Source of the DNA: Helicobacteraceae bacterium | Lineage (GTDB): Bacteria > Campylobacterota > Campylobacteria > Campylobacterales > Sulfurimonadaceae | Direction: 5' to 3' | NCBI GenBank assembly: GCA_947498025.1 | Contig: CANMJR010000010.1 | Coordinates: 17,789-81,788, forward strand | Length of the DNA: 64,000 bases | Part shown: piece after piece, positions 1 to 64,000 of the stretch | Position numbering within the stretch: position 1 is the stretch's first letter | Layout: each line of letters begins with the position of its first letter | Position numbers and translations under genes: made by a program | Notes under the pieces: model-generated | Databases searched by the model: none | What the model was told of the DNA's origin: nothing | What the model saw: the letters and a program-made list of their open reading frames with translations, nothing else

Positions 1-433
1 CATCTTTATCTTCAAAAATATAAAATCCTTTTGGAGTCTCTTCATTCAGTTGGCTATATAAATCAAAAACTTTTGAAAGTACATAATCTGTTGTAGGTAA
101 ATTGAGTGATGATAACTTATATCCATCAAGCAGAGCGTGGTAAAGAAGTTTTTTTTGCATCATGATTATGGAAAAGTAGGCTCCATTTGATCTTGATTCA
201 GGTGAAAATTTAAGTTTAATTATTGGTATTGCCAGACGGTCAATAGAGTCTGCTTTTAAACATGCAAATGCAAAGAGCGAGATATAGTCTTCATCCTTAT
301 CATTTGCATTAAAATTATTAAAACCCAAATTACAGGCATTTTCATATTTTTTATTCTGATAAAGTCCTAACATCTCCTGTTTTACATCCGCACAGAGTAT
401 GATTGCAAAAATCAAAGATAAGACTATTTTCAT
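1..433 (-). CDS. hypothetical exported protein (3' end beyond window)
   Basis: Open minus frame from ATG at 433 (MKIVLSLIFAIILCADVKQEMLG...), overlaps end of next ORF; partial. Confidence 0.6.
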   Translation of the reverse strand, partial: MKIVLSLIFAIILCADVKQEMLGLYQNKKYENACNLGFNNFNANDKDEDYISLFAFACLKADSIDRLAIPIIKLKFSPESRSNGAYFSIIMMQKKLLYHALLDGYKLSSLNLPTTDYVLSKVFDLYSQLNEETPKGFYIFEDKD

Positions 434-1260
434 TTCATCTCTCCTGAGAGTATCTCATCCATAAGTGTTTTTGCATTGGCTGAATGCGACTGTTTTATAT
501 ACTCTTTGAGCGTTTCAACAGCTTTGTCCTTTTGATCTAGTTTGACTAATGATTTAGCAAAAATTATCCAACTTGTTTCTTGATTACTGTCAATTTCATT
601 TGTTATCAAAGCGTAATTATATGCCAGATTATAATCACCCGCGTTATAATAACTTTTTGCAATAAAGAGACTGAGTGTCGGGTCATTGCTCTTTTTGAAT
701 CTTTTTATAACTTGTTCTATATCATTTTGTATATTTTGTCTCTTAATATTTATGCTGCCTTTTGGTTCCTCAAGAGTAATAGCCTCTTCTTTTGCTATGA
801 CTCTTTCCTCTTCTTTAACTGTTTCTACCGCCGGTGCTTCTGCTTCAATTATTCGTATCGGTTCTGAAACAGTTGACTTATTTATTTTATCCATAAAACT
901 GAGTGATGGGGTTAGGACAACTTTTGTTTCTACTTTTTTTGTCTCATTCTTTTCATTAAAAAATTTTTCATTTATAGTCTCTTGAGCCTTTTGCGGTGTA
1001 TTCTCTAAAGGAGTATTTTGTGTATTGCTATCAACTTTTTTTGCTGTTATTGTTTCTGCTTTTACCTTAGATATATTTCCATCTTTTGCTACCGCTGCAG
1101 TGTTTCCATTTTGTACTCTGCTTTTTGAATTTTGATAATTTATAGTGGTAAATAGAGTGATAAAAATCACTAAAGTGCTGATGATAATTATAGCATGCGG
1201 AAGATAGGATTTTATTTTATATGTGAGCCACTTTCTTTCCAGCTCATTTATATCAAACAT
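430..1260 (-). CDS. MshN/TPR-like membrane protein of pilus/competence cluster
   Basis: ORF 276 aa, one N-terminal TM, C-terminal TPR-like repeats; position after ExeA-like ATPase as in msh operons. Confidence 0.6.
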   Translation of the reverse strand: MFDINELERKWLTYKIKSYLPHAIIIISTLVIFITLFTTINYQNSKSRVQNGNTAAVAKDGNISKVKAETITAKKVDSNTQNTPLENTPQKAQETINEKFFNEKNETKKVETKVVLTPSLSFMDKINKSTVSEPIRIIEAEAPAVETVKEEERVIAKEEAITLEEPKGSINIKRQNIQNDIEQVIKRFKKSNDPTLSLFIAKSYYNAGDYNLAYNYALITNEIDSNQETSWIIFAKSLVKLDQKDKAVETLKEYIKQSHSANAKTLMDEILSGEMK

Positions 1261-2062
1261 GTATTAATCCTGTGTGAATTGCTGACATCTCTATAATCTT
1301 GTTTGATATTGAGATTGTATTTATCTTTGCAGGGTTGTTTTCATGGTAATGCGAGTAGATGTCAAAGAGTATATAGAGCAATTTATTTGTATCTCTATAA
1401 TTACCATGGGTTAAGTTATGAATCAACTTTACAGAACTATCCTTGAACATATTTGCACTATCAAAACAATTTGCTTTCATAAGTTTTTTTTGTATATATA
1501 CTTTTAACTCAGAGGCTGAAGCATTTTTAAGTTCTATGCTATCCCAAATTCTAGTTTGAAAGTGCTCTTTTGCTATTAAATCCTCTTTTTCGGTTTTATG
1601 AAGAGTTATTACGAATTTTATTTTTCTTGTATCTGAGAGCAATCTGATTTTTTCTATCAAAAAATTTGAATAGAGCTGCGCCTCATCCAAGAGCACTATC
1701 GGAACATAATCCAGTGCTCTGTTTTCTAAAATTTTCATAAATTGAGTAAAATTCAGATCACCTTGATACTTTACATCTAATATATCTTTTGCCAATGTTT
1801 TAAAAAATTCACTGTCATCAAGAATAGGTGTTTGATACAAATAGACAATTCTTGAAGATAATAGATCATGGTAGAGTTTTGTTAAAAACATGCTCTTGCC
1901 GGTACCGGGTTTGCCATAAAGAAGCAACATCTTTAACGGCTTATTCACGGAGTCTTTGAATGAGTGATACATTTTAGAGACCCTGTCTATCTGTATATAA
2001 TCTTCTGCATTTACGATATCTAAAAAAACATTTTTAGAATTTTTAAATATATTTGATTTCAT
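1253..2062 (-). CDS. ExeA/MshM/CtsP-like AAA ATPase
   Basis: Walker A GKPGTGKS, Walker B VLLDEAQ; adjacent to secretin. Confidence 0.75.
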   Translation of the reverse strand: MKSNIFKNSKNVFLDIVNAEDYIQIDRVSKMYHSFKDSVNKPLKMLLLYGKPGTGKSMFLTKLYHDLLSSRIVYLYQTPILDDSEFFKTLAKDILDVKYQGDLNFTQFMKILENRALDYVPIVLLDEAQLYSNFLIEKIRLLSDTRKIKFVITLHKTEKEDLIAKEHFQTRIWDSIELKNASASELKVYIQKKLMKANCFDSANMFKDSSVKLIHNLTHGNYRDTNKLLYILFDIYSHYHENNPAKINTISISNKIIEMSAIHTGLIHV

Positions 2063-2067
2063 CTTAA

Positions 2068-3669
2068 TTACTTTTCAACTTCTTTATCTACTTTTACATC
2101 AGTTTTATTGTGATCTAAAATATTATCTTTTAAACCTGCATAACCTAAATCTGATAAAGATAAATTACTTTTTTCTTTACTGATAATATGAGGTTCTATA
2201 ACAATAATAAGCTCTTGCGTCTGTTTAGACTTCTCATCATATTTAAAGAGATAGCCAAGAAGGGGAATACTTCCTAGCAGCGGTACTTGACTAGAACTTT
2301 GAGTATTTTTTGTATTGATTAGACCGCCGAGTATTATTCTGTTGCCATCTTTTACCGTAACTACAGATGAGAGTTGGCGACGATCCAAATCCGGTGGCAT
2401 TGTTCTATTTTCTGAAGTTGAAAGCATATTAGTAGAAGTCTCAGAAAGAGATGGATTTATCTTTAAGGTTATAGAATTGTCATCTGATATTTCAGGAGTT
2501 ATATCTAAAAGAACACCCGCAAAAACAGATTGAATATTTTCATTTACGCTTGAAGCACCGGTTGTGCCACCTGCTAAAGTTTCCGTACTGGTGATTTTGT
2601 AAAAATACTCCGTACCGACTGTAATGAGTGCAGGCTGGTTGTTGAGAGTTAAAACCTTAGGATTAGAGATAGAACTTACATCCCCTTGAGTATTTAAAAA
2701 CTTAATCACCTCTTTGAGACTTACATTCCCTTTTGCTTGAACAAGACTGGCTACAGTTCCGGAATTTCCCTTTATAGGGTCTGGATACAGAGCAGTTGTG
2801 ATGTCAGAACCCGCGTATGTACCAACATTTTGTGCATTTAATACATTGGATGTTATCTGAAAGTTTTGAAGCGCATAGAGTTGCTTCCAATCTACACCCG
2901 TCGATTTACCTTCGCTCATCGTAACTGCTAAAATTTGAACATCTATCAAAACCTGAAGTTTAACCTTTTCTTGAAGTCTTTTGAGGTACTCTTCAAGTCT
3001 AATCATCTGCTTAGCAGTACATGTTACAGTAATTAAACCGGCATTTTTATTTATGATGGGCGGGTTAGCTACATATGCGTCATGCGGTCTATTTATAACC
3101 CCTTGCAGCTCTAAATCTAACTCTTCCCAAAACTTAACTTCATCACTAGATATTATTTTTACACCGGATTCGGCAGTTGAACTTCCACCGGATTTAGAAG
3201 TTGATGCGCTCGAAGAGCCAGTAGAGCTAGTGGAGCCAGAAGAGCCTTTCGGAGCTTTAGAACCTGCGGATGAACTGAGTGTAATATCAGTGCTACCGCT
3301 ACTTTTTCTTTGAGATAAGATATAGTCTATAGCAAAAACTTTTGTAGTTAAGTAGGAGATTTTTAATACATTATTCACTAATGTGTAGGAAAGATTATTT
3401 TCATTAAGAACAATATTTAAAACTTCATCAATTGTTAAATTATTGAGATGTGTTTTGTTGAGTTGTTTGTTCAGATACTCTTCTGCATTTGAATCGGTTA
3501 CTACAATACTGAACTCACATGAATCACTGAGTTGCTCAATAAAATCAATAATTTTAGTATCTTTTGTAGAGCTGATGCTAAAAAGCTCGGAAGAACAATC
3601 AGCAAAAACATTGCCCGTTAGCAAGAGTGTTAACATTGTTCCATAAATTGATGATTTTATCATACACAT
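2068..3669 (-). CDS. type II secretion / MSHA-type secretin (MshL/CtsD-like)
   Basis: Signal peptide, secretin C-terminal pattern (VPLLGSIPLLGYLFK, ELIIVIEPHI), Ser/Gly-rich linker. Confidence 0.85.
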   Translation of the reverse strand: MCMIKSSIYGTMLTLLLTGNVFADCSSELFSISSTKDTKIIDFIEQLSDSCEFSIVVTDSNAEEYLNKQLNKTHLNNLTIDEVLNIVLNENNLSYTLVNNVLKISYLTTKVFAIDYILSQRKSSGSTDITLSSSAGSKAPKGSSGSTSSTGSSSASTSKSGGSSTAESGVKIISSDEVKFWEELDLELQGVINRPHDAYVANPPIINKNAGLITVTCTAKQMIRLEEYLKRLQEKVKLQVLIDVQILAVTMSEGKSTGVDWKQLYALQNFQITSNVLNAQNVGTYAGSDITTALYPDPIKGNSGTVASLVQAKGNVSLKEVIKFLNTQGDVSSISNPKVLTLNNQPALITVGTEYFYKITSTETLAGGTTGASSVNENIQSVFAGVLLDITPEISDDNSITLKINPSLSETSTNMLSTSENRTMPPDLDRRQLSSVVTVKDGNRIILGGLINTKNTQSSSQVPLLGSIPLLGYLFKYDEKSKQTQELIIVIEPHIISKEKSNLSLSDLGYAGLKDNILDHNKTDVKVDKEVEK

Positions 3670-3679
3670 TGTTCTAATC

Positions 3680-4156
3680 TCACTTGTTTTTAAATTTTAA
3701 ATTTAGATTTTTACTACTTGTAGAGAGTATTTCTTCTTTACCTTTTTTTGATAGAGTAATCGATGTCGTATCGATTCTTGAAACTGTGTAATCGTCAATT
3801 TTATCGCTTATCCTATACCATTTGCCATTAATCAAAGCTGATTTATTGATAATGGCATCGAGAATAAACTTCTTTTTTTGAGGTAACACTTTTATTTTCG
3901 GTGAATCAGTTGCCTCCGCGGTGAAAACGGTAGGCGTAGTAGCATCGACGGCAGTACTTTTTGTATCCGTTTTTTTTAAAAAAATAAAAGGGTCTTTGAG
4001 TGATGCTATTTCAGATTCACTAATTCCTTCTCTTGGAGGCTTGATTGCTTCAATCTGTTCATCAACCCACTCAAGCTCATTCGAGCTAAGATTCAGCGAG
4101 AGAAGCACTGAAAAACTAATTATAAAAAAACTTTTCATTAGTATGTAATCCCCCAA
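3680..4156 (-). CDS. small periplasmic protein of pilus/competence cluster (MshK/PilP/CtsR-like)
   Basis: Position between secretin and PilO-like gene; signal peptide. Confidence 0.5.
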   Translation of the reverse strand: MGDYILMKSFFIISFSVLLSLNLSSNELEWVDEQIEAIKPPREGISESEIASLKDPFIFLKKTDTKSTAVDATTPTVFTAEATDSPKIKVLPQKKKFILDAIINKSALINGKWYRISDKIDDYTVSRIDTTSITLSKKGKEEILSTSSKNLNLKFKNK

Positions 4157-4770
4157 ACAGAGATATTGAAATATCCATTTATGTTATTTTCCATAGTCAG
4201 GTTTAAATCATGTAAATCAACAACCAATTCGCTCTGTTCAAGTGAATTCATAAAATTGAGAGTGTTTTTATACTCCCCTGTGCTGCTAATATTGATATCT
4301 AATACATGACCGAATGCACTGTTATTAAGAGCAAGTTTATTTGTAAAGTCAAGAATCTTAATATTATATTTAAGTGCGTTTTTAGAGATAGAGTGCAGAT
4401 ATTCACCCCATGTACGCTCATCGTAGATAAGCGAAGAGATAGCTTCAATTTTGCCTTTTATGTATGCATTATTGTCTTTGTAAATGAGTAGTTCACTCTG
4501 AGCTTGTTTAATCTCTTCTTCAAGCAGTGTTATTTTAGCTGCAGGATTTTGTTGCAAATAGAGTTTATCACTATTTATTTTAGACTCTATGGTTGTAACT
4601 TGCTCCTTTATTTTTTTAAAGGCTATCTCAGAACTATCCCAAAAAAGCAGATATGAAAAAGCAAATATCATAGCGAAAGTCATAACATATATCATGTATA
4701 TATCTTTTTGAGCTTTGTTCTTAAATGACGCATCTATGTTTTGTAAATAATTTTCATAATTTATTTTCAT
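4138..4770 (-). CDS. PilO/MshJ-like inner-membrane protein
   Basis: One TM then coiled coil then ferredoxin-like region; cluster context. Confidence 0.5.
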   Translation of the reverse strand: MKINYENYLQNIDASFKNKAQKDIYMIYVMTFAMIFAFSYLLFWDSSEIAFKKIKEQVTTIESKINSDKLYLQQNPAAKITLLEEEIKQAQSELLIYKDNNAYIKGKIEAISSLIYDERTWGEYLHSISKNALKYNIKILDFTNKLALNNSAFGHVLDINISSTGEYKNTLNFMNSLEQSELVVDLHDLNLTMENNINGYFNISVWGITY

Positions 4771-6302
4771 AATATCGTCACCTTTAATTCGCTGAAATAT
4801 TTTGCCGACTCCTTATTGTATAAAATTTTTTCAAGTGAAAATTTAAACTTTCTTTCATATTTTTTTGTTAAATTTTCTAAAAGTGCAGTAATTATTTTAT
4901 CCTCAGATGAAACCAAGTTCAAGAGAAATTTCTTACTCTTATTGTTTTCATTGTAAGAGAGAGATTCTATCTTTACTCCAATATCATTTAAATCATTTGT
5001 TAATGTATATAACAACTTAGCCTTCATAGGATAGTTTACTTTTACATCATGAATCTTTATAAGTGTATTCTTTTTGTCTATGTACTCTTGTTTTTCTTTA
5101 TTCAGAAGAGCAAGAATTTTTTCTTTATCCGCTTCTCGGCTCTTTATTGTAGATTCTCTTATGGTTCTTTCAATGTGAAGTTCTGCATAGCTTGTCTCAA
5201 GCAGCTTATATTGCAGCTCCTGAGCATAGGTCAGTGTCCAATAGCTAACAGGATATGCAAATGCAATAAAAAACGATGCAACAATTAAAAGTAGGAGTTT
5301 TCCGCTCTCTCTTTGTAGAAAATTTGGAGGACGGTGGAATATCGTGAAATTACAATTATATCTCTCTTCCTCAGAAAGGGTAGTATAGATGTGCATTAAA
5401 GCATGAAGTTGGTTGATACCTTTATTACTTTGCTCATAACCAAAATCAAATTTAAAATCACTTGCTTTGATACTAAGCTCAACTTCTGCTATCTCGCTCA
5501 GGACTGAAGCAGTAGAGCTTTGCGAACCAATATAGATATGTTCAATTTTTTCTATTTCAAAAGCTCTTTTAGCATATGTCAAAATATCGTTGATACTTGC
5601 AAAAATTTCTTTATATAATTTAACGATAAAATTTGTATAACTGTTCTCTCTGTTTTTGAGATTATCATCAGATAGAATTTTTATAAAATCTTGGTATTCA
5701 ACTCTTTCACCATAAATTTCACAAAACCTCTCATGCATCTGTATCAGTGTATATTTCAGTGATTTTGTATAAACAAACTCTTTTTCATTATAAATAGTTA
5801 CGAATGCATCGTTCTCTTCAAAATATATAAAACAGTGAACCCCACTATTTTGTATTATTTCTTTTGTATAAAGTGATTTAATTAGGAGAGGGGTTGGAAT
5901 AATTACATCAATATATTTTAATTTTTCTACGGCATCTTTGTATGTTTTTTCTATGGTTGAAGGCTCAGCTATAAAAACTTGAAAGTGCCTATTCTCATAA
6001 CTTTTATTATTGAAAACCTCAATGTATCTTATTTGATACTCTAAAGCTTGGTCAAGGGCTAGTTCATCATATATTTTGTTGTTTATAGCATCAAATAAAT
6101 CTTCTTCAAGGATATTTTTACTAATCTCTATATGAGCATTGATATATCCCTGAGTGTTTAGATAGGAAATAATAAATTGATTTTTATCATACTCTGGAGA
6201 TTTAATATCATTTAAAAAATTAGAAACACCACTAACATACGAACCGTTATATGGATTAACAGAAATAACACTTAAAAAAGGGTGCTTCTTTATTGTACTC
6301 AT
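4767..6302 (-). CDS. PilM-PilN/MshI-like protein
   Basis: 511 aa, cytoplasmic actin-like region followed by TM and coiled coil; cluster context. Confidence 0.5.
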   Translation of the reverse strand: MSTIKKHPFLSVISVNPYNGSYVSGVSNFLNDIKSPEYDKNQFIISYLNTQGYINAHIEISKNILEEDLFDAINNKIYDELALDQALEYQIRYIEVFNNKSYENRHFQVFIAEPSTIEKTYKDAVEKLKYIDVIIPTPLLIKSLYTKEIIQNSGVHCFIYFEENDAFVTIYNEKEFVYTKSLKYTLIQMHERFCEIYGERVEYQDFIKILSDDNLKNRENSYTNFIVKLYKEIFASINDILTYAKRAFEIEKIEHIYIGSQSSTASVLSEIAEVELSIKASDFKFDFGYEQSNKGINQLHALMHIYTTLSEEERYNCNFTIFHRPPNFLQRESGKLLLLIVASFFIAFAYPVSYWTLTYAQELQYKLLETSYAELHIERTIRESTIKSREADKEKILALLNKEKQEYIDKKNTLIKIHDVKVNYPMKAKLLYTLTNDLNDIGVKIESLSYNENNKSKKFLLNLVSSEDKIITALLENLTKKYERKFKFSLEKILYNKESAKYFSELKVTIL

Positions 6303-6313
6303 AAGTTATTATC

Positions 6314-7615
6314 CTATTTGAAGTGAACCATCGACATGCAACAAAATTCTTCACCCTTGTAAAACTCTACTCTGAAAATTTTATTATCTTTATCGACAGA
6401 AAAATTCTTATTCATAGATTTGAGATTTATCTTCATTCCGCTCTCGTTTGAGCTATTCTTTGATACAAATCCGATAACATTTATACGAAAATTTTTATCA
6501 TCCACTACCTTAAAATCGTCATTAACAAAAAAATCTGAAGATTTGTCTATGGAAGTTGCTTTGCCATCAATTTCCACATTAAACTTTTTAGGACAGCTCC
6601 CAGCCATCTTGAAGTATTCCGGTTTTATTGTTGTAATTTCTTTGTTTCCAATATAAGCAATATATGTTCCATTCACCTTGCTGATTCCACCCAAAGGGTT
6701 TGAAAAATCAAATACATTATCATTAGATTTTTTTATAGGAACATAGGCTAAATCTTTTTTTATATCATTTAACTTGAGTGACATATTGCCGTTTATAGCA
6801 AGGTTTCCATAATTGTTTATTAATTTGCCTATCTCCTCCTCTTTTAAACTGAAATCTTTTGTATAAGAAATATCCATAACTTTCATAAACTCTTCAACGG
6901 CCAAAAGGTGATAAAAAACTTTTTGAGAAAGAGAAGATAAATTTTTACTGCTCTCTATTGCAAATGCCGGTTTATTATTTGTTACTGCAAAATAAGTAAG
7001 GGAGAGTTTCATGGCCTCATCATCATATTTTGTATTGGTATTTCTTACATTAAAACTGTGATGTTCTTGCAGCAAATTTTTGTTTACATTATCTCTGACT
7101 TTAGAGGCAATGGTGTCCAAGTTTCCAAATGGCTGATTTTGTATAAGTTTACACTGGTCTATAACGCAGGTTTGTCCCCATGCGGTTGGATTAAAAATAT
7201 TTCCTTTATCTTCTTTTCTGTAAAAACCATGACCGTCATGCAAGTTTAAAACCAAAGAAACATTCTGTGCTAGAATAATTTTTTTTATCTCTCCTACAGT
7301 CTCTTTATCTTTGTCGCCGACTTCCATAAAGGAAAATTTTCTATTCATGTCACCGTTTATACCTCTAGAATCAGCTTTTATACTCTCTTTATTGAGATTT
7401 GGAACTATCCATAAGTTTTTTGACTTGATTTTATAGTGCGTGGCGAGTATAGATGCAGCAAAATAGCTGCCAGGTTCATCTCCATGGACTCCGGCTATTA
7501 CAAGTAGTGTAGTCTTAGAACCACTGTTCTCTTTCTTTATTAGGTTAATATTAGCAGATACATGAGCATAAGATACAATCAGTATAAAAAATATTTTAAT
7601 ACAAAGTTTATTCAT
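6314..7615 (-). CDS. pgp1: M14/M99-type murein carboxypeptidase, Pgp1/Csd4-like
   Basis: Signal peptide, HGDEPGS and NLHDGHGFY motifs; adjacent to Pgp2-like gene. Confidence 0.75.
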   Translation of the reverse strand: MNKLCIKIFFILIVSYAHVSANINLIKKENSGSKTTLLVIAGVHGDEPGSYFAASILATHYKIKSKNLWIVPNLNKESIKADSRGINGDMNRKFSFMEVGDKDKETVGEIKKIILAQNVSLVLNLHDGHGFYRKEDKGNIFNPTAWGQTCVIDQCKLIQNQPFGNLDTIASKVRDNVNKNLLQEHHSFNVRNTNTKYDDEAMKLSLTYFAVTNNKPAFAIESSKNLSSLSQKVFYHLLAVEEFMKVMDISYTKDFSLKEEEIGKLINNYGNLAINGNMSLKLNDIKKDLAYVPIKKSNDNVFDFSNPLGGISKVNGTYIAYIGNKEITTIKPEYFKMAGSCPKKFNVEIDGKATSIDKSSDFFVNDDFKVVDDKNFRINVIGFVSKNSSNESGMKINLKSMNKNFSVDKDNKIFRVEFYKGEEFCCMSMVHFK

Positions 7616-7623
7616 TCTTTAGA

Positions 7624-8586
7624 CTACTGATTTTCTGTAAATATTTTGAATTTATTATCTTTAGCAAGTTTAACCATGAGTGTTTTTTCACCGACAAATT
7701 TAAGTGTATCTGATGAATATACCTCTTTAAATGATATCTGATACATGTCCGGTGCACTAGGATACGGAACAACATTTATGCGGTCAAATATAATTGTTTT
7801 CTTCTCGGATTTACCAAATACTCTCTTTTTATAGGTTGTAAATGCACTGAAACTCATTCCATCATCTCTCATAAAATCCGGTGCATAAAAACCTAAATAA
7901 GTTTGGATATCATTATAGAGCCAAGCGTATCTCCATGCATAGAGTTGTGCTAAAAGTTCTGCGAGTATTTTTTTAGGAACATCTTTTTTTGTTTCACCGC
8001 TATTAATAATTAGCATTGTGTTCTCTATATCAATTCTTCTATCAAGGCACTCTAAACTTGGATTATTGATTGCTATACAGCCTTTTGTATAATCATCTCT
8101 TTTTTGATCCGTAGGAAGACCATGTATCCATATTCCGGAACCTCCTCTTCCTCTGTATCTGTCGTAGGTATTAGGGTAGGAAGTAACAAATGCAAGCGGT
8201 CCATAAAATGAATCCACTTTGGAGAGTTTTTTTGTTATTTCATAGACTCCAAGAGGCGTTGTTAAATCTCCCTCTCTCATCTTGTCGCCTTTCATTTTTC
8301 CTGTAAAAGCACTGTAATCTTTTGCAAATTCAAACTTTTTATTTTTATTTTGTTTGTACAAAACGAGAGTCGATTTCTCCTTATTACATGTCAAAACAGA
8401 TGAAAAAGTTTCTAAATAACCAAAAGTAGTATCTTTCCCTTCTAAAAATTCGCTCCAATACTCCTTTTTAGCCAGTTCTAAATCCATTTTCTTCTCTATA
8501 TCTTGCAGACCATGTGTTCTATAGTTCGTTAAAATATCACTAGCATTTACAGTTAAACTCAGTAAAATCAGAAATATTATTTTCAT
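7624..8586 (-). CDS. pgp2: YkuD-fold L,D-carboxypeptidase/transpeptidase, Pgp2/Csd6-like
   Basis: Motif IWIHGLPTDQKRDDYTKGCIAI (HG...S/TxGCI/R), signal peptide. Confidence 0.75.
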   Translation of the reverse strand: MKIIFLILLSLTVNASDILTNYRTHGLQDIEKKMDLELAKKEYWSEFLEGKDTTFGYLETFSSVLTCNKEKSTLVLYKQNKNKKFEFAKDYSAFTGKMKGDKMREGDLTTPLGVYEITKKLSKVDSFYGPLAFVTSYPNTYDRYRGRGGSGIWIHGLPTDQKRDDYTKGCIAINNPSLECLDRRIDIENTMLIINSGETKKDVPKKILAELLAQLYAWRYAWLYNDIQTYLGFYAPDFMRDDGMSFSAFTTYKKRVFGKSEKKTIIFDRINVVPYPSAPDMYQISFKEVYSSDTLKFVGEKTLMVKLAKDNKFKIFTENQ

Positions 8587-9491
8587 GCTTGGTATCCTAT
8601 CTCTTTTAAGAATGTTTTATCTTTTGTCCAACCTTTTTTTACAGTTACCTGAAGGTTTAAAAAAGCTTTTTTTCCGCTGAGTGTTTCTATTTTGGTTCTT
8701 GCATAGACCCCGATTCGCTTAATAGAATCACCACCTTTGCCTATAATTATCCCTTTTTGACTCTCTTTTTCTATAATGATTGTTGCATGGATTTTGTCTA
8801 AATTTTTTCCTTCCTCTATTTTGTCTATGATGACGTCCGACTCATATGGAATTTCGTCACTGACATTTTCAAATATACCCTCTCTGATAAAGCCGGCATA
8901 AATATCTCGCACAAGTTCACTTGTTAAATCTTCCGGATCAAATAGGTAGGGTGACTCGGGAAGATTCTTTGAAATTGTGTCAAGTAAATCTGTATGTCCT
9001 ACTTTTTTTGGTATTGCTACGGGAATAAGTGCTTCAAAATAGTCTGAAAATTGACTATAGGAACTGATTTTTTTAAAAAGTTTTTCTTGTGTAACTTGGT
9101 CGATTTTGCTGAGTACTACGATATGTTTTACTTTAGAATTGTTCAGCTTTAAAAATTTTTCATAATGCTCCAGGTTGTCGGTTACCGGAGCTAAATAAAC
9201 TATTAAGTCACAATCCCCCATCGCTTTTAAAGCTTCATCAAGCATAAATTGGTTTAAAATTTTCTCTCTTTCATGTAACCCAGGAGTATCAACAAAGATA
9301 ATCTGGGTATCGTTGTGCATAACTATCGCATTTGAGCGTTTTCGAGTGGCATTTGCTTTTTGGCTGACCATAGCAATTTTTTCACCCAAGAGAGAGTTCA
9401 TAAGCGTACTTTTTCCAGCATTTGGACGACCAATGAGAGACACGAAACCCGCCTTAGTGGCGGTATCTTTAGATAAACCTGTTTTATTCAT
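8583..9491 (-). CDS. era: GTPase Era
   Basis: GRPNAGKST, DTPGLHE, C-terminal KH domain IIIGKGGDSIKRIG. Confidence 0.95.
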   Translation of the reverse strand: MNKTGLSKDTATKAGFVSLIGRPNAGKSTLMNSLLGEKIAMVSQKANATRKRSNAIVMHNDTQIIFVDTPGLHEREKILNQFMLDEALKAMGDCDLIVYLAPVTDNLEHYEKFLKLNNSKVKHIVVLSKIDQVTQEKLFKKISSYSQFSDYFEALIPVAIPKKVGHTDLLDTISKNLPESPYLFDPEDLTSELVRDIYAGFIREGIFENVSDEIPYESDVIIDKIEEGKNLDKIHATIIIEKESQKGIIIGKGGDSIKRIGVYARTKIETLSGKKAFLNLQVTVKKGWTKDKTFLKEIGYQA

Positions 9492-9531
9492 TTTTTTCCT
9501 TTAAAAAAATTACCAAGTGACATGCTAACTG

Positions 9532-9668
9532 ATGTTACGCACTTTTATAAAAAAACTCGTAAAATCCCTTATTATTCTCGAAAAACAGAGTTTTTCGTAG
9601 CTTCAGGGGGTTGTAGGGACATATGTCCCTGCCACATAAACGGACGAGTTCGTTTATGTGCGTAACAT
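9532..9668. repeat. Dispersed structured repeat, copy A (11-bp TIRs, internal hairpins)
   Basis: ATGTTACGCAC (9532-9542) / GTGCGTAACAT (9658-9668); hairpins CGAAAAAC-AGA-GTTTTTCG, AGGGACATATGTCCCT, CACATAAACG-GACGAGTT-CGTTTATGTG. Confidence 0.8.
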
Positions 9669-10996
9669 TATAAAATATATCTTGATAAGTCGTTGTCTTC
9701 AACAATAATATCAAGCTTCTCATGCACAAACTCTGCTGTTATTACAAAGTCCTCATTTTTATGTTCGTCCGCATTAAAACTTATCTCTTCCAAAACTTTT
9801 TCTAAAACAGTGTGCAATCTTCTTGCACCAATGTCTTCAGTAACCTCATTTGCACGATGTGAAACTTTTGCGATAGCTTTTATTGCCTCATCTTCAAAAA
9901 TGAGGTTCACTCCCTCTACGCCTAAGAGCGCTTTGTATTGTGTAAGCAGAGAGTTTTTTGTTTGCGTTAAAATTTTGTAGAGCGTCTCTTCCGTGAGCGA
10001 TTCAAGCTCAACGCGAAGAGGAAATCTACCTTGAAGTTCAGGTATCAAATCGCTCGGTTTTGTAAGATGAAATGCACCTGCCGCAATAAAAAGAATATGG
10101 TCGGTATTTACAACTCCATACTTTGTTGTAACACTGCTGCCCTCGACAATAGGAAGCAAGTCTCTTTGAACTCCCTCTTTGCTAGGGTCATTTCTGCCCT
10201 GTGACTTAGAGCTGATAGCAATCTTGTCAATCTCATCCAAAAAGATAATTCCACCATCCTCAGCGCGTCTGAGTGCTTCGGCATGGATGTTTGTCATATT
10301 GAGAAGTTTTGAAGTTGCTTCATTTTTTAAAAGTGATTTTGCATCTTTTACGCTCATCTCTTTTTTATTATCTTCTTTGTTCATAGCTGTAAATATTTTA
10401 GAAAAAGATTCTTGAACTTTTGCCATCTCCGGCGGAAGATTTGTGTCATTAAACTCAATATTTATCTTATCAAATTCAATAGAGATAATTTTATCATCCA
10501 TCTCACCGTTTATAACTTTTTCTTCCATTGACTTTAAAATTTTTGCATAATCATCTTTTTTCTCTTGGCTTGCTTGTTCCGGCAGGGGAGGGAGAAGTTT
10601 TTCTACGATTTTATTGACAATATAGTTTTCTATTTTGTCTTTGTTTGTCTCTTCTTGCTCTGCTTTTACGAGGTTTATTGCATTTACAACCAAATCTCGT
10701 ACCATTGACTCAACATCTCTTCCGACAAAACCGACTTCAGTGTATTTGCTCGCTTCAACTTTTATAAAAGGGACTTTCATCATGTTTGCAAGACGTCTTG
10801 AAATTTCAGTTTTTCCGACACCAGTTGAACCGATCATAAGAATGTTTTTAGGCATTATTTCATCTTGAAACTCTTGGCTTAGCTGCATTCTTCTATATCT
10901 TGTTCTAAGTGCGAGAGCAATAGTTTTTTTGGCGTCTTTTTGAGAAATAACATATTTATCTAAATACTCGACTATCTCTTTGGGAGTTAAATTCAT
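9668..10996 (-). CDS. hslU: ATP-dependent protease ATPase subunit HslU
   Basis: [24 protein letters not shown]; next to hslV. Confidence 0.96.
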
Positions 10997-11538
10997 TCTT
11001 TTTCTTCCTCAAGCGTGAGAATTTTGATGTTATGATTTGTATAAATACAGAGGTCTGCAGCAATGCTTAAACTCTCACGAACCAACTCCTCTTCATCAAG
11101 CGAGGTGTGCTTTTTGAGCGCTCTTGCTGCTGATATTGCATAGTTTCCGCCACTTCCAATCGAGGCAATTTCCCCATCTTCGGGTTCAACGACATCCCCG
11201 TTTCCGGTTAAAATAAAAATATGTTCATTATTCAAAACAATCATCATAGCTTCAAGACGGCGAAGAACTTTATCTTTTCTCCATGCCTTAGAAAACTCGA
11301 CAACCGATTTTAAAATATCACCTTTTTTATCTTCTAAAAACTCTTCGAACATGTCAAAAAGATTAAAAGCATCGGCAGTACTGCCTGCAAATCCGGCAAG
11401 AACTTTGCCCTTGTGGAGTGTGCGAATTTTTGTGGCATTTCCTTTTAAGACGCTGTCTCCAAAAGTAACTTGTCCATCCCCGCCGATTACAGCTTTGTTC
11501 TTGCCTTTGTATGCAAGTATCGTGGTTGCATCAAACAT
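10993..11538 (-). CDS. hslV: ATP-dependent protease subunit HslV
   Basis: N-terminal threonine-peptidase pattern [26 protein letters not shown]. Confidence 0.95.
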
Positions 11539-11984
11539 TATTCGCCTTGAACATCCACATGTAGAGTCGCATGAATTCCGTGACCGAGTTTAAAGTCCAA
11601 ATCATGTTCTCCTACAGTTTTTATAGTCAGTTTATCTGTGATATGTTTTTTATCTATATCTATTTTATGTTGCTCAAAAAGGGCATGGGCTACTTCCTCT
11701 TTTGTGATAGAACCAAAGAGATGACCGTTCTGACCAAGCTTTTTAGTTATGATTATTTCTGCTTTATCAAGTTTTGACGCCAAAACTTTCAGGAGTGCTA
11801 TCTCCTCTTCTAAAGCTTTAGCATTTTGAATTTCTTCCTCTTTATGCTGCGCTAAAATTTCAGCAGTCGCATGTTTTGCAAAACCTTTTCCAATTAAAAA
11901 GTTTTTGCCGTAACCATCTTTTACCTCTTTCACTTCACCGGCTTTACCTAAACTTTTTACATCTTTTATTAATAGTACTTTCAT
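11538..11984 (-). CDS. rplI: 50S ribosomal protein L9
   Basis: [31 protein letters not shown]. Confidence 0.96.
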
Positions 11985-12005
11985 CTTTATTCCTTAATTT
12001 TATAA

Positions 12006-12788
12006 TTATCTTTTTATTTTTCCACTATAAGAAACAATACCATGGGATAAGTTGCCTATTTTTGTATAGCCCATGTCGGAAAGAATTCTTGCACAGTGTG
12101 CACTTCTGCTGCCAACATGACAGTAAACAATAATGTTTTCATCTTTGCCAAGGTTGGCTTCATCAAGCGTTTGGAAAAAACTGCTTGTCGGAACAAGTTT
12201 ATCAGCACCTTCGATATGACCCATTTTCCACTCCATGTGCTCACGAACATCCACAAGTTTAAAGTGAACCATTCCAAGTGAACGCGCTTCAAGAAGTGCA
12301 GTAAGTTCGTCAGAATCTAGTTCATGGTTATTCACTAAAGCTTCACACTCCTGTTTTGTAAGACCGCGAGAGTGTTGATGTACAACTTCTTCCATCTGGT
12401 TTTCTTGGCGCTTTGCAGCTGCGAACTCCGGTGTACAGAAAATTTGGCAGTGACAAACGCCATCTTCCGGAATCTCTTTTTCAATTGCAGGTGTACATGG
12501 ACACATTCTATCATCTGAACTTTTATAAACTCCATCCACTTGCTCTACCATGTAACAAGGACAAAATCTTTTGTTGTACATCATTTTATTGCGGGCAAGA
12601 CCCAGCTGTACGCCCTCATTAATCTCTTCTTGCGGATTGTATTCCCAATTAAATTGCTTCACTACTTTGTCTGTAAATTTAATTGTTTTTTCTAGTTCAG
12701 CTTGAAACTCAGGTGAATTCATATCTATTTTTATTATACTCATTGTTAAGTTCCTAATTATTTTTATTTTTACGAGCTTTACCGGCAA
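12006..12788 (-). CDS. ferredoxin-thioredoxin reductase catalytic-subunit-like domain fused to rhodanese
   Basis: CPC...CPC...CHC cysteine pattern followed by rhodanese domain with active-site CHVGSRS; true start probably ATG at 12743 (MSIIKIDMN). Confidence 0.85.
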
Positions 12789-13998
12789 TTATAAAGCGTA
12801 AAGCATTGAGTTTGATAAATCCCGCTGCATCTTTTTGGTCATAAACAGAATCCTCTTCAAAAGTACAATACTCCGGATTAAAAAGCGAATTTTCAGATGA
12901 ACGACCAACAACGCTCACAACACCTTTGTAGAGTTTTAATCTAACGCTTCCGGAGACATTTACCTGTGTTTTGTCAATTGCAGCCTGAAGCATTTCTCTC
13001 TCTGGGGCAAACCAAAATCCGTTATAGATAAGTTTTGCATAGCGAGGCATCATCTCATCTTTAAGGTGTGCTTCTTCACGGTCAAGAGTAATTGACTCAA
13101 TTGCACGGTGTGCTTTTATCATAATTGTTCCGCCCGGTGTCTCATAACATCCGCGGCTTTTCATACCGACAAATCTGTTTTCAACGATGTCTGCACGGCC
13201 GATTCCATGTTTACCGGCAATCTTATTGAGAGTTGCAAGCATAGTTGCAGGGCTTAACTCCTCTCCATTTAATGATATTGGGTCGCCGTTTTTGTATCCA
13301 AGTGTAATATATTCAGCAACATCCGGAGCATCTTCAGGTTTTGTCGTCCATAGCCACATGCTGTCTTCAGGCTCCGCATTTGGGTCTTCCAAAATTCCAC
13401 CCTCATAAGAGATGTGAAGAAGATTAGCATCCATAGAGTAGGGTGATTTTTTACCTTTTGTATCGATCTGAATGCCATGTTCTGCCGCATAAGCTAAAAG
13501 TTTTTCTCTTGAATTTAAATCCCACTCTCTCCATGGAGCGATAATAGTAAGAGTAGAATCTTTGCCTAAATAACCCATCTCAAATCGTACTTGGTCGTTT
13601 CCTTTGCCTGTCGCGCCGTGGCTCACGCCGTCCGCACCGGTAATATGAGCAATCTCCACCTGTCTTTTAGCGATAAGCGGTCTTGCAATTGAAGTTCCTA
13701 AAAGGTATTCACCCTCATAAATCGCATTTGCTCTAAACATAGGAAATACATAATCTTTTACAAACTCTTCTCTTAAATCATCAATAAAGATGTTTTCAGG
13801 TTTGATACCCAAGGCTAGAGCCTTTACGCGAGCAGGTTCAACTTCTTCGCCTTGACCGATATCAGCTGTAAAAGTTACAACTTCACACTTGTATTCATCT
13901 TGAAGCCATTTTAAAATAACACTTGTATCTAAACCGCCGGAATAGGCTAAAACTACTTTTTTAACATTTTTTTTCATGTAAAAAACCCTTATAAGCAA
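12754..13998 (-). CDS. argG: argininosuccinate synthase
   Basis: [32 protein letters not shown]. Confidence 0.97.
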
Positions 13999-14118
13999 AA
14001 TAATTGTCGCGATATTACTATAAAAGAGATTAAAAAATAGCTTGAATGCAGTTTTATTTAATGATAAAGTAGGGGATTGTTTTAGATAGTTATAAGATAA
14101 TAGAATACGAAATGTTGG

Positions 14119-14146
14119 CTCAAAAGGGCTTTATTACCCTTTTGAG
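14119..14146 (-). terminator. hairpin at flaG 3' end
   Basis: CTCAAAAGGG (14119-14128) / CCCTTTTGAG (14137-14146). Confidence 0.6.
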
Positions 14147-14526
14147 TCAAACAATATCCCCGTTACTTCTTTCATTTTTGGAAGAAAATCAGCTGCTTGT
14201 TCTGCCGGAAATCTTCGAATCATTTTATTCGTTTGCGCTTCAATTACAGATACATAAAAAACATCTTGTTGATCTACGCCAAATTTTAAGTTTGTGTTCA
14301 TCGGAGCCATCGCGTTATTTAGCTCTTTTACTAACGCCTCTACTTGCTCTTTAGAATTTATTTTTTCAGCTTTTTGCGTAGTACTTTGCTGCATCTCTTT
14401 TACAAGGTCAACTTTGGGCTGCTCCACTTGCTGAACCGACTGTTGTGTTTTTGCCATTCTTCCCTGCGACTCACCAGCACCCATATTAGTTTGTTGCTGT
14501 TTTGCTACACCTGCTATGCCATCCAT
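14134..14526 (-). CDS. flaG: FlaG family flagellar protein
   Basis: C-terminal FlaG pattern LKFGVDQQDVFYVSVIEAQTNKMIRRFPAEQAADFLPKM. Confidence 0.85.
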   Translation of the reverse strand: MDGIAGVAKQQQTNMGAGESQGRMAKTQQSVQQVEQPKVDLVKEMQQSTTQKAEKINSKEQVEALVKELNNAMAPMNTNLKFGVDQQDVFYVSVIEAQTNKMIRRFPAEQAADFLPKMKEVTGILFDSKG

Positions 14527-14566
14527 GACTCACTCCTCACCTTCAAGAATATTGTTGTTAGACAGA

Positions 14567-14593
14567 ATATCGGCTGTTAAAAAAATAACTTAA
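14567..14593 (-). promoter_or_regulatory. candidate sigma-28 (FliA) promoter for flaG
   Basis: Minus strand TTAAGTTA ... GCCGATAT, close to TAAAGTTT-N11-GCCGATAA. Confidence 0.5.
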
Positions 14594-14661
14594 ATAAATT
14601 AAATAATATTTTTTTACTTTATCTCTTCTAACTGCTACATATTTATGATAATCTTGCGTGC

Positions 14662-15867
14662 ATGAATGAATATATAAATCTATTAAAAAAAGAGCCGGTT
14701 TTAAGACGCCTCTCTTCTATACAGCTTATTGCATATTTTGGTGCTTGGTTTAGCAATGTTGCAATATACACCCTTCTTCTTGATATGAAAGTATCGCCTG
14801 AAATTGTTGCATTTGTGGCAATGCTCCATTTTTTAGCCGGTGTTATTCAAGCGCCGCTTTCAGGTTCTATTATAGATATGCTCAGACCTAAAAAATTGAT
14901 GCTCTCTCTTATCTTTGTACAAGTTTTGGCAACTCTATTTTTAATTCTGGTTACCGACATAAACGATTTATGGCTTTTGTATGTCCTGATATTTATTAAA
15001 ATGGCGGCAGCTAGTTTTTATTTTACTACCGAAATGTCACTTCTGCCAAAAATTCTTCATGGAAATAAACTTCAAAAGGCAAATGAGCTTCACTCTATAA
15101 TCTGGTCATTTTCATATACTTTAGGAATGGCTATAAGCGGTTTTGTGGTTTATATGCTCGGTATCAAAATCGCCTTTATATTGGATGCTCTCATGTTTAT
15201 TGTTGGTTTTTTCCTGCTTTATACTTTGGAGATTAAAGTTGAATTTCTAAAAAGCAAAGAGAATTTATTAGAGATGATGCGAGATACTTTTAGATACCTC
15301 AAAAGATTTCCGCATGCCATGCACCTTATGTTTGTTCATGCTTTTGTAGGACTCACTGCCTTTGATGCGCTTGTGGCTTTGATGGTTGATAAATATTACG
15401 CTTCTGTCATCGCCACCTCTTTGGCTTTGGGACTTTTACATGCTTCAAGAGCTTTAGGTCTTGTCATCGGTCCCGTAATTTTAGGCTCTTGGGTCAATAA
15501 CAAACGAGTGGTTGCCATTTTTATTCTGCAAGCAATCGCCGTTTGGTTTTGGGCGTTTATGATGCACAACTTTTATCTCTCCCTCTTTGCAAGCGTAATT
15601 GTCGGGCTATTTACTACAACACTTTGGTCCTACACATACACACTTCTGCAAAAAAATATAGAGGAGAAATATTATGGGCGAATCGTCGCATACAACGACA
15701 TGATTTTTCTAAGTTCGGCAGCATTGACCTCTTTTATGATTGGATATTTGGCTTCAAACGACTACTCTTTAGAATTCATAACCGTAGCCATCGGAAGCGG
15801 GTTTATTGTGGGCGGAGTCTATTTTGCATGGATACTCAAAACTCAAAATATAAAAGAGATTATATGA
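14662..15867 (+). CDS. MFS transporter
   Basis: 401 aa, ~12 TM segments, MFS-type loop (GSIIDMLRPKKLM). Confidence 0.85.
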   Translation: MNEYINLLKKEPVLRRLSSIQLIAYFGAWFSNVAIYTLLLDMKVSPEIVAFVAMLHFLAGVIQAPLSGSIIDMLRPKKLMLSLIFVQVLATLFLILVTDINDLWLLYVLIFIKMAAASFYFTTEMSLLPKILHGNKLQKANELHSIIWSFSYTLGMAISGFVVYMLGIKIAFILDALMFIVGFFLLYTLEIKVEFLKSKENLLEMMRDTFRYLKRFPHAMHLMFVHAFVGLTAFDALVALMVDKYYASVIATSLALGLLHASRALGLVIGPVILGSWVNNKRVVAIFILQAIAVWFWAFMMHNFYLSLFASVIVGLFTTTLWSYTYTLLQKNIEEKYYGRIVAYNDMIFLSSAALTSFMIGYLASNDYSLEFITVAIGSGFIVGGVYFAWILKTQNIKEII

Positions 15868-16115
15868 TTTCATTTGCATTTATCGGCGGAGTTCTTCTGA
15901 ATATCGGGGCATATCTAACATATAAAGGGAAGATTTATGAAGCCGTAATAGTTTATCTTTTTGCGGATTCTTGTTGGGTAGTCATGGCATATCAAAGGGA
16001 TGATTTCTGGGGAGTTTTTTCCATAATCATTGGGGTGACTTTTGGTTTTTTGGCGTTTATAAAGATGCGAAGCGGAGAGATGAATAAATCACTCAACAAA
16101 AAGGAGAACGAGTAG
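15864..16115 (+). CDS. small membrane protein
   Basis: ATG at 15864 overlapping MFS stop (MISFAFIGGVLLNIGAYLTYKG...); listed longer ORF is the same frame extended upstream. Confidence 0.65.
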   Translation: MISFAFIGGVLLNIGAYLTYKGKIYEAVIVYLFADSCWVVMAYQRDDFWGVFSIIIGVTFGFLAFIKMRSGEMNKSLNKKENE

Positions 16116-16964
16116 ATGGCATCCGGAATTTTTATGCTGCTCGACGACATAGCGATGCTGGCGGATGATGTGGCGGTGGCAAGTAAAATAGCCACGCAAA
16201 AAACGGTGGCAATTTTGGGAGATGACTTAGCCGTCAATGCCCAAAAAGCGACAGGGTTTGACCAGTCAAGGGAACTAGCGGTTATCTGGGCAATCACAAA
16301 GGGCTCTCTAAAAAATAAAGCGATAATTTTGCCTCTGGCTTTTATACTTAGTGCCGTAGCACCAAGTTTCATTATTTACATTTTAATGCTGGGTGCTCTG
16401 TATCTTCTTTATGAAGGAACGGAGAAGATTGAAGAGTATCTTTTTCATAAACATCATGAAGCAAAAAATGAAGAGTTGCTTCATTCAACCAAAGAGACTA
16501 TTTTAGACATCGAAAAAGAGAAGATAAAATCAGCCGTATTTACAGACTTTATACTCTCCATAGAAATCGTTGTAATTGCGCTCGCTGCCGTAGCAAATCA
16601 GCCATTTACGGTGCAAATCGTATCTACTCTGTTTGTAGCAGTTGTAGCCACTTTTGGTGTCTATGGCTTGGTTGCCATGATAGTGAGAATGGATAATTTA
16701 GGCTTTTGGCTTATAGAAAAAAAACACCAAAAAAGCGGAGATTTTCTCATAAGTGCCATGCCAAAATTGATAAAAACATTGGCATTCGTCGGAACATTCG
16801 CTATGATTTTAGTGGGAAGCGGCATATTGGTTCACCATATCGAAGTGTTGCACCATTTTTTTATAGCTGCTATTCCGTTTATAATAAATGAGCTGTTAGT
16901 CGGTCTTTTAATAGGTGCGGCTCTGCTTTTGATTATGAAGTTATTTAAGAAGTGGGTTTTTTAG
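16116..16964 (+). CDS. DUF808 family membrane protein
   Basis: MASGIFMLLDDIAMLADDVAVASKIATQKTVAILGDDLAVNAQK. Confidence 0.9.
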   Translation: MASGIFMLLDDIAMLADDVAVASKIATQKTVAILGDDLAVNAQKATGFDQSRELAVIWAITKGSLKNKAIILPLAFILSAVAPSFIIYILMLGALYLLYEGTEKIEEYLFHKHHEAKNEELLHSTKETILDIEKEKIKSAVFTDFILSIEIVVIALAAVANQPFTVQIVSTLFVAVVATFGVYGLVAMIVRMDNLGFWLIEKKHQKSGDFLISAMPKLIKTLAFVGTFAMILVGSGILVHHIEVLHHFFIAAIPFIINELLVGLLIGAALLLIMKLFKKWVF

Positions 16965-16972
16965 AAATCTAG

Positions 16973-16991
16973 CTCAAATTGCTAGTTGCAA
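16973..16991. repeat. 19-bp inverted repeat, left copy
   Basis: CTCAAATTGCTAGTTGCAA, exact reverse complement at 18232-18250. Confidence 0.85.
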
Positions 16992-17277
16992 ATATTCATG
17001 AGACAATTTTAAAAGAAATCCATAGAGTAAACAGTGATAAATATTTCCCTTGCTGTTATACTTTTTATTATTATAGCTATTCGATTGATTGCAAGTGTTG
17101 GGACACTTTGAACCGCCAATTCTAATATCAAGTGGCGAAAATAAATTAAACTATAATTCAATACTTTATGAGTAGAATCTTAGATGTATAGGGTGTGCAA
17201 TTAATTAATTAATGGTTAACTTTATAAGATTAAAATATTTGGCACATAAAAATATAAAGTCTAATAGGGGTTATTTT

Positions 17278-17751
17278 ATGAATTCATTCGTTAACATATT
17301 GATTATTGATGATGCTATGATAAATATAGAGGTTGTCAGGCATATATTAAGTGAAAATTATTTAAATTATCATTTTTCCATCGCCACTAGCGGTAAAGAG
17401 GCTCTTGAAATAGTTAAAATAAAGAAATTTACTTTAATTCTATTAGATATAGTGATGCCTGAAATGGATGGTTTCGATGTATGCATGGCTTTAAAAAGTG
17501 ATCCATTAACTAAAGATATACCAATAATATTTCTCACTGCAAGTACTGATCTAGATTCTATTAAAAAAGCCTTTAGTCTTGGTGCTGTTGATTATATTAC
17601 CAAACCTTTTTTAAATGCTGAATTAGTTGCGAGAGTTGGAACTCATGTTACATTATCCAGAGCGATAATGATGCTTAAGGAACATAATTTAGACCTTGAA
17701 TCTCGGTTAGAATGGGAATCTGTCTCTTTATTTCAGACATTAGAGTCTTAG
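17278..17751 (+). CDS. single-domain response regulator (receiver)
   Basis: ILIIDDAMINIEVV, LILLDIVMPEMDGF, TAS, TKPF; ATG at 17278 preferred over 17212. Confidence 0.85.
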   Translation: MNSFVNILIIDDAMINIEVVRHILSENYLNYHFSIATSGKEALEIVKIKKFTLILLDIVMPEMDGFDVCMALKSDPLTKDIPIIFLTASTDLDSIKKAFSLGAVDYITKPFLNAELVARVGTHVTLSRAIMMLKEHNLDLESRLEWESVSLFQTLES

Positions 17752-17777
17752 TCAGAATGGGATTAGTCTCCATTTTA

Positions 17778-18120
17778 CCTATGAAAATAGAGTACTTATC
17801 AACAAAAGGTCAAATCCTGGATTAGAGCAGTTTTGGAAAGATGTTTTTAAAAATCTGTCAATATTTACATACTAGCAGAAGCCTTTGAGTGTTTTTCTAC
17901 AGATATGCTTGAAGTAACCATTGCTTATGATGCATCCAAAGATGCTGCATTTTACAAATATACTCCTCATTGCCACTCACGTGTCAATGTGTTTCCTGGA
18001 ACTTTTGTGATGCTCTATCCACATGATGCACACATGTCCGGGCTCATGATTGATCAGCAACCTTAGTTTATAAAAAAAGTTGTTGTAAAGATAAGAAAAG
18101 AGTTATTGACACTTCCATAA
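17778..18120 (+). pseudogene. decayed YhcH/YjgK/YiaL-like gene
   Basis: Fragments MLEVTIAYDASKDAAFYKYTPHCHSRVNVFPGTFVMLYPHDAHMSG... then in-frame TAG, then FIKKVVVKIRKELLTLP*; further stops/frameshift upstream. Confidence 0.6.
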
Positions 18121-18231
18121 TCAAAGTAGCATTTCTCTTTTTCTCGGTTGCGCTACTCATAAATATAAATAAAACTCAAATTACTAGACAAGAGAGTGGT
18201 TGTACATCGTTAGAATAGTAAGAAAAGCTCG

Positions 18232-18250
18232 TTGCAACTAGCAATTTGAG
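18232..18250. repeat. 19-bp inverted repeat, right copy
   Basis: TTGCAACTAGCAATTTGAG. Confidence 0.85.
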
Positions 18251-18351
18251 TAAATCTAATATTTTGGCATGTTATAATGTTTTTCGTATCTATTTTTATA
18301 AAAATGATAGTCGTGAAGAAGAGTAACTATTTCAATAAAGGGGCAACTTAA

Positions 18352-19353
18352 GTGTTAGATCGCAAGAGACAAGAGCAGCTTAATATAAATTCTACCTTTG
18401 TTGTTCCCCAAAAGAAGGAAGAGCACTCTTATGTTTTATTAGACAAACGATTTTTGCATCTTGGTGACAATATAAATTTTAATCTCTATTTTAAAAACAG
18501 ACCAACGCAGATGACTCTTTTTTTACAGAGTGATACGGTAGTAGATAAGCAGCAACAACAGAGGCTTCAAGAGGTTGAACAAGTTTTTGTATCTAGCACC
18601 GAATATCATAAATATGAACTTTTTGTAGAAGAGCACCTTCAAAATCTCATACAAGATACAACCCTCACTTTAGATGAAAAAACCGATATTATCTATACTT
18701 CTAGTACGGAATTGACACACTCCCTTTATGACAATCCGGAGGCACTCGAAAATGTACAGCGCTCCGAAAATATTGTCATGCCTATTCTGCAAAGTATCTT
18801 ATATAACGATGATACAATTGCTTCTTATATGAAAATAATCGAGCATGACTACTATACACATACGCACTCCTTAAATGTGAGTGTTTACGCACTCTGTCTA
18901 GGGGCAGCACTGGGATTAAAGGAGGAAAAATTAGTCCTTTTGGGTCGGGCAGCTCTTTTGCATGATCTTGGAAAAAGTAAAATCAGTTATGAAGTTATAA
19001 ATAAAAACGGAGTACTTACTCGAGAAGAGTTTGATGAGATGAAGAACCATCCATTATTAGGGTATGAAATTGCGGTAAAGATTGGTATAAATGACAAAAA
19101 TATATTGGACGGTATTCGGCATCATCATGAAAAGCTTGACGGCAAAGGCTATCCGGATAATCTAAAAGAGCATGAGATAAAACTGTTTCCTAGAATAATA
19201 GGAATTTGTGACGTCTTTGATGCTTTAACGACGAAGCGATCCTATAAAGAGGCTATGCATTCTTTTAATGCACTTCAAATAATGAAACTTGAAATGAATG
19301 CTCACTTGGACATGAAAATTTTAAATGTATTTATAAAAATGCTTCACAAGTAA
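18352..19353 (+). CDS. HD-GYP domain protein (probable c-di-GMP phosphodiesterase)
   Basis: HDLGKSKI, HHEKLDGKGYP, FDALTTKRSYK; GTG start. Confidence 0.85.
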   Translation: MLDRKRQEQLNINSTFVVPQKKEEHSYVLLDKRFLHLGDNINFNLYFKNRPTQMTLFLQSDTVVDKQQQQRLQEVEQVFVSSTEYHKYELFVEEHLQNLIQDTTLTLDEKTDIIYTSSTELTHSLYDNPEALENVQRSENIVMPILQSILYNDDTIASYMKIIEHDYYTHTHSLNVSVYALCLGAALGLKEEKLVLLGRAALLHDLGKSKISYEVINKNGVLTREEFDEMKNHPLLGYEIAVKIGINDKNILDGIRHHHEKLDGKGYPDNLKEHEIKLFPRIIGICDVFDALTTKRSYKEAMHSFNALQIMKLEMNAHLDMKILNVFIKMLHK

Positions 19354-19433
19354 TATTTTGCGTCTCACCATTCAAACATGTATCCTAGAATTCCGACAAC
19401 TTTTAGTGTTATGTAAATATTTAGGATTTATAG

Positions 19434-22400
19434 ATGAATTTAACGACTAAAGATATTCGCAGTTGTGTGGATGCTATAGATTTTTCCAGGGGAGTTTCCT
19501 ATTATCAAAGCTCCAAGGTTCTCTCTTATGCGGTAAAAAATCATGATGCAACAAATTTAAAATTTACTTCCCGAGTGAAGGGAAGTGGTGGTAGGGTTTA
19601 TGAACAAAGCATTAAAATCGTTCTTTTAGAAAACAGATTTGTCATGCATGGCGACTGCACATGTCCTGTCGGATATAATTGCAAACATGTTGTAGCTGCA
19701 GCTCTCTCCTATGTCGGTAATAATTTGACATCCCAAAGAGTTATAGAAAAACCCGACCAAAATTTTATGCTCAACAGATGGATAAATTTACTCCAAGAGA
19801 GTGCTAAGCCAAAGAGCGTCAATGCAAACGAGTATTTTATAACCTACAGGCTTTTTGATAAACTATCCCGCCGTAGCACGGCAGAGTTCTCGATTTACAA
19901 ATCAAAAATCCTAAAAAACAGAAAACTCTCTCAGGGCACAAAAATTGATGAGTACAAATTCTTTTCCAATTACGGCTACAGTGATATAAAAAACAGCGAA
20001 GATGAAAATATAGCCATGCTGATGGAGGGTTTACGCTCAAACTTTAGAGGTACGAACGGTTTTTTTAGAGAAAAACTAGGCCACATAGTCCTTTTGGAAC
20101 TTTTTAAAACCAATCGCTGCTATTTAGATACAAATCAAATTCCGCTTAAATACATGGATGAATTGTTTGAGCTGGAGTTTATTTGGAAAAAAACCAACGA
20201 TGGATATAAGCTCAAATCGAATATCACCAAAGAGTATAAACTTCTTTACACCACCCCGCCTCTGATAATTGACATACTAAATTCTCTTGTTTATAAGATG
20301 AGCGTAGAGCCAAAAGTTTTAAAAGAGCTAGAGAATTGTCCGCCGATTTCTGAGGAACAGATGCTCAAAGTGTATGAAACAGTTCAAGCAGTAGCACCAA
20401 ATATACAGCTTCAAACACCCAAAGGTGTCAAAATAAAAAGCATCCAAACAAAGCCGACTCCAATTATAAAGCTCTTTTATGAAGCGGGTGAAACTCTCAA
20501 TTTTAATGTTATTGAAGTGGCTTTTATGTACGAAAATCATAAACAAAGCTACCTCCCTCAAGAGCGAAAAACATCTTTTTTAAATGAAAATATCAAAACC
20601 GAAATTTTGAGAGATTTGGAGTTTGAAGAGAGCGTAAAAAAGAGGATTGAATCATTCGGATTTGATAGTAATGTAAAAGAAAAAAACCTTTTCATGTCTT
20701 GTAGTAACATGCATAACAGACAGGCTGAGTTAAAAATTTGGAGTGATTTTTTAGAGTTCCACATGCAGGCACTTCAGAGCGAGGGCTGGCATGTAGAAAG
20801 GGATGAGAGCTTTGAGATGAAGTTTGAACAAAACTCAAATATCGTTGTAGAGAGCAGTGATACGAATGATTGGTTCAGTCTCTCTTTTAGCGTTGTGATT
20901 GACGGAGTCGCACAGTCTCTCGTGCCTCTTGTGAGCAGTATCATTGCAGAGTTTGACGACTATGAAAATTTGCCCCAGCGCATAAATATAGAGGTAGCGG
21001 AGAATAGTTTTGTGACTCTGCAAACCAGCCAAATTCAGCCGATTCTTAAAACAATATTTGAGCTTTTGGATAAAAAAGAGAGAGATGACACCCTGAAAAT
21101 CTCCGCGTATGACGCACATCTTATCGGGGATTTGGATGAGACTGTTATTTGGAAGGGAAGCCGTGAAATACTTGAACTCTCCAAAAAACTCAAAAATTTT
21201 GAGGGAATCAAGGCAGTTGCGCCACCGAAGTGCTTCACTGCAAGACTCAGAGATTATCAGCAAGAGGGAGTAAACTGGCTCAACTTTTTGTATGAGTTTA
21301 AGTTTGGCGGCATTTTGGCGGATGACATGGGATTGGGTAAAACCATACAAACTCTGGTGCATCTCTCCCGCCTCAAAGAGGATGGCAAGCTTACAAACCC
21401 CTCTCTTATTATCATGCCGACCTCGCTCATTGCAAACTGGAAAAACGAGGTCAAAAAATTTACTCCAAACCTGAGTGTTTTATCACTTCATGGGAGTGAG
21501 AGAGCCCAAAGATTTGGTGAAATACAGAGCCATGATTTGATTCTTACGACCTATCCGCTCATTGTCCGAGACAAAGAGAAGCTCGAATCGGAGCATTTTT
21601 TATACATTATTTTGGATGAGGCACAAAAGATAAAAAATCCGACAACAAAAATGACTGTGGCTATAAAAACCCTTAAATCCGAGTATAGATTGGCTCTGAG
21701 CGGAACGCCGATTGAGAACCATCTGGGCGAACTTTGGTCTATTTTCAGCTTCTTGATGCCGGGGTTTTTGGACACGCTGAGTTTTTTTAGAAACTACTAT
21801 CAAACCCCCATAGAAAAAGAGTATAACTTTGCAAGACAAGAGATTCTGAGCAAGAGAGTCAAACCCTTTATGGTGCGACGGACAAAAGAGAGAGTAGCCC
21901 ATGAGCTCCCGCTCAAATCGGAGATTATAAAATACACGCAGTTTGAAGAGAAACAGTCAAAACTCTACGAAGCCATACGGGTAACTATGGAGAAAAAAGT
22001 GCGTGAAGCGGTAAGCAAAAAGGGAATCGGCTCTTCGCACATTACCATACTCGACGCACTTCTCAAGCTTCGTCAAGTCTGTTGTGACCCCTCACTTCTC
22101 AAAATCGATGAAGCCAAAAAAGTGAAAGAGTCCGCAAAACTGGAGCTATTTTTAGACCTTTTGGATGAGCTTTTGCAGGAGGGGAGAAAAATCCTTGTCT
22201 TTTCTCAATTTACCTCCATGTTGGCTATTATAGAGGAAAAAATTGTAGAGTTGGGTGTAAAATATACAAAGCTTACCGGCTCGACAAAAAATAGGGAAGA
22301 AGCAATTGAAAGATTTACAAAAGGGGACGCCGATATATTTCTTATTTCCCTCAAAGCGGGCGGAGTAGGGCTAAACTTAGTAGAAGCCGACACGGTTATC

Positions 22401-22637
22401 CACTACGATCCATGGTGGAATCCGGCGGTTGAGAACCAAGCTACGGACAGAGCCTACCGCATAGGGCAGACAAAGGCGGTTTTTGTTTATAAACTTATTG
22501 TTGAAAACTCCATTGAGCAGAAGATTTTGGAGCTTCAAAAGAAAAAACAGTCGCTTCAAGACGGAATCTACGACAATAACCAACAGCAAGAGGATATGAA
22601 ATTCAGCGGCGATGAGCTACTTGAGTTGTTACGATGA
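19434..22637 (+). CDS. SNF2/Rad54-family helicase with SWIM zinc finger
   Basis: CTCPVGYNCKHVVAAAL; ADDMGLGKTIQ; DEAQ; SLKAGGVGLNL; DRAYRIGQ. Confidence 0.92.
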   Translation: MNLTTKDIRSCVDAIDFSRGVSYYQSSKVLSYAVKNHDATNLKFTSRVKGSGGRVYEQSIKIVLLENRFVMHGDCTCPVGYNCKHVVAAALSYVGNNLTSQRVIEKPDQNFMLNRWINLLQESAKPKSVNANEYFITYRLFDKLSRRSTAEFSIYKSKILKNRKLSQGTKIDEYKFFSNYGYSDIKNSEDENIAMLMEGLRSNFRGTNGFFREKLGHIVLLELFKTNRCYLDTNQIPLKYMDELFELEFIWKKTNDGYKLKSNITKEYKLLYTTPPLIIDILNSLVYKMSVEPKVLKELENCPPISEEQMLKVYETVQAVAPNIQLQTPKGVKIKSIQTKPTPIIKLFYEAGETLNFNVIEVAFMYENHKQSYLPQERKTSFLNENIKTEILRDLEFEESVKKRIESFGFDSNVKEKNLFMSCSNMHNRQAELKIWSDFLEFHMQALQSEGWHVERDESFEMKFEQNSNIVVESSDTNDWFSLSFSVVIDGVAQSLVPLVSSIIAEFDDYENLPQRINIEVAENSFVTLQTSQIQPILKTIFELLDKKERDDTLKISAYDAHLIGDLDETVIWKGSREILELSKKLKNFEGIKAVAPPKCFTARLRDYQQEGVNWLNFLYEFKFGGILADDMGLGKTIQTLVHLSRLKEDGKLTNPSLIIMPTSLIANWKNEVKKFTPNLSVLSLHGSERAQRFGEIQSHDLILTTYPLIVRDKEKLESEHFLYIILDEAQKIKNPTTKMTVAIKTLKSEYRLALSGTPIENHLGELWSIFSFLMPGFLDTLSFFRNYYQTPIEKEYNFARQEILSKRVKPFMVRRTKERVAHELPLKSEIIKYTQFEEKQSKLYEAIRVTMEKKVREAVSKKGIGSSHITILDALLKLRQVCCDPSLLKIDEAKKVKESAKLELFLDLLDELLQEGRKILVFSQFTSMLAIIEEKIVELGVKYTKLTGSTKNREEAIERFTKGDADIFLISLKAGGVGLNLVEADTVIHYDPWWNPAVENQATDRAYRIGQTKAVFVYKLIVENSIEQKILELQKKKQSLQDGIYDNNQQQEDMKFSGDELLELLR

Positions 22638-22935
22638 ACAAATTTATGAGGGAGTTACACAAGTGATTTATCATTCAAAAAAAGGGGATTTAGACCTCTC
22701 AAAAATCACCAGACTCTATCCTGCCGTGCTTGTCGATTTGCATGGCGAAATGGCGGAGATGAGTTTGGAGTGGGAGGAGCTTTACGGTGAAAAAGTGAAA
22801 CTTCTTTCCTATATTTTGGTTTTTGATTTTACACAGCTAAGTGCGGATGAAAAAACAAGAACAGTTCTTGAGTTTGAGACAAAAGAGGAACTTATAGATA
22901 CGATGAGCGAGGTAGCACAATTTTTTCAAGAGTAA
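22612..22935 (+). CDS. hypothetical protein
   Basis: ORF 107 aa in tight coding context; true start may be internal. Confidence 0.5.
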   Translation: MSYLSCYDEQIYEGVTQVIYHSKKGDLDLSKITRLYPAVLVDLHGEMAEMSLEWEELYGEKVKLLSYILVFDFTQLSADEKTRTVLEFETKEELIDTMSEVAQFFQE

Positions 22936-23012
22936 TCAGTAGCGACACGAGGCATGTTTTTAAGTTAGCAATCCCCGCCGCACTCAAACATTTAGTCGAT
23001 ATACTCCAAATC

Positions 23013-24248
23013 ATGATTGACATGATAATGGTTGGAATGGTGAGTGTTCAGGCGCTTGCCGCTGTTGGCATGAGCATGCAGTTTATGATGGTTGTCAATG
23101 TTTTAATGACGCTTTATGTGGTGGGTGGCAATGCTCTCATCTCTCGCTACATGGGGCAAAGACGTAAAAAAAGAGCTTCGGCTTTGCTCTATTCGCTGGG
23201 AATTTTTGCTCTTTTTTTATCTCTCTTTGTGGCACTCGGCGGATATTTTGGGAGTGAATCTCTCTATGCGTTGATGGGTGCAGAGGCAGAGGTTGTGCAT
23301 CAAGGCGGACTTTTCTTTGGCATCTTAGCATGTGGAATGCCTCTCATATTTTTAGATACGCTCATGTACAATGCACTCTCCGCGGCAGGAGATACGAAAA
23401 GTTCACTTTATATAAAACTTCTCGCTGCAGCACTCAACGCTTTTTTAAACTATGTTTTTATTTTTGGGCATTTTGGCTTCGGGGCGCATGGCATTGAGGG
23501 TGCGGCGTATGCAACTTTGATAGCGTACTTTTTTAGTGTTGTCTCTTACCTATTTCTTATAAAAAATCCGCTTGCCAAGCTTACCTTCATCCCGATTATC
23601 CGCATAAAAGATTTGATAAAAGCTTGGCATGTGGGATGGAGTGCGGCGTTAGAACGAGGGATTTCAAGCCTCTCTTTTTTACTTTTTGTAGCCATCATCG
23701 CCTATTACGGAACTGCGGAGTTGGCCGGGTATCAGGTGGGGCTTAGAATCGAGGGAATTGCTTTTATGCCGGGATTCGGTTTTGCGATAGCGGCGATGGC
23801 GTTAATCGGGCAGAATTTGGGTGCAAACAACAAAGAGAGAGCCTTTGCCATGGGGATTATCAGCGGCAGAATCGCCTATGTTTTTATGGGATTTGTCGGT
23901 GCATGTCTCATACTCTTTCCTGAGTTTTTGGTGGGTTTTTTTACAAAAGATGCAGCGACTCTAAAAGTGGCTTCCACTTATCTTATTTTAGTAGGTTTGG
24001 CTCAAATTCCCTTGGCTATTGTGTTCGTTTATTCGGCAGCGCTTCGCGGAGCGGGAGCGACTAAAATAACACTCTATGTCAATGTGGCATCACTTTGGAT
24101 ATTTAGAGTTATACCCTCCTATATCGCCTATAAAATGGGTTTCGGAATCATCGCAATTTTCATCATTATGAATGTTGAAACGCTCATAAAAGGAGTGGTT
24201 TTTTGGTATATTTATCAAAAGAGAGCTTGGCTGAATATAAAGATTTAG
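23013..24248 (+). CDS. MATE family efflux transporter (N terminus probably upstream)
   Basis: Multi-TM, MATE-like; conserved-looking KLAIPAALKHLVDILQ encoded in frame just upstream of listed ATG. Confidence 0.85.
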   Translation: MIDMIMVGMVSVQALAAVGMSMQFMMVVNVLMTLYVVGGNALISRYMGQRRKKRASALLYSLGIFALFLSLFVALGGYFGSESLYALMGAEAEVVHQGGLFFGILACGMPLIFLDTLMYNALSAAGDTKSSLYIKLLAAALNAFLNYVFIFGHFGFGAHGIEGAAYATLIAYFFSVVSYLFLIKNPLAKLTFIPIIRIKDLIKAWHVGWSAALERGISSLSFLLFVAIIAYYGTAELAGYQVGLRIEGIAFMPGFGFAIAAMALIGQNLGANNKERAFAMGIISGRIAYVFMGFVGACLILFPEFLVGFFTKDAATLKVASTYLILVGLAQIPLAIVFVYSAALRGAGATKITLYVNVASLWIFRVIPSYIAYKMGFGIIAIFIIMNVETLIKGVVFWYIYQKRAWLNIKI

Positions 24249-24308
24249 TTGAAAATGCTATAATCCAAAAAGATTGATGCGTATCCATAATTGCAAGGGA
24301 ATATATAA

Positions 24309-26480
24309 ATGAATATTGAAAAACAAACAAAACGAAATACGCTGATTCTTATTTCATTTATTTTGGTCGTCTTTGGGATAGTAATATATCTGTTTTTAAA
24401 TGTTCAATTTAAAAATTCAGTAAATGAGCAATTTGAATCATTGTCCAAAAGCACGGAGACACTTTATAATTTAAACTTAGAAAATCAAACTGAAAAATTT
24501 AATCACGAACTAGATACTATTATTTCGGCAGATGGTTTGTCAGAGGCAGTGGCAAAGGGTAATTATGAGCAGATAAAATCCATTGTAACACCTTATTATA
24601 AACATATAAAAGAGACTAACAGCGGCGTTGATATTCTTACCTTTCGTTCGAGTGAGGGCGTAACACTCTTTCGTGCCCATAAGCCTGAAGAGTATGGTGA
24701 TAAAATAAACGAAAAAAGAAAACTTATCACGGATACAGATAGGTTAAAAACCTCTCTCAATGGATTTGAAGTCGGTAAATTTGAGATGACATACCGCATT
24801 ACAAAGCCACTCTTTTATAATAATAGATATGTCGGAAATTTTGAAATAGGTATCAACCCGACTAGCTTTATAAAAGATTTAACCAAAATATTAAAGATAG
24901 ACATGGGAATAGCAATAGATAAATCCCTCCTAAATATCATGTTAAATCCCACTGCTATTTCTATAAATGATAAATATGTATTAGCAGAGGGGAGTGATAA
25001 TTTAAAAAATCACTTTGCGCAGAATCATCATCATAATGGAGATGCAGAGTTCTTTAAAACTGACATGAGTATTCCTCTGAAAAATCATTTATCAGAGACA
25101 TTGGGCTATTTGGTTGTTGGATTTGATACATCAGAAATGCTTCAAAGAGATAAAGATTTTATCAATTATCTGTTTTTTATACTTGCCATTATGATATTTT
25201 TAGTAGGGAATATATTACATCAAAGTTTTGAAATTGTTTTAAAACAATTTAAAAGGCAGATATATACTGACCATTTAACAGGTTTAAAAAATCGATATGC
25301 CCTCAATAATGCACTATCTTCCCCACAAAGCCATGCGCTTATTTTGAGTAATATAAAAGAGTTTAGTCTCATAAATGAGCTCTATGGCATAGATATAGGT
25401 AATCAAATTCTTATTAAAGTGGCAGAGGCTTTTGAGAGTTTTGCGTCAGAATATGAATTGACCGCATACAGAGTTGCGGGGGATGAATTCGTAGTGTTCA
25501 AAGAGGAGAAATTTTTTGATGTAGAAAAATATAATAGTTTAGTGGATGCCTTGCATCTTAAGATAAACTCACTGAAAATTTCAGTGGATGGAGTAGATGA
25601 GATTATTGGCATTGAATTATGCTCAGGTGTAGCATTTGACCATGACCACTCTCTTGAGGATGCTCAAATGGCGCTTAAAAAAGCAAAAAAGCAATCTCTT
25701 CCATATCTGATGTATTCACAGCAAGTAGATACAAAAGAGCACTCGCAGAGAGTTATGAAAGTAAAACGAACGCTTAGACATGCGGTTGAGCATAATAATA
25801 TTATTCCATTCTTTCAGCCAATAACAGATAGAGACGGAAAATTTGTTAAGTATGAATCCCTAGTCAGAATTATTGTGTTTGAAGAGGGTGAAAAAAGAGT
25901 CCTGCTTCCGGATGATTTTCTTGATATCTCTATGAAAAGCGGTCTCTATATAAAAATAGCAAAAAGTATGTTAAAACAGAGCTTAGATCTTTTTGTTAAC
26001 AGAGATGAAAAAATTTCTATAAATTTTTTACCAAATGATTTTTTTAATTCATCTCTGATGGACATACTGATAGAGGGAATAGAAAATTTTGATTCACCGG
26101 ATAAAATTGTTGTTGAAATAACAGAACAAGAGGGTGTAGAAAATTTTGAAAGATTAGTGAGAGTTGTGAAGCAATTAAGAAAGTTGGGTGTTCTCATTGC
26201 TATTGACGATTTTGGCAGCGGTTATGCAAACTATGCTCATATTTTGGAAATCAAACCGGATTATATAAAGATAGACGGGTCACTTATAAAGAATATATTA
26301 ACAGATAGGGACTCACAAATCTTAGTAAAAAGTATTGTGGATTTTGCACGAGAGTTAAATATAACGACTGTTGCAGAGTACGTTGAAACTGAAGAGATAT
26401 TTGAGCTGCTTAAAGAATATGGTGTGAATGAATTTCAGGGCTACTACTTTGGTCGCCCGACTGATTTGCTAAATCAATAA
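24309..26480 (+). CDS. membrane sensor diguanylate cyclase/phosphodiesterase (GGDEF-EAL)
   Basis: Periplasmic sensor region, YRVAGDEFVVF, YESLVRI, IDDFGSGYANYAHI. Confidence 0.88.
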   Translation: MNIEKQTKRNTLILISFILVVFGIVIYLFLNVQFKNSVNEQFESLSKSTETLYNLNLENQTEKFNHELDTIISADGLSEAVAKGNYEQIKSIVTPYYKHIKETNSGVDILTFRSSEGVTLFRAHKPEEYGDKINEKRKLITDTDRLKTSLNGFEVGKFEMTYRITKPLFYNNRYVGNFEIGINPTSFIKDLTKILKIDMGIAIDKSLLNIMLNPTAISINDKYVLAEGSDNLKNHFAQNHHHNGDAEFFKTDMSIPLKNHLSETLGYLVVGFDTSEMLQRDKDFINYLFFILAIMIFLVGNILHQSFEIVLKQFKRQIYTDHLTGLKNRYALNNALSSPQSHALILSNIKEFSLINELYGIDIGNQILIKVAEAFESFASEYELTAYRVAGDEFVVFKEEKFFDVEKYNSLVDALHLKINSLKISVDGVDEIIGIELCSGVAFDHDHSLEDAQMALKKAKKQSLPYLMYSQQVDTKEHSQRVMKVKRTLRHAVEHNNIIPFFQPITDRDGKFVKYESLVRIIVFEEGEKRVLLPDDFLDISMKSGLYIKIAKSMLKQSLDLFVNRDEKISINFLPNDFFNSSLMDILIEGIENFDSPDKIVVEITEQEGVENFERLVRVVKQLRKLGVLIAIDDFGSGYANYAHILEIKPDYIKIDGSLIKNILTDRDSQILVKSIVDFARELNITTVAEYVETEEIFELLKEYGVNEFQGYYFGRPTDLLNQ

Positions 26481-26496
26481 AATACGGAAATATTAA

Positions 26497-29155
<2,659 letters not shown>

Positions 29156-29249
29156 TTTTGTTCATTTTCATGTTTGCTTGAGTTTTAATCGTACGATATG
29201 TATTTCCACTCGGAGAGTAGGAATAAGAAAAGAAAGGAAAAGATGAAAT

Positions 29250-29687
29250 ATGTATGAAAAAGCTAGTTTTGTTTTTTGGACAACTTTAATTCTGTATATA
29301 ATTACTTTAGCAACTGTTAGTTATGTTGGTGTTTATATTACTTATATTGCTCTTCCATTCATTGTTATATCTGGATTAATAATGAAATTTTCTGAACCGA
29401 GTCAACGAAGTAAAGAAATAATGAACACAACAAAAGCAACTTTAAAAACAGTTGAAAATACAACAAATAGCATTCTAAATGAAACAAATTCATTTTTAGA
29501 AGAAATAAATAATTCTTTGGAAAAAATCAATTTACTCAACCAAAAAATAAAACCTCTAAAAAACAAGGTACACAAATTAGAAATACAAAAACTTGATAAT
29601 AAGCTTCATAATAGAGTTAATGACAATAAAGATATAGATAATGAAATTATAATGTTAAAAGACAAGATTAAAGAAATTGAAACTTAA
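29250..29687 (+). CDS. hypothetical membrane protein with coiled coil
   Basis: Two N-terminal TM segments then coiled coil. Confidence 0.5.
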   Translation: MYEKASFVFWTTLILYIITLATVSYVGVYITYIALPFIVISGLIMKFSEPSQRSKEIMNTTKATLKTVENTTNSILNETNSFLEEINNSLEKINLLNQKIKPLKNKVHKLEIQKLDNKLHNRVNDNKDIDNEIIMLKDKIKEIET

Positions 29688-29801
29688 CTCCTTCCCACTT
29701 TTTAAGAATGCAAACGAAAAAACGATACGAAAAATTGAGTTTTTCATACCGTTTATGGTACGATTATAGTTTTGAATCGTACCACCAAAGGAATAAACTC
29801 T

Positions 29802-30932
29802 ATGAAACGCTGGATTTGGCAACAAGATAATTATCCAAACTTTACATATGACTTTAAAAAGCTTGAAGAACTTATTCAAAAAGTATCGTTAGAACAAGGG
29901 TATCTCATAGCCATAACGCAAATTATGGATAAAAAAAATATTGCAAAAAGACAATTTGATGCTTTAATGAGTGAAGCGATGAACACCTCTGCGATAGAAG
30001 GGGAGATGCTCAACCGTGATAGCGTAAAGGCTTCTATTCAAAGAAAACTCGGTTTTAAAGAGGGAAATTCTAACAGGATAGATGAAGTCTCTGATAACCT
30101 TATAGAGATACTGATAGATGCAAATACAAACCACCATGACACTCTCACCATAGAGCGACTTTTTGGTTGGCATAATGCCCTTTTTCCAAAAGGGTACAGC
30201 GGATTTTATAAAATCAACACGGCATCGTTTCGAGGTGAAGAGACAATGGAAATAGTAGGTTCTATTGCCGGAGGAGAAGAGGTTTTTTATGAAGCACCTC
30301 CAAAAGAGAGAGTAGAAAAAGAGATGCAACAGTTTTTAAACTGGTTCAACACAACGCCATCAAGCTTGATAAAAGCTTGTATTACGCATCTTTGGTTTGT
30401 TATTATTCATCCCTTTGATGATGGAAACGGCAGGATTGCCAGAGCAATTACCGATTTGGTACTATCAAATATTGAAAACTCTAAAGTTTCAAGACTCTAC
30501 TCCATGTCAAGTGCTATCCATGCGGATAGAAAAAATTACTATAAAGTCCTCGAACAAACGACTGGATACATCAAAAAAGCGGATAATCGGCTTGATATTA
30601 CTCTTTGGTGTGAATGGTTTTTATCTACTCTATACACAGCATTGAAGCAAACGAAAAAAAAGTTAGACTCTATTGTGGATAAAACAAATTTTTGGGATAA
30701 ATATAAAAACGGCAACCTCAATGCACGACAGACAAAGGTGCTTAACTTTATTCTTGATATCGGCATTGAAAATTTCAAAGGAAACATAAGTAAAAAAAAG
30801 TATATGAGCCTAGCTAACGCAGCTTCAACTACTGCTTCAAGAGATATAACACAACTACTTGAGATTGGATGTATAAAGCAAAAAGAGGGAACAAGCGGAA
30901 GAAATATCTGTTATGAGATAGTTTTGGAGTAA
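29802..30932 (+). CDS. Fic family protein (N-terminal inhibitory motif type)
   Basis: HPFDDGNGRIAR active motif, upstream TSAIEGE; start MKRWIWQQDNYPNF at 29802. Confidence 0.9.
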   Translation: MKRWIWQQDNYPNFTYDFKKLEELIQKVSLEQGYLIAITQIMDKKNIAKRQFDALMSEAMNTSAIEGEMLNRDSVKASIQRKLGFKEGNSNRIDEVSDNLIEILIDANTNHHDTLTIERLFGWHNALFPKGYSGFYKINTASFRGEETMEIVGSIAGGEEVFYEAPPKERVEKEMQQFLNWFNTTPSSLIKACITHLWFVIIHPFDDGNGRIARAITDLVLSNIENSKVSRLYSMSSAIHADRKNYYKVLEQTTGYIKKADNRLDITLWCEWFLSTLYTALKQTKKKLDSIVDKTNFWDKYKNGNLNARQTKVLNFILDIGIENFKGNISKKKYMSLANAASTTASRDITQLLEIGCIKQKEGTSGRNICYEIVLE

Positions 30933-31132
30933 AAAATAAGAGTTCAGACGAGACAAATCCACATGCCAAGAATATGAGTATAATCTTGACTAACTTATTG
31001 CATCACGATACTATTCTGAGATTATAAAGACTCTATTGGCTCAATCTGTAAAAAGCTTATGACTTGTACAAAACTTACGAAAAAGAGAAAAAAAATATAC
31101 AAAATATTGTACGAAGAGTTGCATAGACAGAG

Positions 31133-31978
31133 ATGAATGAAGGAAAAAGTTATTTGAAAAATGAGAGTACGGCAATCGCAATCGGCGGTTTTGACGGGAT
31201 GCATATCGGGCATCAGCATCTTTTTAACGCTTTGGGCGAAAATGGAACTATAGTCGTGATTGAGACGGGTTATGCGAATCTCACGCCTAAAAATGAGAGA
31301 GAGAAGTTCTCACACTATCCTCTCATGTATATAGAGTTGGATGATATTCGCCATCTCAGCGGTGAAGAGTTTATAACGCTTTTGAAAGATAGATTTCCTA
31401 AGCTTCAAAAGATTGTTGTCGGGTATGATTTTCATTTTGGTAAAAATAGAAAATACTCGTTTGAAGAGTTGAAAACACTCTTTGACGGAGAGGTTGTTGT
31501 CATTGATGAGGTGACGCATGAGGGCGATTCTGTCCATTCGCATAAGATAAGAGCTAAACTTCAGATAGGCGATATCAAGGGTGCAAACGCATTTTTGGGA
31601 CATAACTACACCATCCGAGGCGAACATGTGGCAGGGCAGGGAATCGGTAAAAAGGAGTTGGTGGCGACTATCAACATTACGGCAAGCGGATATTTAACAC
31701 CAAAAGAGGGTGTCTATGCGACGCTAACCCGCATAAATGATGAAGAACATTATCATCCATCAGTCTCTTTTGTCGGTCACAGAGTAACTACCGACGGCTC
31801 ATTTGCCATAGAGAGTCACATACTTGACGGTGAAGTTTTTTGCAAAGAGAAGGCAAGTATCAGTTTTGTCTCCTACATAAGAGGCAATGAAAAATTCGAG
31901 TCACTGGCAGAGTTAAAAAAGGCTATACAAAAAGATATAGCTATCGCGTCAAAAGAGCTGAAACTCTTGCAACTATAA
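31133..31978 (+). CDS. ribF: bifunctional riboflavin kinase/FAD synthetase
   Basis: GGFDGMHIGHQHLF, ARGI-like kinase region. Confidence 0.85.
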   Translation: MNEGKSYLKNESTAIAIGGFDGMHIGHQHLFNALGENGTIVVIETGYANLTPKNEREKFSHYPLMYIELDDIRHLSGEEFITLLKDRFPKLQKIVVGYDFHFGKNRKYSFEELKTLFDGEVVVIDEVTHEGDSVHSHKIRAKLQIGDIKGANAFLGHNYTIRGEHVAGQGIGKKELVATINITASGYLTPKEGVYATLTRINDEEHYHPSVSFVGHRVTTDGSFAIESHILDGEVFCKEKASISFVSYIRGNEKFESLAELKKAIQKDIAIASKELKLLQL

Positions 31979-31987
31979 AGAGAGAAT

Positions 31988-33004
31988 ATGGAAAGAGAAT
32001 ATTTACAAGACAACAAACCGATTTATTTTGATTTTGTGCAGACACAAAAAGATTTTATAGTGGATGAAATTCCGCTCTCAGAGTTTAAAGGCAATGGGAA
32101 TTTCTTAGTTCTGCATGTAAAAAAAGTAGAACTTACAACATGGGATATGATAGCTGTCTTTGCAGAGCTGCTCAATATTCCGGCTGAGAAGATAGGCTAC
32201 GCTGGGCTAAAAGATAAACATGCAACAACAACACAGTATATATCTGTGGAAGCAAAATTTGAAAAACATCTGAAAAAGTTTAAACATCCGCAGATAAAAA
32301 TTTTAAAAACAACGAGACACACGCACTCCATTCGGATGGGTGATTTGACCGGAAACAGATTTAGTATCAATCTTTTTGATGTGGATGATATTAAAGCCGG
32401 TCAAATAGAAAAGCTGGCAAGAAAAGGTGAAAAATCAGGAATTCCAAACTACTTTGGCTACCAAAGATTTGGGCGAGATAACGATTCGATTGAACAGGCA
32501 AAAGAGATGATTGCCGGAGATTTGTACATAAAAGATGCAAAACTCAAAAAGTTTTTAATCTCTGTATATCAAAGCGTGCGTTTTAACGAGTGGCTCAAAG
32601 AGCGAGTGCTTTTAAGCCGTGAAAAAAATAGCGGCAACTTCATGCTGCTTGATGGAGATGTTTACCTTTCAAATGAAGAAAAAATTTTTACTCCAAAAAA
32701 TATTCCTTTAAAAGATTTTGAAGATAAAAAAGTTATTCCTACAGGATTGTTGTGCGGCAGAGATGTTTATCGTGCACGCGATGCGGCAAGAGAGATAGAG
32801 GAGAAATATGATGATGAATTTTTGTATGAAAAGGGACTTAGAAGAGAGGCTTTGGTATTTCCTTATACGCTAGAACTGAAGTACAACAAAAACTTCGGCA
32901 TCATGAATATAAGCTTCAGTCTTCCAAAAGGTGCGTATGCCACTGTATTTTTAGAGAGTATCGCAAATAGAAATTTCAGCGCCAAAGATGTGAAGTTGAA
33001 ATAA
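31988..33004 (+). CDS. truD: tRNA pseudouridine synthase D
   Basis: GYAGLKDKHATTTQYIS, PNYFGYQRFGRD. Confidence 0.95.
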   Translation: MEREYLQDNKPIYFDFVQTQKDFIVDEIPLSEFKGNGNFLVLHVKKVELTTWDMIAVFAELLNIPAEKIGYAGLKDKHATTTQYISVEAKFEKHLKKFKHPQIKILKTTRHTHSIRMGDLTGNRFSINLFDVDDIKAGQIEKLARKGEKSGIPNYFGYQRFGRDNDSIEQAKEMIAGDLYIKDAKLKKFLISVYQSVRFNEWLKERVLLSREKNSGNFMLLDGDVYLSNEEKIFTPKNIPLKDFEDKKVIPTGLLCGRDVYRARDAAREIEEKYDDEFLYEKGLRREALVFPYTLELKYNKNFGIMNISFSLPKGAYATVFLESIANRNFSAKDVKLK

Positions 33005-33088
33005 TTCACAAAATTCGTACAATATTATAAAAGTTTAATGAAGCTTTGACTATAATTTCATAATTTTTTAAGACTAGGGAGCACGCCT

Positions 33089-33763
33089 ATGGGTGAATTG
33101 TTTACTTTTTTCGGAGTATTTTCTCACGATAAAACTTTTATATATGTAACACACATGTTACTATCTGCCGGAATCGCTTTGATGCTTGTTAAAATAGCTA
33201 TGTCAAATCTTCAGCTTGTTCCAAGAGGAACTCAAAATGTGATGGAAGCATACATTTCAGGTGTTCTTAAAATGGGAACAGATGTAATGGGCGCAGAGCC
33301 TGCACGTCGTTACCTTCCGCTTGTTGCTACAATCGGTCTTTTTGTAGGAATTGCAAACTTAATCGGTGTATTACCAGGTTTTGAAGCTCCGACTGCATTT
33401 TTAGAAATGCCGCTTACACTTGCTCTAGTTGTATTTGTTTACTACAACTTTGAGGGTATTCGCCGTCAAGGTATTGTAAAGTACTTTAAGCACTTTTTAG
33501 GACCTGTTTGGTGGTTGTATTGGTTAATGTTTCCAATCGAAATTGTTTCTCACTTTTCTCGTTTAATCTCACTTAGTTTCCGTCTTTTTGGAAATGTAAA
33601 AGGTGATGACATGTTCTTGATGGTAATTTTGATGTTGGCTCCTTGGGTTTTACCGATGGTTCCATTTGCTCTTCTTACTTTTATGGCATTCTTGCAAGCT
33701 TTCATTTTCATGATGCTTACTTATGTTTACCTTGGTGGCGCAATCGCTGTTGACGAACACTAG
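33089..33763 (+). CDS. atpB: ATP synthase F0 subunit a
   Basis: [16 protein letters not shown], multi-TM. Confidence 0.95.
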
Positions 33764-33772
33764 TAGTTTTCT

Positions 33773-34036
33773 ATGCAAAAAGATATATTCGACAGAATTA
33801 TAAGCTTTTTGCTTGGAGCCTCTTGGGGTATCGTTATTTTTGGTACCCTTATAGTTTTTAATATATTTCTTCCTTTTGGCATCAGCCTATCTATCTTTAT
33901 CACAACACTTTTTATCATTGTTTCTCTCTTTCTTATTTTAGCTCTGGATGCTTTTTCTGTAAATAAACAAAGATTGGCAGAAGCACAAAAACAGACAAAA
34001 CTTTTGGAAAAAATCTACTCAAAACATACAAAATAG
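33773..34036 (+). CDS. small membrane protein
   Basis: Two TM segments, C-terminal coil, between atpB and next ORF. Confidence 0.6.
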   Translation: MQKDIFDRIISFLLGASWGIVIFGTLIVFNIFLPFGISLSIFITTLFIIVSLFLILALDAFSVNKQRLAEAQKQTKLLEKIYSKHTK

Positions 34037-34434
34037 TGTTGAGTAAAAAAACTGTTTCAATTCTATTTACTTTTATAGCGGCTCTTCTTTATCTTCTGTT
34101 TGAAGATGATATTGCACCTCAAAAACTCTCTACCGCAAACCATAATGAAAAATACTACCAGACTAAAATGTGTAATGCTTTAGGCGGAAAAATGGAAGTT
34201 GTTTTGGAAGATAGGGCAAGAATCGACTGCCTCACTTCAGAGTATGCAATTGAGGTGGATTTTGCCGAAAAGTGGGCTGAAGGAATCGGTCAATCACTCT
34301 ATTATGCAGAGATGAGTGGAAAAAAACCGGCCGTCGGGCTTATTTCCGGAGCAGGCGATGCAAAATTTGTCAGCAGAATAAGCAGAGTTGCTAAAACGCA
34401 TAACATAAAAATTATTATCATAGATGAAGAGTAA
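34036..34434 (+). CDS. hypothetical protein, possible PD-(D/E)XK-like fold
   Basis: N-terminal TM; RIDCLTSEYAIEVDFAEKWAEGIGQSLYYA. Confidence 0.55.
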   Translation: MLSKKTVSILFTFIAALLYLLFEDDIAPQKLSTANHNEKYYQTKMCNALGGKMEVVLEDRARIDCLTSEYAIEVDFAEKWAEGIGQSLYYAEMSGKKPAVGLISGAGDAKFVSRISRVAKTHNIKIIIIDEE

Positions 34435-34583
34435 AAGAAAAAAATCACAAATCTATAGTAAAAGTTTGAATAATTTAGCAATGAATAAAGACAAATATTT
34501 CCACATGTCAAGCCCTCTTTATCAGATTTAAAAGATAATTTAGATAACATAAAAACCTAATTTTTTAAAATTTAAGGAACGAT

Positions 34584-36008
34584 ATGTTTGAAACAGTTAT
34601 AGGACTTGAAGTCCATGTGCAACTCAATACAAAAACTAAACTTTTTTGCTCGTGCGCTACGAGTTTTAATCACAAACAAAATACAAATACCTGCCCGACA
34701 TGTTTGGCTCTTCCCGGAGCTTTGCCTGTTTTGAATAAAGAGGTGCTTCACAAGGCTATTATGCTTGGAACGGCGATTGATGCGACTATAAACAGGACTT
34801 CTTATTTTGACAGAAAATCCTACTTTTATCCTGATAGTCCATCGGCATATCAGATTACGCAGCTTTATACTCCCGTGGTTGAACATGGAAAACTTCGTAT
34901 TGATTTTGAGGATGGTACACATAAAACTATCCGTATTAATCGTGCGCACATAGAAGCGGATGCGGGGAAAAACATACATGAGGGCGATATTTCTAAGGTG
35001 GATTTGAATCGTGCAGGAACGCCGCTTTTAGAGATTGTCTCAGAGCCCGACATGCGAAATAGTGAAGAGGTGATTCTCTATCTTAAAAAACTTCACTCCA
35101 TCATCCGTTACCTCGACATCGGCGATGCAAACATGCAAGAGGGTTCGTTCCGTGTGGATGTAAATGTCTCTATCCGTCCAAAAGGGGATGAAAAACTCTA
35201 CACGCGTGTTGAGATAAAAAATATCAACAGCTTTAAATTTATTCAAAAAGCGATAGAACTTGAAGTCGCTCGTCAAAAAGAGGCGTGGGAAGATGGCGTT
35301 TATGAGAAAGAGATTTGTCAAGAGACTAGACTTTTTGACCAGACAAAACAGGAAACCCGCTCCATGCGTGGGAAAGAGGAGGCAGCGGATTACCGTTACT
35401 TCCCAGAGCCTGATTTGCTTAAGGCTGTTGTGACTGATGCGATGATGGTAGAGTTTAGTGTTATTCCAGAGCTTCCGGATCAAAAAATGGCTCGATTTGT
35501 AAGCGAATACGGAATGAATGAGTACAGTGCGAGTGTTCTTACATCAAGCGTTGAAATGGCTCACTTTTTTGAAGCGATGATGGCAGAGGGTATCAGTGCT
35601 AAAAATGCTCTGACATGGCTTACAACAGAGCTTCAAGGTCGCCTAAAGGGTGAGATGAATATCACAAATTCACCGGTGGATGCCAAAAAATTGGGTCACT
35701 TGGTGAAACGAATAGAAGATGGCACAATCAGCGGAAAAGCGGCTAAAGAGGTACTTGATTATTTGATGGAGAATGAGAGTGATGTTGATAGCGTAATCGA
35801 CACATTAGGACTCAAACAAGTGAGTGACACGGGTGCCATCGAAGCTATTTGTGATGCCGTTATAGCTGCAAATCCAGACAAAGCCGAGGAGTACAGAAGC
35901 GGAAAAGATAAGCTTTTCGGCTTCTTCGTAGGGCAGGTTATGAAAGAGAGCAAAGGGAGTGCGAACCCTCAAACTGTAAATGAGTTACTTAAAGCTAAGC
36001 TTGGATAA
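34584..36008 (+). CDS. gatB: Asp-tRNA(Asn)/Glu-tRNA(Gln) amidotransferase subunit B
   Basis: [33 protein letters not shown]. Confidence 0.97.
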
Positions 36009-37574
36009 ATGAACTTTTTTTCCCGCCTTATAGTTGATATTGCCTATTTTATACATACATCAGATGCGTATCAACATAAGAAGCGATTTTTTTATGACCT
36101 TTTAGAGAATAATAAATACAAGTATAAAAAAGTATTTGATATTTTTATGATAATACTCATTTTTTTGAGTGTCTTTATTTTGATTTCTGAAGTAAAACAT
36201 CAAGTTCCTGCGTATATAAAATATTTCAATATATATGTTATCTCAATTATTTTTTTCATAGAGTATCTACTGAGATTTTGGACGAGCAGCAGTGTTTGTG
36301 AGATTATTATTGCAAAGAGTGAACATGATACGATGCTAGGAAGAGAATTCTCTCTCTCTCGAGCTATCATCAAGGTACTCAAAGCAAAGTTAAATTTTAT
36401 TTTTTCATTTAAAGCGATTATAGATTTACTTGCAATCTTGCCTTTTTTCCATGAACTCAGACTTCTTCGTCTTTTTGTTCTTTTTCGAGTGTTCAAGCTT
36501 TTTCGTTATACGACAAGTTTTCAGATTTTTGCTTCCGTTTTATCTACAAAAAAATTTGAATTTATAATTCTTTTGATGTTCGCATCTATTGTCGTTTTTG
36601 TCTCTTCTGTTCTTGTTTATGTGATGGAAGCAAACAATCCAGATTCACCTGTGAACACTCTTTTTGATGCACTCTATTGGTCGATTGTGACTATTTCAAC
36701 GGTTGGATACGGCGATGTTACGGCAGTTACTACCGAGGGTCGCATTGTTGCCATGTTTGTCATTATTGCAGGGGTTTCTGTTTTGGCGTTTACAACTTCT
36801 ATCGTTGTTTCTGCTTTTACCGAAAAGCTTGATGAGATTAAAGAGACAAAAACAATCGAAGATATCAGGAAGCTCAAAAAATTTTATCTCATTTGCGGAT
36901 ATGAGCAAGTAGCCCAAGAAGTTGCAAAAAAGTTGGCAAATTCTATGACAACTATTATTGTTTTAGATGAAGATGAACATAGAATTGCACATGCCAAAAG
37001 AGATGGACTTGTGGCTCTCAATTATGATCCGGGCGATACACATAGTTATAAAAAAATTGGCTTAGATTTGAGTACACAAGTCAAATCTGTTTTGTGTTTG
37101 AGAGAGAGTGATGTAGAGAATGTTTACACAACGCTTACAATTCGCTCTATAGATAAAGAGGTCAATATCGTTTCGCTTTTGATGGATGATACAAATAGAA
37201 ATAAATTAACTTTTGCCGGTGTAAATGAGATACTTTATCCAAAAGGTTTAGTCGGCATGATTTCTAAAGAACTCATAGGGCGACCTGTTGCGTTTGAGGT
37301 AATTCATGCTCTGAGAAATGAATATTTTGGTGTAAACATCGAAGAGATACTGGTAGATGACAGAATGAGTGAAAAAATTATCTATGTAAATGAACTCAAC
37401 AACACGAAGTTTAGAGTTGTACTGCTGGGAATTTACAAAAAAGATACGAAGAGATTTTTCTTTAATCCAATCGATGCAACAATGCTTGAGAGCGGAGACT
37501 ATCTTCTTGTCATCGGAAAAACTATCTTTATCAAAGAGTTTGAGAAATATTTACATAAGAAGACTAAAAAATGA
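36009..37574 (+). CDS. voltage-gated-like K+ channel with TrkA-N/RCK domain
   Basis: TVGYGDV selectivity filter; TrkA-N region (FYLICGYEQVAQEVAKKL). Confidence 0.88.
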   Translation: MNFFSRLIVDIAYFIHTSDAYQHKKRFFYDLLENNKYKYKKVFDIFMIILIFLSVFILISEVKHQVPAYIKYFNIYVISIIFFIEYLLRFWTSSSVCEIIIAKSEHDTMLGREFSLSRAIIKVLKAKLNFIFSFKAIIDLLAILPFFHELRLLRLFVLFRVFKLFRYTTSFQIFASVLSTKKFEFIILLMFASIVVFVSSVLVYVMEANNPDSPVNTLFDALYWSIVTISTVGYGDVTAVTTEGRIVAMFVIIAGVSVLAFTTSIVVSAFTEKLDEIKETKTIEDIRKLKKFYLICGYEQVAQEVAKKLANSMTTIIVLDEDEHRIAHAKRDGLVALNYDPGDTHSYKKIGLDLSTQVKSVLCLRESDVENVYTTLTIRSIDKEVNIVSLLMDDTNRNKLTFAGVNEILYPKGLVGMISKELIGRPVAFEVIHALRNEYFGVNIEEILVDDRMSEKIIYVNELNNTKFRVVLLGIYKKDTKRFFFNPIDATMLESGDYLLVIGKTIFIKEFEKYLHKKTKK

Positions 37575-38299
37575 AAAGTAAAATGGCTCTAATTTTTGGA
37601 TACAACGATTATGCTTTAGAGATAGCAAAGAATATTGCAGATAAATATGGCAGCGTAGTTATTTACAGCCTCCATAGTGAGCAAGACAGTTTAAAAAACA
37701 AATCAGATTTTGAGATAAGAGGTCTGGATTTAAGCGACAATTGGGACGGAATAAATGAAAATTTTGATTTTGAAAATTCTATAGCATTTTGTGTACTTGA
37801 AGATAGTGCAGAAAATATATTTTTAACTATATCTTTAAGGTCTCTGTTTAGCGACTTACATATTATTGCACTATCAAACAATAAAGAAACGGCGAACAAA
37901 CTACAAATGGCAGGGGCAAACAGAGTAATTCCACTCGTTCAAACTACTGCAGAGATGATTGCAGAGATGATGGAAAAGCCTATTGTCAAAGAAGTTTTTC
38001 ATAAAATTTTATTTGAAAGCGGTGAGTTAAAAATCACTCAGGTAAAAATTAATGCAAGCAATGAATATATCGGCAAAGAAATTTCTCAATTGGATTGGAA
38101 CGATAAATATGGAGTTATACCTCTTTCTATGGTACATGAAGATATGAGAAGTGAGTTCATATACTCCTCAAAAATAAAGCATCATGTAATACAAGAGGGT
38201 GATCTGTTTGTTATTGTAGGATACGAAAATTGTATTCAAGAGTTTGAAAAATCAATAGGGAGCAGATACGATGTCAATTGGTGTAATTGGAGCAGGTAA
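37571..38299 (+). CDS. TrkA-N/TrkA-C (RCK) domain protein
   Basis: ALIFGYNDYALEIAKNIADKYGSVVIYS; TrkA-C-like tail; overlaps channel gene. Confidence 0.75.
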   Translation: MKSKMALIFGYNDYALEIAKNIADKYGSVVIYSLHSEQDSLKNKSDFEIRGLDLSDNWDGINENFDFENSIAFCVLEDSAENIFLTISLRSLFSDLHIIALSNNKETANKLQMAGANRVIPLVQTTAEMIAEMMEKPIVKEVFHKILFESGELKITQVKINASNEYIGKEISQLDWNDKYGVIPLSMVHEDMRSEFIYSSKIKHHVIQEGDLFVIVGYENCIQEFEKSIGSRYDVNWCNWSR

Positions 38300-39158
38300 A
38301 TGGGGTTCTGCCCTAGCTTACGCGCTCTCAAAAAATAATAAAGTTTTTATACACTCAAGAACACCCAGAAATATTGAAAATTTTGTCTCTTTGGAAGAGA
38401 TTTTGAAGTCTGAATATCTTGTAATCGCTATACCTGCGCAACAGATAGCATCATGGCTTAGAGAGAATTTTGTCTTTAAAAATCAAAAGATTTTAGTCGC
38501 TTCAAAGGGAATAGAGGCCTCAAGCGGAAAGTTTCTCAACGAGATATATTCCGAGTTTGTTCCGGACGCAAACATTGCTTTTTTATCGGGTCCCTCTTTT
38601 GCAACAGAGGTTATGAAATCACTCCCTACCGCACTTGTTGTTAACTCTTACAACGAAGAGTTGAGCAAAGAGTTTGCCTCGTTTTTTCCTGATTTTATAA
38701 AAACATACACCTCTACGGATGTGGTCGGTGCAGAGATTGCAGGTGCATACAAAAATGTAATAGCCATCGCCGCCGGAATATGCGAGGGTCTCTCTCTCGG
38801 CAAAAATGCTGCTGCCGCACTTATCTCAAGAGGTTTGGTAGAGATGCAGAGATTTGGCAAGGTTTACGGTGCAAAAGAGGAGAGTTTTGTGGGTTTAAGC
38901 GGTGCAGGGGATTTGTTTTTAACTGCTTCGTCTCCCATGAGCCGGAACTTTCGCGTCGGTTTGGGTCTTGCTTGCGGAAAAACAAAAGAGCAGATTGTAG
39001 AAGAGTTAGGAGAGGTTGCAGAGGGGATAGAAACGGCATATGCACTTCATAAAATAGCCAAAGAAAAAGAGTTGTATCTGCCGATAGCCAGAGAAGTATA
39101 TGAGCTGCTTGAGGGAAAAAATCCGCATATCTCTTTGAGAGATTTGCTTTCAAACTGA
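38271..39158 (+). CDS. gpsA: glycerol-3-phosphate dehydrogenase [NAD(P)+]
   Basis: IGVIGAGKWGSALA, LSGPSFATEV, GLSGAGDLFLT. Confidence 0.95.
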   Translation: MSIGVIGAGKWGSALAYALSKNNKVFIHSRTPRNIENFVSLEEILKSEYLVIAIPAQQIASWLRENFVFKNQKILVASKGIEASSGKFLNEIYSEFVPDANIAFLSGPSFATEVMKSLPTALVVNSYNEELSKEFASFFPDFIKTYTSTDVVGAEIAGAYKNVIAIAAGICEGLSLGKNAAAALISRGLVEMQRFGKVYGAKEESFVGLSGAGDLFLTASSPMSRNFRVGLGLACGKTKEQIVEELGEVAEGIETAYALHKIAKEKELYLPIAREVYELLEGKNPHISLRDLLSN

Positions 39159-39241
39159 AGCAACGCCTAAATCTTTTTGCATTTATCTCAAAATTAGATA
39201 GTTATCGATAGAATTTCGCTATATTTTTTAAGGTGTAAATA

Positions 39242-39535
39242 ATGGTTGTTCATATAGTAATGTTTAAGTTTAAGGATGAAAACAAGGCTCTCAATATAGC
39301 GAAAGTTCAGAACAAGTTGATGAGCTTAGAGGGTAAAATTCCGTTTTTAAAATCTATGGAAGTCGGTATAAATTTTGATGAGTCCGAGAGAGCTTTTGAT
39401 ATGTCTCTTTATAGCACTTTTGAAGATAGAAGAGATTTAAAAGCGTATGCGGCGCATGAAGAGCATTTAAAAGTTGTTGAACTTATCAAACAAGTGACAA
39501 CAGAATCTAAAGTAGTGGATTATATTTTAGAGTAA
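39242..39535 (+). CDS. Dabb (stress-responsive A/B barrel) family protein
   Basis: MVVHIVMFKFKDE...YSTFEDRRDLKAYAAHEEHLKV. Confidence 0.85.
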   Translation: MVVHIVMFKFKDENKALNIAKVQNKLMSLEGKIPFLKSMEVGINFDESERAFDMSLYSTFEDRRDLKAYAAHEEHLKVVELIKQVTTESKVVDYILE

Positions 39536-39540
39536 AATTG

Positions 39541-39564
39541 TTTCCACATGCCCTCATGTGGAAA
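39541..39564. terminator. bidirectional hairpin between convergent genes
   Basis: TTTCCACATG-CCCT-CATGTGGAAA, 10-bp perfect stem. Confidence 0.75.
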
Positions 39565-39570
39565 TCTCAA

Positions 39571-39981
39571 TCACTCAAACTTTACATTTTCATATCTATC
39601 ATAGAGCCACTCTGCAACGGCTTGTTTATCTTCACTATTGATTTTACCTTCAAGCGAAGGCATTACTCCAAATCTCTCTAAAGCGCCGGCATGACACATG
39701 CTGTTATCAAGTTTTGGATTGATTATGTAATCTTTAACAAAGAGTATAAAAAGGTGGCGATGCAAATCTTCCTCATCATCTTTTATAACAATATTCTCTT
39801 TTAAGCGGTTTGAAACCTCCACCATTGGCGGAGCTTTCATCTTTCTGAGATTTTTCAGCGCTTCTCCCTTTTCTATAATCTCCACATGGCAGCTCTGACA
39901 ATTCTTTTTATAGACCTCATATCCATCGCTTGCAAAGAGTGTTACGCCTAGAAGGAGTGAAGCTGTCACTATTTTTTTCAT
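39571..39981 (-). CDS. c-type cytochrome
   Basis: Signal peptide, CQSCH heme motif. Confidence 0.8.
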   Translation of the reverse strand: MKKIVTASLLLGVTLFASDGYEVYKKNCQSCHVEIIEKGEALKNLRKMKAPPMVEVSNRLKENIVIKDDEEDLHRHLFILFVKDYIINPKLDNSMCHAGALERFGVMPSLEGKINSEDKQAVAEWLYDRYENVKFE

Positions 39982-40119
39982 GGTAATTCCTTAAAATTTT
40001 TTAGCGAACAAAGTATCTAAAATAAATGCTTAAATCGTCTCACTAGTTTTATTAGTGTAGCGTTTTAGTATAAAGTAATTGTTAAGATGCGTCAATAAAA
40101 GCACAAAAAAGGAGAGAAG

Positions 40120-40311
40120 ATGAGCGAACCTAGATTAGAAGATATAAGTGATTACAACACGCTAAAAGGCAGTAAAAAAAAGGTTGTGTGGGCTGTTATA
40201 GTAATAGGTCTTTTAATGGGAGTTCTTTACATGACCGTGTATAATATGTACGACAGTAAAGAGGATACTATAAAAATAGAAGACCCTATAAAAGCAGTAC
40301 CTATGAGATAA
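40120..40311 (+). CDS. small single-TM protein
   Basis: 63 aa with RBS and TM segment. Confidence 0.6.
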   Translation: MSEPRLEDISDYNTLKGSKKKVVWAVIVIGLLMGVLYMTVYNMYDSKEDTIKIEDPIKAVPMR

Positions 40312-40360
40312 ATAAGCTGTAAATAATGCTAAAATAACAAAATTTTTTTAAGGTCTTTTA

Positions 40361-41617
40361 ATGTTAATGACAATCGTAGCCATTTATAGTTTATATGTTC
40401 TCATTACAATCTACACAAGCGTAATGCAAATAGGATTTGTAAATCAAGCAAAAAGAAAATCTGCAGTTCTGCTCTCAGGGACAGATTTTTTAAAAGCAGG
40501 CAATTATGCAGTTGCCAAAGAGAAGATGTCGATTCTTAGTACATTTGTTGATTATCTGCTGTTTGTGGCATGGCTTGGTTTTGGAATCTCTTTTGTATCG
40601 CAAATTGCTTTTTTTGAGAATGAAGCTCTCAAAAATATTGCAGTTGTTATGGGCTTTATCGTTATAAACTCCCTTGTCTCTTTGCCGTTTTCCTACTATG
40701 AGAAGTTTGTATTGGATGCTAAGTTCGGCTTCAATAAATCAACAATGGCGCAATATATAAAAGATACCCTCATCACATTTGTTATGACGTTCGTAATCGG
40801 TTCTTTGATAGTTTGGGGTATTTATGAGATTATCTCAAACTTTACTTACTGGTGGCTTTGGAGTTTTGCATTTATTTTTGTGATAGTTGTTCTTATCAAT
40901 ATGCTTTTTCCGACATTTAGAGCTCTTTTTTTTGACAAACTCACGCCGCTCGACGATGAAGAGCTTAATAGTGAGATTAAAGCTCTTATGGATAAGACGG
41001 GGTTTGTAAGTGCAGGTGTTTTTATAAGTGATGCAAGCAAAAGAGATTCACGACTTAATGCTTACTTCGGCGGTTTAGGAAAAACAAAAAGAGTTGTACT
41101 TTTTGATACGCTCATAGAAAAACTCACGACAAAAGAGCTTTTGGCTGTTTTAGGACATGAATTGGGGCATTTCGCACATGGGGATATATATAAAAATATA
41201 GCTCTTGTCGGAGTTATGCTTTTTGCCATGTTCGGAATTTTCGGCAATCTGCCGGAATCGCTCTATTTGGAACTAGGGCTAAGCCGGTCGCCATCTATTA
41301 CGATGATACTATTACTTCTTTTTATGCCGGTTTTGGGCTTTCTTATGATGCCAATCATGGGAATTGTCAGTCGTCATAATGAGTATGCGGCAGATAAAAT
41401 GGGAAGTGAATTAGCAGGTGTGACGGGAGAGATTGAGCTTGCAAATGCACTTAAAAAGTTGGTGAGTGAGAATAAAAGTTTTCCTCTTTCTCATCCGCTC
41501 TATATATTTTTTCATTATACACACCCACCTGTTTTAGAGCGTTTGAAAGCTTTAGGTGTTGCTATCGGTGATATTGATACAAGTTCGTTAGGCTCTGCAT
41601 GTCAAGCCGATATATAG
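40361..41617 (+). CDS. M48 family metallopeptidase (CAAX protease-like)
   Basis: LGHELGHFAHGDI zinc motif, multi-TM. Confidence 0.92.
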   Translation: MLMTIVAIYSLYVLITIYTSVMQIGFVNQAKRKSAVLLSGTDFLKAGNYAVAKEKMSILSTFVDYLLFVAWLGFGISFVSQIAFFENEALKNIAVVMGFIVINSLVSLPFSYYEKFVLDAKFGFNKSTMAQYIKDTLITFVMTFVIGSLIVWGIYEIISNFTYWWLWSFAFIFVIVVLINMLFPTFRALFFDKLTPLDDEELNSEIKALMDKTGFVSAGVFISDASKRDSRLNAYFGGLGKTKRVVLFDTLIEKLTTKELLAVLGHELGHFAHGDIYKNIALVGVMLFAMFGIFGNLPESLYLELGLSRSPSITMILLLLFMPVLGFLMMPIMGIVSRHNEYAADKMGSELAGVTGEIELANALKKLVSENKSFPLSHPLYIFFHYTHPPVLERLKALGVAIGDIDTSSLGSACQADI

Positions 41618-42429
41618 TTCAATATGTACTCAAAGAGATAACCGCAAAACTAAATTCAATTATTCCAAGAGCATCAAGAGAGGCACAGCTTCTCTTGATG
41701 GCACATTTGGGGTGTGATGAACTCTGGATTATTACAAATCAAAATACGCAGGTAAAAGATATTGATAAACTTTATGAGTGGGTGGAGAGAAGGGTTAAAA
41801 ATGAGCCTTTTGAGTACATAACGAACAGGGTAAGTTTTTACAGTGAGGAGTTTTACATCGCTTCGGGTGCTCTTATCCCACGCCCTGAAACAGAACTTTT
41901 GATAGATGAAGTTATCAAAAATATTCCGCATGCCAAAGAAGTGATGACCATTGTCGAGGTAGGCGTCGGGAGTGGAATTATCTCAATTATGCTGGCAAAG
42001 CAGTTTCCGCATGCAAAGATTATTGCAGTCGATATTTCGCAGGATGCCCTAGAAATTGCAAAAATAAACATTGCAAAATTTTTACTGGAGGATAGAATTG
42101 AGCTCAGATTAGGTTCACTTTTAGAGCCAATAAATGAGCATGTGGATTATTTGGTTTCTAATCCGCCCTACATTGCAAATGATGCATATTTAGAATCAAA
42201 TTTATCGTATGAGCCGCAAAATGCACTCTTTGGGGGAAGCGTTGGAGATGAGATAATTCAGGAGCTTCTTAACGAGGTATTAAAGCGAAAAATTAACTTG
42301 TTTACATGTGAGATAGGTTATGACCAACAAGATAAAATAAGAAACTTTTTAAATAAAGAAAAATATAAAAATTTAGATTTCTACAAAGATTTAAGCGATT
42401 TTGATAGAGGTTTTACCCTAAGGTTATAA
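41599..42429 (+). CDS. prmC: peptide chain release factor N5-glutamine methyltransferase
   Basis: VSNPPYI motif, VEVGVGSGIIS. Confidence 0.9.
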   Translation: MSSRYIVQYVLKEITAKLNSIIPRASREAQLLLMAHLGCDELWIITNQNTQVKDIDKLYEWVERRVKNEPFEYITNRVSFYSEEFYIASGALIPRPETELLIDEVIKNIPHAKEVMTIVEVGVGSGIISIMLAKQFPHAKIIAVDISQDALEIAKINIAKFLLEDRIELRLGSLLEPINEHVDYLVSNPPYIANDAYLESNLSYEPQNALFGGSVGDEIIQELLNEVLKRKINLFTCEIGYDQQDKIRNFLNKEKYKNLDFYKDLSDFDRGFTLRL

Positions 42430-42432
42430 AAT

Positions 42433-42912
42433 TTGAGCAAAAAAATATATGTAGATTTCAGTTATTTAATTCTCCTTGCAGCCACTTTTGGTGCAGTTAT
42501 AGTTTTGGGAGCAGTTGTTGCTCCTGTTATTTTTCATTCAGACAAGATATTGGTTGATGTGCTGCTTAACAAGTACAATTCCGGAATTATTATGGGTGAA
42601 GTTTTTCATAGATTCAGCTACTGGCTCTATGTTGTGGCAGCCGCAGTCGCTGTATATGAGGCAGCATGGTACAAAATGGGTCAAAGAGATGCTATTGCTT
42701 TTGGTTCTGCAATAACTGTTCTGTTCTCCTCTCTCATGTTTAGTGCCGTGTATGCTCCAAAAATTCTTCTCATGCAAGCACTAGGAATTGAAGCAACACA
42801 GAGCGATACATTTGTCAATATCCACATAGCCAGTGAGCTAGATTTTAAAATTTTGGCTCTTTCTTTATTTGTGTTATTTATTAGAAGATTAATGTTGCTT
42901 AGACGCGCATAA
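42433..42912 (+). CDS. DUF4149-like membrane protein
   Basis: Multi-TM 159 aa; family name tentative. Confidence 0.55.
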   Translation: MSKKIYVDFSYLILLAATFGAVIVLGAVVAPVIFHSDKILVDVLLNKYNSGIIMGEVFHRFSYWLYVVAAAVAVYEAAWYKMGQRDAIAFGSAITVLFSSLMFSAVYAPKILLMQALGIEATQSDTFVNIHIASELDFKILALSLFVLFIRRLMLLRRA

Positions 42913-43021
42913 AGGTGTTGTTCTATTAGCCACATCACTATTAAGCGACAATCAATGTCGTAAATGGTAAACTCATTTTCAAAAAGAAATAAACCTGAAT
43001 TTGGGTTAAATGAGATAACTT

Positions 43022-44983
43022 TTGAAAAGTAAAACTTCCTACGCAAAAATCACTGCAAAAATTATATTAATTACAATGCTTATTGCACTGTTTGGTGGCT
43101 TTTTATATGGTGAATATATGAAAAAAGATGCCATTACAAACTTAGCCCATGTAGATGCAAAAAAAACAAGTATGCTCATTTTTGAAGCTCTCTACTCCGC
43201 CATGCAAAGGGGATGGAATAGAGAAGATATTAATGAGATAATTAACAGACTGAACAAAATTGATAAAAACATGAAGGTGGATGTTTACAGAAGTGAAATT
43301 GTCGCAAATTTGTTCGGAGAGATAGAAAGAGACAAACAAAATAGAGAGAGCAGTATTAATATAAAAAGCGCCATGCAAGGAGAGGAGCTATTAAATATTT
43401 CTGACTCAAATTATATAGAATATTTTTATCCTGTTGCTGCAAAAAATGATTGTTTAAAGTGTCATACAAACGCAAAAGTAGGTGATATTTTAGGCATTAT
43501 AGATGTTTCCTATCCGGTAGAAGATTTGAAAGTTTCTCTCTCAGAACTCATAAACTTTTTTATGATATTTCTTGTGATTTTTTCATTTGTAATATTTATT
43601 GCTATATTTTTGGAATTAAATAAGTATTTGATAAAACCTATTAAAAACTTTTCAAATGCCATTAGAAATATTACAAGTTCTCAAGACATGACAACAAGAG
43701 TTTTAGTGAATGATAACATTGAAGAGATTGATTCAATTAAAGATATATTTAATGGCATGTTGGACTCTATTGAAAGTCAATTTTACAATGATAGTTTAAC
43801 AGGCTTGAAAAATAGAAGAAGATTGACAGAAAAGCTTGAAGAAAAAATAAATTCATTTTTAATTATCATAAACATAGACGCATTTCAGGAGATAAATGAT
43901 TTATATGGAGAGGAGGCAGGTGATACAATTTTGAAAGAGTTTGCTCTGTTTTTGCAAGAAAACATGTTAGATAAAGCAACTCTGTATAGACTTCATTCGG
44001 ATGAATTTGCCCATTTGTGCCGAGCACCGAAAGATATAGATAAAATTAATGTACTTGCTTCTTTAATAAGTGAAAAAATTTCTAAAAAAAGATTTAAAAT
44101 AGATGAAAAAAGTGAAGTGAGTCTAACTGCTACTATGGGTATATCTTATGGCACAGAACTGTTGCTAGTAAATGCAGATACAGCCATGAAGGTTGCTAAA
44201 AAAGCTAAAAAAGATTTTTTAGTTTATGATGATTCAATGGCTATGGCTAAAGAGTATGAAAAAAATCTAGAGTGGACAAAGCGTCTTAAAAATGCGATAG
44301 AAGAGGATAAAATAGTACCGGTCTATCAACCGATTTTAGATACAAAAACAAAAAAAATTGTTAAGTATGAATCGCTTATGAGAATGATTGATCCGGATGG
44401 CACGCTTATAGTACCAATCCATTTCTTGGAACTTGCTAAGAAAAATAAACTCTACCATCAACTTACAATGATAATGATAGAAAAAACATTTGAAAAATTT
44501 AAACATCTGCCGTACTCTGTCTCAATTAATCTCTCCGTGGATGACATTCTAAACAAAGATATATATAAATTTATTATAGACAAATTGAAAAATAGTCCTA
44601 TCAGCAAAAATATAGTTTTTGAAATTATAGAGTCGGAGGGAATAGAAAATTTTGATCAGGTTTTGGAATTTATAAACAGCGTAAAGAGTTATGGTGCGAA
44701 GATATCTATAGATGACTTTGGAACAGGATACTCAAATTTTGAGTATCTTATGAAGTTAAAAGTGGATTATATAAAGATAGACGGTTCCATGATTAAAAAT
44801 ATAGATACGGATAAAAACTCTCAAATGATTACGCAAACCATAGTGGAATTTGCTAAAAAGATGAATATAAAAACCGTCGCCGAATTTGTCCACTCAAAAG
44901 ATGTTTTTGACAAGATAGCAGAACTTGGGGTTGATTATACGCAAGGTTACTATTTTGGTGCACCTACGCAAGATATAAAATAG
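43022..44983 (+). CDS. c-heme sensor (DUF3365-like) GGDEF-EAL protein
   Basis: Periplasmic CLKCH between TMs; degenerate GGDEF (HSDEF); ESL; IDDFGTGYSNFEYL. Confidence 0.85.
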   Translation: MKSKTSYAKITAKIILITMLIALFGGFLYGEYMKKDAITNLAHVDAKKTSMLIFEALYSAMQRGWNREDINEIINRLNKIDKNMKVDVYRSEIVANLFGEIERDKQNRESSINIKSAMQGEELLNISDSNYIEYFYPVAAKNDCLKCHTNAKVGDILGIIDVSYPVEDLKVSLSELINFFMIFLVIFSFVIFIAIFLELNKYLIKPIKNFSNAIRNITSSQDMTTRVLVNDNIEEIDSIKDIFNGMLDSIESQFYNDSLTGLKNRRRLTEKLEEKINSFLIIINIDAFQEINDLYGEEAGDTILKEFALFLQENMLDKATLYRLHSDEFAHLCRAPKDIDKINVLASLISEKISKKRFKIDEKSEVSLTATMGISYGTELLLVNADTAMKVAKKAKKDFLVYDDSMAMAKEYEKNLEWTKRLKNAIEEDKIVPVYQPILDTKTKKIVKYESLMRMIDPDGTLIVPIHFLELAKKNKLYHQLTMIMIEKTFEKFKHLPYSVSINLSVDDILNKDIYKFIIDKLKNSPISKNIVFEIIESEGIENFDQVLEFINSVKSYGAKISIDDFGTGYSNFEYLMKLKVDYIKIDGSMIKNIDTDKNSQMITQTIVEFAKKMNIKTVAEFVHSKDVFDKIAELGVDYTQGYYFGAPTQDIK

Positions 44984-45050
44984 GAAGTGTTGTATGTGTT
45001 AATTACATATTAAGCCATTGACTGATATATTGCAGAGAAGTCAAAAGTAG

Positions 45051-45707
45051 ATGATAAAAAGGGATAAGATGAGAGATTTAAAACAATTTTATTTTTTTGA
45101 GAATTTAGACGATGAGCAGCTAGCTCTCCTCTCCTCATTTTCAAATAAAAAGCACTACGAGAAGGGTTCGATTTTATTTTATGAAAAAGATGAAGCAAAA
45201 TCTTTAATACTGCTTATTGAAGGGGTATTAAAAGTATATAAAACAGATCAAAAAAACAATGAAATAATTATGCATAGGTTTATGCCGGTATCTTTAGTTG
45301 CAGAGATGGCAGTGTTAGAGGGGATTTCATACCCTGCGTCAGCAGCCTTTGAGAGTGCAGGAGTTGTAATTGAGATTGATTTTGAGCGTTTTAAAAAGGA
45401 GTTTTTGCATAATCCACAAATGGCATTGCTGTTTTTTAAATCACTATCAAAAAAGATAAAATATCTTGAAGATGTGATAGCTCTTAATATTGTTCTTGAT
45501 TCAACGGCAAGGTTGGCAAAATATATATTTGATAAAGAGGATGCTTTAAATAGTTTAAAACAGTATCAGGTTGCAGAACATCTTCACATGACACCGGAGA
45601 CGCTCTCTCGAACATTTAAAAAACTTGTTATTTTGGAGTTGTTAGAAAAAGATTCTAACGGATATAAAATTAAAAACAAAGAGGGGCTGCGCGTACTTTT
45701 CGAGTAG
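45051..45707 (+). CDS. Crp/Fnr family transcriptional regulator
   Basis: cNMP-binding fold, C-terminal HTH VAEHLHMTPETLSRTFKKL. Confidence 0.88.
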   Translation: MIKRDKMRDLKQFYFFENLDDEQLALLSSFSNKKHYEKGSILFYEKDEAKSLILLIEGVLKVYKTDQKNNEIIMHRFMPVSLVAEMAVLEGISYPASAAFESAGVVIEIDFERFKKEFLHNPQMALLFFKSLSKKIKYLEDVIALNIVLDSTARLAKYIFDKEDALNSLKQYQVAEHLHMTPETLSRTFKKLVILELLEKDSNGYKIKNKEGLRVLFE

Positions 45708-45724
45708 CCCATGCAGCTGACGTC

Positions 45725-45738
45725 TTGATATAAATCAC
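45725..45738. promoter_or_regulatory. candidate Fnr/NNR-type box
   Basis: TTGATATAAATCAC vs TTGAT-N4-ATCAA (9 of 10 core bases). Confidence 0.55.
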
Positions 45739-45770
45739 AACTACTTTTTAGCACTTATGTTACACTGCAC

Positions 45771-45910
45771 AATTTATGTTACACACTAAAATGGACGCGT
45801 CCGTTTTAGTGTGTAACATAAATTGTCCCTACAACCCCCTAAAGCTACCCATATCTGTCGGATATGGGAGAAAAATTAACACTTTACGCTCTTTTTTATA
45901 AAAGTGCATG
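45771..45910. repeat. Dispersed structured repeat, copy B (reverse orientation)
   Basis: 54-bp palindrome 45771-45824; TGTCCCTACAACCCCCTAAAGCTA; hairpin CCCATATC/GATATGGG; TTTTTTATAAAAGTGC end. Confidence 0.75.
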
Positions 45911-45952
45911 AGGTCAGTCAATAAATATATGGATATGTAAAAAGGATTTTTT

Positions 45953-46147
45953 ATGGTTTTGCAAGATGTTATGATTATTTTGGTGATGACATTTCCAATG
46001 TTTCTCTTTACGATTTATCCCGCTATCAGGGTTGCGGATTTTTTGGAAGAAAGATATGAAATATCAGAGGCTAAAAAGAGGGCTGCCATGGTGAGTGTGA
46101 CATTTCTGTGTGCAGTTTGTTTATCTTCACTTTTACATTTTTTATAG
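45953..46147 (+). CDS. small membrane protein
   Basis: 64 aa, two TM segments, downstream of candidate Fnr-type box. Confidence 0.6.
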   Translation: MVLQDVMIILVMTFPMFLFTIYPAIRVADFLEERYEISEAKKRAAMVSVTFLCAVCLSSLLHFL

Positions 46148-46157
46148 GGGTTTTTGT

Positions 46158-46853
46158 ATGTTTAAATTGTTTTTATTTTTTAGTTTAGTTCTGGCACTTT
46201 ATGCTGAAAATTTAGCGTTGGAAGCTTTTAAGAAGCAGGATTTTACAACTGCATTTAACTTATATTCTGTTGATGCACAGATGGGAGATGCAAAATCTCA
46301 ACATGCCCTGAGTTATCTCTATTTTAATGGTTTAGGGGTGGAACAGGATGTTAAGCAAGGTATTTATTGGATAACAAAGTCAGCAGATGCTTCTAGTACG
46401 GTCGCACAATATGATTTGGGAATGATGTATCTAAGCGGCTACAATGTAGATAAAGATTCAAAAAAAGCCTTCTCTTGGCTAGAAAAAGCCTCCGAGGGCG
46501 GACACACAAACGCAAAATATAATTTGGCTCTCATGTACTACAACGGTGACGCGACGGATCAGAATGTTACAAAATCTGCTGAACTTCTTGAGAGCGCCGC
46601 AGTAGAAGGACATGCAGAGGCTATTCAAAATATAGGTAGAGTTTATATGCAACTGCTGAACTATGAGAAGGCCTCTTTGTGGTTGGAAAAAAATGCAGCA
46701 GATGGCGATAAAACCGCTTATTATCTGCTTGCAGAAATTTACTGCTTGCAGGAGAAATTTCCGCAGGCCAAACTTTGGGCAAAAAAAGCTATGGAAGGCG
46801 GGGATGAAAAAAGTAAAGAGTTGTGGAAAACTTATGATTTAGGTAAATATTAA
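46158..46853 (+). CDS. Sel1-repeat exported protein
   Basis: Repeated AQYDLGMMYLSGY/AKYNLALMYYNGD units; start at 46158 (MFKLFLFFSLVLALYAE). Confidence 0.85.
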   Translation: MFKLFLFFSLVLALYAENLALEAFKKQDFTTAFNLYSVDAQMGDAKSQHALSYLYFNGLGVEQDVKQGIYWITKSADASSTVAQYDLGMMYLSGYNVDKDSKKAFSWLEKASEGGHTNAKYNLALMYYNGDATDQNVTKSAELLESAAVEGHAEAIQNIGRVYMQLLNYEKASLWLEKNAADGDKTAYYLLAEIYCLQEKFPQAKLWAKKAMEGGDEKSKELWKTYDLGKY

Positions 46854-46857
46854 TATC

Positions 46858-46968
46858 TGATGTTACGCACTTTATGAGCAAAACAAGAGAATCGTTCGCG
46901 AAGGCGATGTTGCTCTTTAGAAAGCCCCATAAAGTGGCAGGGAAGATGTCCCTACAACCCCCTAAAGC
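46858..46968. repeat. Dispersed structured repeat, copy C (half element)
   Basis: CTGATGTTACGCAC start; CACTTTATG/CATAAAGTG; GGCAGGGAAGATGTCCCTACAACCCCCTAAAGC. Confidence 0.7.
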
Positions 46969-47700
46969 CTATTTAAACCAATTTAACTGCTCTCTAAGTT
47001 CGACAACTTTTCCGACAACGATAAGTGCCGGAGTAGGGGCATCTTTAGCTTTTTCTACTATATCTTGCAAGGTTCCGACGATTACAGTCTGTTCCGGAGT
47101 CGTTCCCTTTGAGATAACGGCACATGGGTAGTTCACATCTTTACCAATCTCAATAAGTTTTTTAGCAATTTTCGGTAAATTATGCAGACCCATCAAAAAG
47201 ACAATAGTATCATCTGTTTTAAAATTTTCCCATGGAATTTGAGACTCTTTTTTATTTGGTGATTCGTGCGCTGTAACAACACGAAAAGAGACGGCTACAC
47301 CACGATGCGTAACAGGAATTCCAGCATATGCAGGAACGCTTATGGCTGAAGTAATCCCTGGGATTATTTCAAACTTTACACCTCTCTCTTGAAGGTAAGC
47401 TGCCTCTTCTCCTCCTCTGCCAAAGACAAAAGGGTCTCCGCCTTTTAATCGCACAACATTTTCATATTTGAGTGAATTTTGATAGATTGTTTCATTAATA
47501 TCATCTTGAGGCATAATGTGTCGCCCATCCTCTTTTCCCACATAGACAAACTCACATCCGCTTTTTGCTTTTTCCAAAATATCAGGATTTGCAAGACGGT
47601 CGTAGATAATTACATCCGCCACTTGTATAACTCTAAGTGCTTTAAGCGTCAATAGCTCCATATCTCCAGGACCTGCGCCCGTTAAATAAACATTTCCCAT
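46969..47700 (-). CDS. cobA: uroporphyrinogen-III C-methyltransferase (CobA/NirE-like)
   Basis: VYLTGAGPGDMELLTLKALRVIQVADVIIYDRL, VRLKGGDPFVFGRGGEE. Confidence 0.93.
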   Translation of the reverse strand: MGNVYLTGAGPGDMELLTLKALRVIQVADVIIYDRLANPDILEKAKSGCEFVYVGKEDGRHIMPQDDINETIYQNSLKYENVVRLKGGDPFVFGRGGEEAAYLQERGVKFEIIPGITSAISVPAYAGIPVTHRGVAVSFRVVTAHESPNKKESQIPWENFKTDDTIVFLMGLHNLPKIAKKLIEIGKDVNYPCAVISKGTTPEQTVIVGTLQDIVEKAKDAPTPALIVVGKVVELREQLNWFK

Positions 47701-48797
47701 TATTTTAATCCTTCATAGATAAATATACCCGAAGGTTTGTTGATTTGAAATATCTCTTTGCTTAAATACCAATCTTTTGTGTCTAGAACTGCAATTTTAT
47801 TTGTATCATTTACCGATACATAAAGTTTTGATTTTTGGTTCGACCATCGTACATGGAGAACTTTTCCGTCAAACTCAAAGCGTTTAAACACCTTAAGGGT
47901 TGCCGTATCTATGATTTCAATCACGGGAAACTTCTCTCCGCTGTAGGTGACTGCCATATATTTATTATCGGGAGATAAAGTTGTAAATACCGGTAAACCT
48001 TCCGTTTCAATATTTTTTACAAAATTAAAATTTGAGTCATAGACTAAAACTTTGTTATTTCCAACCGCAGGGATAAAAACATATCCGCCTCCAATGCTCC
48101 AAAACCCAAAATGGGGTACTTTTAAAACGGGTTTTTTGTCATCGAGTAAAATTTTAATTTTTGAGTATTCCATGGTGTCTAAATTGAGCACTCCAAAATG
48201 CTCACTCTTAAAAAATCCGGTTATAAAGTTGTTATCTTTTATCATCGCATCAAAAGGCATAACACCTACATCTTCAAACTCTTTATAGATTTCAAAATCC
48301 GGAATCTTTTTACCCCCATTTTTGTCACGAAGCACGGTTATTTTGTCACTGTCCATTTGAGAAAATACAAGGTAATCTTTATAAATTTTAATGCCTACAT
48401 TTTTAGAACCGGTTACGATTGACTTAATAGGATTGAGGTCTCTATCTAGTATATCAATGCTTTTGTTGTCATAATTTGCAACTGCTACATAATAATCATT
48501 GACAACAAAACCGATGGCACTCTTACTGGTTTTGTACTCCTTGAGTATCTTTTCACTCTCAGGGTCAAACTTCAGTACATACCCGTCACGAGTGATTACA
48601 TACCCGTCTTTGTCGTAAAACTTGACAACACCATGGTTCATATCTTTCATTCCCGTAATGTGGGAGCTTGGTAAATCTTTTTCTATGACCGCCAGAGAAT
48701 TATTCTCTCGTTCGACAACAAAAATCTTCTCTGTTGCACCGGCATGTGTAAATAAAAAGAGTGCTAAAGCGCTGCTGAGTAGGAGTCTGTTTTTCAT
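47700..48797 (-). CDS. nirF: NirF-like heme d1 biosynthesis protein
   Basis: Signal peptide, cd1-like beta-propeller repeats, between nirE- and nirJ-like genes; start at 48797. Confidence 0.8.
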   Translation of the reverse strand: MKNRLLLSSALALFLFTHAGATEKIFVVERENNSLAVIEKDLPSSHITGMKDMNHGVVKFYDKDGYVITRDGYVLKFDPESEKILKEYKTSKSAIGFVVNDYYVAVANYDNKSIDILDRDLNPIKSIVTGSKNVGIKIYKDYLVFSQMDSDKITVLRDKNGGKKIPDFEIYKEFEDVGVMPFDAMIKDNNFITGFFKSEHFGVLNLDTMEYSKIKILLDDKKPVLKVPHFGFWSIGGGYVFIPAVGNNKVLVYDSNFNFVKNIETEGLPVFTTLSPDNKYMAVTYSGEKFPVIEIIDTATLKVFKRFEFDGKVLHVRWSNQKSKLYVSVNDTNKIAVLDTKDWYLSKEIFQINKPSGIFIYEGLK

Positions 48798-49918
48798 TTG
48801 TAGTTGTTCCTTCTTTCTTCTTGGGTTAAATAACATGAGGGGTCTTCGCTCCATAAATCACCTGTGATGGCATAGGCACGGGCGCGAGAACCGCCGTTGC
48901 AAATATCTATCTGTTCACACTCCGCACAGATACCGGAGATTTTTCTCGGATGCATTCTAAGCTGGTCTAAAAGTTCGCCGCCTTGCCAGATTGCACCAAA
49001 ATCTTTTTCAATAATATTGCCTACGGTGAGTGGAAAAAACGGGTCGGGTCGTACGAATCCTTCGCTGTTTATATTTAAAAGCTTTCGTCCTGCAGAGTTT
49101 CCGCCCCAAGTAACAAGTCTCTCTCTCATGGTCTCTTTTAACGCAGGATACTCTTGTGCAAATCTATTTAAAAAGAGAACCGCATCCTGCTCCATGTTGC
49201 CCGTAACTATCTCAATCTCTCTGCCGCTTTTGTAGTACTCAAACGCTTTTTCTAAGATAAATGCAACCGCAACTCTTCTTTGTTCTTTGCTTAAATCCAT
49301 TTTTAGATTATCTAAACCCCGTCCTGAGTAAACGAGATGAGAGATGTAAATTTTTGGGATGTTATGCTTCTCAACCAAATCAAATATATACTCCAAAGAG
49401 CCAATCGTATCTTTGGTCATAGTAAAACGGATACCTACTTTTGCACCTGTTTCATTTGCTAAAAGTACCGCTTTGAGTGTCTCTTTGAAGGCACCTTTTA
49501 AACCGCGAAAATAGTCATGTGTCGCTTCGTCCCCATCTATGCTGATGCCGACATAGTTGAAGGTGTCAACAATGCGTTGCACATTGCTTTTCGTAAAGTA
49601 GAGTCCGTTGCTTGAGAGGTAGGTGATGACACCGTTTTCTTTGCAAAAGTCGGCAATTTCAAAGAGATCTTTTCTGGTGAGCGGTTCACCGCCCGAGAAG
49701 ATAATAAATTTTACGCCGCTCTCTTTCATCTCTAAAATCGTCTTTTTTATCTGCTCAGTGCTGAGTGTGTCCACCGCGTCCAAGTCAGATTTTGAGTAGC
49801 AGTGCAGGCAAGAGAGGTTGCATCTGTTGGTAAAGTTCCAAATGGCGATAGAGCCGTTTAAGACTCTCTCAGGTTTATTTTCAACAACAGAAGCGATTAA
49901 ATTTGATAATCTAAACAT
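48794..49918 (-). CDS. nirJ: radical SAM heme d1 biosynthesis protein NirJ
   Basis: NFTNRCNLSCLHCYS, C-terminal Cys-rich SPASM-like CAECEQIDICNGG. Confidence 0.88.
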   Translation of the reverse strand: MFRLSNLIASVVENKPERVLNGSIAIWNFTNRCNLSCLHCYSKSDLDAVDTLSTEQIKKTILEMKESGVKFIIFSGGEPLTRKDLFEIADFCKENGVITYLSSNGLYFTKSNVQRIVDTFNYVGISIDGDEATHDYFRGLKGAFKETLKAVLLANETGAKVGIRFTMTKDTIGSLEYIFDLVEKHNIPKIYISHLVYSGRGLDNLKMDLSKEQRRVAVAFILEKAFEYYKSGREIEIVTGNMEQDAVLFLNRFAQEYPALKETMRERLVTWGGNSAGRKLLNINSEGFVRPDPFFPLTVGNIIEKDFGAIWQGGELLDQLRMHPRKISGICAECEQIDICNGGSRARAYAITGDLWSEDPSCYLTQEERRNNYK

Positions 49919-50232
49919 TATTTGCCTTTATAGGAGAGGATATATTTTGAAATAGCATCCAACTCCTCTTCTTTTAATTTTAACTGCGTCATGGCACTTC
50001 GTTTGTAGCCAAAAGATTTATACATCGCCTCCGGTTCTATAATATAAGCTTTAATCTCCTCTGCTGTTCGTTTAGAGGCTATCTCCGCAAAGGATGGACC
50101 AAATGCCATGGCACTCTGGTGGTGACATCCCCAGCAGTAAGTTTCAAAAACCTTTTTTCCGTCCGGCTCTGCTGCTTTTATGAGAGAACAAAAAGTGAAC
50201 AATACTATAATTTTTTTCATATCTTTTCTCAT
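49918..50232 (-). CDS. c-type cytochrome (NirC/NirM-like)
   Basis: CWGCHH, signal peptide; start probably ATG at 50220. Confidence 0.75.
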   Translation of the reverse strand: MRKDMKKIIVLFTFCSLIKAAEPDGKKVFETYCWGCHHQSAMAFGPSFAEIASKRTAEEIKAYIIEPEAMYKSFGYKRSAMTQLKLKEEELDAISKYILSYKGK

Positions 50233-50286
50233 AAAGTTTATTTTTTATAACACTATAAATTGTATTTTACACTATTATAAAAAATT

Positions 50287-50296
50287 CCCCCCCCCC
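50287..50296. repeat. homopolymer C10 tract
   Basis: aaaattCCCCCCCCCCaagg. Confidence 0.95.
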
Positions 50297-50316
50297 AAGG
50301 GAGAAGAAAATTCAGA

Positions 50317-51957
50317 CTATGCACCTGGAATAGATTGTCTATGCTCAATTGAATAAGTAAATGTAGGCGTAGTTAAACCTTCAATGTACTTAACAAATTT
50401 GCCTGTTTCAGCTTCGTAAATACCAATACGACCTGCATTCCACTCAGAAACCATAGTCCAGTGACCGTGATTTGCCGGTTCAGCATGAAGTATTCTTGGA
50501 ATAATTTCTTTACCCTTAGCATCTTTTACAGTAGGAACTTTCCATGAATAAATTTCTTTATGCGTAACAGGATGTGTAACCGTACCTTCATCTGTACCAA
50601 CAGTAATGATTCTATCAAGTTCGAGAGTCTGCTTGTTGATAAGGTGGATTTTATTCCAATTCTCTTCACCGCCTAGAACATTATCTGCCCAAAGGAATGG
50701 AGTGTGATCACTTGTACCGATAAATAATCCACCACCGCCAGTTGGAATTTGACGAATTACATCAAAGTTATCATCCCAAATAGTTACTTGACCGAGGTTC
50801 ATGTTAACAGTAGCACCAAGTTGTTTACCTAAATGCTCGTTATACCATGAAGAACCTTGACCTGGGTGTGGCTTAGCCGCTGGACCTGTATAGATTTTAG
50901 TTACTAAAGCTTTAGTTTTAAAATCTACAACGCCTACAACATCACTTCCTTGAGAAGCAATAAAGAGATAACGACCAATCTCTTTTCCTTCATTTAAGAA
51001 ACCATCATGAAGAATTTTTCCGATGTTTGGAATATCTCCAACAATTGGAAAATCCGGTTTAGAGTAATCTACAATGTAAACATGCCCAGCATCTTTAAGT
51101 GCAAAAGCAATGTATGGACCATATGGAGTATCAAATATACCTGCTACACGAGATGAACCAATATTACCATCTGGGTCAATTACACTTGAAGTCGGATAAA
51201 CTTTAAGTGGCTCTAATGTCATAGCATCCATTAAAATAGCGCCGCCTGGAACATAGTTACCCGCCATTAGGAATCTACCATCTGGAGATACTGCAAGACC
51301 ACGAGAATCAGAACCAACTTGGCACTCTGCAATTTTTTGTTGTCCTGGAGTGTTAAGGTCGAACATTGTTACTAAACCTGAACGAGAGATTGAGTAAGCA
51401 TAACGAGGTTGACGCTTGTTCGTTACTGTAACATGCACAGCAAAACCAGCTGGGTGCTTAGATAAAACTTTACCTGTTGTACCATCTAAGAAAACAACTC
51501 TTGCTGCATCTCTTTCAGTAACAAATACGATATCTGTATTTTTCTTAACATCAACAGGCTGAGGATATTTCGTAAAAAGTTCTACTCTGTCATTGAGCTT
51601 TTTCCAACCCTCTTTTACAGCTGGCAGTGTTAATTGGTCGATTTTTTTACCTTTAAAGTGTTGTAGGTAATCTACCATTTTATCAGCATCTGTTTTATTA
51701 AATTTCTCTTTAAACTGAGGCATTGCAGTACCTGCACGACCATTAAGGATAGTCTCAGCCAATGCATAAGCATTTTTCTTTTCAATCACACCTGGACGAA
51801 GATCTGAACCGACACCACCCTCATGGTTTGGACCGTGGCACCCTTGGCACTCTTTTTCAAACATTTTTTCAACATCCATGTTTGATGTATCACCAAACAA
51901 ACCTGACGAAACTACTGCTAATGCAGCAACTGATAGTACTAATTTATTAAATTTCAT
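50317..51957 (-). CDS. nirS: cytochrome cd1 nitrite reductase
   Basis: CQGCHG heme motif, d1 propeller (GNYVPGGAILMDAMTLEPLKV, HPGQGSSWYN). Confidence 0.95.
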   Translation of the reverse strand: MKFNKLVLSVAALAVVSSGLFGDTSNMDVEKMFEKECQGCHGPNHEGGVGSDLRPGVIEKKNAYALAETILNGRAGTAMPQFKEKFNKTDADKMVDYLQHFKGKKIDQLTLPAVKEGWKKLNDRVELFTKYPQPVDVKKNTDIVFVTERDAARVVFLDGTTGKVLSKHPAGFAVHVTVTNKRQPRYAYSISRSGLVTMFDLNTPGQQKIAECQVGSDSRGLAVSPDGRFLMAGNYVPGGAILMDAMTLEPLKVYPTSSVIDPDGNIGSSRVAGIFDTPYGPYIAFALKDAGHVYIVDYSKPDFPIVGDIPNIGKILHDGFLNEGKEIGRYLFIASQGSDVVGVVDFKTKALVTKIYTGPAAKPHPGQGSSWYNEHLGKQLGATVNMNLGQVTIWDDNFDVIRQIPTGGGGLFIGTSDHTPFLWADNVLGGEENWNKIHLINKQTLELDRIITVGTDEGTVTHPVTHKEIYSWKVPTVKDAKGKEIIPRILHAEPANHGHWTMVSEWNAGRIGIYEAETGKFVKYIEGLTTPTFTYSIEHRQSIPGA

Positions 51958-52010
51958 TTTCTTCTCCCTTTTTTATAAATAAAGATTGAACGAACCCGAA
52001 GGTTCGTAAA

Positions 52011-52163
52011 CTACTTTTCGTTCTCTAAACGCGCTTTTTCTTGTTTATAAATCCAAAACATTGGAAGTACAATAAAACTGTGAAGAAAAATCGTCAGAGT
52101 TAAAGGACCCTGATTTAACCAACCAAAAAAGCTTGGTACAATATCTGTAAATGGTTCAAACAT
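52011..52163 (-). CDS. small single-TM protein between norB and nirS (absent from ORF list)
   Basis: 50 aa MFEPFTDIVPSFFGWLNQGPLTLTIFLHSFIVLPMFWIYKQEKARLENEK, RBS-like GGAGGG upstream. Confidence 0.65.
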   Translation of the reverse strand: MFEPFTDIVPSFFGWLNQGPLTLTIFLHSFIVLPMFWIYKQEKARLENEK

Positions 52164-52174
52164 AATAACCCTCC

Positions 52175-53599
52175 TTATCTTGTATGTACAGCATTTTTGC
52201 CGGTACTTAAAAAGTCTTTAATCAAGAATAGGAAACCTAAGAATGTTACCGTTCCCATAATAAGTCTCCAGTCCATTGCTTGTGTCATCCACATGCCGCT
52301 ATGACCATCAAAGTAGCCAGCCCATGTAGCGCCCATTTGTGCACGAGTAACAATTACATCTACATAACCTGCGATTGTAAGTGATACAGTCATTCCCATA
52401 ACACCACCTGTAATCATCCATGCAGCTGCAATTGATGATTTAGTATGTTTAAGAACTTTGATACCGTTTGAACCCTGGATAGCAACATACATCATACCTA
52501 TTAGAATAGTCGCATATGCGCCAAAGAACGCTAAGTGACCGTGTGCAGATGTAAATTGTGTACCGTGTGTATAGAGGTTTACCTGTGGCAATGTATGGAA
52601 GAATCCCCAAACACCCGCACCTAAGAAGTTACCGAAAGCTTGAAGTACAAACCAAGTAAATGCAGGTTTGTTAGTGATAACTGAAGCCTCTTCCCCTCTT
52701 TGTTGTGCTGCACCTTGCTGTTTACCCCAATCATAAAGAACATGGATAAACATTGCAACAAGCGGTAATGGCTCTAAAGCGCTAAATAGTGCTCCGATTT
52801 CCCACCAGTATTCAGGTGTGCCAATCCAAAAGTAGTGGTGACCCATACCAAGAATTCCTGAACCAAATAGCATCGCTACTTCAATCCATAACCACATTTC
52901 AACTACTTGACGGTGTGCACCAATCATCTTAATGAGACCGTATGCTGCAATTGCACCAACAAATACTTCCCAAGTAGCTTCAACCCACAAGTGAATTACC
53001 CACCACCACCAGAATTGATCCACTGTGATATTATCAGTAAAGAACATACCCGCAAGATAAATACCTGCAAATGCTAGCATGTCAGCCATAAGTACAGTTA
53101 CGATTCCAGTTGGTTTGCCTTTCATGCCAGTTGCATAAAGATTACCGATAAATCCAAGAACAACAACAACGATACCGATATCTGCCCAACGAGGTGCTTC
53201 GATATACTCACGACCCTCTGTAATAAACCAGATTGTTGTCTCATCTGCCGGTCCAACTTGAACAAGAAGATACACTAAAACAACAACAACGATAGCTGCT
53301 GCAAATACCCAAAAGAGTAACTTGCCGATTTTAATACCAACTGTTTCAATACCTGTTTCATCAGGTAAAAGCCAGTAAACAGAGCCTATCATCGCAAAAA
53401 CCATCCATACAACGAGTGCATTAATGTGTAAAATTCTAGCAATTGAAAAGTCCACTATCTCAAAAAGAAAACCGGGCATTACATACTGGATTGCCGCAAC
53501 TAAACCAAAAAGTAGTTGAGCACCAAAAATAATAGCAGCAAAAGTGAAATACCATGTTGCTAGTTGTTTTGATTCCCATTTTAAATGATTACTTGCCAT
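52175..53599 (-). CDS. norB: nitric oxide reductase large subunit
   Basis: Multi-TM haem-copper family with NorB-type HLWVEATWEVFVGAI and GHHYFWIG. Confidence 0.95.
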   Translation of the reverse strand: MASNHLKWESKQLATWYFTFAAIIFGAQLLFGLVAAIQYVMPGFLFEIVDFSIARILHINALVVWMVFAMIGSVYWLLPDETGIETVGIKIGKLLFWVFAAAIVVVVLVYLLVQVGPADETTIWFITEGREYIEAPRWADIGIVVVVLGFIGNLYATGMKGKPTGIVTVLMADMLAFAGIYLAGMFFTDNITVDQFWWWWVIHLWVEATWEVFVGAIAAYGLIKMIGAHRQVVEMWLWIEVAMLFGSGILGMGHHYFWIGTPEYWWEIGALFSALEPLPLVAMFIHVLYDWGKQQGAAQQRGEEASVITNKPAFTWFVLQAFGNFLGAGVWGFFHTLPQVNLYTHGTQFTSAHGHLAFFGAYATILIGMMYVAIQGSNGIKVLKHTKSSIAAAWMITGGVMGMTVSLTIAGYVDVIVTRAQMGATWAGYFDGHSGMWMTQAMDWRLIMGTVTFLGFLFLIKDFLSTGKNAVHTR

Positions 53600-54242
53600 T
53601 TAATGCTCCTTGTATTTTTCCAAAGTTTCTTGGGAATCCATTTGTGTCAATTGATGACATATGTTTTAAGAATGCAACTAACCCTTTAGCTTCTGCCGCA
53701 GTAATACCAAGGTTTGGCATCATACGAGCATGTGTAGGATATTTTGACGGGAATTGTAAAAATTCAGCCATCGCTTCTTCTTTTGTATTTTTGCCGGTCA
53801 TCGCTTGCATAGAACCAGTTGATTCCCATGCCGGGTCTAACCATGCTTTTGTTAAATCCGGTGCGTAATACGCTCCGTTTCCAAGAAGTGTATGACAATC
53901 CATACAATTTTTTGCTTGTGAGCCTAATTTACCAAGGTGCAATAAATCACCTGCTTCTTTTTCTGAGTAATCATCTCTTCCAAAGAATTTTTCTTTTGCT
54001 CCAATCACAGGAACTTCATGTCCACGCTTTGTGTCCATTTCATAAGTGATTTTATAGTTGATAACCGTAGGTCCTGGAACCCTTTTAGTTACGCCATTTT
54101 TTAAATCTGCATCACTGCCCATAGAAATTTGCCCCGAAGTATCAAATGTTAACCAAATTAATAATATCGCTGCAAATCCTGTAACCCACGCTGCTGATCG
54201 TTGCCAGAAGCGATTGTCACTCCATACGGATTTATTTGCCAC
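53589..54242 (-). CDS. norC: nitric oxide reductase cytochrome c subunit
   Basis: CMDCHTLLGNGAYYAPDL heme motif, N-terminal TM. Confidence 0.95.
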   Translation of the reverse strand: MANKSVWSDNRFWQRSAAWVTGFAAILLIWLTFDTSGQISMGSDADLKNGVTKRVPGPTVINYKITYEMDTKRGHEVPVIGAKEKFFGRDDYSEKEAGDLLHLGKLGSQAKNCMDCHTLLGNGAYYAPDLTKAWLDPAWESTGSMQAMTGKNTKEEAMAEFLQFPSKYPTHARMMPNLGITAAEAKGLVAFLKHMSSIDTNGFPRNFGKIQGALNGK

Positions 54243-54280
54243 TCTTTCCTCCTAAAATAATTGTTGAAAATATATACATC

Positions 54281-54607
54281 TTAGTGTTCATTTTGTTCAT
54301 GAACCTGATGTTGCATATAATAGACGGCATGCGGAAGCAACAGATAACCAATCATCGCTACCACCAAAGCTTTCGCCGTAGTGTCTCCTACATGCATTAA
54401 ACTTCCCATTACATATAAACAATAAGCAGTTAACAGCCAAAATAAGTATGCCAAAGGCATAGCCCATCTTTTAAGCATACCAACTTTTACTGCTGTATAT
54501 ATACCAACATAGAATCCTCCAAAAACTATAACAAGTGCAGAAGAGACAAAAATAGGTAAAAAATCATTTAACGCTATTTCAGGTTGAACTGCTAATACTT
54601 CTACCAT
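54281..54607 (-). CDS. nor-associated membrane protein
   Basis: 108 aa, three TM segments, upstream of norCB. Confidence 0.65.
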   Translation of the reverse strand: MVEVLAVQPEIALNDFLPIFVSSALVIVFGGFYVGIYTAVKVGMLKRWAMPLAYLFWLLTAYCLYVMGSLMHVGDTTAKALVVAMIGYLLLPHAVYYMQHQVHEQNEH

Positions 54608-54679
54608 TTTTCACTCCTCTTAATTAGTAATAAGATTTCAGAATCATTTGAAGTTTATAGTCTTTTTTCACCAAAGTAG

Positions 54680-54693
54680 TTGACTTATATCAA
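54680..54693. promoter_or_regulatory. candidate Fnr/NNR-type box upstream of nor genes
   Basis: TTGACTTATATCAA vs TTGAT-N4-ATCAA (9 of 10 core bases). Confidence 0.55.
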
Positions 54694-54866
54694 TTGTTAC
54701 AATTAATAATATAGTTTTATAATTTTTTTATAAAGAATGTAACAATTTGAAAGTAAGTAAGTTATTAGTACAAGTTAATAGGAGTGTAACTCCCTGTATA
54801 TAGGATAATAAGAATGTTATATAAATTGATGTATAATTTCGATAATAATAAACTTTAAGGTTTTTC

Positions 54867-55793
54867 GTGCAAAATATCCCCCATATTCCAGTTTTACACG
54901 TGCAGGTTATAGATGCCTTTAAAGAGATAAAAGATGGAATAATTATTGATTGTACTATGGGATATGGCGGACACTCTTCTATGATACTCGAGGCAAATCC
55001 GCATGTAAAACTCATAGCAATTGATCAAGACCAAACAGCAATAGATTTCTCAACTTCAAGATTGGCAAAATATGGCGATAGAGTGAGCATTAGAAAAGGT
55101 CGTTTTTCCTCTGTAATAAAAGATATTTTGCAAGAAGTAGATGTGAAAAATGTGAAAGGAATTTTGGCGGATATCGGTGTCTCTTCTCTTCAATTGGATC
55201 AAAAGGAGAGAGGTTTTTCCTATGAGAGCGACAATCTTGATATGAGAATGGATAAAAATGCACTATTAACGGCTTCAAATGTTGTAAATGATTACTCGAT
55301 GCAAGAGCTAGAGAGAGTGCTTTTAGAGTATGGAGAACTTAGAAATTATAAAAAACTGGCATCCGAGATAGTAAGAAACCGTCCCTTTACTTCTGCAAAA
55401 GAGTTAAGTGACAGAGTGAAATCACACATGCCTCACGGTAAAAAGATACACCCTGCAACACTCCTAATGCAGGCAATTCGAATAGAAGTAAATAATGAGT
55501 TGGGGGAGTTAGAGTCTCTTTTAAAAAGCCTAGAAGAGGCAAAATTCCCGCAAGCCATAATCTCAATTATTTCATTCCATTCCTTAGAAGACAGAATTGT
55601 AAAACAGGAGTTTATCAAGTGGAGTAAATCTTGCATTTGTCCGGATGAGGCGATGCGATGTACATGTTCAAATAATCATAAACTCGGAAAAATTCTGACA
55701 AAAAAACCGCTTATGGCAGAAGAAAATGAGTTAAAAGAAAATCCAAGAAGCAGAAGTGCAAAGATGAGAATCTTTAAAATGAACTCAAAATGA
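54867..55793 (+). CDS. rsmH: 16S rRNA (cytosine(1402)-N4)-methyltransferase
   Basis: HIPVLHVQVIDAF, DCTMGYGGHSSMIL, SFHSLEDRIVKQEF. Confidence 0.96.
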   Translation: MQNIPHIPVLHVQVIDAFKEIKDGIIIDCTMGYGGHSSMILEANPHVKLIAIDQDQTAIDFSTSRLAKYGDRVSIRKGRFSSVIKDILQEVDVKNVKGILADIGVSSLQLDQKERGFSYESDNLDMRMDKNALLTASNVVNDYSMQELERVLLEYGELRNYKKLASEIVRNRPFTSAKELSDRVKSHMPHGKKIHPATLLMQAIRIEVNNELGELESLLKSLEEAKFPQAIISIISFHSLEDRIVKQEFIKWSKSCICPDEAMRCTCSNNHKLGKILTKKPLMAEENELKENPRSRSAKMRIFKMNSK

Positions 55794-56140
55794 GTAAAAA
55801 TTTGAGCGATTTTATGAATGAGAATGTAAATCAGATAGTAATTGAACAAATTAGTGAAAAATCGAGTGAAAAGAGTGAGCTTTTAGACGAAATTGAATCA
55901 GTTATAAATTCAAATAAAAGTCTTAGCTTTGCTAATTTTGGATATGTGTTGCTATCTTTAATTTTTGCTTCTATGTTTATTTTTCCAAAAATTTATATTC
56001 AGCAACAGATTTATTTTAAAAGTAGAGAAATATCAAAATTAAAAGATGAATATGATACTCTAAAAGAGGAAAATAGACTTATAGGCACTTCCGTGGAATC
56101 AATAAGGTTTAAAAATCAAATTCTTGATACGCTGTTTTAA
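55790..56140 (+). CDS. FtsL-like small membrane protein
   Basis: One TM followed by short coiled coil, directly downstream of rsmH. Confidence 0.5.
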   Translation: MSKNLSDFMNENVNQIVIEQISEKSSEKSELLDEIESVINSNKSLSFANFGYVLLSLIFASMFIFPKIYIQQQIYFKSREISKLKDEYDTLKEENRLIGTSVESIRFKNQILDTLF

Positions 56141-56246
56141 TGAGGTGACAATAGAATATCGCCCCATTTTTTGTAAGTCAATGAAAAATAGTAATAGAAT
56201 CAGAAAAAAATAAGGTGTCATTGAGTATAATTTCGCCCTACAAAGT

Positions 56247-56323
56247 GGGTTCTTAGCTCAGTTGGTTAGAGCCCTCCGCTCATAACGGAGTGGTCGAGTG
56301 TTCGAGTCACTCAGAACCCACCA
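56247..56323 (+). tRNA. tRNA with CAT anticodon (Ile2 or Met), CCA encoded
   Basis: GGGTTCT...AGAACCCACCA acceptor, CTCCG-CTCATAA-CGGAG anticodon arm. Confidence 0.92.
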
Positions 56324-56393
56324 CTTTAAACTCCCTACACAACGCAATCACAAAGACTTTAACACTACAAAACACGATAAGCTTAAAATAGCT

Positions 56394-56417
56394 TACCCCA
56401 CTTTTTACCCCACTTTT
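56394..56417. repeat. tandem 12-bp direct repeat TACCCCACTTTT x2 near tRNA
   Basis: 56394-56405 and 56406-56417 identical; further TACCCCA at 56424. Confidence 0.85.
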
Positions 56418-56480
56418 GATAATTACCCCATAACGCCAATAACTCTATACTATACTTCTTTTAGGAAAAAATGACATCCT

Positions 56481-56501
56481 CCCCGACCCAGAGGGTCGGG
56501 G
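56481..56501. repeat. perfect GC-rich hairpin (IS200/IS605-end-like or terminator)
   Basis: CCCCGACCC-AGA-GGGTCGGGG. Confidence 0.75.
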
Positions 56502-56619
56502 TATCCCACTACAAATCAAATTTCAACTGACCTTGATGTGTTTTGACATAATCTTTCTCTGCAAAATGAAATAAGCCAAAAACAGCTTACCCTACTTAAT
56601 GATTTACATCGTATTTTGA

Positions 56620-57297
56620 TTATGTCTTATATAAATATTCATAATCCATTCTATCTCTGGTCTCGTCAATTAGTTCTGTAATAAGATTGTTTAAATCATC
56701 ATCAATTTTTAAAGTTTCACTGAATGCAGTATATAATCCATCTTTCATCTTATCCAATGATCTATCATCAATAATGGTATGATGAAAATTAATATATATA
56801 GTGTTAAATGTTAATCTAAAACCAGTTGAAATATTCATATTTAAAAATAAAAGATCTGATATGGTTAGTTGATTAATAAAGTAAGACATATTTTTTAACT
56901 CTGATGCAGATGTTATATTTTTAATTAAATATTCATAAAATTCATCCTGGAATTCTTCCAAATCTCCAATGCCGACCCATCCATGCAGTAGTACGTCATG
57001 AAAATAATAAGATTTATCTAATTGAACGTAATGGACAATGAAGTTATAAAATAAAATAGGGTTAGAATCCTTAGTATATAGAATATTCAATTTCTCAACA
57101 AAATTACTAATTGAAATAAAAATACTAGTGTTAACTACATCATATTTGGCTATTTTATTGGTTGATAAAAACTCTTCCAAATCTTCTTTTGTGAAATATT
57201 TTTCAAGTAAAGAAATAATTGGACGGTTTTCTTTTTTCCAATTGTAATAAGTTTTATCGGCTATATCTAATACTTTTTTTATTGATTCTTTCATCAT
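56620..57297 (-). CDS. hypothetical, possible HTH regulator of mobile element
   Basis: N-terminus IKKVLDIADKTYYNWKKENRPIISLLEKYF HTH-like; divergent from 57450. Confidence 0.5.
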   Translation of the reverse strand: MMKESIKKVLDIADKTYYNWKKENRPIISLLEKYFTKEDLEEFLSTNKIAKYDVVNTSIFISISNFVEKLNILYTKDSNPILFYNFIVHYVQLDKSYYFHDVLLHGWVGIGDLEEFQDEFYEYLIKNITSASELKNMSYFINQLTISDLLFLNMNISTGFRLTFNTIYINFHHTIIDDRSLDKMKDGLYTAFSETLKIDDDLNNLITELIDETRDRMDYEYLYKT

Positions 57298-57361
57298 CTA
57301 CCTTTTTAATATTGTCATATATACAATTATACTGTATTTTAATTTATTTTTATGTAAAAAA

Positions 57362-57390
57362 CTTGACATGGTTTTTTAAATTGTATATAA
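57362..57390 (+). promoter_or_regulatory. sigma70 consensus promoter
   Basis: TTGACA (57362-57367), 17-bp spacer, TATAAT (57385-57390). Confidence 0.75.
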
Positions 57391-57449
57391 TACACATATA
57401 AATAATTTATTCTTAAAATTATGTAAAATATACAAACAGAGGTTTAAAA

Positions 57450-57659
57450 ATGGTAGACAGAAAAATATCAAACACCGAGCTAGAGGCGAAAGGCTTGACG
57501 GTGGACGGGGTGGAAATAATACCACCTACACCAGAAACAACACAATCTCAAAAAAGAACTAAACGGGAAATAAGCTATTACAAGCTTTTTGGGCGAATAT
57601 ATTATCAAGTTTCAGATTTGATTGAATTTGCAAATAAAAGTAAAACTGTAGCAAGCTAG
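57450..57659 (+). CDS. excisionase/HTH-17-like small protein
   Basis: C-terminal YYKLFGRIYYQVSDLIEFANKSK winged-HTH-like. Confidence 0.5.
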   Translation: MVDRKISNTELEAKGLTVDGVEIIPPTPETTQSQKRTKREISYYKLFGRIYYQVSDLIEFANKSKTVAS

Positions 57660-57775
57660 TCGTTAGATCCTATATTCAGTTCTTGGCGGGACGCAAATTA
57701 TAGAGATCTAACTTTGAACAACAACACTAACTAAAGCATTGTGGACTGCAATTATACACCCACATACCTTATTTA

Positions 57776-58570
57776 GTGCCTAAAAATAAAAGGTACACCA
57801 CCATGAAAATTAAACTAAAAAAGAAAGAAAATCAATACGCACAAGTGCATGTTGACATGTTACGCAACAAAAATTTGAGCTTAAAAGCTAAAGGACTTGG
57901 AGCGGTGCTTGAGAGCTACAGCAATGACTTTGATGTGAGCCTAAAAAGTATAGAACTCAACTCAAACGACGGTGCAAAAAGCATTAAAAATGCGATTAAA
58001 GAGCTTGAAAGTGGATATTACTTATTTAGATTTCAAACTCATGATAGCAGTGGTCAATTTGTGACTTATTGGGCATTTGACAGCCAAAAACTAGAAATTG
58101 AATATTTAAAATCAATTATAAATGAACTCGAAAGAGTGGACTTAATCACGACAAGTGATCTATTGTCACCGGGGTACCAAAAAGGTGGGGCGGTGGAAGC
58201 AATCACCGGGGTACCGTTTACGGGGGGCGGCAAAACCACCGACGGTAAAAGCGCCGACGGCTTACGCACTACATATAATAATACTAACTATCAAAACATA
58301 GATTATAAAAATAAACTCTCTAGCGAAAGTGAGAGAGGGATTTTAAAATCTCTTCAATCTTTTAAATCTCATTTTATAGCGAAAAACACAAATCAGTCCT
58401 TTTGCACCAACGGAATAGGCTTTGAGGCTTCTACCCCTTTTAAAATTAACGACAGCGGCTATGTTGTCAATCTCAAAAGTAACAAGATACTCGACAAGGA
58501 GGAAGCACTCAAGATATGGGAATGGCTTTATGGCTTTTACAAAACACAAGCTACACAAGCAGGAGCCTAA
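57776..58570 (+). CDS. replication-initiator/HTH-like mobile-element protein
   Basis: NLSLKAKGLGAVLESYSNDFDVSLKSI...AKSIKNAIKELESGYYLFRF; start GTG 57776 or ATG 57803. Confidence 0.5.
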   Translation: MPKNKRYTTMKIKLKKKENQYAQVHVDMLRNKNLSLKAKGLGAVLESYSNDFDVSLKSIELNSNDGAKSIKNAIKELESGYYLFRFQTHDSSGQFVTYWAFDSQKLEIEYLKSIINELERVDLITTSDLLSPGYQKGGAVEAITGVPFTGGGKTTDGKSADGLRTTYNNTNYQNIDYKNKLSSESERGILKSLQSFKSHFIAKNTNQSFCTNGIGFEASTPFKINDSGYVVNLKSNKILDKEEALKIWEWLYGFYKTQATQAGA

Positions 58571-58662
58571 CTGCTCCTTACTATATCTTTATCTAAGCCC
58601 TATTAGTAGGGTTTACACGAGGGTTTACACCCGGTTTTTTAAATTATTATTGTTCAAAAGTC

Positions 58663-58770
58663 CATTACTATGACCCTCAGAGTAATGTAATGGCAATTGA
58701 GTATCACTGCTATCCAGGGGGCAGTGATATATAGATTTGATTTTGCATTTTTGCATAAAAAAGTGCAAAA
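58663..58770. repeat. three consecutive hairpins in 230-bp intergenic region
   Basis: CATTACT/AGTAATG; TATCACTGC/GCAGTGATA; TTTTGCA/TGCAAAA. Confidence 0.65.
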
Positions 58771-58799
58771 CAAAATTTATATAAAAAAAGGAAAAAACA

Positions 58800-59621
58800 A
58801 TGTCAAAAAAAGAACAATCAACGACAACAATCTTCGTCTGTATATCTAGTAAGGGAGGCGTCGGTAAAACGACAGTTTCAAACATGTTGGCTAGCTATAT
58901 ATACAACCAGACCAATACTCCGGTCAACTATTTTGAGGTTGACCAAGAGAACCAAAATGTAAAGAGCCTCTCAAAGAGCCAAATACTAAATCCAAGTTTG
59001 GTAGCACTTGAGAATCTTAAAAAACTTTTGGAGGAGTCAATCATGTGGGAGGGAGATACGGTCTTAGATATTGGCGGGAACGCCAGCACGACTACATTTA
59101 TCAACCATTTAAAGCTCACCGGTGGCTTCCTTGCTAAGACTATTTATTTCATCCCCCTAAGTGAGAGCGATCAAGATATCATCAATGCGAAAGACACGCA
59201 CAGCTCAATTCGAGAGTTTGATCAAGAGTCCCAAATCGTTTATGTTCTCAACAAATGTCAAAATAAATCAAATGTTGAATTAACAAATCGCCAATTTATA
59301 AACTTCCATGGTAGTGATATATTGGGAGTCGAGCCCACAACGATGGACAAACACACCACCTACATCGCCATGGACTACAACACTATTTACAATGTAACCG
59401 GGCGACTCGGCAAGACCATTTATGAGCTCAGTAGTGATAACTATGACGACGAGTACAAAACCGTCGCTCAGGAATTTTTCAAAGATAAATCCAATCAAGA
59501 CCTTTACAAGCAAGTTCGTAGGTTAATGTTTCTCAAGGAAATGACATCAATTGCACGAGAGGTGGTCGAGAAGGAGTATCTAGATTTATTTGCTCAAATC
59601 AAAAAAATCCAAAAGAGTTAA
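58800..59621 (+). CDS. ParA-family ATPase (MobD/StbB-like)
   Basis: SSKGGVGKTTVSNMLASY deviant Walker A; DIGGNAS. Confidence 0.8.
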   Translation: MSKKEQSTTTIFVCISSKGGVGKTTVSNMLASYIYNQTNTPVNYFEVDQENQNVKSLSKSQILNPSLVALENLKKLLEESIMWEGDTVLDIGGNASTTTFINHLKLTGGFLAKTIYFIPLSESDQDIINAKDTHSSIREFDQESQIVYVLNKCQNKSNVELTNRQFINFHGSDILGVEPTTMDKHTTYIAMDYNTIYNVTGRLGKTIYELSSDNYDDEYKTVAQEFFKDKSNQDLYKQVRRLMFLKEMTSIAREVVEKEYLDLFAQIKKIQKS

Positions 59622-59623
59622 AA

Positions 59624-60010
59624 ATGAGCAGCGAAATGACCTTTAAACAGGTCGAAGCCTTAATCGAGGAGATTAAAATCATCACACCCACTATCGAGAG
59701 CCTGCTCTCGGTGGCCAAAGATGTTAATGGCATTAACGTCCTCGCTGGTCAAAATATCAAAACACTTCAAACCACAATCAAAGAGTTTGAAAAAGTTTTA
59801 ATGACCGCGGTCGCCAAAGGCATCGATTCAAAAATCGAAAAGCTCAAAGAGTTTGACGAGTTTGAACGTCGAATCGTAAAAAATGTTCAAATCATCAAAA
59901 ACGCGGCAGACAAAATCAAGCCAATTCAAACAATCAACTCCCTCCTAACATTTGGAGTTGGTTTTTTAGTTGGTGCAATCGCCTTATTCTTAATTTTAAA
60001 GGGAGTCTAA
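59624..60010 (+). CDS. coiled-coil protein with C-terminal TM, possible mobilization accessory
   Basis: 128 aa, translationally coupled between ParA and coupling protein genes. Confidence 0.5.
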   Translation: MSSEMTFKQVEALIEEIKIITPTIESLLSVAKDVNGINVLAGQNIKTLQTTIKEFEKVLMTAVAKGIDSKIEKLKEFDEFERRIVKNVQIIKNAADKIKPIQTINSLLTFGVGFLVGAIALFLILKGV

Positions 60011-61672
60011 ATGGGCTATCAAATATTCCAAGAAACAGCCCTCAAAGCGAAGCTGGCAGGGGCTTATCTCAGTAAGGTTATCGAGTTCACGATTATTATT
60101 CAGGTGTTTATCTTCAGTTTTTATTTCACTCAAGCACTTAAAAAAGAAGGCTTTAATCCAGCGATTTACGCAAAATCTTTTTTTCATCAAAATTTGAGCA
60201 AGGAGGAAAGACATCACGAAGATCTACTTGTCCAAAACTATCAACTGCCCCTGATATACAGCTCTGTAATATGGTTTTTACCATTTTTAATTTTTTTGAT
60301 TTTTCAAAAAAAACAAAAAAACAAAGAAGAAAAAGAGCATAAAGGAGCAAAGCTAATCAGCACAAAAGACCTGGTAAAAGCGCTCAAAATCTACAAAAAC
60401 AAGTACCTCCAAATCGGCGGCTATAGCAAGCATACGCATATCCTGATAGAGGAGGATGATATCAATTACAAGAGGCACAAAGAGCAAGAGCTAGAATATC
60501 GCAAGTACACGATTGAAATCCCAGAAAAGTTTGAGACCAGCCACTTCGCGATAATCGGGCGGAGCGGGTCAGGAAAGACTAGCCTAATCAATCCCTTAAT
60601 TGAGCAGATAATTGACCGCCAAGACAGAATGATAATCCACGATTATAAACAGGATTTTTTCAAGAATTTTTACACCGAGGACATGCATATATTCAACCCT
60701 GCTATCGCTGATGTATGCTTGAAATGGAACATCTTCAACGACATATACAACCATGAGGATATCATCGCCGTCGCTCACTCGCTCATCCCGGCCGCGAGCG
60801 AAAAAGAAGACCCTTTTTGGAAAAACGCGAGCCGTGACATACTTATCGCGTGTCTGATATATCTAAGCACGATAAAGCAGACCAGTAACAAAGCTATCTA
60901 CTATCTAGTCAACCAGACCAATACGGAGATACAGGAGTATCTACTAAGTGTTGATACGACCGTCAAATATACTCATATATTCGAGAAAAGCAACGCAAAA
61001 ACATTGAATAGTGTCATGTCTGTATTCCGTACATACATCAGATGTTTCGACTATCTCAAGGATATTGACGGAAGCTTTAGCGTCAAAAAATGGGCGCAAA
61101 ACGGAGCATCGACCATCATAGTCATGAACGACGAGAGTATTAAGGATTCTATAGCACCGGCTCTCACACTCTTCATCGACCTCACTAGTCGTGCTCTGCT
61201 CATGCAGGAGGACCGTGACGACCGGACTGTGTTCATGCTTGATGAGTTCGGGCGGCTTAACCGCATGAATAGTGTAGTCGACCTGCTCACTAACGGTCGG
61301 AGTAAAGGCACATCAGTCTATATCGCGGCGCAAGAATTGGCACAAATCGACGAGAAATACGGCAAAAATGGACGAAAAACAATTATAAACAACTGCTCAA
61401 ACCAAGTGTTTTTCAGTGCGAACGATGCCGAGTCGGCCAAAGAGTTCGCCGCACAAATAGGCGAATCGGAAACTCTTGCAAAGGATGAAAGCATCCAGCA
61501 CAAGACCGAAGGGGACGACATGGATAGTCTCAACGTGAGAAATCATCTTCAGACCAAGACAGTAGTTCTAGCCAGCGAGATTCAAAATCTCAAAGAGCGC
61601 GAGTGTTTCGTAAAAATCGCCAATCAAAATTGGTGCAAAACCAAAGTCTACATTCAAAAAAAAGGAGTGTAA
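60011..61672 (+). CDS. type IV secretion coupling ATPase (VirD4/TraD/TrwB-like)
   Basis: Two N-terminal TMs, AIIGRSGSGKTSLINPLIEQ, FMLDEFGRLNRM, TNGRSKGTSVYIAAQ. Confidence 0.88.
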   Translation: MGYQIFQETALKAKLAGAYLSKVIEFTIIIQVFIFSFYFTQALKKEGFNPAIYAKSFFHQNLSKEERHHEDLLVQNYQLPLIYSSVIWFLPFLIFLIFQKKQKNKEEKEHKGAKLISTKDLVKALKIYKNKYLQIGGYSKHTHILIEEDDINYKRHKEQELEYRKYTIEIPEKFETSHFAIIGRSGSGKTSLINPLIEQIIDRQDRMIIHDYKQDFFKNFYTEDMHIFNPAIADVCLKWNIFNDIYNHEDIIAVAHSLIPAASEKEDPFWKNASRDILIACLIYLSTIKQTSNKAIYYLVNQTNTEIQEYLLSVDTTVKYTHIFEKSNAKTLNSVMSVFRTYIRCFDYLKDIDGSFSVKKWAQNGASTIIVMNDESIKDSIAPALTLFIDLTSRALLMQEDRDDRTVFMLDEFGRLNRMNSVVDLLTNGRSKGTSVYIAAQELAQIDEKYGKNGRKTIINNCSNQVFFSANDAESAKEFAAQIGESETLAKDESIQHKTEGDDMDSLNVRNHLQTKTVVLASEIQNLKERECFVKIANQNWCKTKVYIQKKGV

Positions 61673-61673
61673 C

Positions 61674-61826
61674 ATGAGTTACGACCACGATTACAATATC
61701 AACAATCAAGCCTTCGGGCGGAAGACTAATCTGCCGCCGCCCGACAAAAATTTCAAGGAAAATAAATTTATTATTTTTCTTTTCCTCGCCGCTTGTCTAG
61801 GTATTTACCTAGGTTTAAAATATTAA
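61674..61826 (+). CDS. small tail-anchored protein (absent from ORF list)
   Basis: 50 aa MSYDHDYNINNQAFGRKTNLPPPDKNFKENKFIIFLFLAACLGIYLGLKY; AAGGAG RBS. Confidence 0.65.
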   Translation: MSYDHDYNINNQAFGRKTNLPPPDKNFKENKFIIFLFLAACLGIYLGLKY

Positions 61827-61840
61827 AAAAAGGAAAAAAA

Positions 61841-62215
61841 ATGCTAGAAAATTTAAAAATGAAAACACTAGAGATAGACGGCAACGCCCTAAAATATTGG
61901 GCTCACATAAAAAAACATGAGGACGAAAAGTACATCACATTTGGAGTGAAGATTTATCAATATTTCATTCAAAAAGACGAAGATTTTTGCACAAGAAAGA
62001 ATTATTATGAGTACGTGAAAGCGCTTAGAATCGATGGTTTCGAGGAAATTGAGTTTTATTACGTCATGATGGCCGGAGCCACCATGAATGAGATACAAAG
62101 GATGCGAAAAACTAAGAACTATGAAACTGAAGAATCACAAGTTGAGAGGTTTGCGTTTATAGTTCGAAGCGTGCAAAAAGGCTTTTTAGCCTCTCACTAC
62201 GATCAAAAGGAGTAG
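61841..62215 (+). CDS. hypothetical protein
   Basis: RBS AAGGAAAA upstream, tightly packed same-strand gene. Confidence 0.55.
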   Translation: MLENLKMKTLEIDGNALKYWAHIKKHEDEKYITFGVKIYQYFIQKDEDFCTRKNYYEYVKALRIDGFEEIEFYYVMMAGATMNEIQRMRKTKNYETEESQVERFAFIVRSVQKGFLASHYDQKE

Positions 62216-62217
62216 CG

Positions 62218-62439
62218 ATGATAGATTTATGCTATGTGAAAAACAATCCGTACGAATTTAAAATTTGCGAAAATCAACATTTAAATTTAGGGAGCGAGAA
62301 AACATGTGAGAATGAAGATTGTAATAGCTCAACTCTTAGTTCTAGAAATGTCAAAAAATGGGCAAAAAAAGAGCAAGAGTTTTGGGCTGCCGATGGCTTT
62401 ATGAGCCAAGAGCAGGTTATGCTCATCCCGCAATTTTAA
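62218..62439 (+). CDS. hypothetical protein
   Basis: 73 aa, tightly packed. Confidence 0.45.
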   Translation: MIDLCYVKNNPYEFKICENQHLNLGSEKTCENEDCNSSTLSSRNVKKWAKKEQEFWAADGFMSQEQVMLIPQF

Positions 62440-62448
62440 GGAGGGCAC

Positions 62449-63054
62449 ATGAAAAAATTACTAATCGTTATATCGTTTTTCATGATTGCAGCACTAGCAC
62501 TAAACGCTAGTGCTGCAGGGCAATTTTTTGAGAAAATCGATGCTGCAACTTATACAGTTGTTGCAATCGATTCAAATCAAACCACTACATTTGCAACAGC
62601 AACTGCAGTTTCGCAAAATGGCTATTTGCTCAGCTTTGCACATCTTTTTACAAACAATCAGAGTGTTCAATATTTTGACAAAAAAACGGATAGTCTAAAA
62701 GATGTAAAAATCGAGCTTTTGGATTTTGAATCAGATATTGCAATTTTAAAAATAGATTTTTGTGATAATTTTTTTGAAATTGCTGGAGATGAACAAGTTT
62801 CAGATTTTGTTTTATTGGCTGATAAATCAGCAATGTTTAAACAATCGAAAAGTTACACAAACGTAGGATTTACGACTTTTCAAGACGATTCAAACATCAT
62901 TATTCGTACAATGATTGACTTAAAAACTGCTTCAGGTTCTTCTGTTGTAAACAACGATAATGGATATTTGATAGGTTTATTTGATGTAGCAGTTGATAAT
63001 CGAAGCGCAATCGTTAAAAAAATTCCGCAACGCATTAAAAAAATAGTGCAATAA
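62449..63054 (+). CDS. secreted trypsin-like serine protease
   Basis: Signal peptide; LSFAHLF (His), ESDIAILKI (Asp), TASGSSVVN (Ser) pattern. Confidence 0.7.
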   Translation: MKKLLIVISFFMIAALALNASAAGQFFEKIDAATYTVVAIDSNQTTTFATATAVSQNGYLLSFAHLFTNNQSVQYFDKKTDSLKDVKIELLDFESDIAILKIDFCDNFFEIAGDEQVSDFVLLADKSAMFKQSKSYTNVGFTTFQDDSNIIIRTMIDLKTASGSSVVNNDNGYLIGLFDVAVDNRSAIVKKIPQRIKKIVQ

Positions 63055-63055
63055 A

Positions 63056-64000
63056 ATGAAAAAAATAGCGCATCTCTTAATTTTTTCACTTTTTCTTTTT
63101 GTAATTTCTTTGTCAGCAAGTGATACAAGTGTAGAATTGCATATTAGATTTGGCTCAAATGTTGATTTGCTGACAGGCTCTAAAGTTACTGAGATGCCGT
63201 ATGGCTACTTCATTCCTGACTTTGGAAAGTCTAATATGAAAGTTATTGACCAGAAAAATTTAAGCTCTTTCGGGGATAAAAAGCTCTTAATAGGCTATGG
63301 TGTTTATGATATCAAAGAAGAGAATTGTCGTTATCTTGATGTTCCGGTTGCAGATTTTGATGTTGCTTTTACTAATAGATTTGTCAATGGCAATAATACT
63401 TACGCGCTAAGTAGAGACAAACTTACTTATTCCCAGTGCCTCGCAAAAACAGCCCTTTATAATGGATTTGTATATACCCCGAAAAATCTAGCTGAGCAAA
63501 ACCTAGTTAGATCAACATTGGGAGAGAACAAGGATATGTGGATTGGGTACAGCAGAACCGATTGTAATTCACCATATAAGACCTCTGAGCAGTTTATACA
63601 ATCTTATGAAAAATTCAACAATCCAGTAGAGCTATGTACGGACCAAAACGGATTCACATATATACCAAACGGAACAGAGCCGATAGGTGTAAATTTATGG
63701 GAGCGAGCGAGTCAGACTGAAACTCACTACTGCCCGATAAAAATAAACAGCCCTGATTATAAAAGACCAATAAAGTTTTGTATGCCGTGGTGGAGAGTGG
63801 AGAGAACTTGGAAGCTTGATAAAAATGAGAATATTTTTGAGTACAATGGACAAAAATTCGACTTTAGATACATGGGTTATTTAGTAGATTATCCTCAAGA
63901 TAGAACAATTTGTACAGTTGAAGACACAAGCGCTTTAAAGATAGATAAAACATTTAAGAGTGTTGTTAGAGCCAAAGTTCTTGATGCAACAATTGTAAAT
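63056..64000 (+). CDS. large exported protein (3' end beyond window)
   Basis: Signal peptide MKKIAHLLIFSLFLFVISLSAS; open to window end; Cys-rich, weak C-type-lectin-like CLAKTALYNGF...WIGYSRTDC. Confidence 0.6.
   Translation, partial: MKKIAHLLIFSLFLFVISLSASDTSVELHIRFGSNVDLLTGSKVTEMPYGYFIPDFGKSNMKVIDQKNLSSFGDKKLLIGYGVYDIKEENCRYLDVPVADFDVAFTNRFVNGNNTYALSRDKLTYSQCLAKTALYNGFVYTPKNLAEQNLVRSTLGENKDMWIGYSRTDCNSPYKTSEQFIQSYEKFNNPVELCTDQNGFTYIPNGTEPIGVNLWERASQTETHYCPIKINSPDYKRPIKFCMPWWRVERTWKLDKNENIFEYNGQKFDFRYMGYLVDYPQDRTICTVEDTSALKIDKTFKSVVRAKVLDATIVN

Follow-up and report, generated by a model that had tools for sequence, protein, structure and literature searches.

A review of IMEs from 2017 knew of no canonical IME with a MobF relaxase, described putative IMEs of Streptococcus that have their own VirD4 together with a MobC relaxase, and already reported that elements whose integrases are only distantly related can accumulate in tandem at a single att site (PMC5704250). 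The notion of MobF IMEs as an unknown kind was overturned by the delineation of 24 MOBF IMEs in Mesorhizobium; in those without traACD, a virD4-like coupling gene is present (PMC8627217). As MOBF IMEs have already been published, the kind of element described below is not itself new. Little literature was found on integrative elements in Sulfurimonas.

We analyzed a stretch of 64,000 nucleotides (the window) at the end of contig C10 of a Sulfurimonas genome assembly. Positions 56277–64000 are best understood as the left part of an IME in a tRNA gene with anticodon CAT, the right part being located on contig C45 of the same assembly (probability approximately 0.75; Table 1). The element resembles the Mesorhizobium MOBF IMEs, which are chromosomal, encode an integrase and a MOBF relaxase but no mating pore, and in several cases occupy tRNA genes including tRNA-Met (PMC8627217). 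Compared by description, those IMEs mostly carry a Ti-like TraA with traCD, whereas the element in the window has an F/TrwB-type ATPase and a host from the Campylobacterota. With the putative IMEs of Streptococcus it shares the layout of an IME with its own coupling protein, in which the pore alone is borrowed, but these have a different relaxase family and a host from another phylum (PMC5704250). The coupling ATPase and the relaxase-helicase have the domain architecture of TraD-TrwB and TraI-TrwC of F and R388, respectively; however, identity to these is low and no pore operon adjoins the element in the available sequence.

Table 1 Features of the putative element in the window (contig C10) and on contig C45. 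Positions without a contig name refer to the window.
Feature	Position	Strand	Evidence and remarks
tRNA gene, anticodon CAT	56247..56323	+	ARAGORN; integration target, regenerated at left end
attL core, direct repeat, anticodon loop to tRNA 3' end plus 21 nt	56277..56344	+	68 bp, 67 identical to C45:9755-9822(-)
Arm-type repeat TACCCCACTTTTTACCCCACTTTT, presumed integrase arm site, left end	56394..56417	+	~70 bases past tRNA
225-aa DNA-binding-like regulator	56620..57297	-	Weak HTH match; divergent from xis-like gene
69-aa xis-like protein	57450..57659	+	Recurrence in relatives' elements
264-aa HTH_36/replication-initiation-like protein	57776..58570	+	phrog_4707, 3.1e-12
ParA-type ATPase (ParA/CbiA)	58800..59621	+	Pfam CbiA 7.5e-6
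128-aa coiled-coil protein, C-terminal TM segment	59624..60010	+	Sequence
VirD4/TraD-type coupling ATPase, N-terminal TM segments	60011..61672	+	TrwB_AAD_bind 3.1e-79
50-aa putative membrane peptide	61674..61826	+	ORF only
140-aa protein	61793..62215	+	ORF
73-aa protein	62218..62439	+	ORF; no Pfam match
201-aa exported trypsin-like protein	62449..63054	+	Signal peptide; Pfam Trypsin_2 4.6e-5, below cut-off
Exported cysteine-containing protein, truncated by contig end	63056..64000	+	Pfam Lectin_C 0.005, below cut-off
MobF relaxase	C45:15617-19495		TrwC domain 3.2e-63; probable relaxase of the window element
Tyrosine integrase int3	C45:10531-11619		Phage_integrase 4.7e-22; adjoins attR and arm site
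attR	C45:9755-9822	-	Repeat of tRNA 3' end

ARAGORN detected a single tRNA gene in the window, at the place where the earlier note on this DNA had put a tRNA(CAT) ahead of the mobile block. Its acceptor stem reads GGGTTCT/AGAACCC, and the terminal A plus CCA is encoded (ACCA end). The label tRNA-Met, which we use for this gene, may stand for an elongator methionine tRNA or a lysidine-modified isoleucine tRNA. An rsmH/ftsL-like gene pair upstream of the tRNA (54867–56140) also accompanies this tRNA in other genomes of the genus. Conservation among relatives was not found for the chromosomal flank downstream, and because this flank varies, the empty site cannot be reconstructed by synteny. Just past the tRNA, at ~56472–56508, we observed an IS200/IS605-like end.

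A whole-genome search with the tRNA and its flank as query found the 3' half of the tRNA twice more, both times on C45 (9755–9822 and 1598–1663, E about 1e-27), giving three att copies in the assembly. The copy at C45:1598–1663(-) is identical to the attL core over 66 bp. The arm-type repeat comprises 24 bases and has a second copy, with one mismatch, at C45:9959–9982(-), beside int3 and just inside att(9822–9755). Both copies have the same orientation relative to att, and they are the only two sites in the 2.93-Mb genome at ≤2 mismatches (0 for a reversed-pattern control). They are placed like integrase arm sites, which we presume them to be. The shared att and the two arm sites imply that both ends fit one element with int3 in distal position. 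The genome-wide search did not reveal the att expected to close the tandem array described below on its distal side.

The genes behind the tRNA form a compact block, as described in the earlier note, but this block is not wholly same-strand since its first gene, encoding the 225-aa regulator, is on the minus strand. In the genomes G131, G037, and G173, the xis-like genes are likewise accompanied by genes for relatives of the N-terminal part of this protein (45–68% identity). The 69-aa protein had been called excisionase-like; family searches gave no convincing match, but relatives of it recur in G131 (83% identity), G139 (59%), G037 (57%), and G173 (54%), all in elements with an int3-type integrase, and we infer that it is a recombination directionality factor. 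The replication-like protein and the ParA ATPase were recognized correctly in the earlier note (Table 1). Relatives of the former were found in G139 (61%), G173 (59%), and, weakly, G037, and distant relatives of the latter (23–29%) in the elements of G131, G037, and G173. By its sequence the accessory protein is indeed of the coiled-coil/TM type, although no convincing family match was obtained from Pfam, NCBIfam, or PHROGs.

The assignment of the sixth gene product to the VirD4/TraD coupling ATPases held up well. The protein exceeds the Pfam gathering thresholds (PF10412, 267 bits vs. 20.5; PF12696, 94 bits vs. 22) and can be aligned with the solved TrwB (6e-25). It is TraD-like but below the membership score of the F-type TraD family TIGR02759 (TraD_Ftype; 4.8e-64, 217 bits compared to a cut-off of 521). 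Used as query in a scan of genome contigs, it retrieved no relatives. The 140-aa protein encoded farther downstream had no match in Pfam, NCBIfam, PHROGs, or PADLOC. In the trypsin-like protein, candidate His, Asp, and Ser residues were recognized by eye. The predicted structure of the truncated exported protein (63056–63999) had a mean pLDDT of 31 and was hence not used.

The last base of the window is also the last base of contig C10 (C10:81788), which explains why neither an integrase nor a relaxase is visible in the window. Both of these, and the second copy of the tRNA 3' end, had been named in the earlier note as parts to look for downstream, and all three were located on C45 of the same genome. 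Read in the orientation of the tRNA, C45 encodes the MobF relaxase, an HTH protein, a 105-aa protein, a serine resolvase, a 165-aa HTH-like protein, a 277-aa protein, int3, and a MazF-like toxin, followed by att(9822–9755). Beyond this att are int2, a xis-like HTH protein, a phage-GPA-type replication protein, an RHH protein, a NACHT-pentapeptide protein, and toxin-antitoxin genes up to att(1663–1598), past which int1 and a xis-like protein precede the contig end. According to this arrangement, C45 probably comprises the right half of the window element, a complete element of 8.2 kb, and the start of a third one. Thus, at least three elements appear to be stacked at the CAT tRNA gene, with the window element being the first. 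The integrases int1 and int2 represent a second family, relatives of which directly adjoin the same tRNA in G144 (91% identity to int1), G021 (96% to int2), G048, and G100; therefore, two integrase families share one core.

C10 and C45 each end within a gene, and their ends do not overlap. The reading frame of the relaxase (at least 1293 aa), which can be aligned with the solved TraI/TrwC, remains open up to the end of C45. The end of C45 is a stretch identical to contig C53, with both contigs stopping at the same base, which fits an assembly break at a repeat. A second MobF relaxase is present on C53. A BLAST comparison of C45 and C53 for a shared non-coding oriT revealed extended similarity of the gene region but no defined candidate. 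We infer that the genes in the window and int3 and the relaxase on C45 belong to one element, whose C10–C45 junction would span a gap of unread length.

Six more genomes from the genus encode relatives of int3 with 70–83% identity, and all seven int3 proteins at ≥70% identity, including the one studied here, are encoded next to an att repeat of the CAT tRNA. The records of int3 relatives include Sulfurimonas sp. STC_53, Sulfurimonas sp. RIFOXYD12_FULL_33_39, and one Arcobacter MAG. Elements in G131, G055, G139, G037, and G173 occupy the same CAT tRNA and share the order tRNA, nearby arm repeat, int3 at the far end, second arm repeat, and att copy, with the arm repeats kept at both element ends. 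In each of these five neighbourhoods the int3-type ends enclose one element, the two ends being on two contigs in G037. Together with the parts on C45, this supports the integration at a tRNA 3' end that had been proposed for an ICE or IME at this site. The direct repeats are exact in G173 (51/51 bases), G131 (50/50), and G055 (49/49) and inexact in G139 (80/86), G037 (45/49), and G112 (49/52). In G037, the T-stem of the tRNA copy and that of the distal copy differ in a paired fashion, which fits a replacement of the tRNA 3' half upon integration. Among the matches listed, the tRNA 3' end was repeated in at least ~20 other genomes of the genus. Six loci of more distant int3 relatives (54–57%) were scanned for tRNAs, and five of these had a tRNA-Val(GAC) alongside.

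The mobilization modules of these elements differ. The element of G131 (Sulfurimonas sp. RIFOXYD12_FULL_33_39, MICF01000010; ~20 kb, both ends on a single contig) has a MobF relaxase and a T4CP, that of G037 a MobF relaxase, and that of G139 a Mob_Pre/MobA-like protein beside restriction and other defence genes, while the element of G173 (~17 kb, both ends on a single contig) contains a NikA/MobC-like protein and a T4CP. The G131 element shares the tRNA, the arms at both ends, the MobF relaxase, the T4CP, and ParA with the window element (identities of 76% for int3, 83% for xis, and 67% for the N-terminal part of the HTH protein). However, its internal gene order is reversed, its relaxase has 519 aa in contrast to the 1293+ aa on C45, and where the window has its exported proteins, it encodes a Toprim protein and an exported protein of 824 aa. 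G173 is a single-contig genome, whose element (C1:2222333–2239496) shows the tRNA, arm, HTH, xis, ParA, T4CP, arm, and att with the 51-bp repeat (59% identity for rep and 78% for int3), but has the NikA/MobC-like accessory protein and an 831-aa protein without Pfam match where the MobF relaxase sits. We lean toward interpreting these elements as a Sulfurimonas-centred IME family, in which a constant module of int3, xis-like protein, HTH protein, and arm repeats would be joined to mobilization modules that can be swapped (MobF, Mob_Pre/MobV-like, NikA/MobC-like with T4CP, or none), members with int3 at ≥70% identity would use tRNA-Met and those at 54–57% mostly tRNA-Val(GAC), and the members at tRNA-Met would stack in tandem with unrelated elements that have the second integrase type and the same core; the points on exchangeable modules and on the two tRNA targets rest on few genomes.

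With regard to the class of the element, int3 provides a site-specific recombinase tied to the window via att and arm sites, the 68-bp repeat flanks the element at a specific target also used in at least five other genomes, and the MobF relaxase on C45 is its probable relaxase. No mating-pore VirB4/TraC genes were found in the sequenced parts on the C10 and C45 sides of the unread gap. As for the VirB genes that the earlier note had also suggested looking for, VirB4 of the CagE/TrbE type (PF03135) is absent from the whole genome, and the sole TraC-type ATPase found is encoded on contig C21, which lacks an att copy, together with TraB- and TraG-like genes. For these reasons an IME is likelier than an ICE and represents the most likely element type, with reliance on a helper's mating pore as the best reading. 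Because the gap may hide pore genes, a complete ICE retains some probability. It would require an F-type mating-pore operon in the gap, possibly on part of C21, and this would agree with the F-type pairing of a MobF relaxase with a TraD-like ATPase, with C10 stopping inside a gene for an exported protein, and with C21 starting within a long TraG-like gene and having TraB- and TraC-like genes. We consider it unlikely, as C21, a contig of 52 kb, encodes a tyrosine integrase (28.2–29.5 kb) and a coupling-type ATPase (8236–10341) of its own, does not overlap with the end of C10, and has no att, and as the relatives' elements with both ends known span only ~5–20 kb. For the same features of C21, its direct attachment to C10 was rejected. 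C21 is a possible helper, and nothing ties it to the window element. The elements of G131 and G173 encode an integrase, xis, relaxase-type genes, and a coupling ATPase, and no TraC/VirB4 was found among the proteins scanned in them.

It also appears improbable that the right half on C45 is foreign to the element on C10, so that the relaxase and int3 would not be partners of the genes in the window. Several elements do sit in tandem at the tRNA, C53 holds another MobF relaxase, and the window genes and the relaxase were never found on a single contig, but the assembly has att in only three places and the arm site in exactly two, one at each end, and G139, G037, and G173 combine left genes of the window type (xis and rep, in two of them also HTH) with int3. 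Least credible to us is a decayed, immobile island or prophage remnant, even though the IS200/IS605-like end and the repetition of relaxase sequence on C45 and C53 could point to decay. The frames of int3 and the coupling ATPase, and that of the relaxase as far as C45 reaches, are open and can be aligned to functional domains, the att copies are near-identical, and the PHROGs matches among the proteins scanned were replication-related or of unknown function, with no virion structural genes. A mobilizable element with its own integrase, relaxase, and coupling ATPase remains the preferred reading.

Such an element would be excised and integrated by int3 and the 69-aa xis-like protein through recombination at the anticodon loop, with the tRNA being restored. 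Excision would create a predicted attP junction that leads from the int3 end to the left end in the window across GCTCATAACGGAGTGGTC. The Rep-like and ParA proteins may stabilise the excised circle, the relaxase would nick a presumed oriT, and the element's own TraD-type ATPase would hand the nicked strand to a pore encoded by another element.

In the genus Sulfurimonas, the tRNA-Met site is much used for docking, and the elements there bring restriction-modification, NACHT, and toxin-antitoxin genes. The element described here shows what drives gene exchange in this genus of widespread sulfur oxidisers. The more interesting points are the fixed recombination module with exchangeable mobilization modules and the split between tRNA-Met and tRNA-Val. 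An int3 family that is divided over two tRNA targets would allow a direct test of integrase target choice.

Copies of att, the direct repeat of the tRNA 3' end, lie on both sides of a complete 8.2-kb element on contig C45, whose 1031-aa NACHT-pentapeptide protein had no match in a PADLOC search. In another Sulfurimonas genome (G021), the tRNA site is occupied by a relative of the left end of this element. The distal att of a third element, which begins on C45, is absent from the assembly.

Contigs C45 and C53 share an identical stretch, with each contig terminating at the same base of it, and their MobF relaxases are 87% identical. Genes for MoxR, double-GGDEF and two-component proteins, as well as one for a tyrosine integrase, are mixed in with the transfer genes on contig C21, a conjugation-type cluster of unusual make-up.

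Coordinates of elements and transfer genes outside the window
Feature	Location	Content or context
8.2-kb element	C45 (L006) 1598-9822	int2, xis-like, phage-GPA-type Rep, RHH, NACHT-pentapeptide protein, toxin-antitoxin genes
Third element, beginning only	C45 (L006) 1-1582	int1, xis-like; continues past contig end
Second MobF relaxase	C53 (L039) 7803-13751	chromosomal context differs from C45, without tRNA
F-type-like transfer genes	C21 (L047/L048) 1-29502	TraG-like, TraB, TraC, TraG-D_C ATPase
int3-type element of Sulfurimonas genome G139	L157, 2654-14993	cargo: type IIG restriction enzyme, AAA protein (PADLOC class PDC-S06), PDC-S73 protein, SoFic-type Fic protein

A hairpin end resembling IS200/IS605 was observed at window positions 56472-56508 (CCCCGACCCAGAGGGTCGGGG), with no transposase gene at it; a 32-base stretch from these positions has an exact second copy at C40:6618-6649.

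Relatives of int3, the tyrosine integrase assigned to the main element, with 55-57% identity adjoin tRNA-Val(GAC) (loci L177-L181), and some of these loci bear the same arm repeat as the main element. A 76% identical relative was found together with the arm repeat and a CAT-tRNA 3' end in the Arcobacter sp. NORP14 MAG (locus L200), which suggests that int3-type elements reach outside Sulfurimonas or that this MAG is misbinned.
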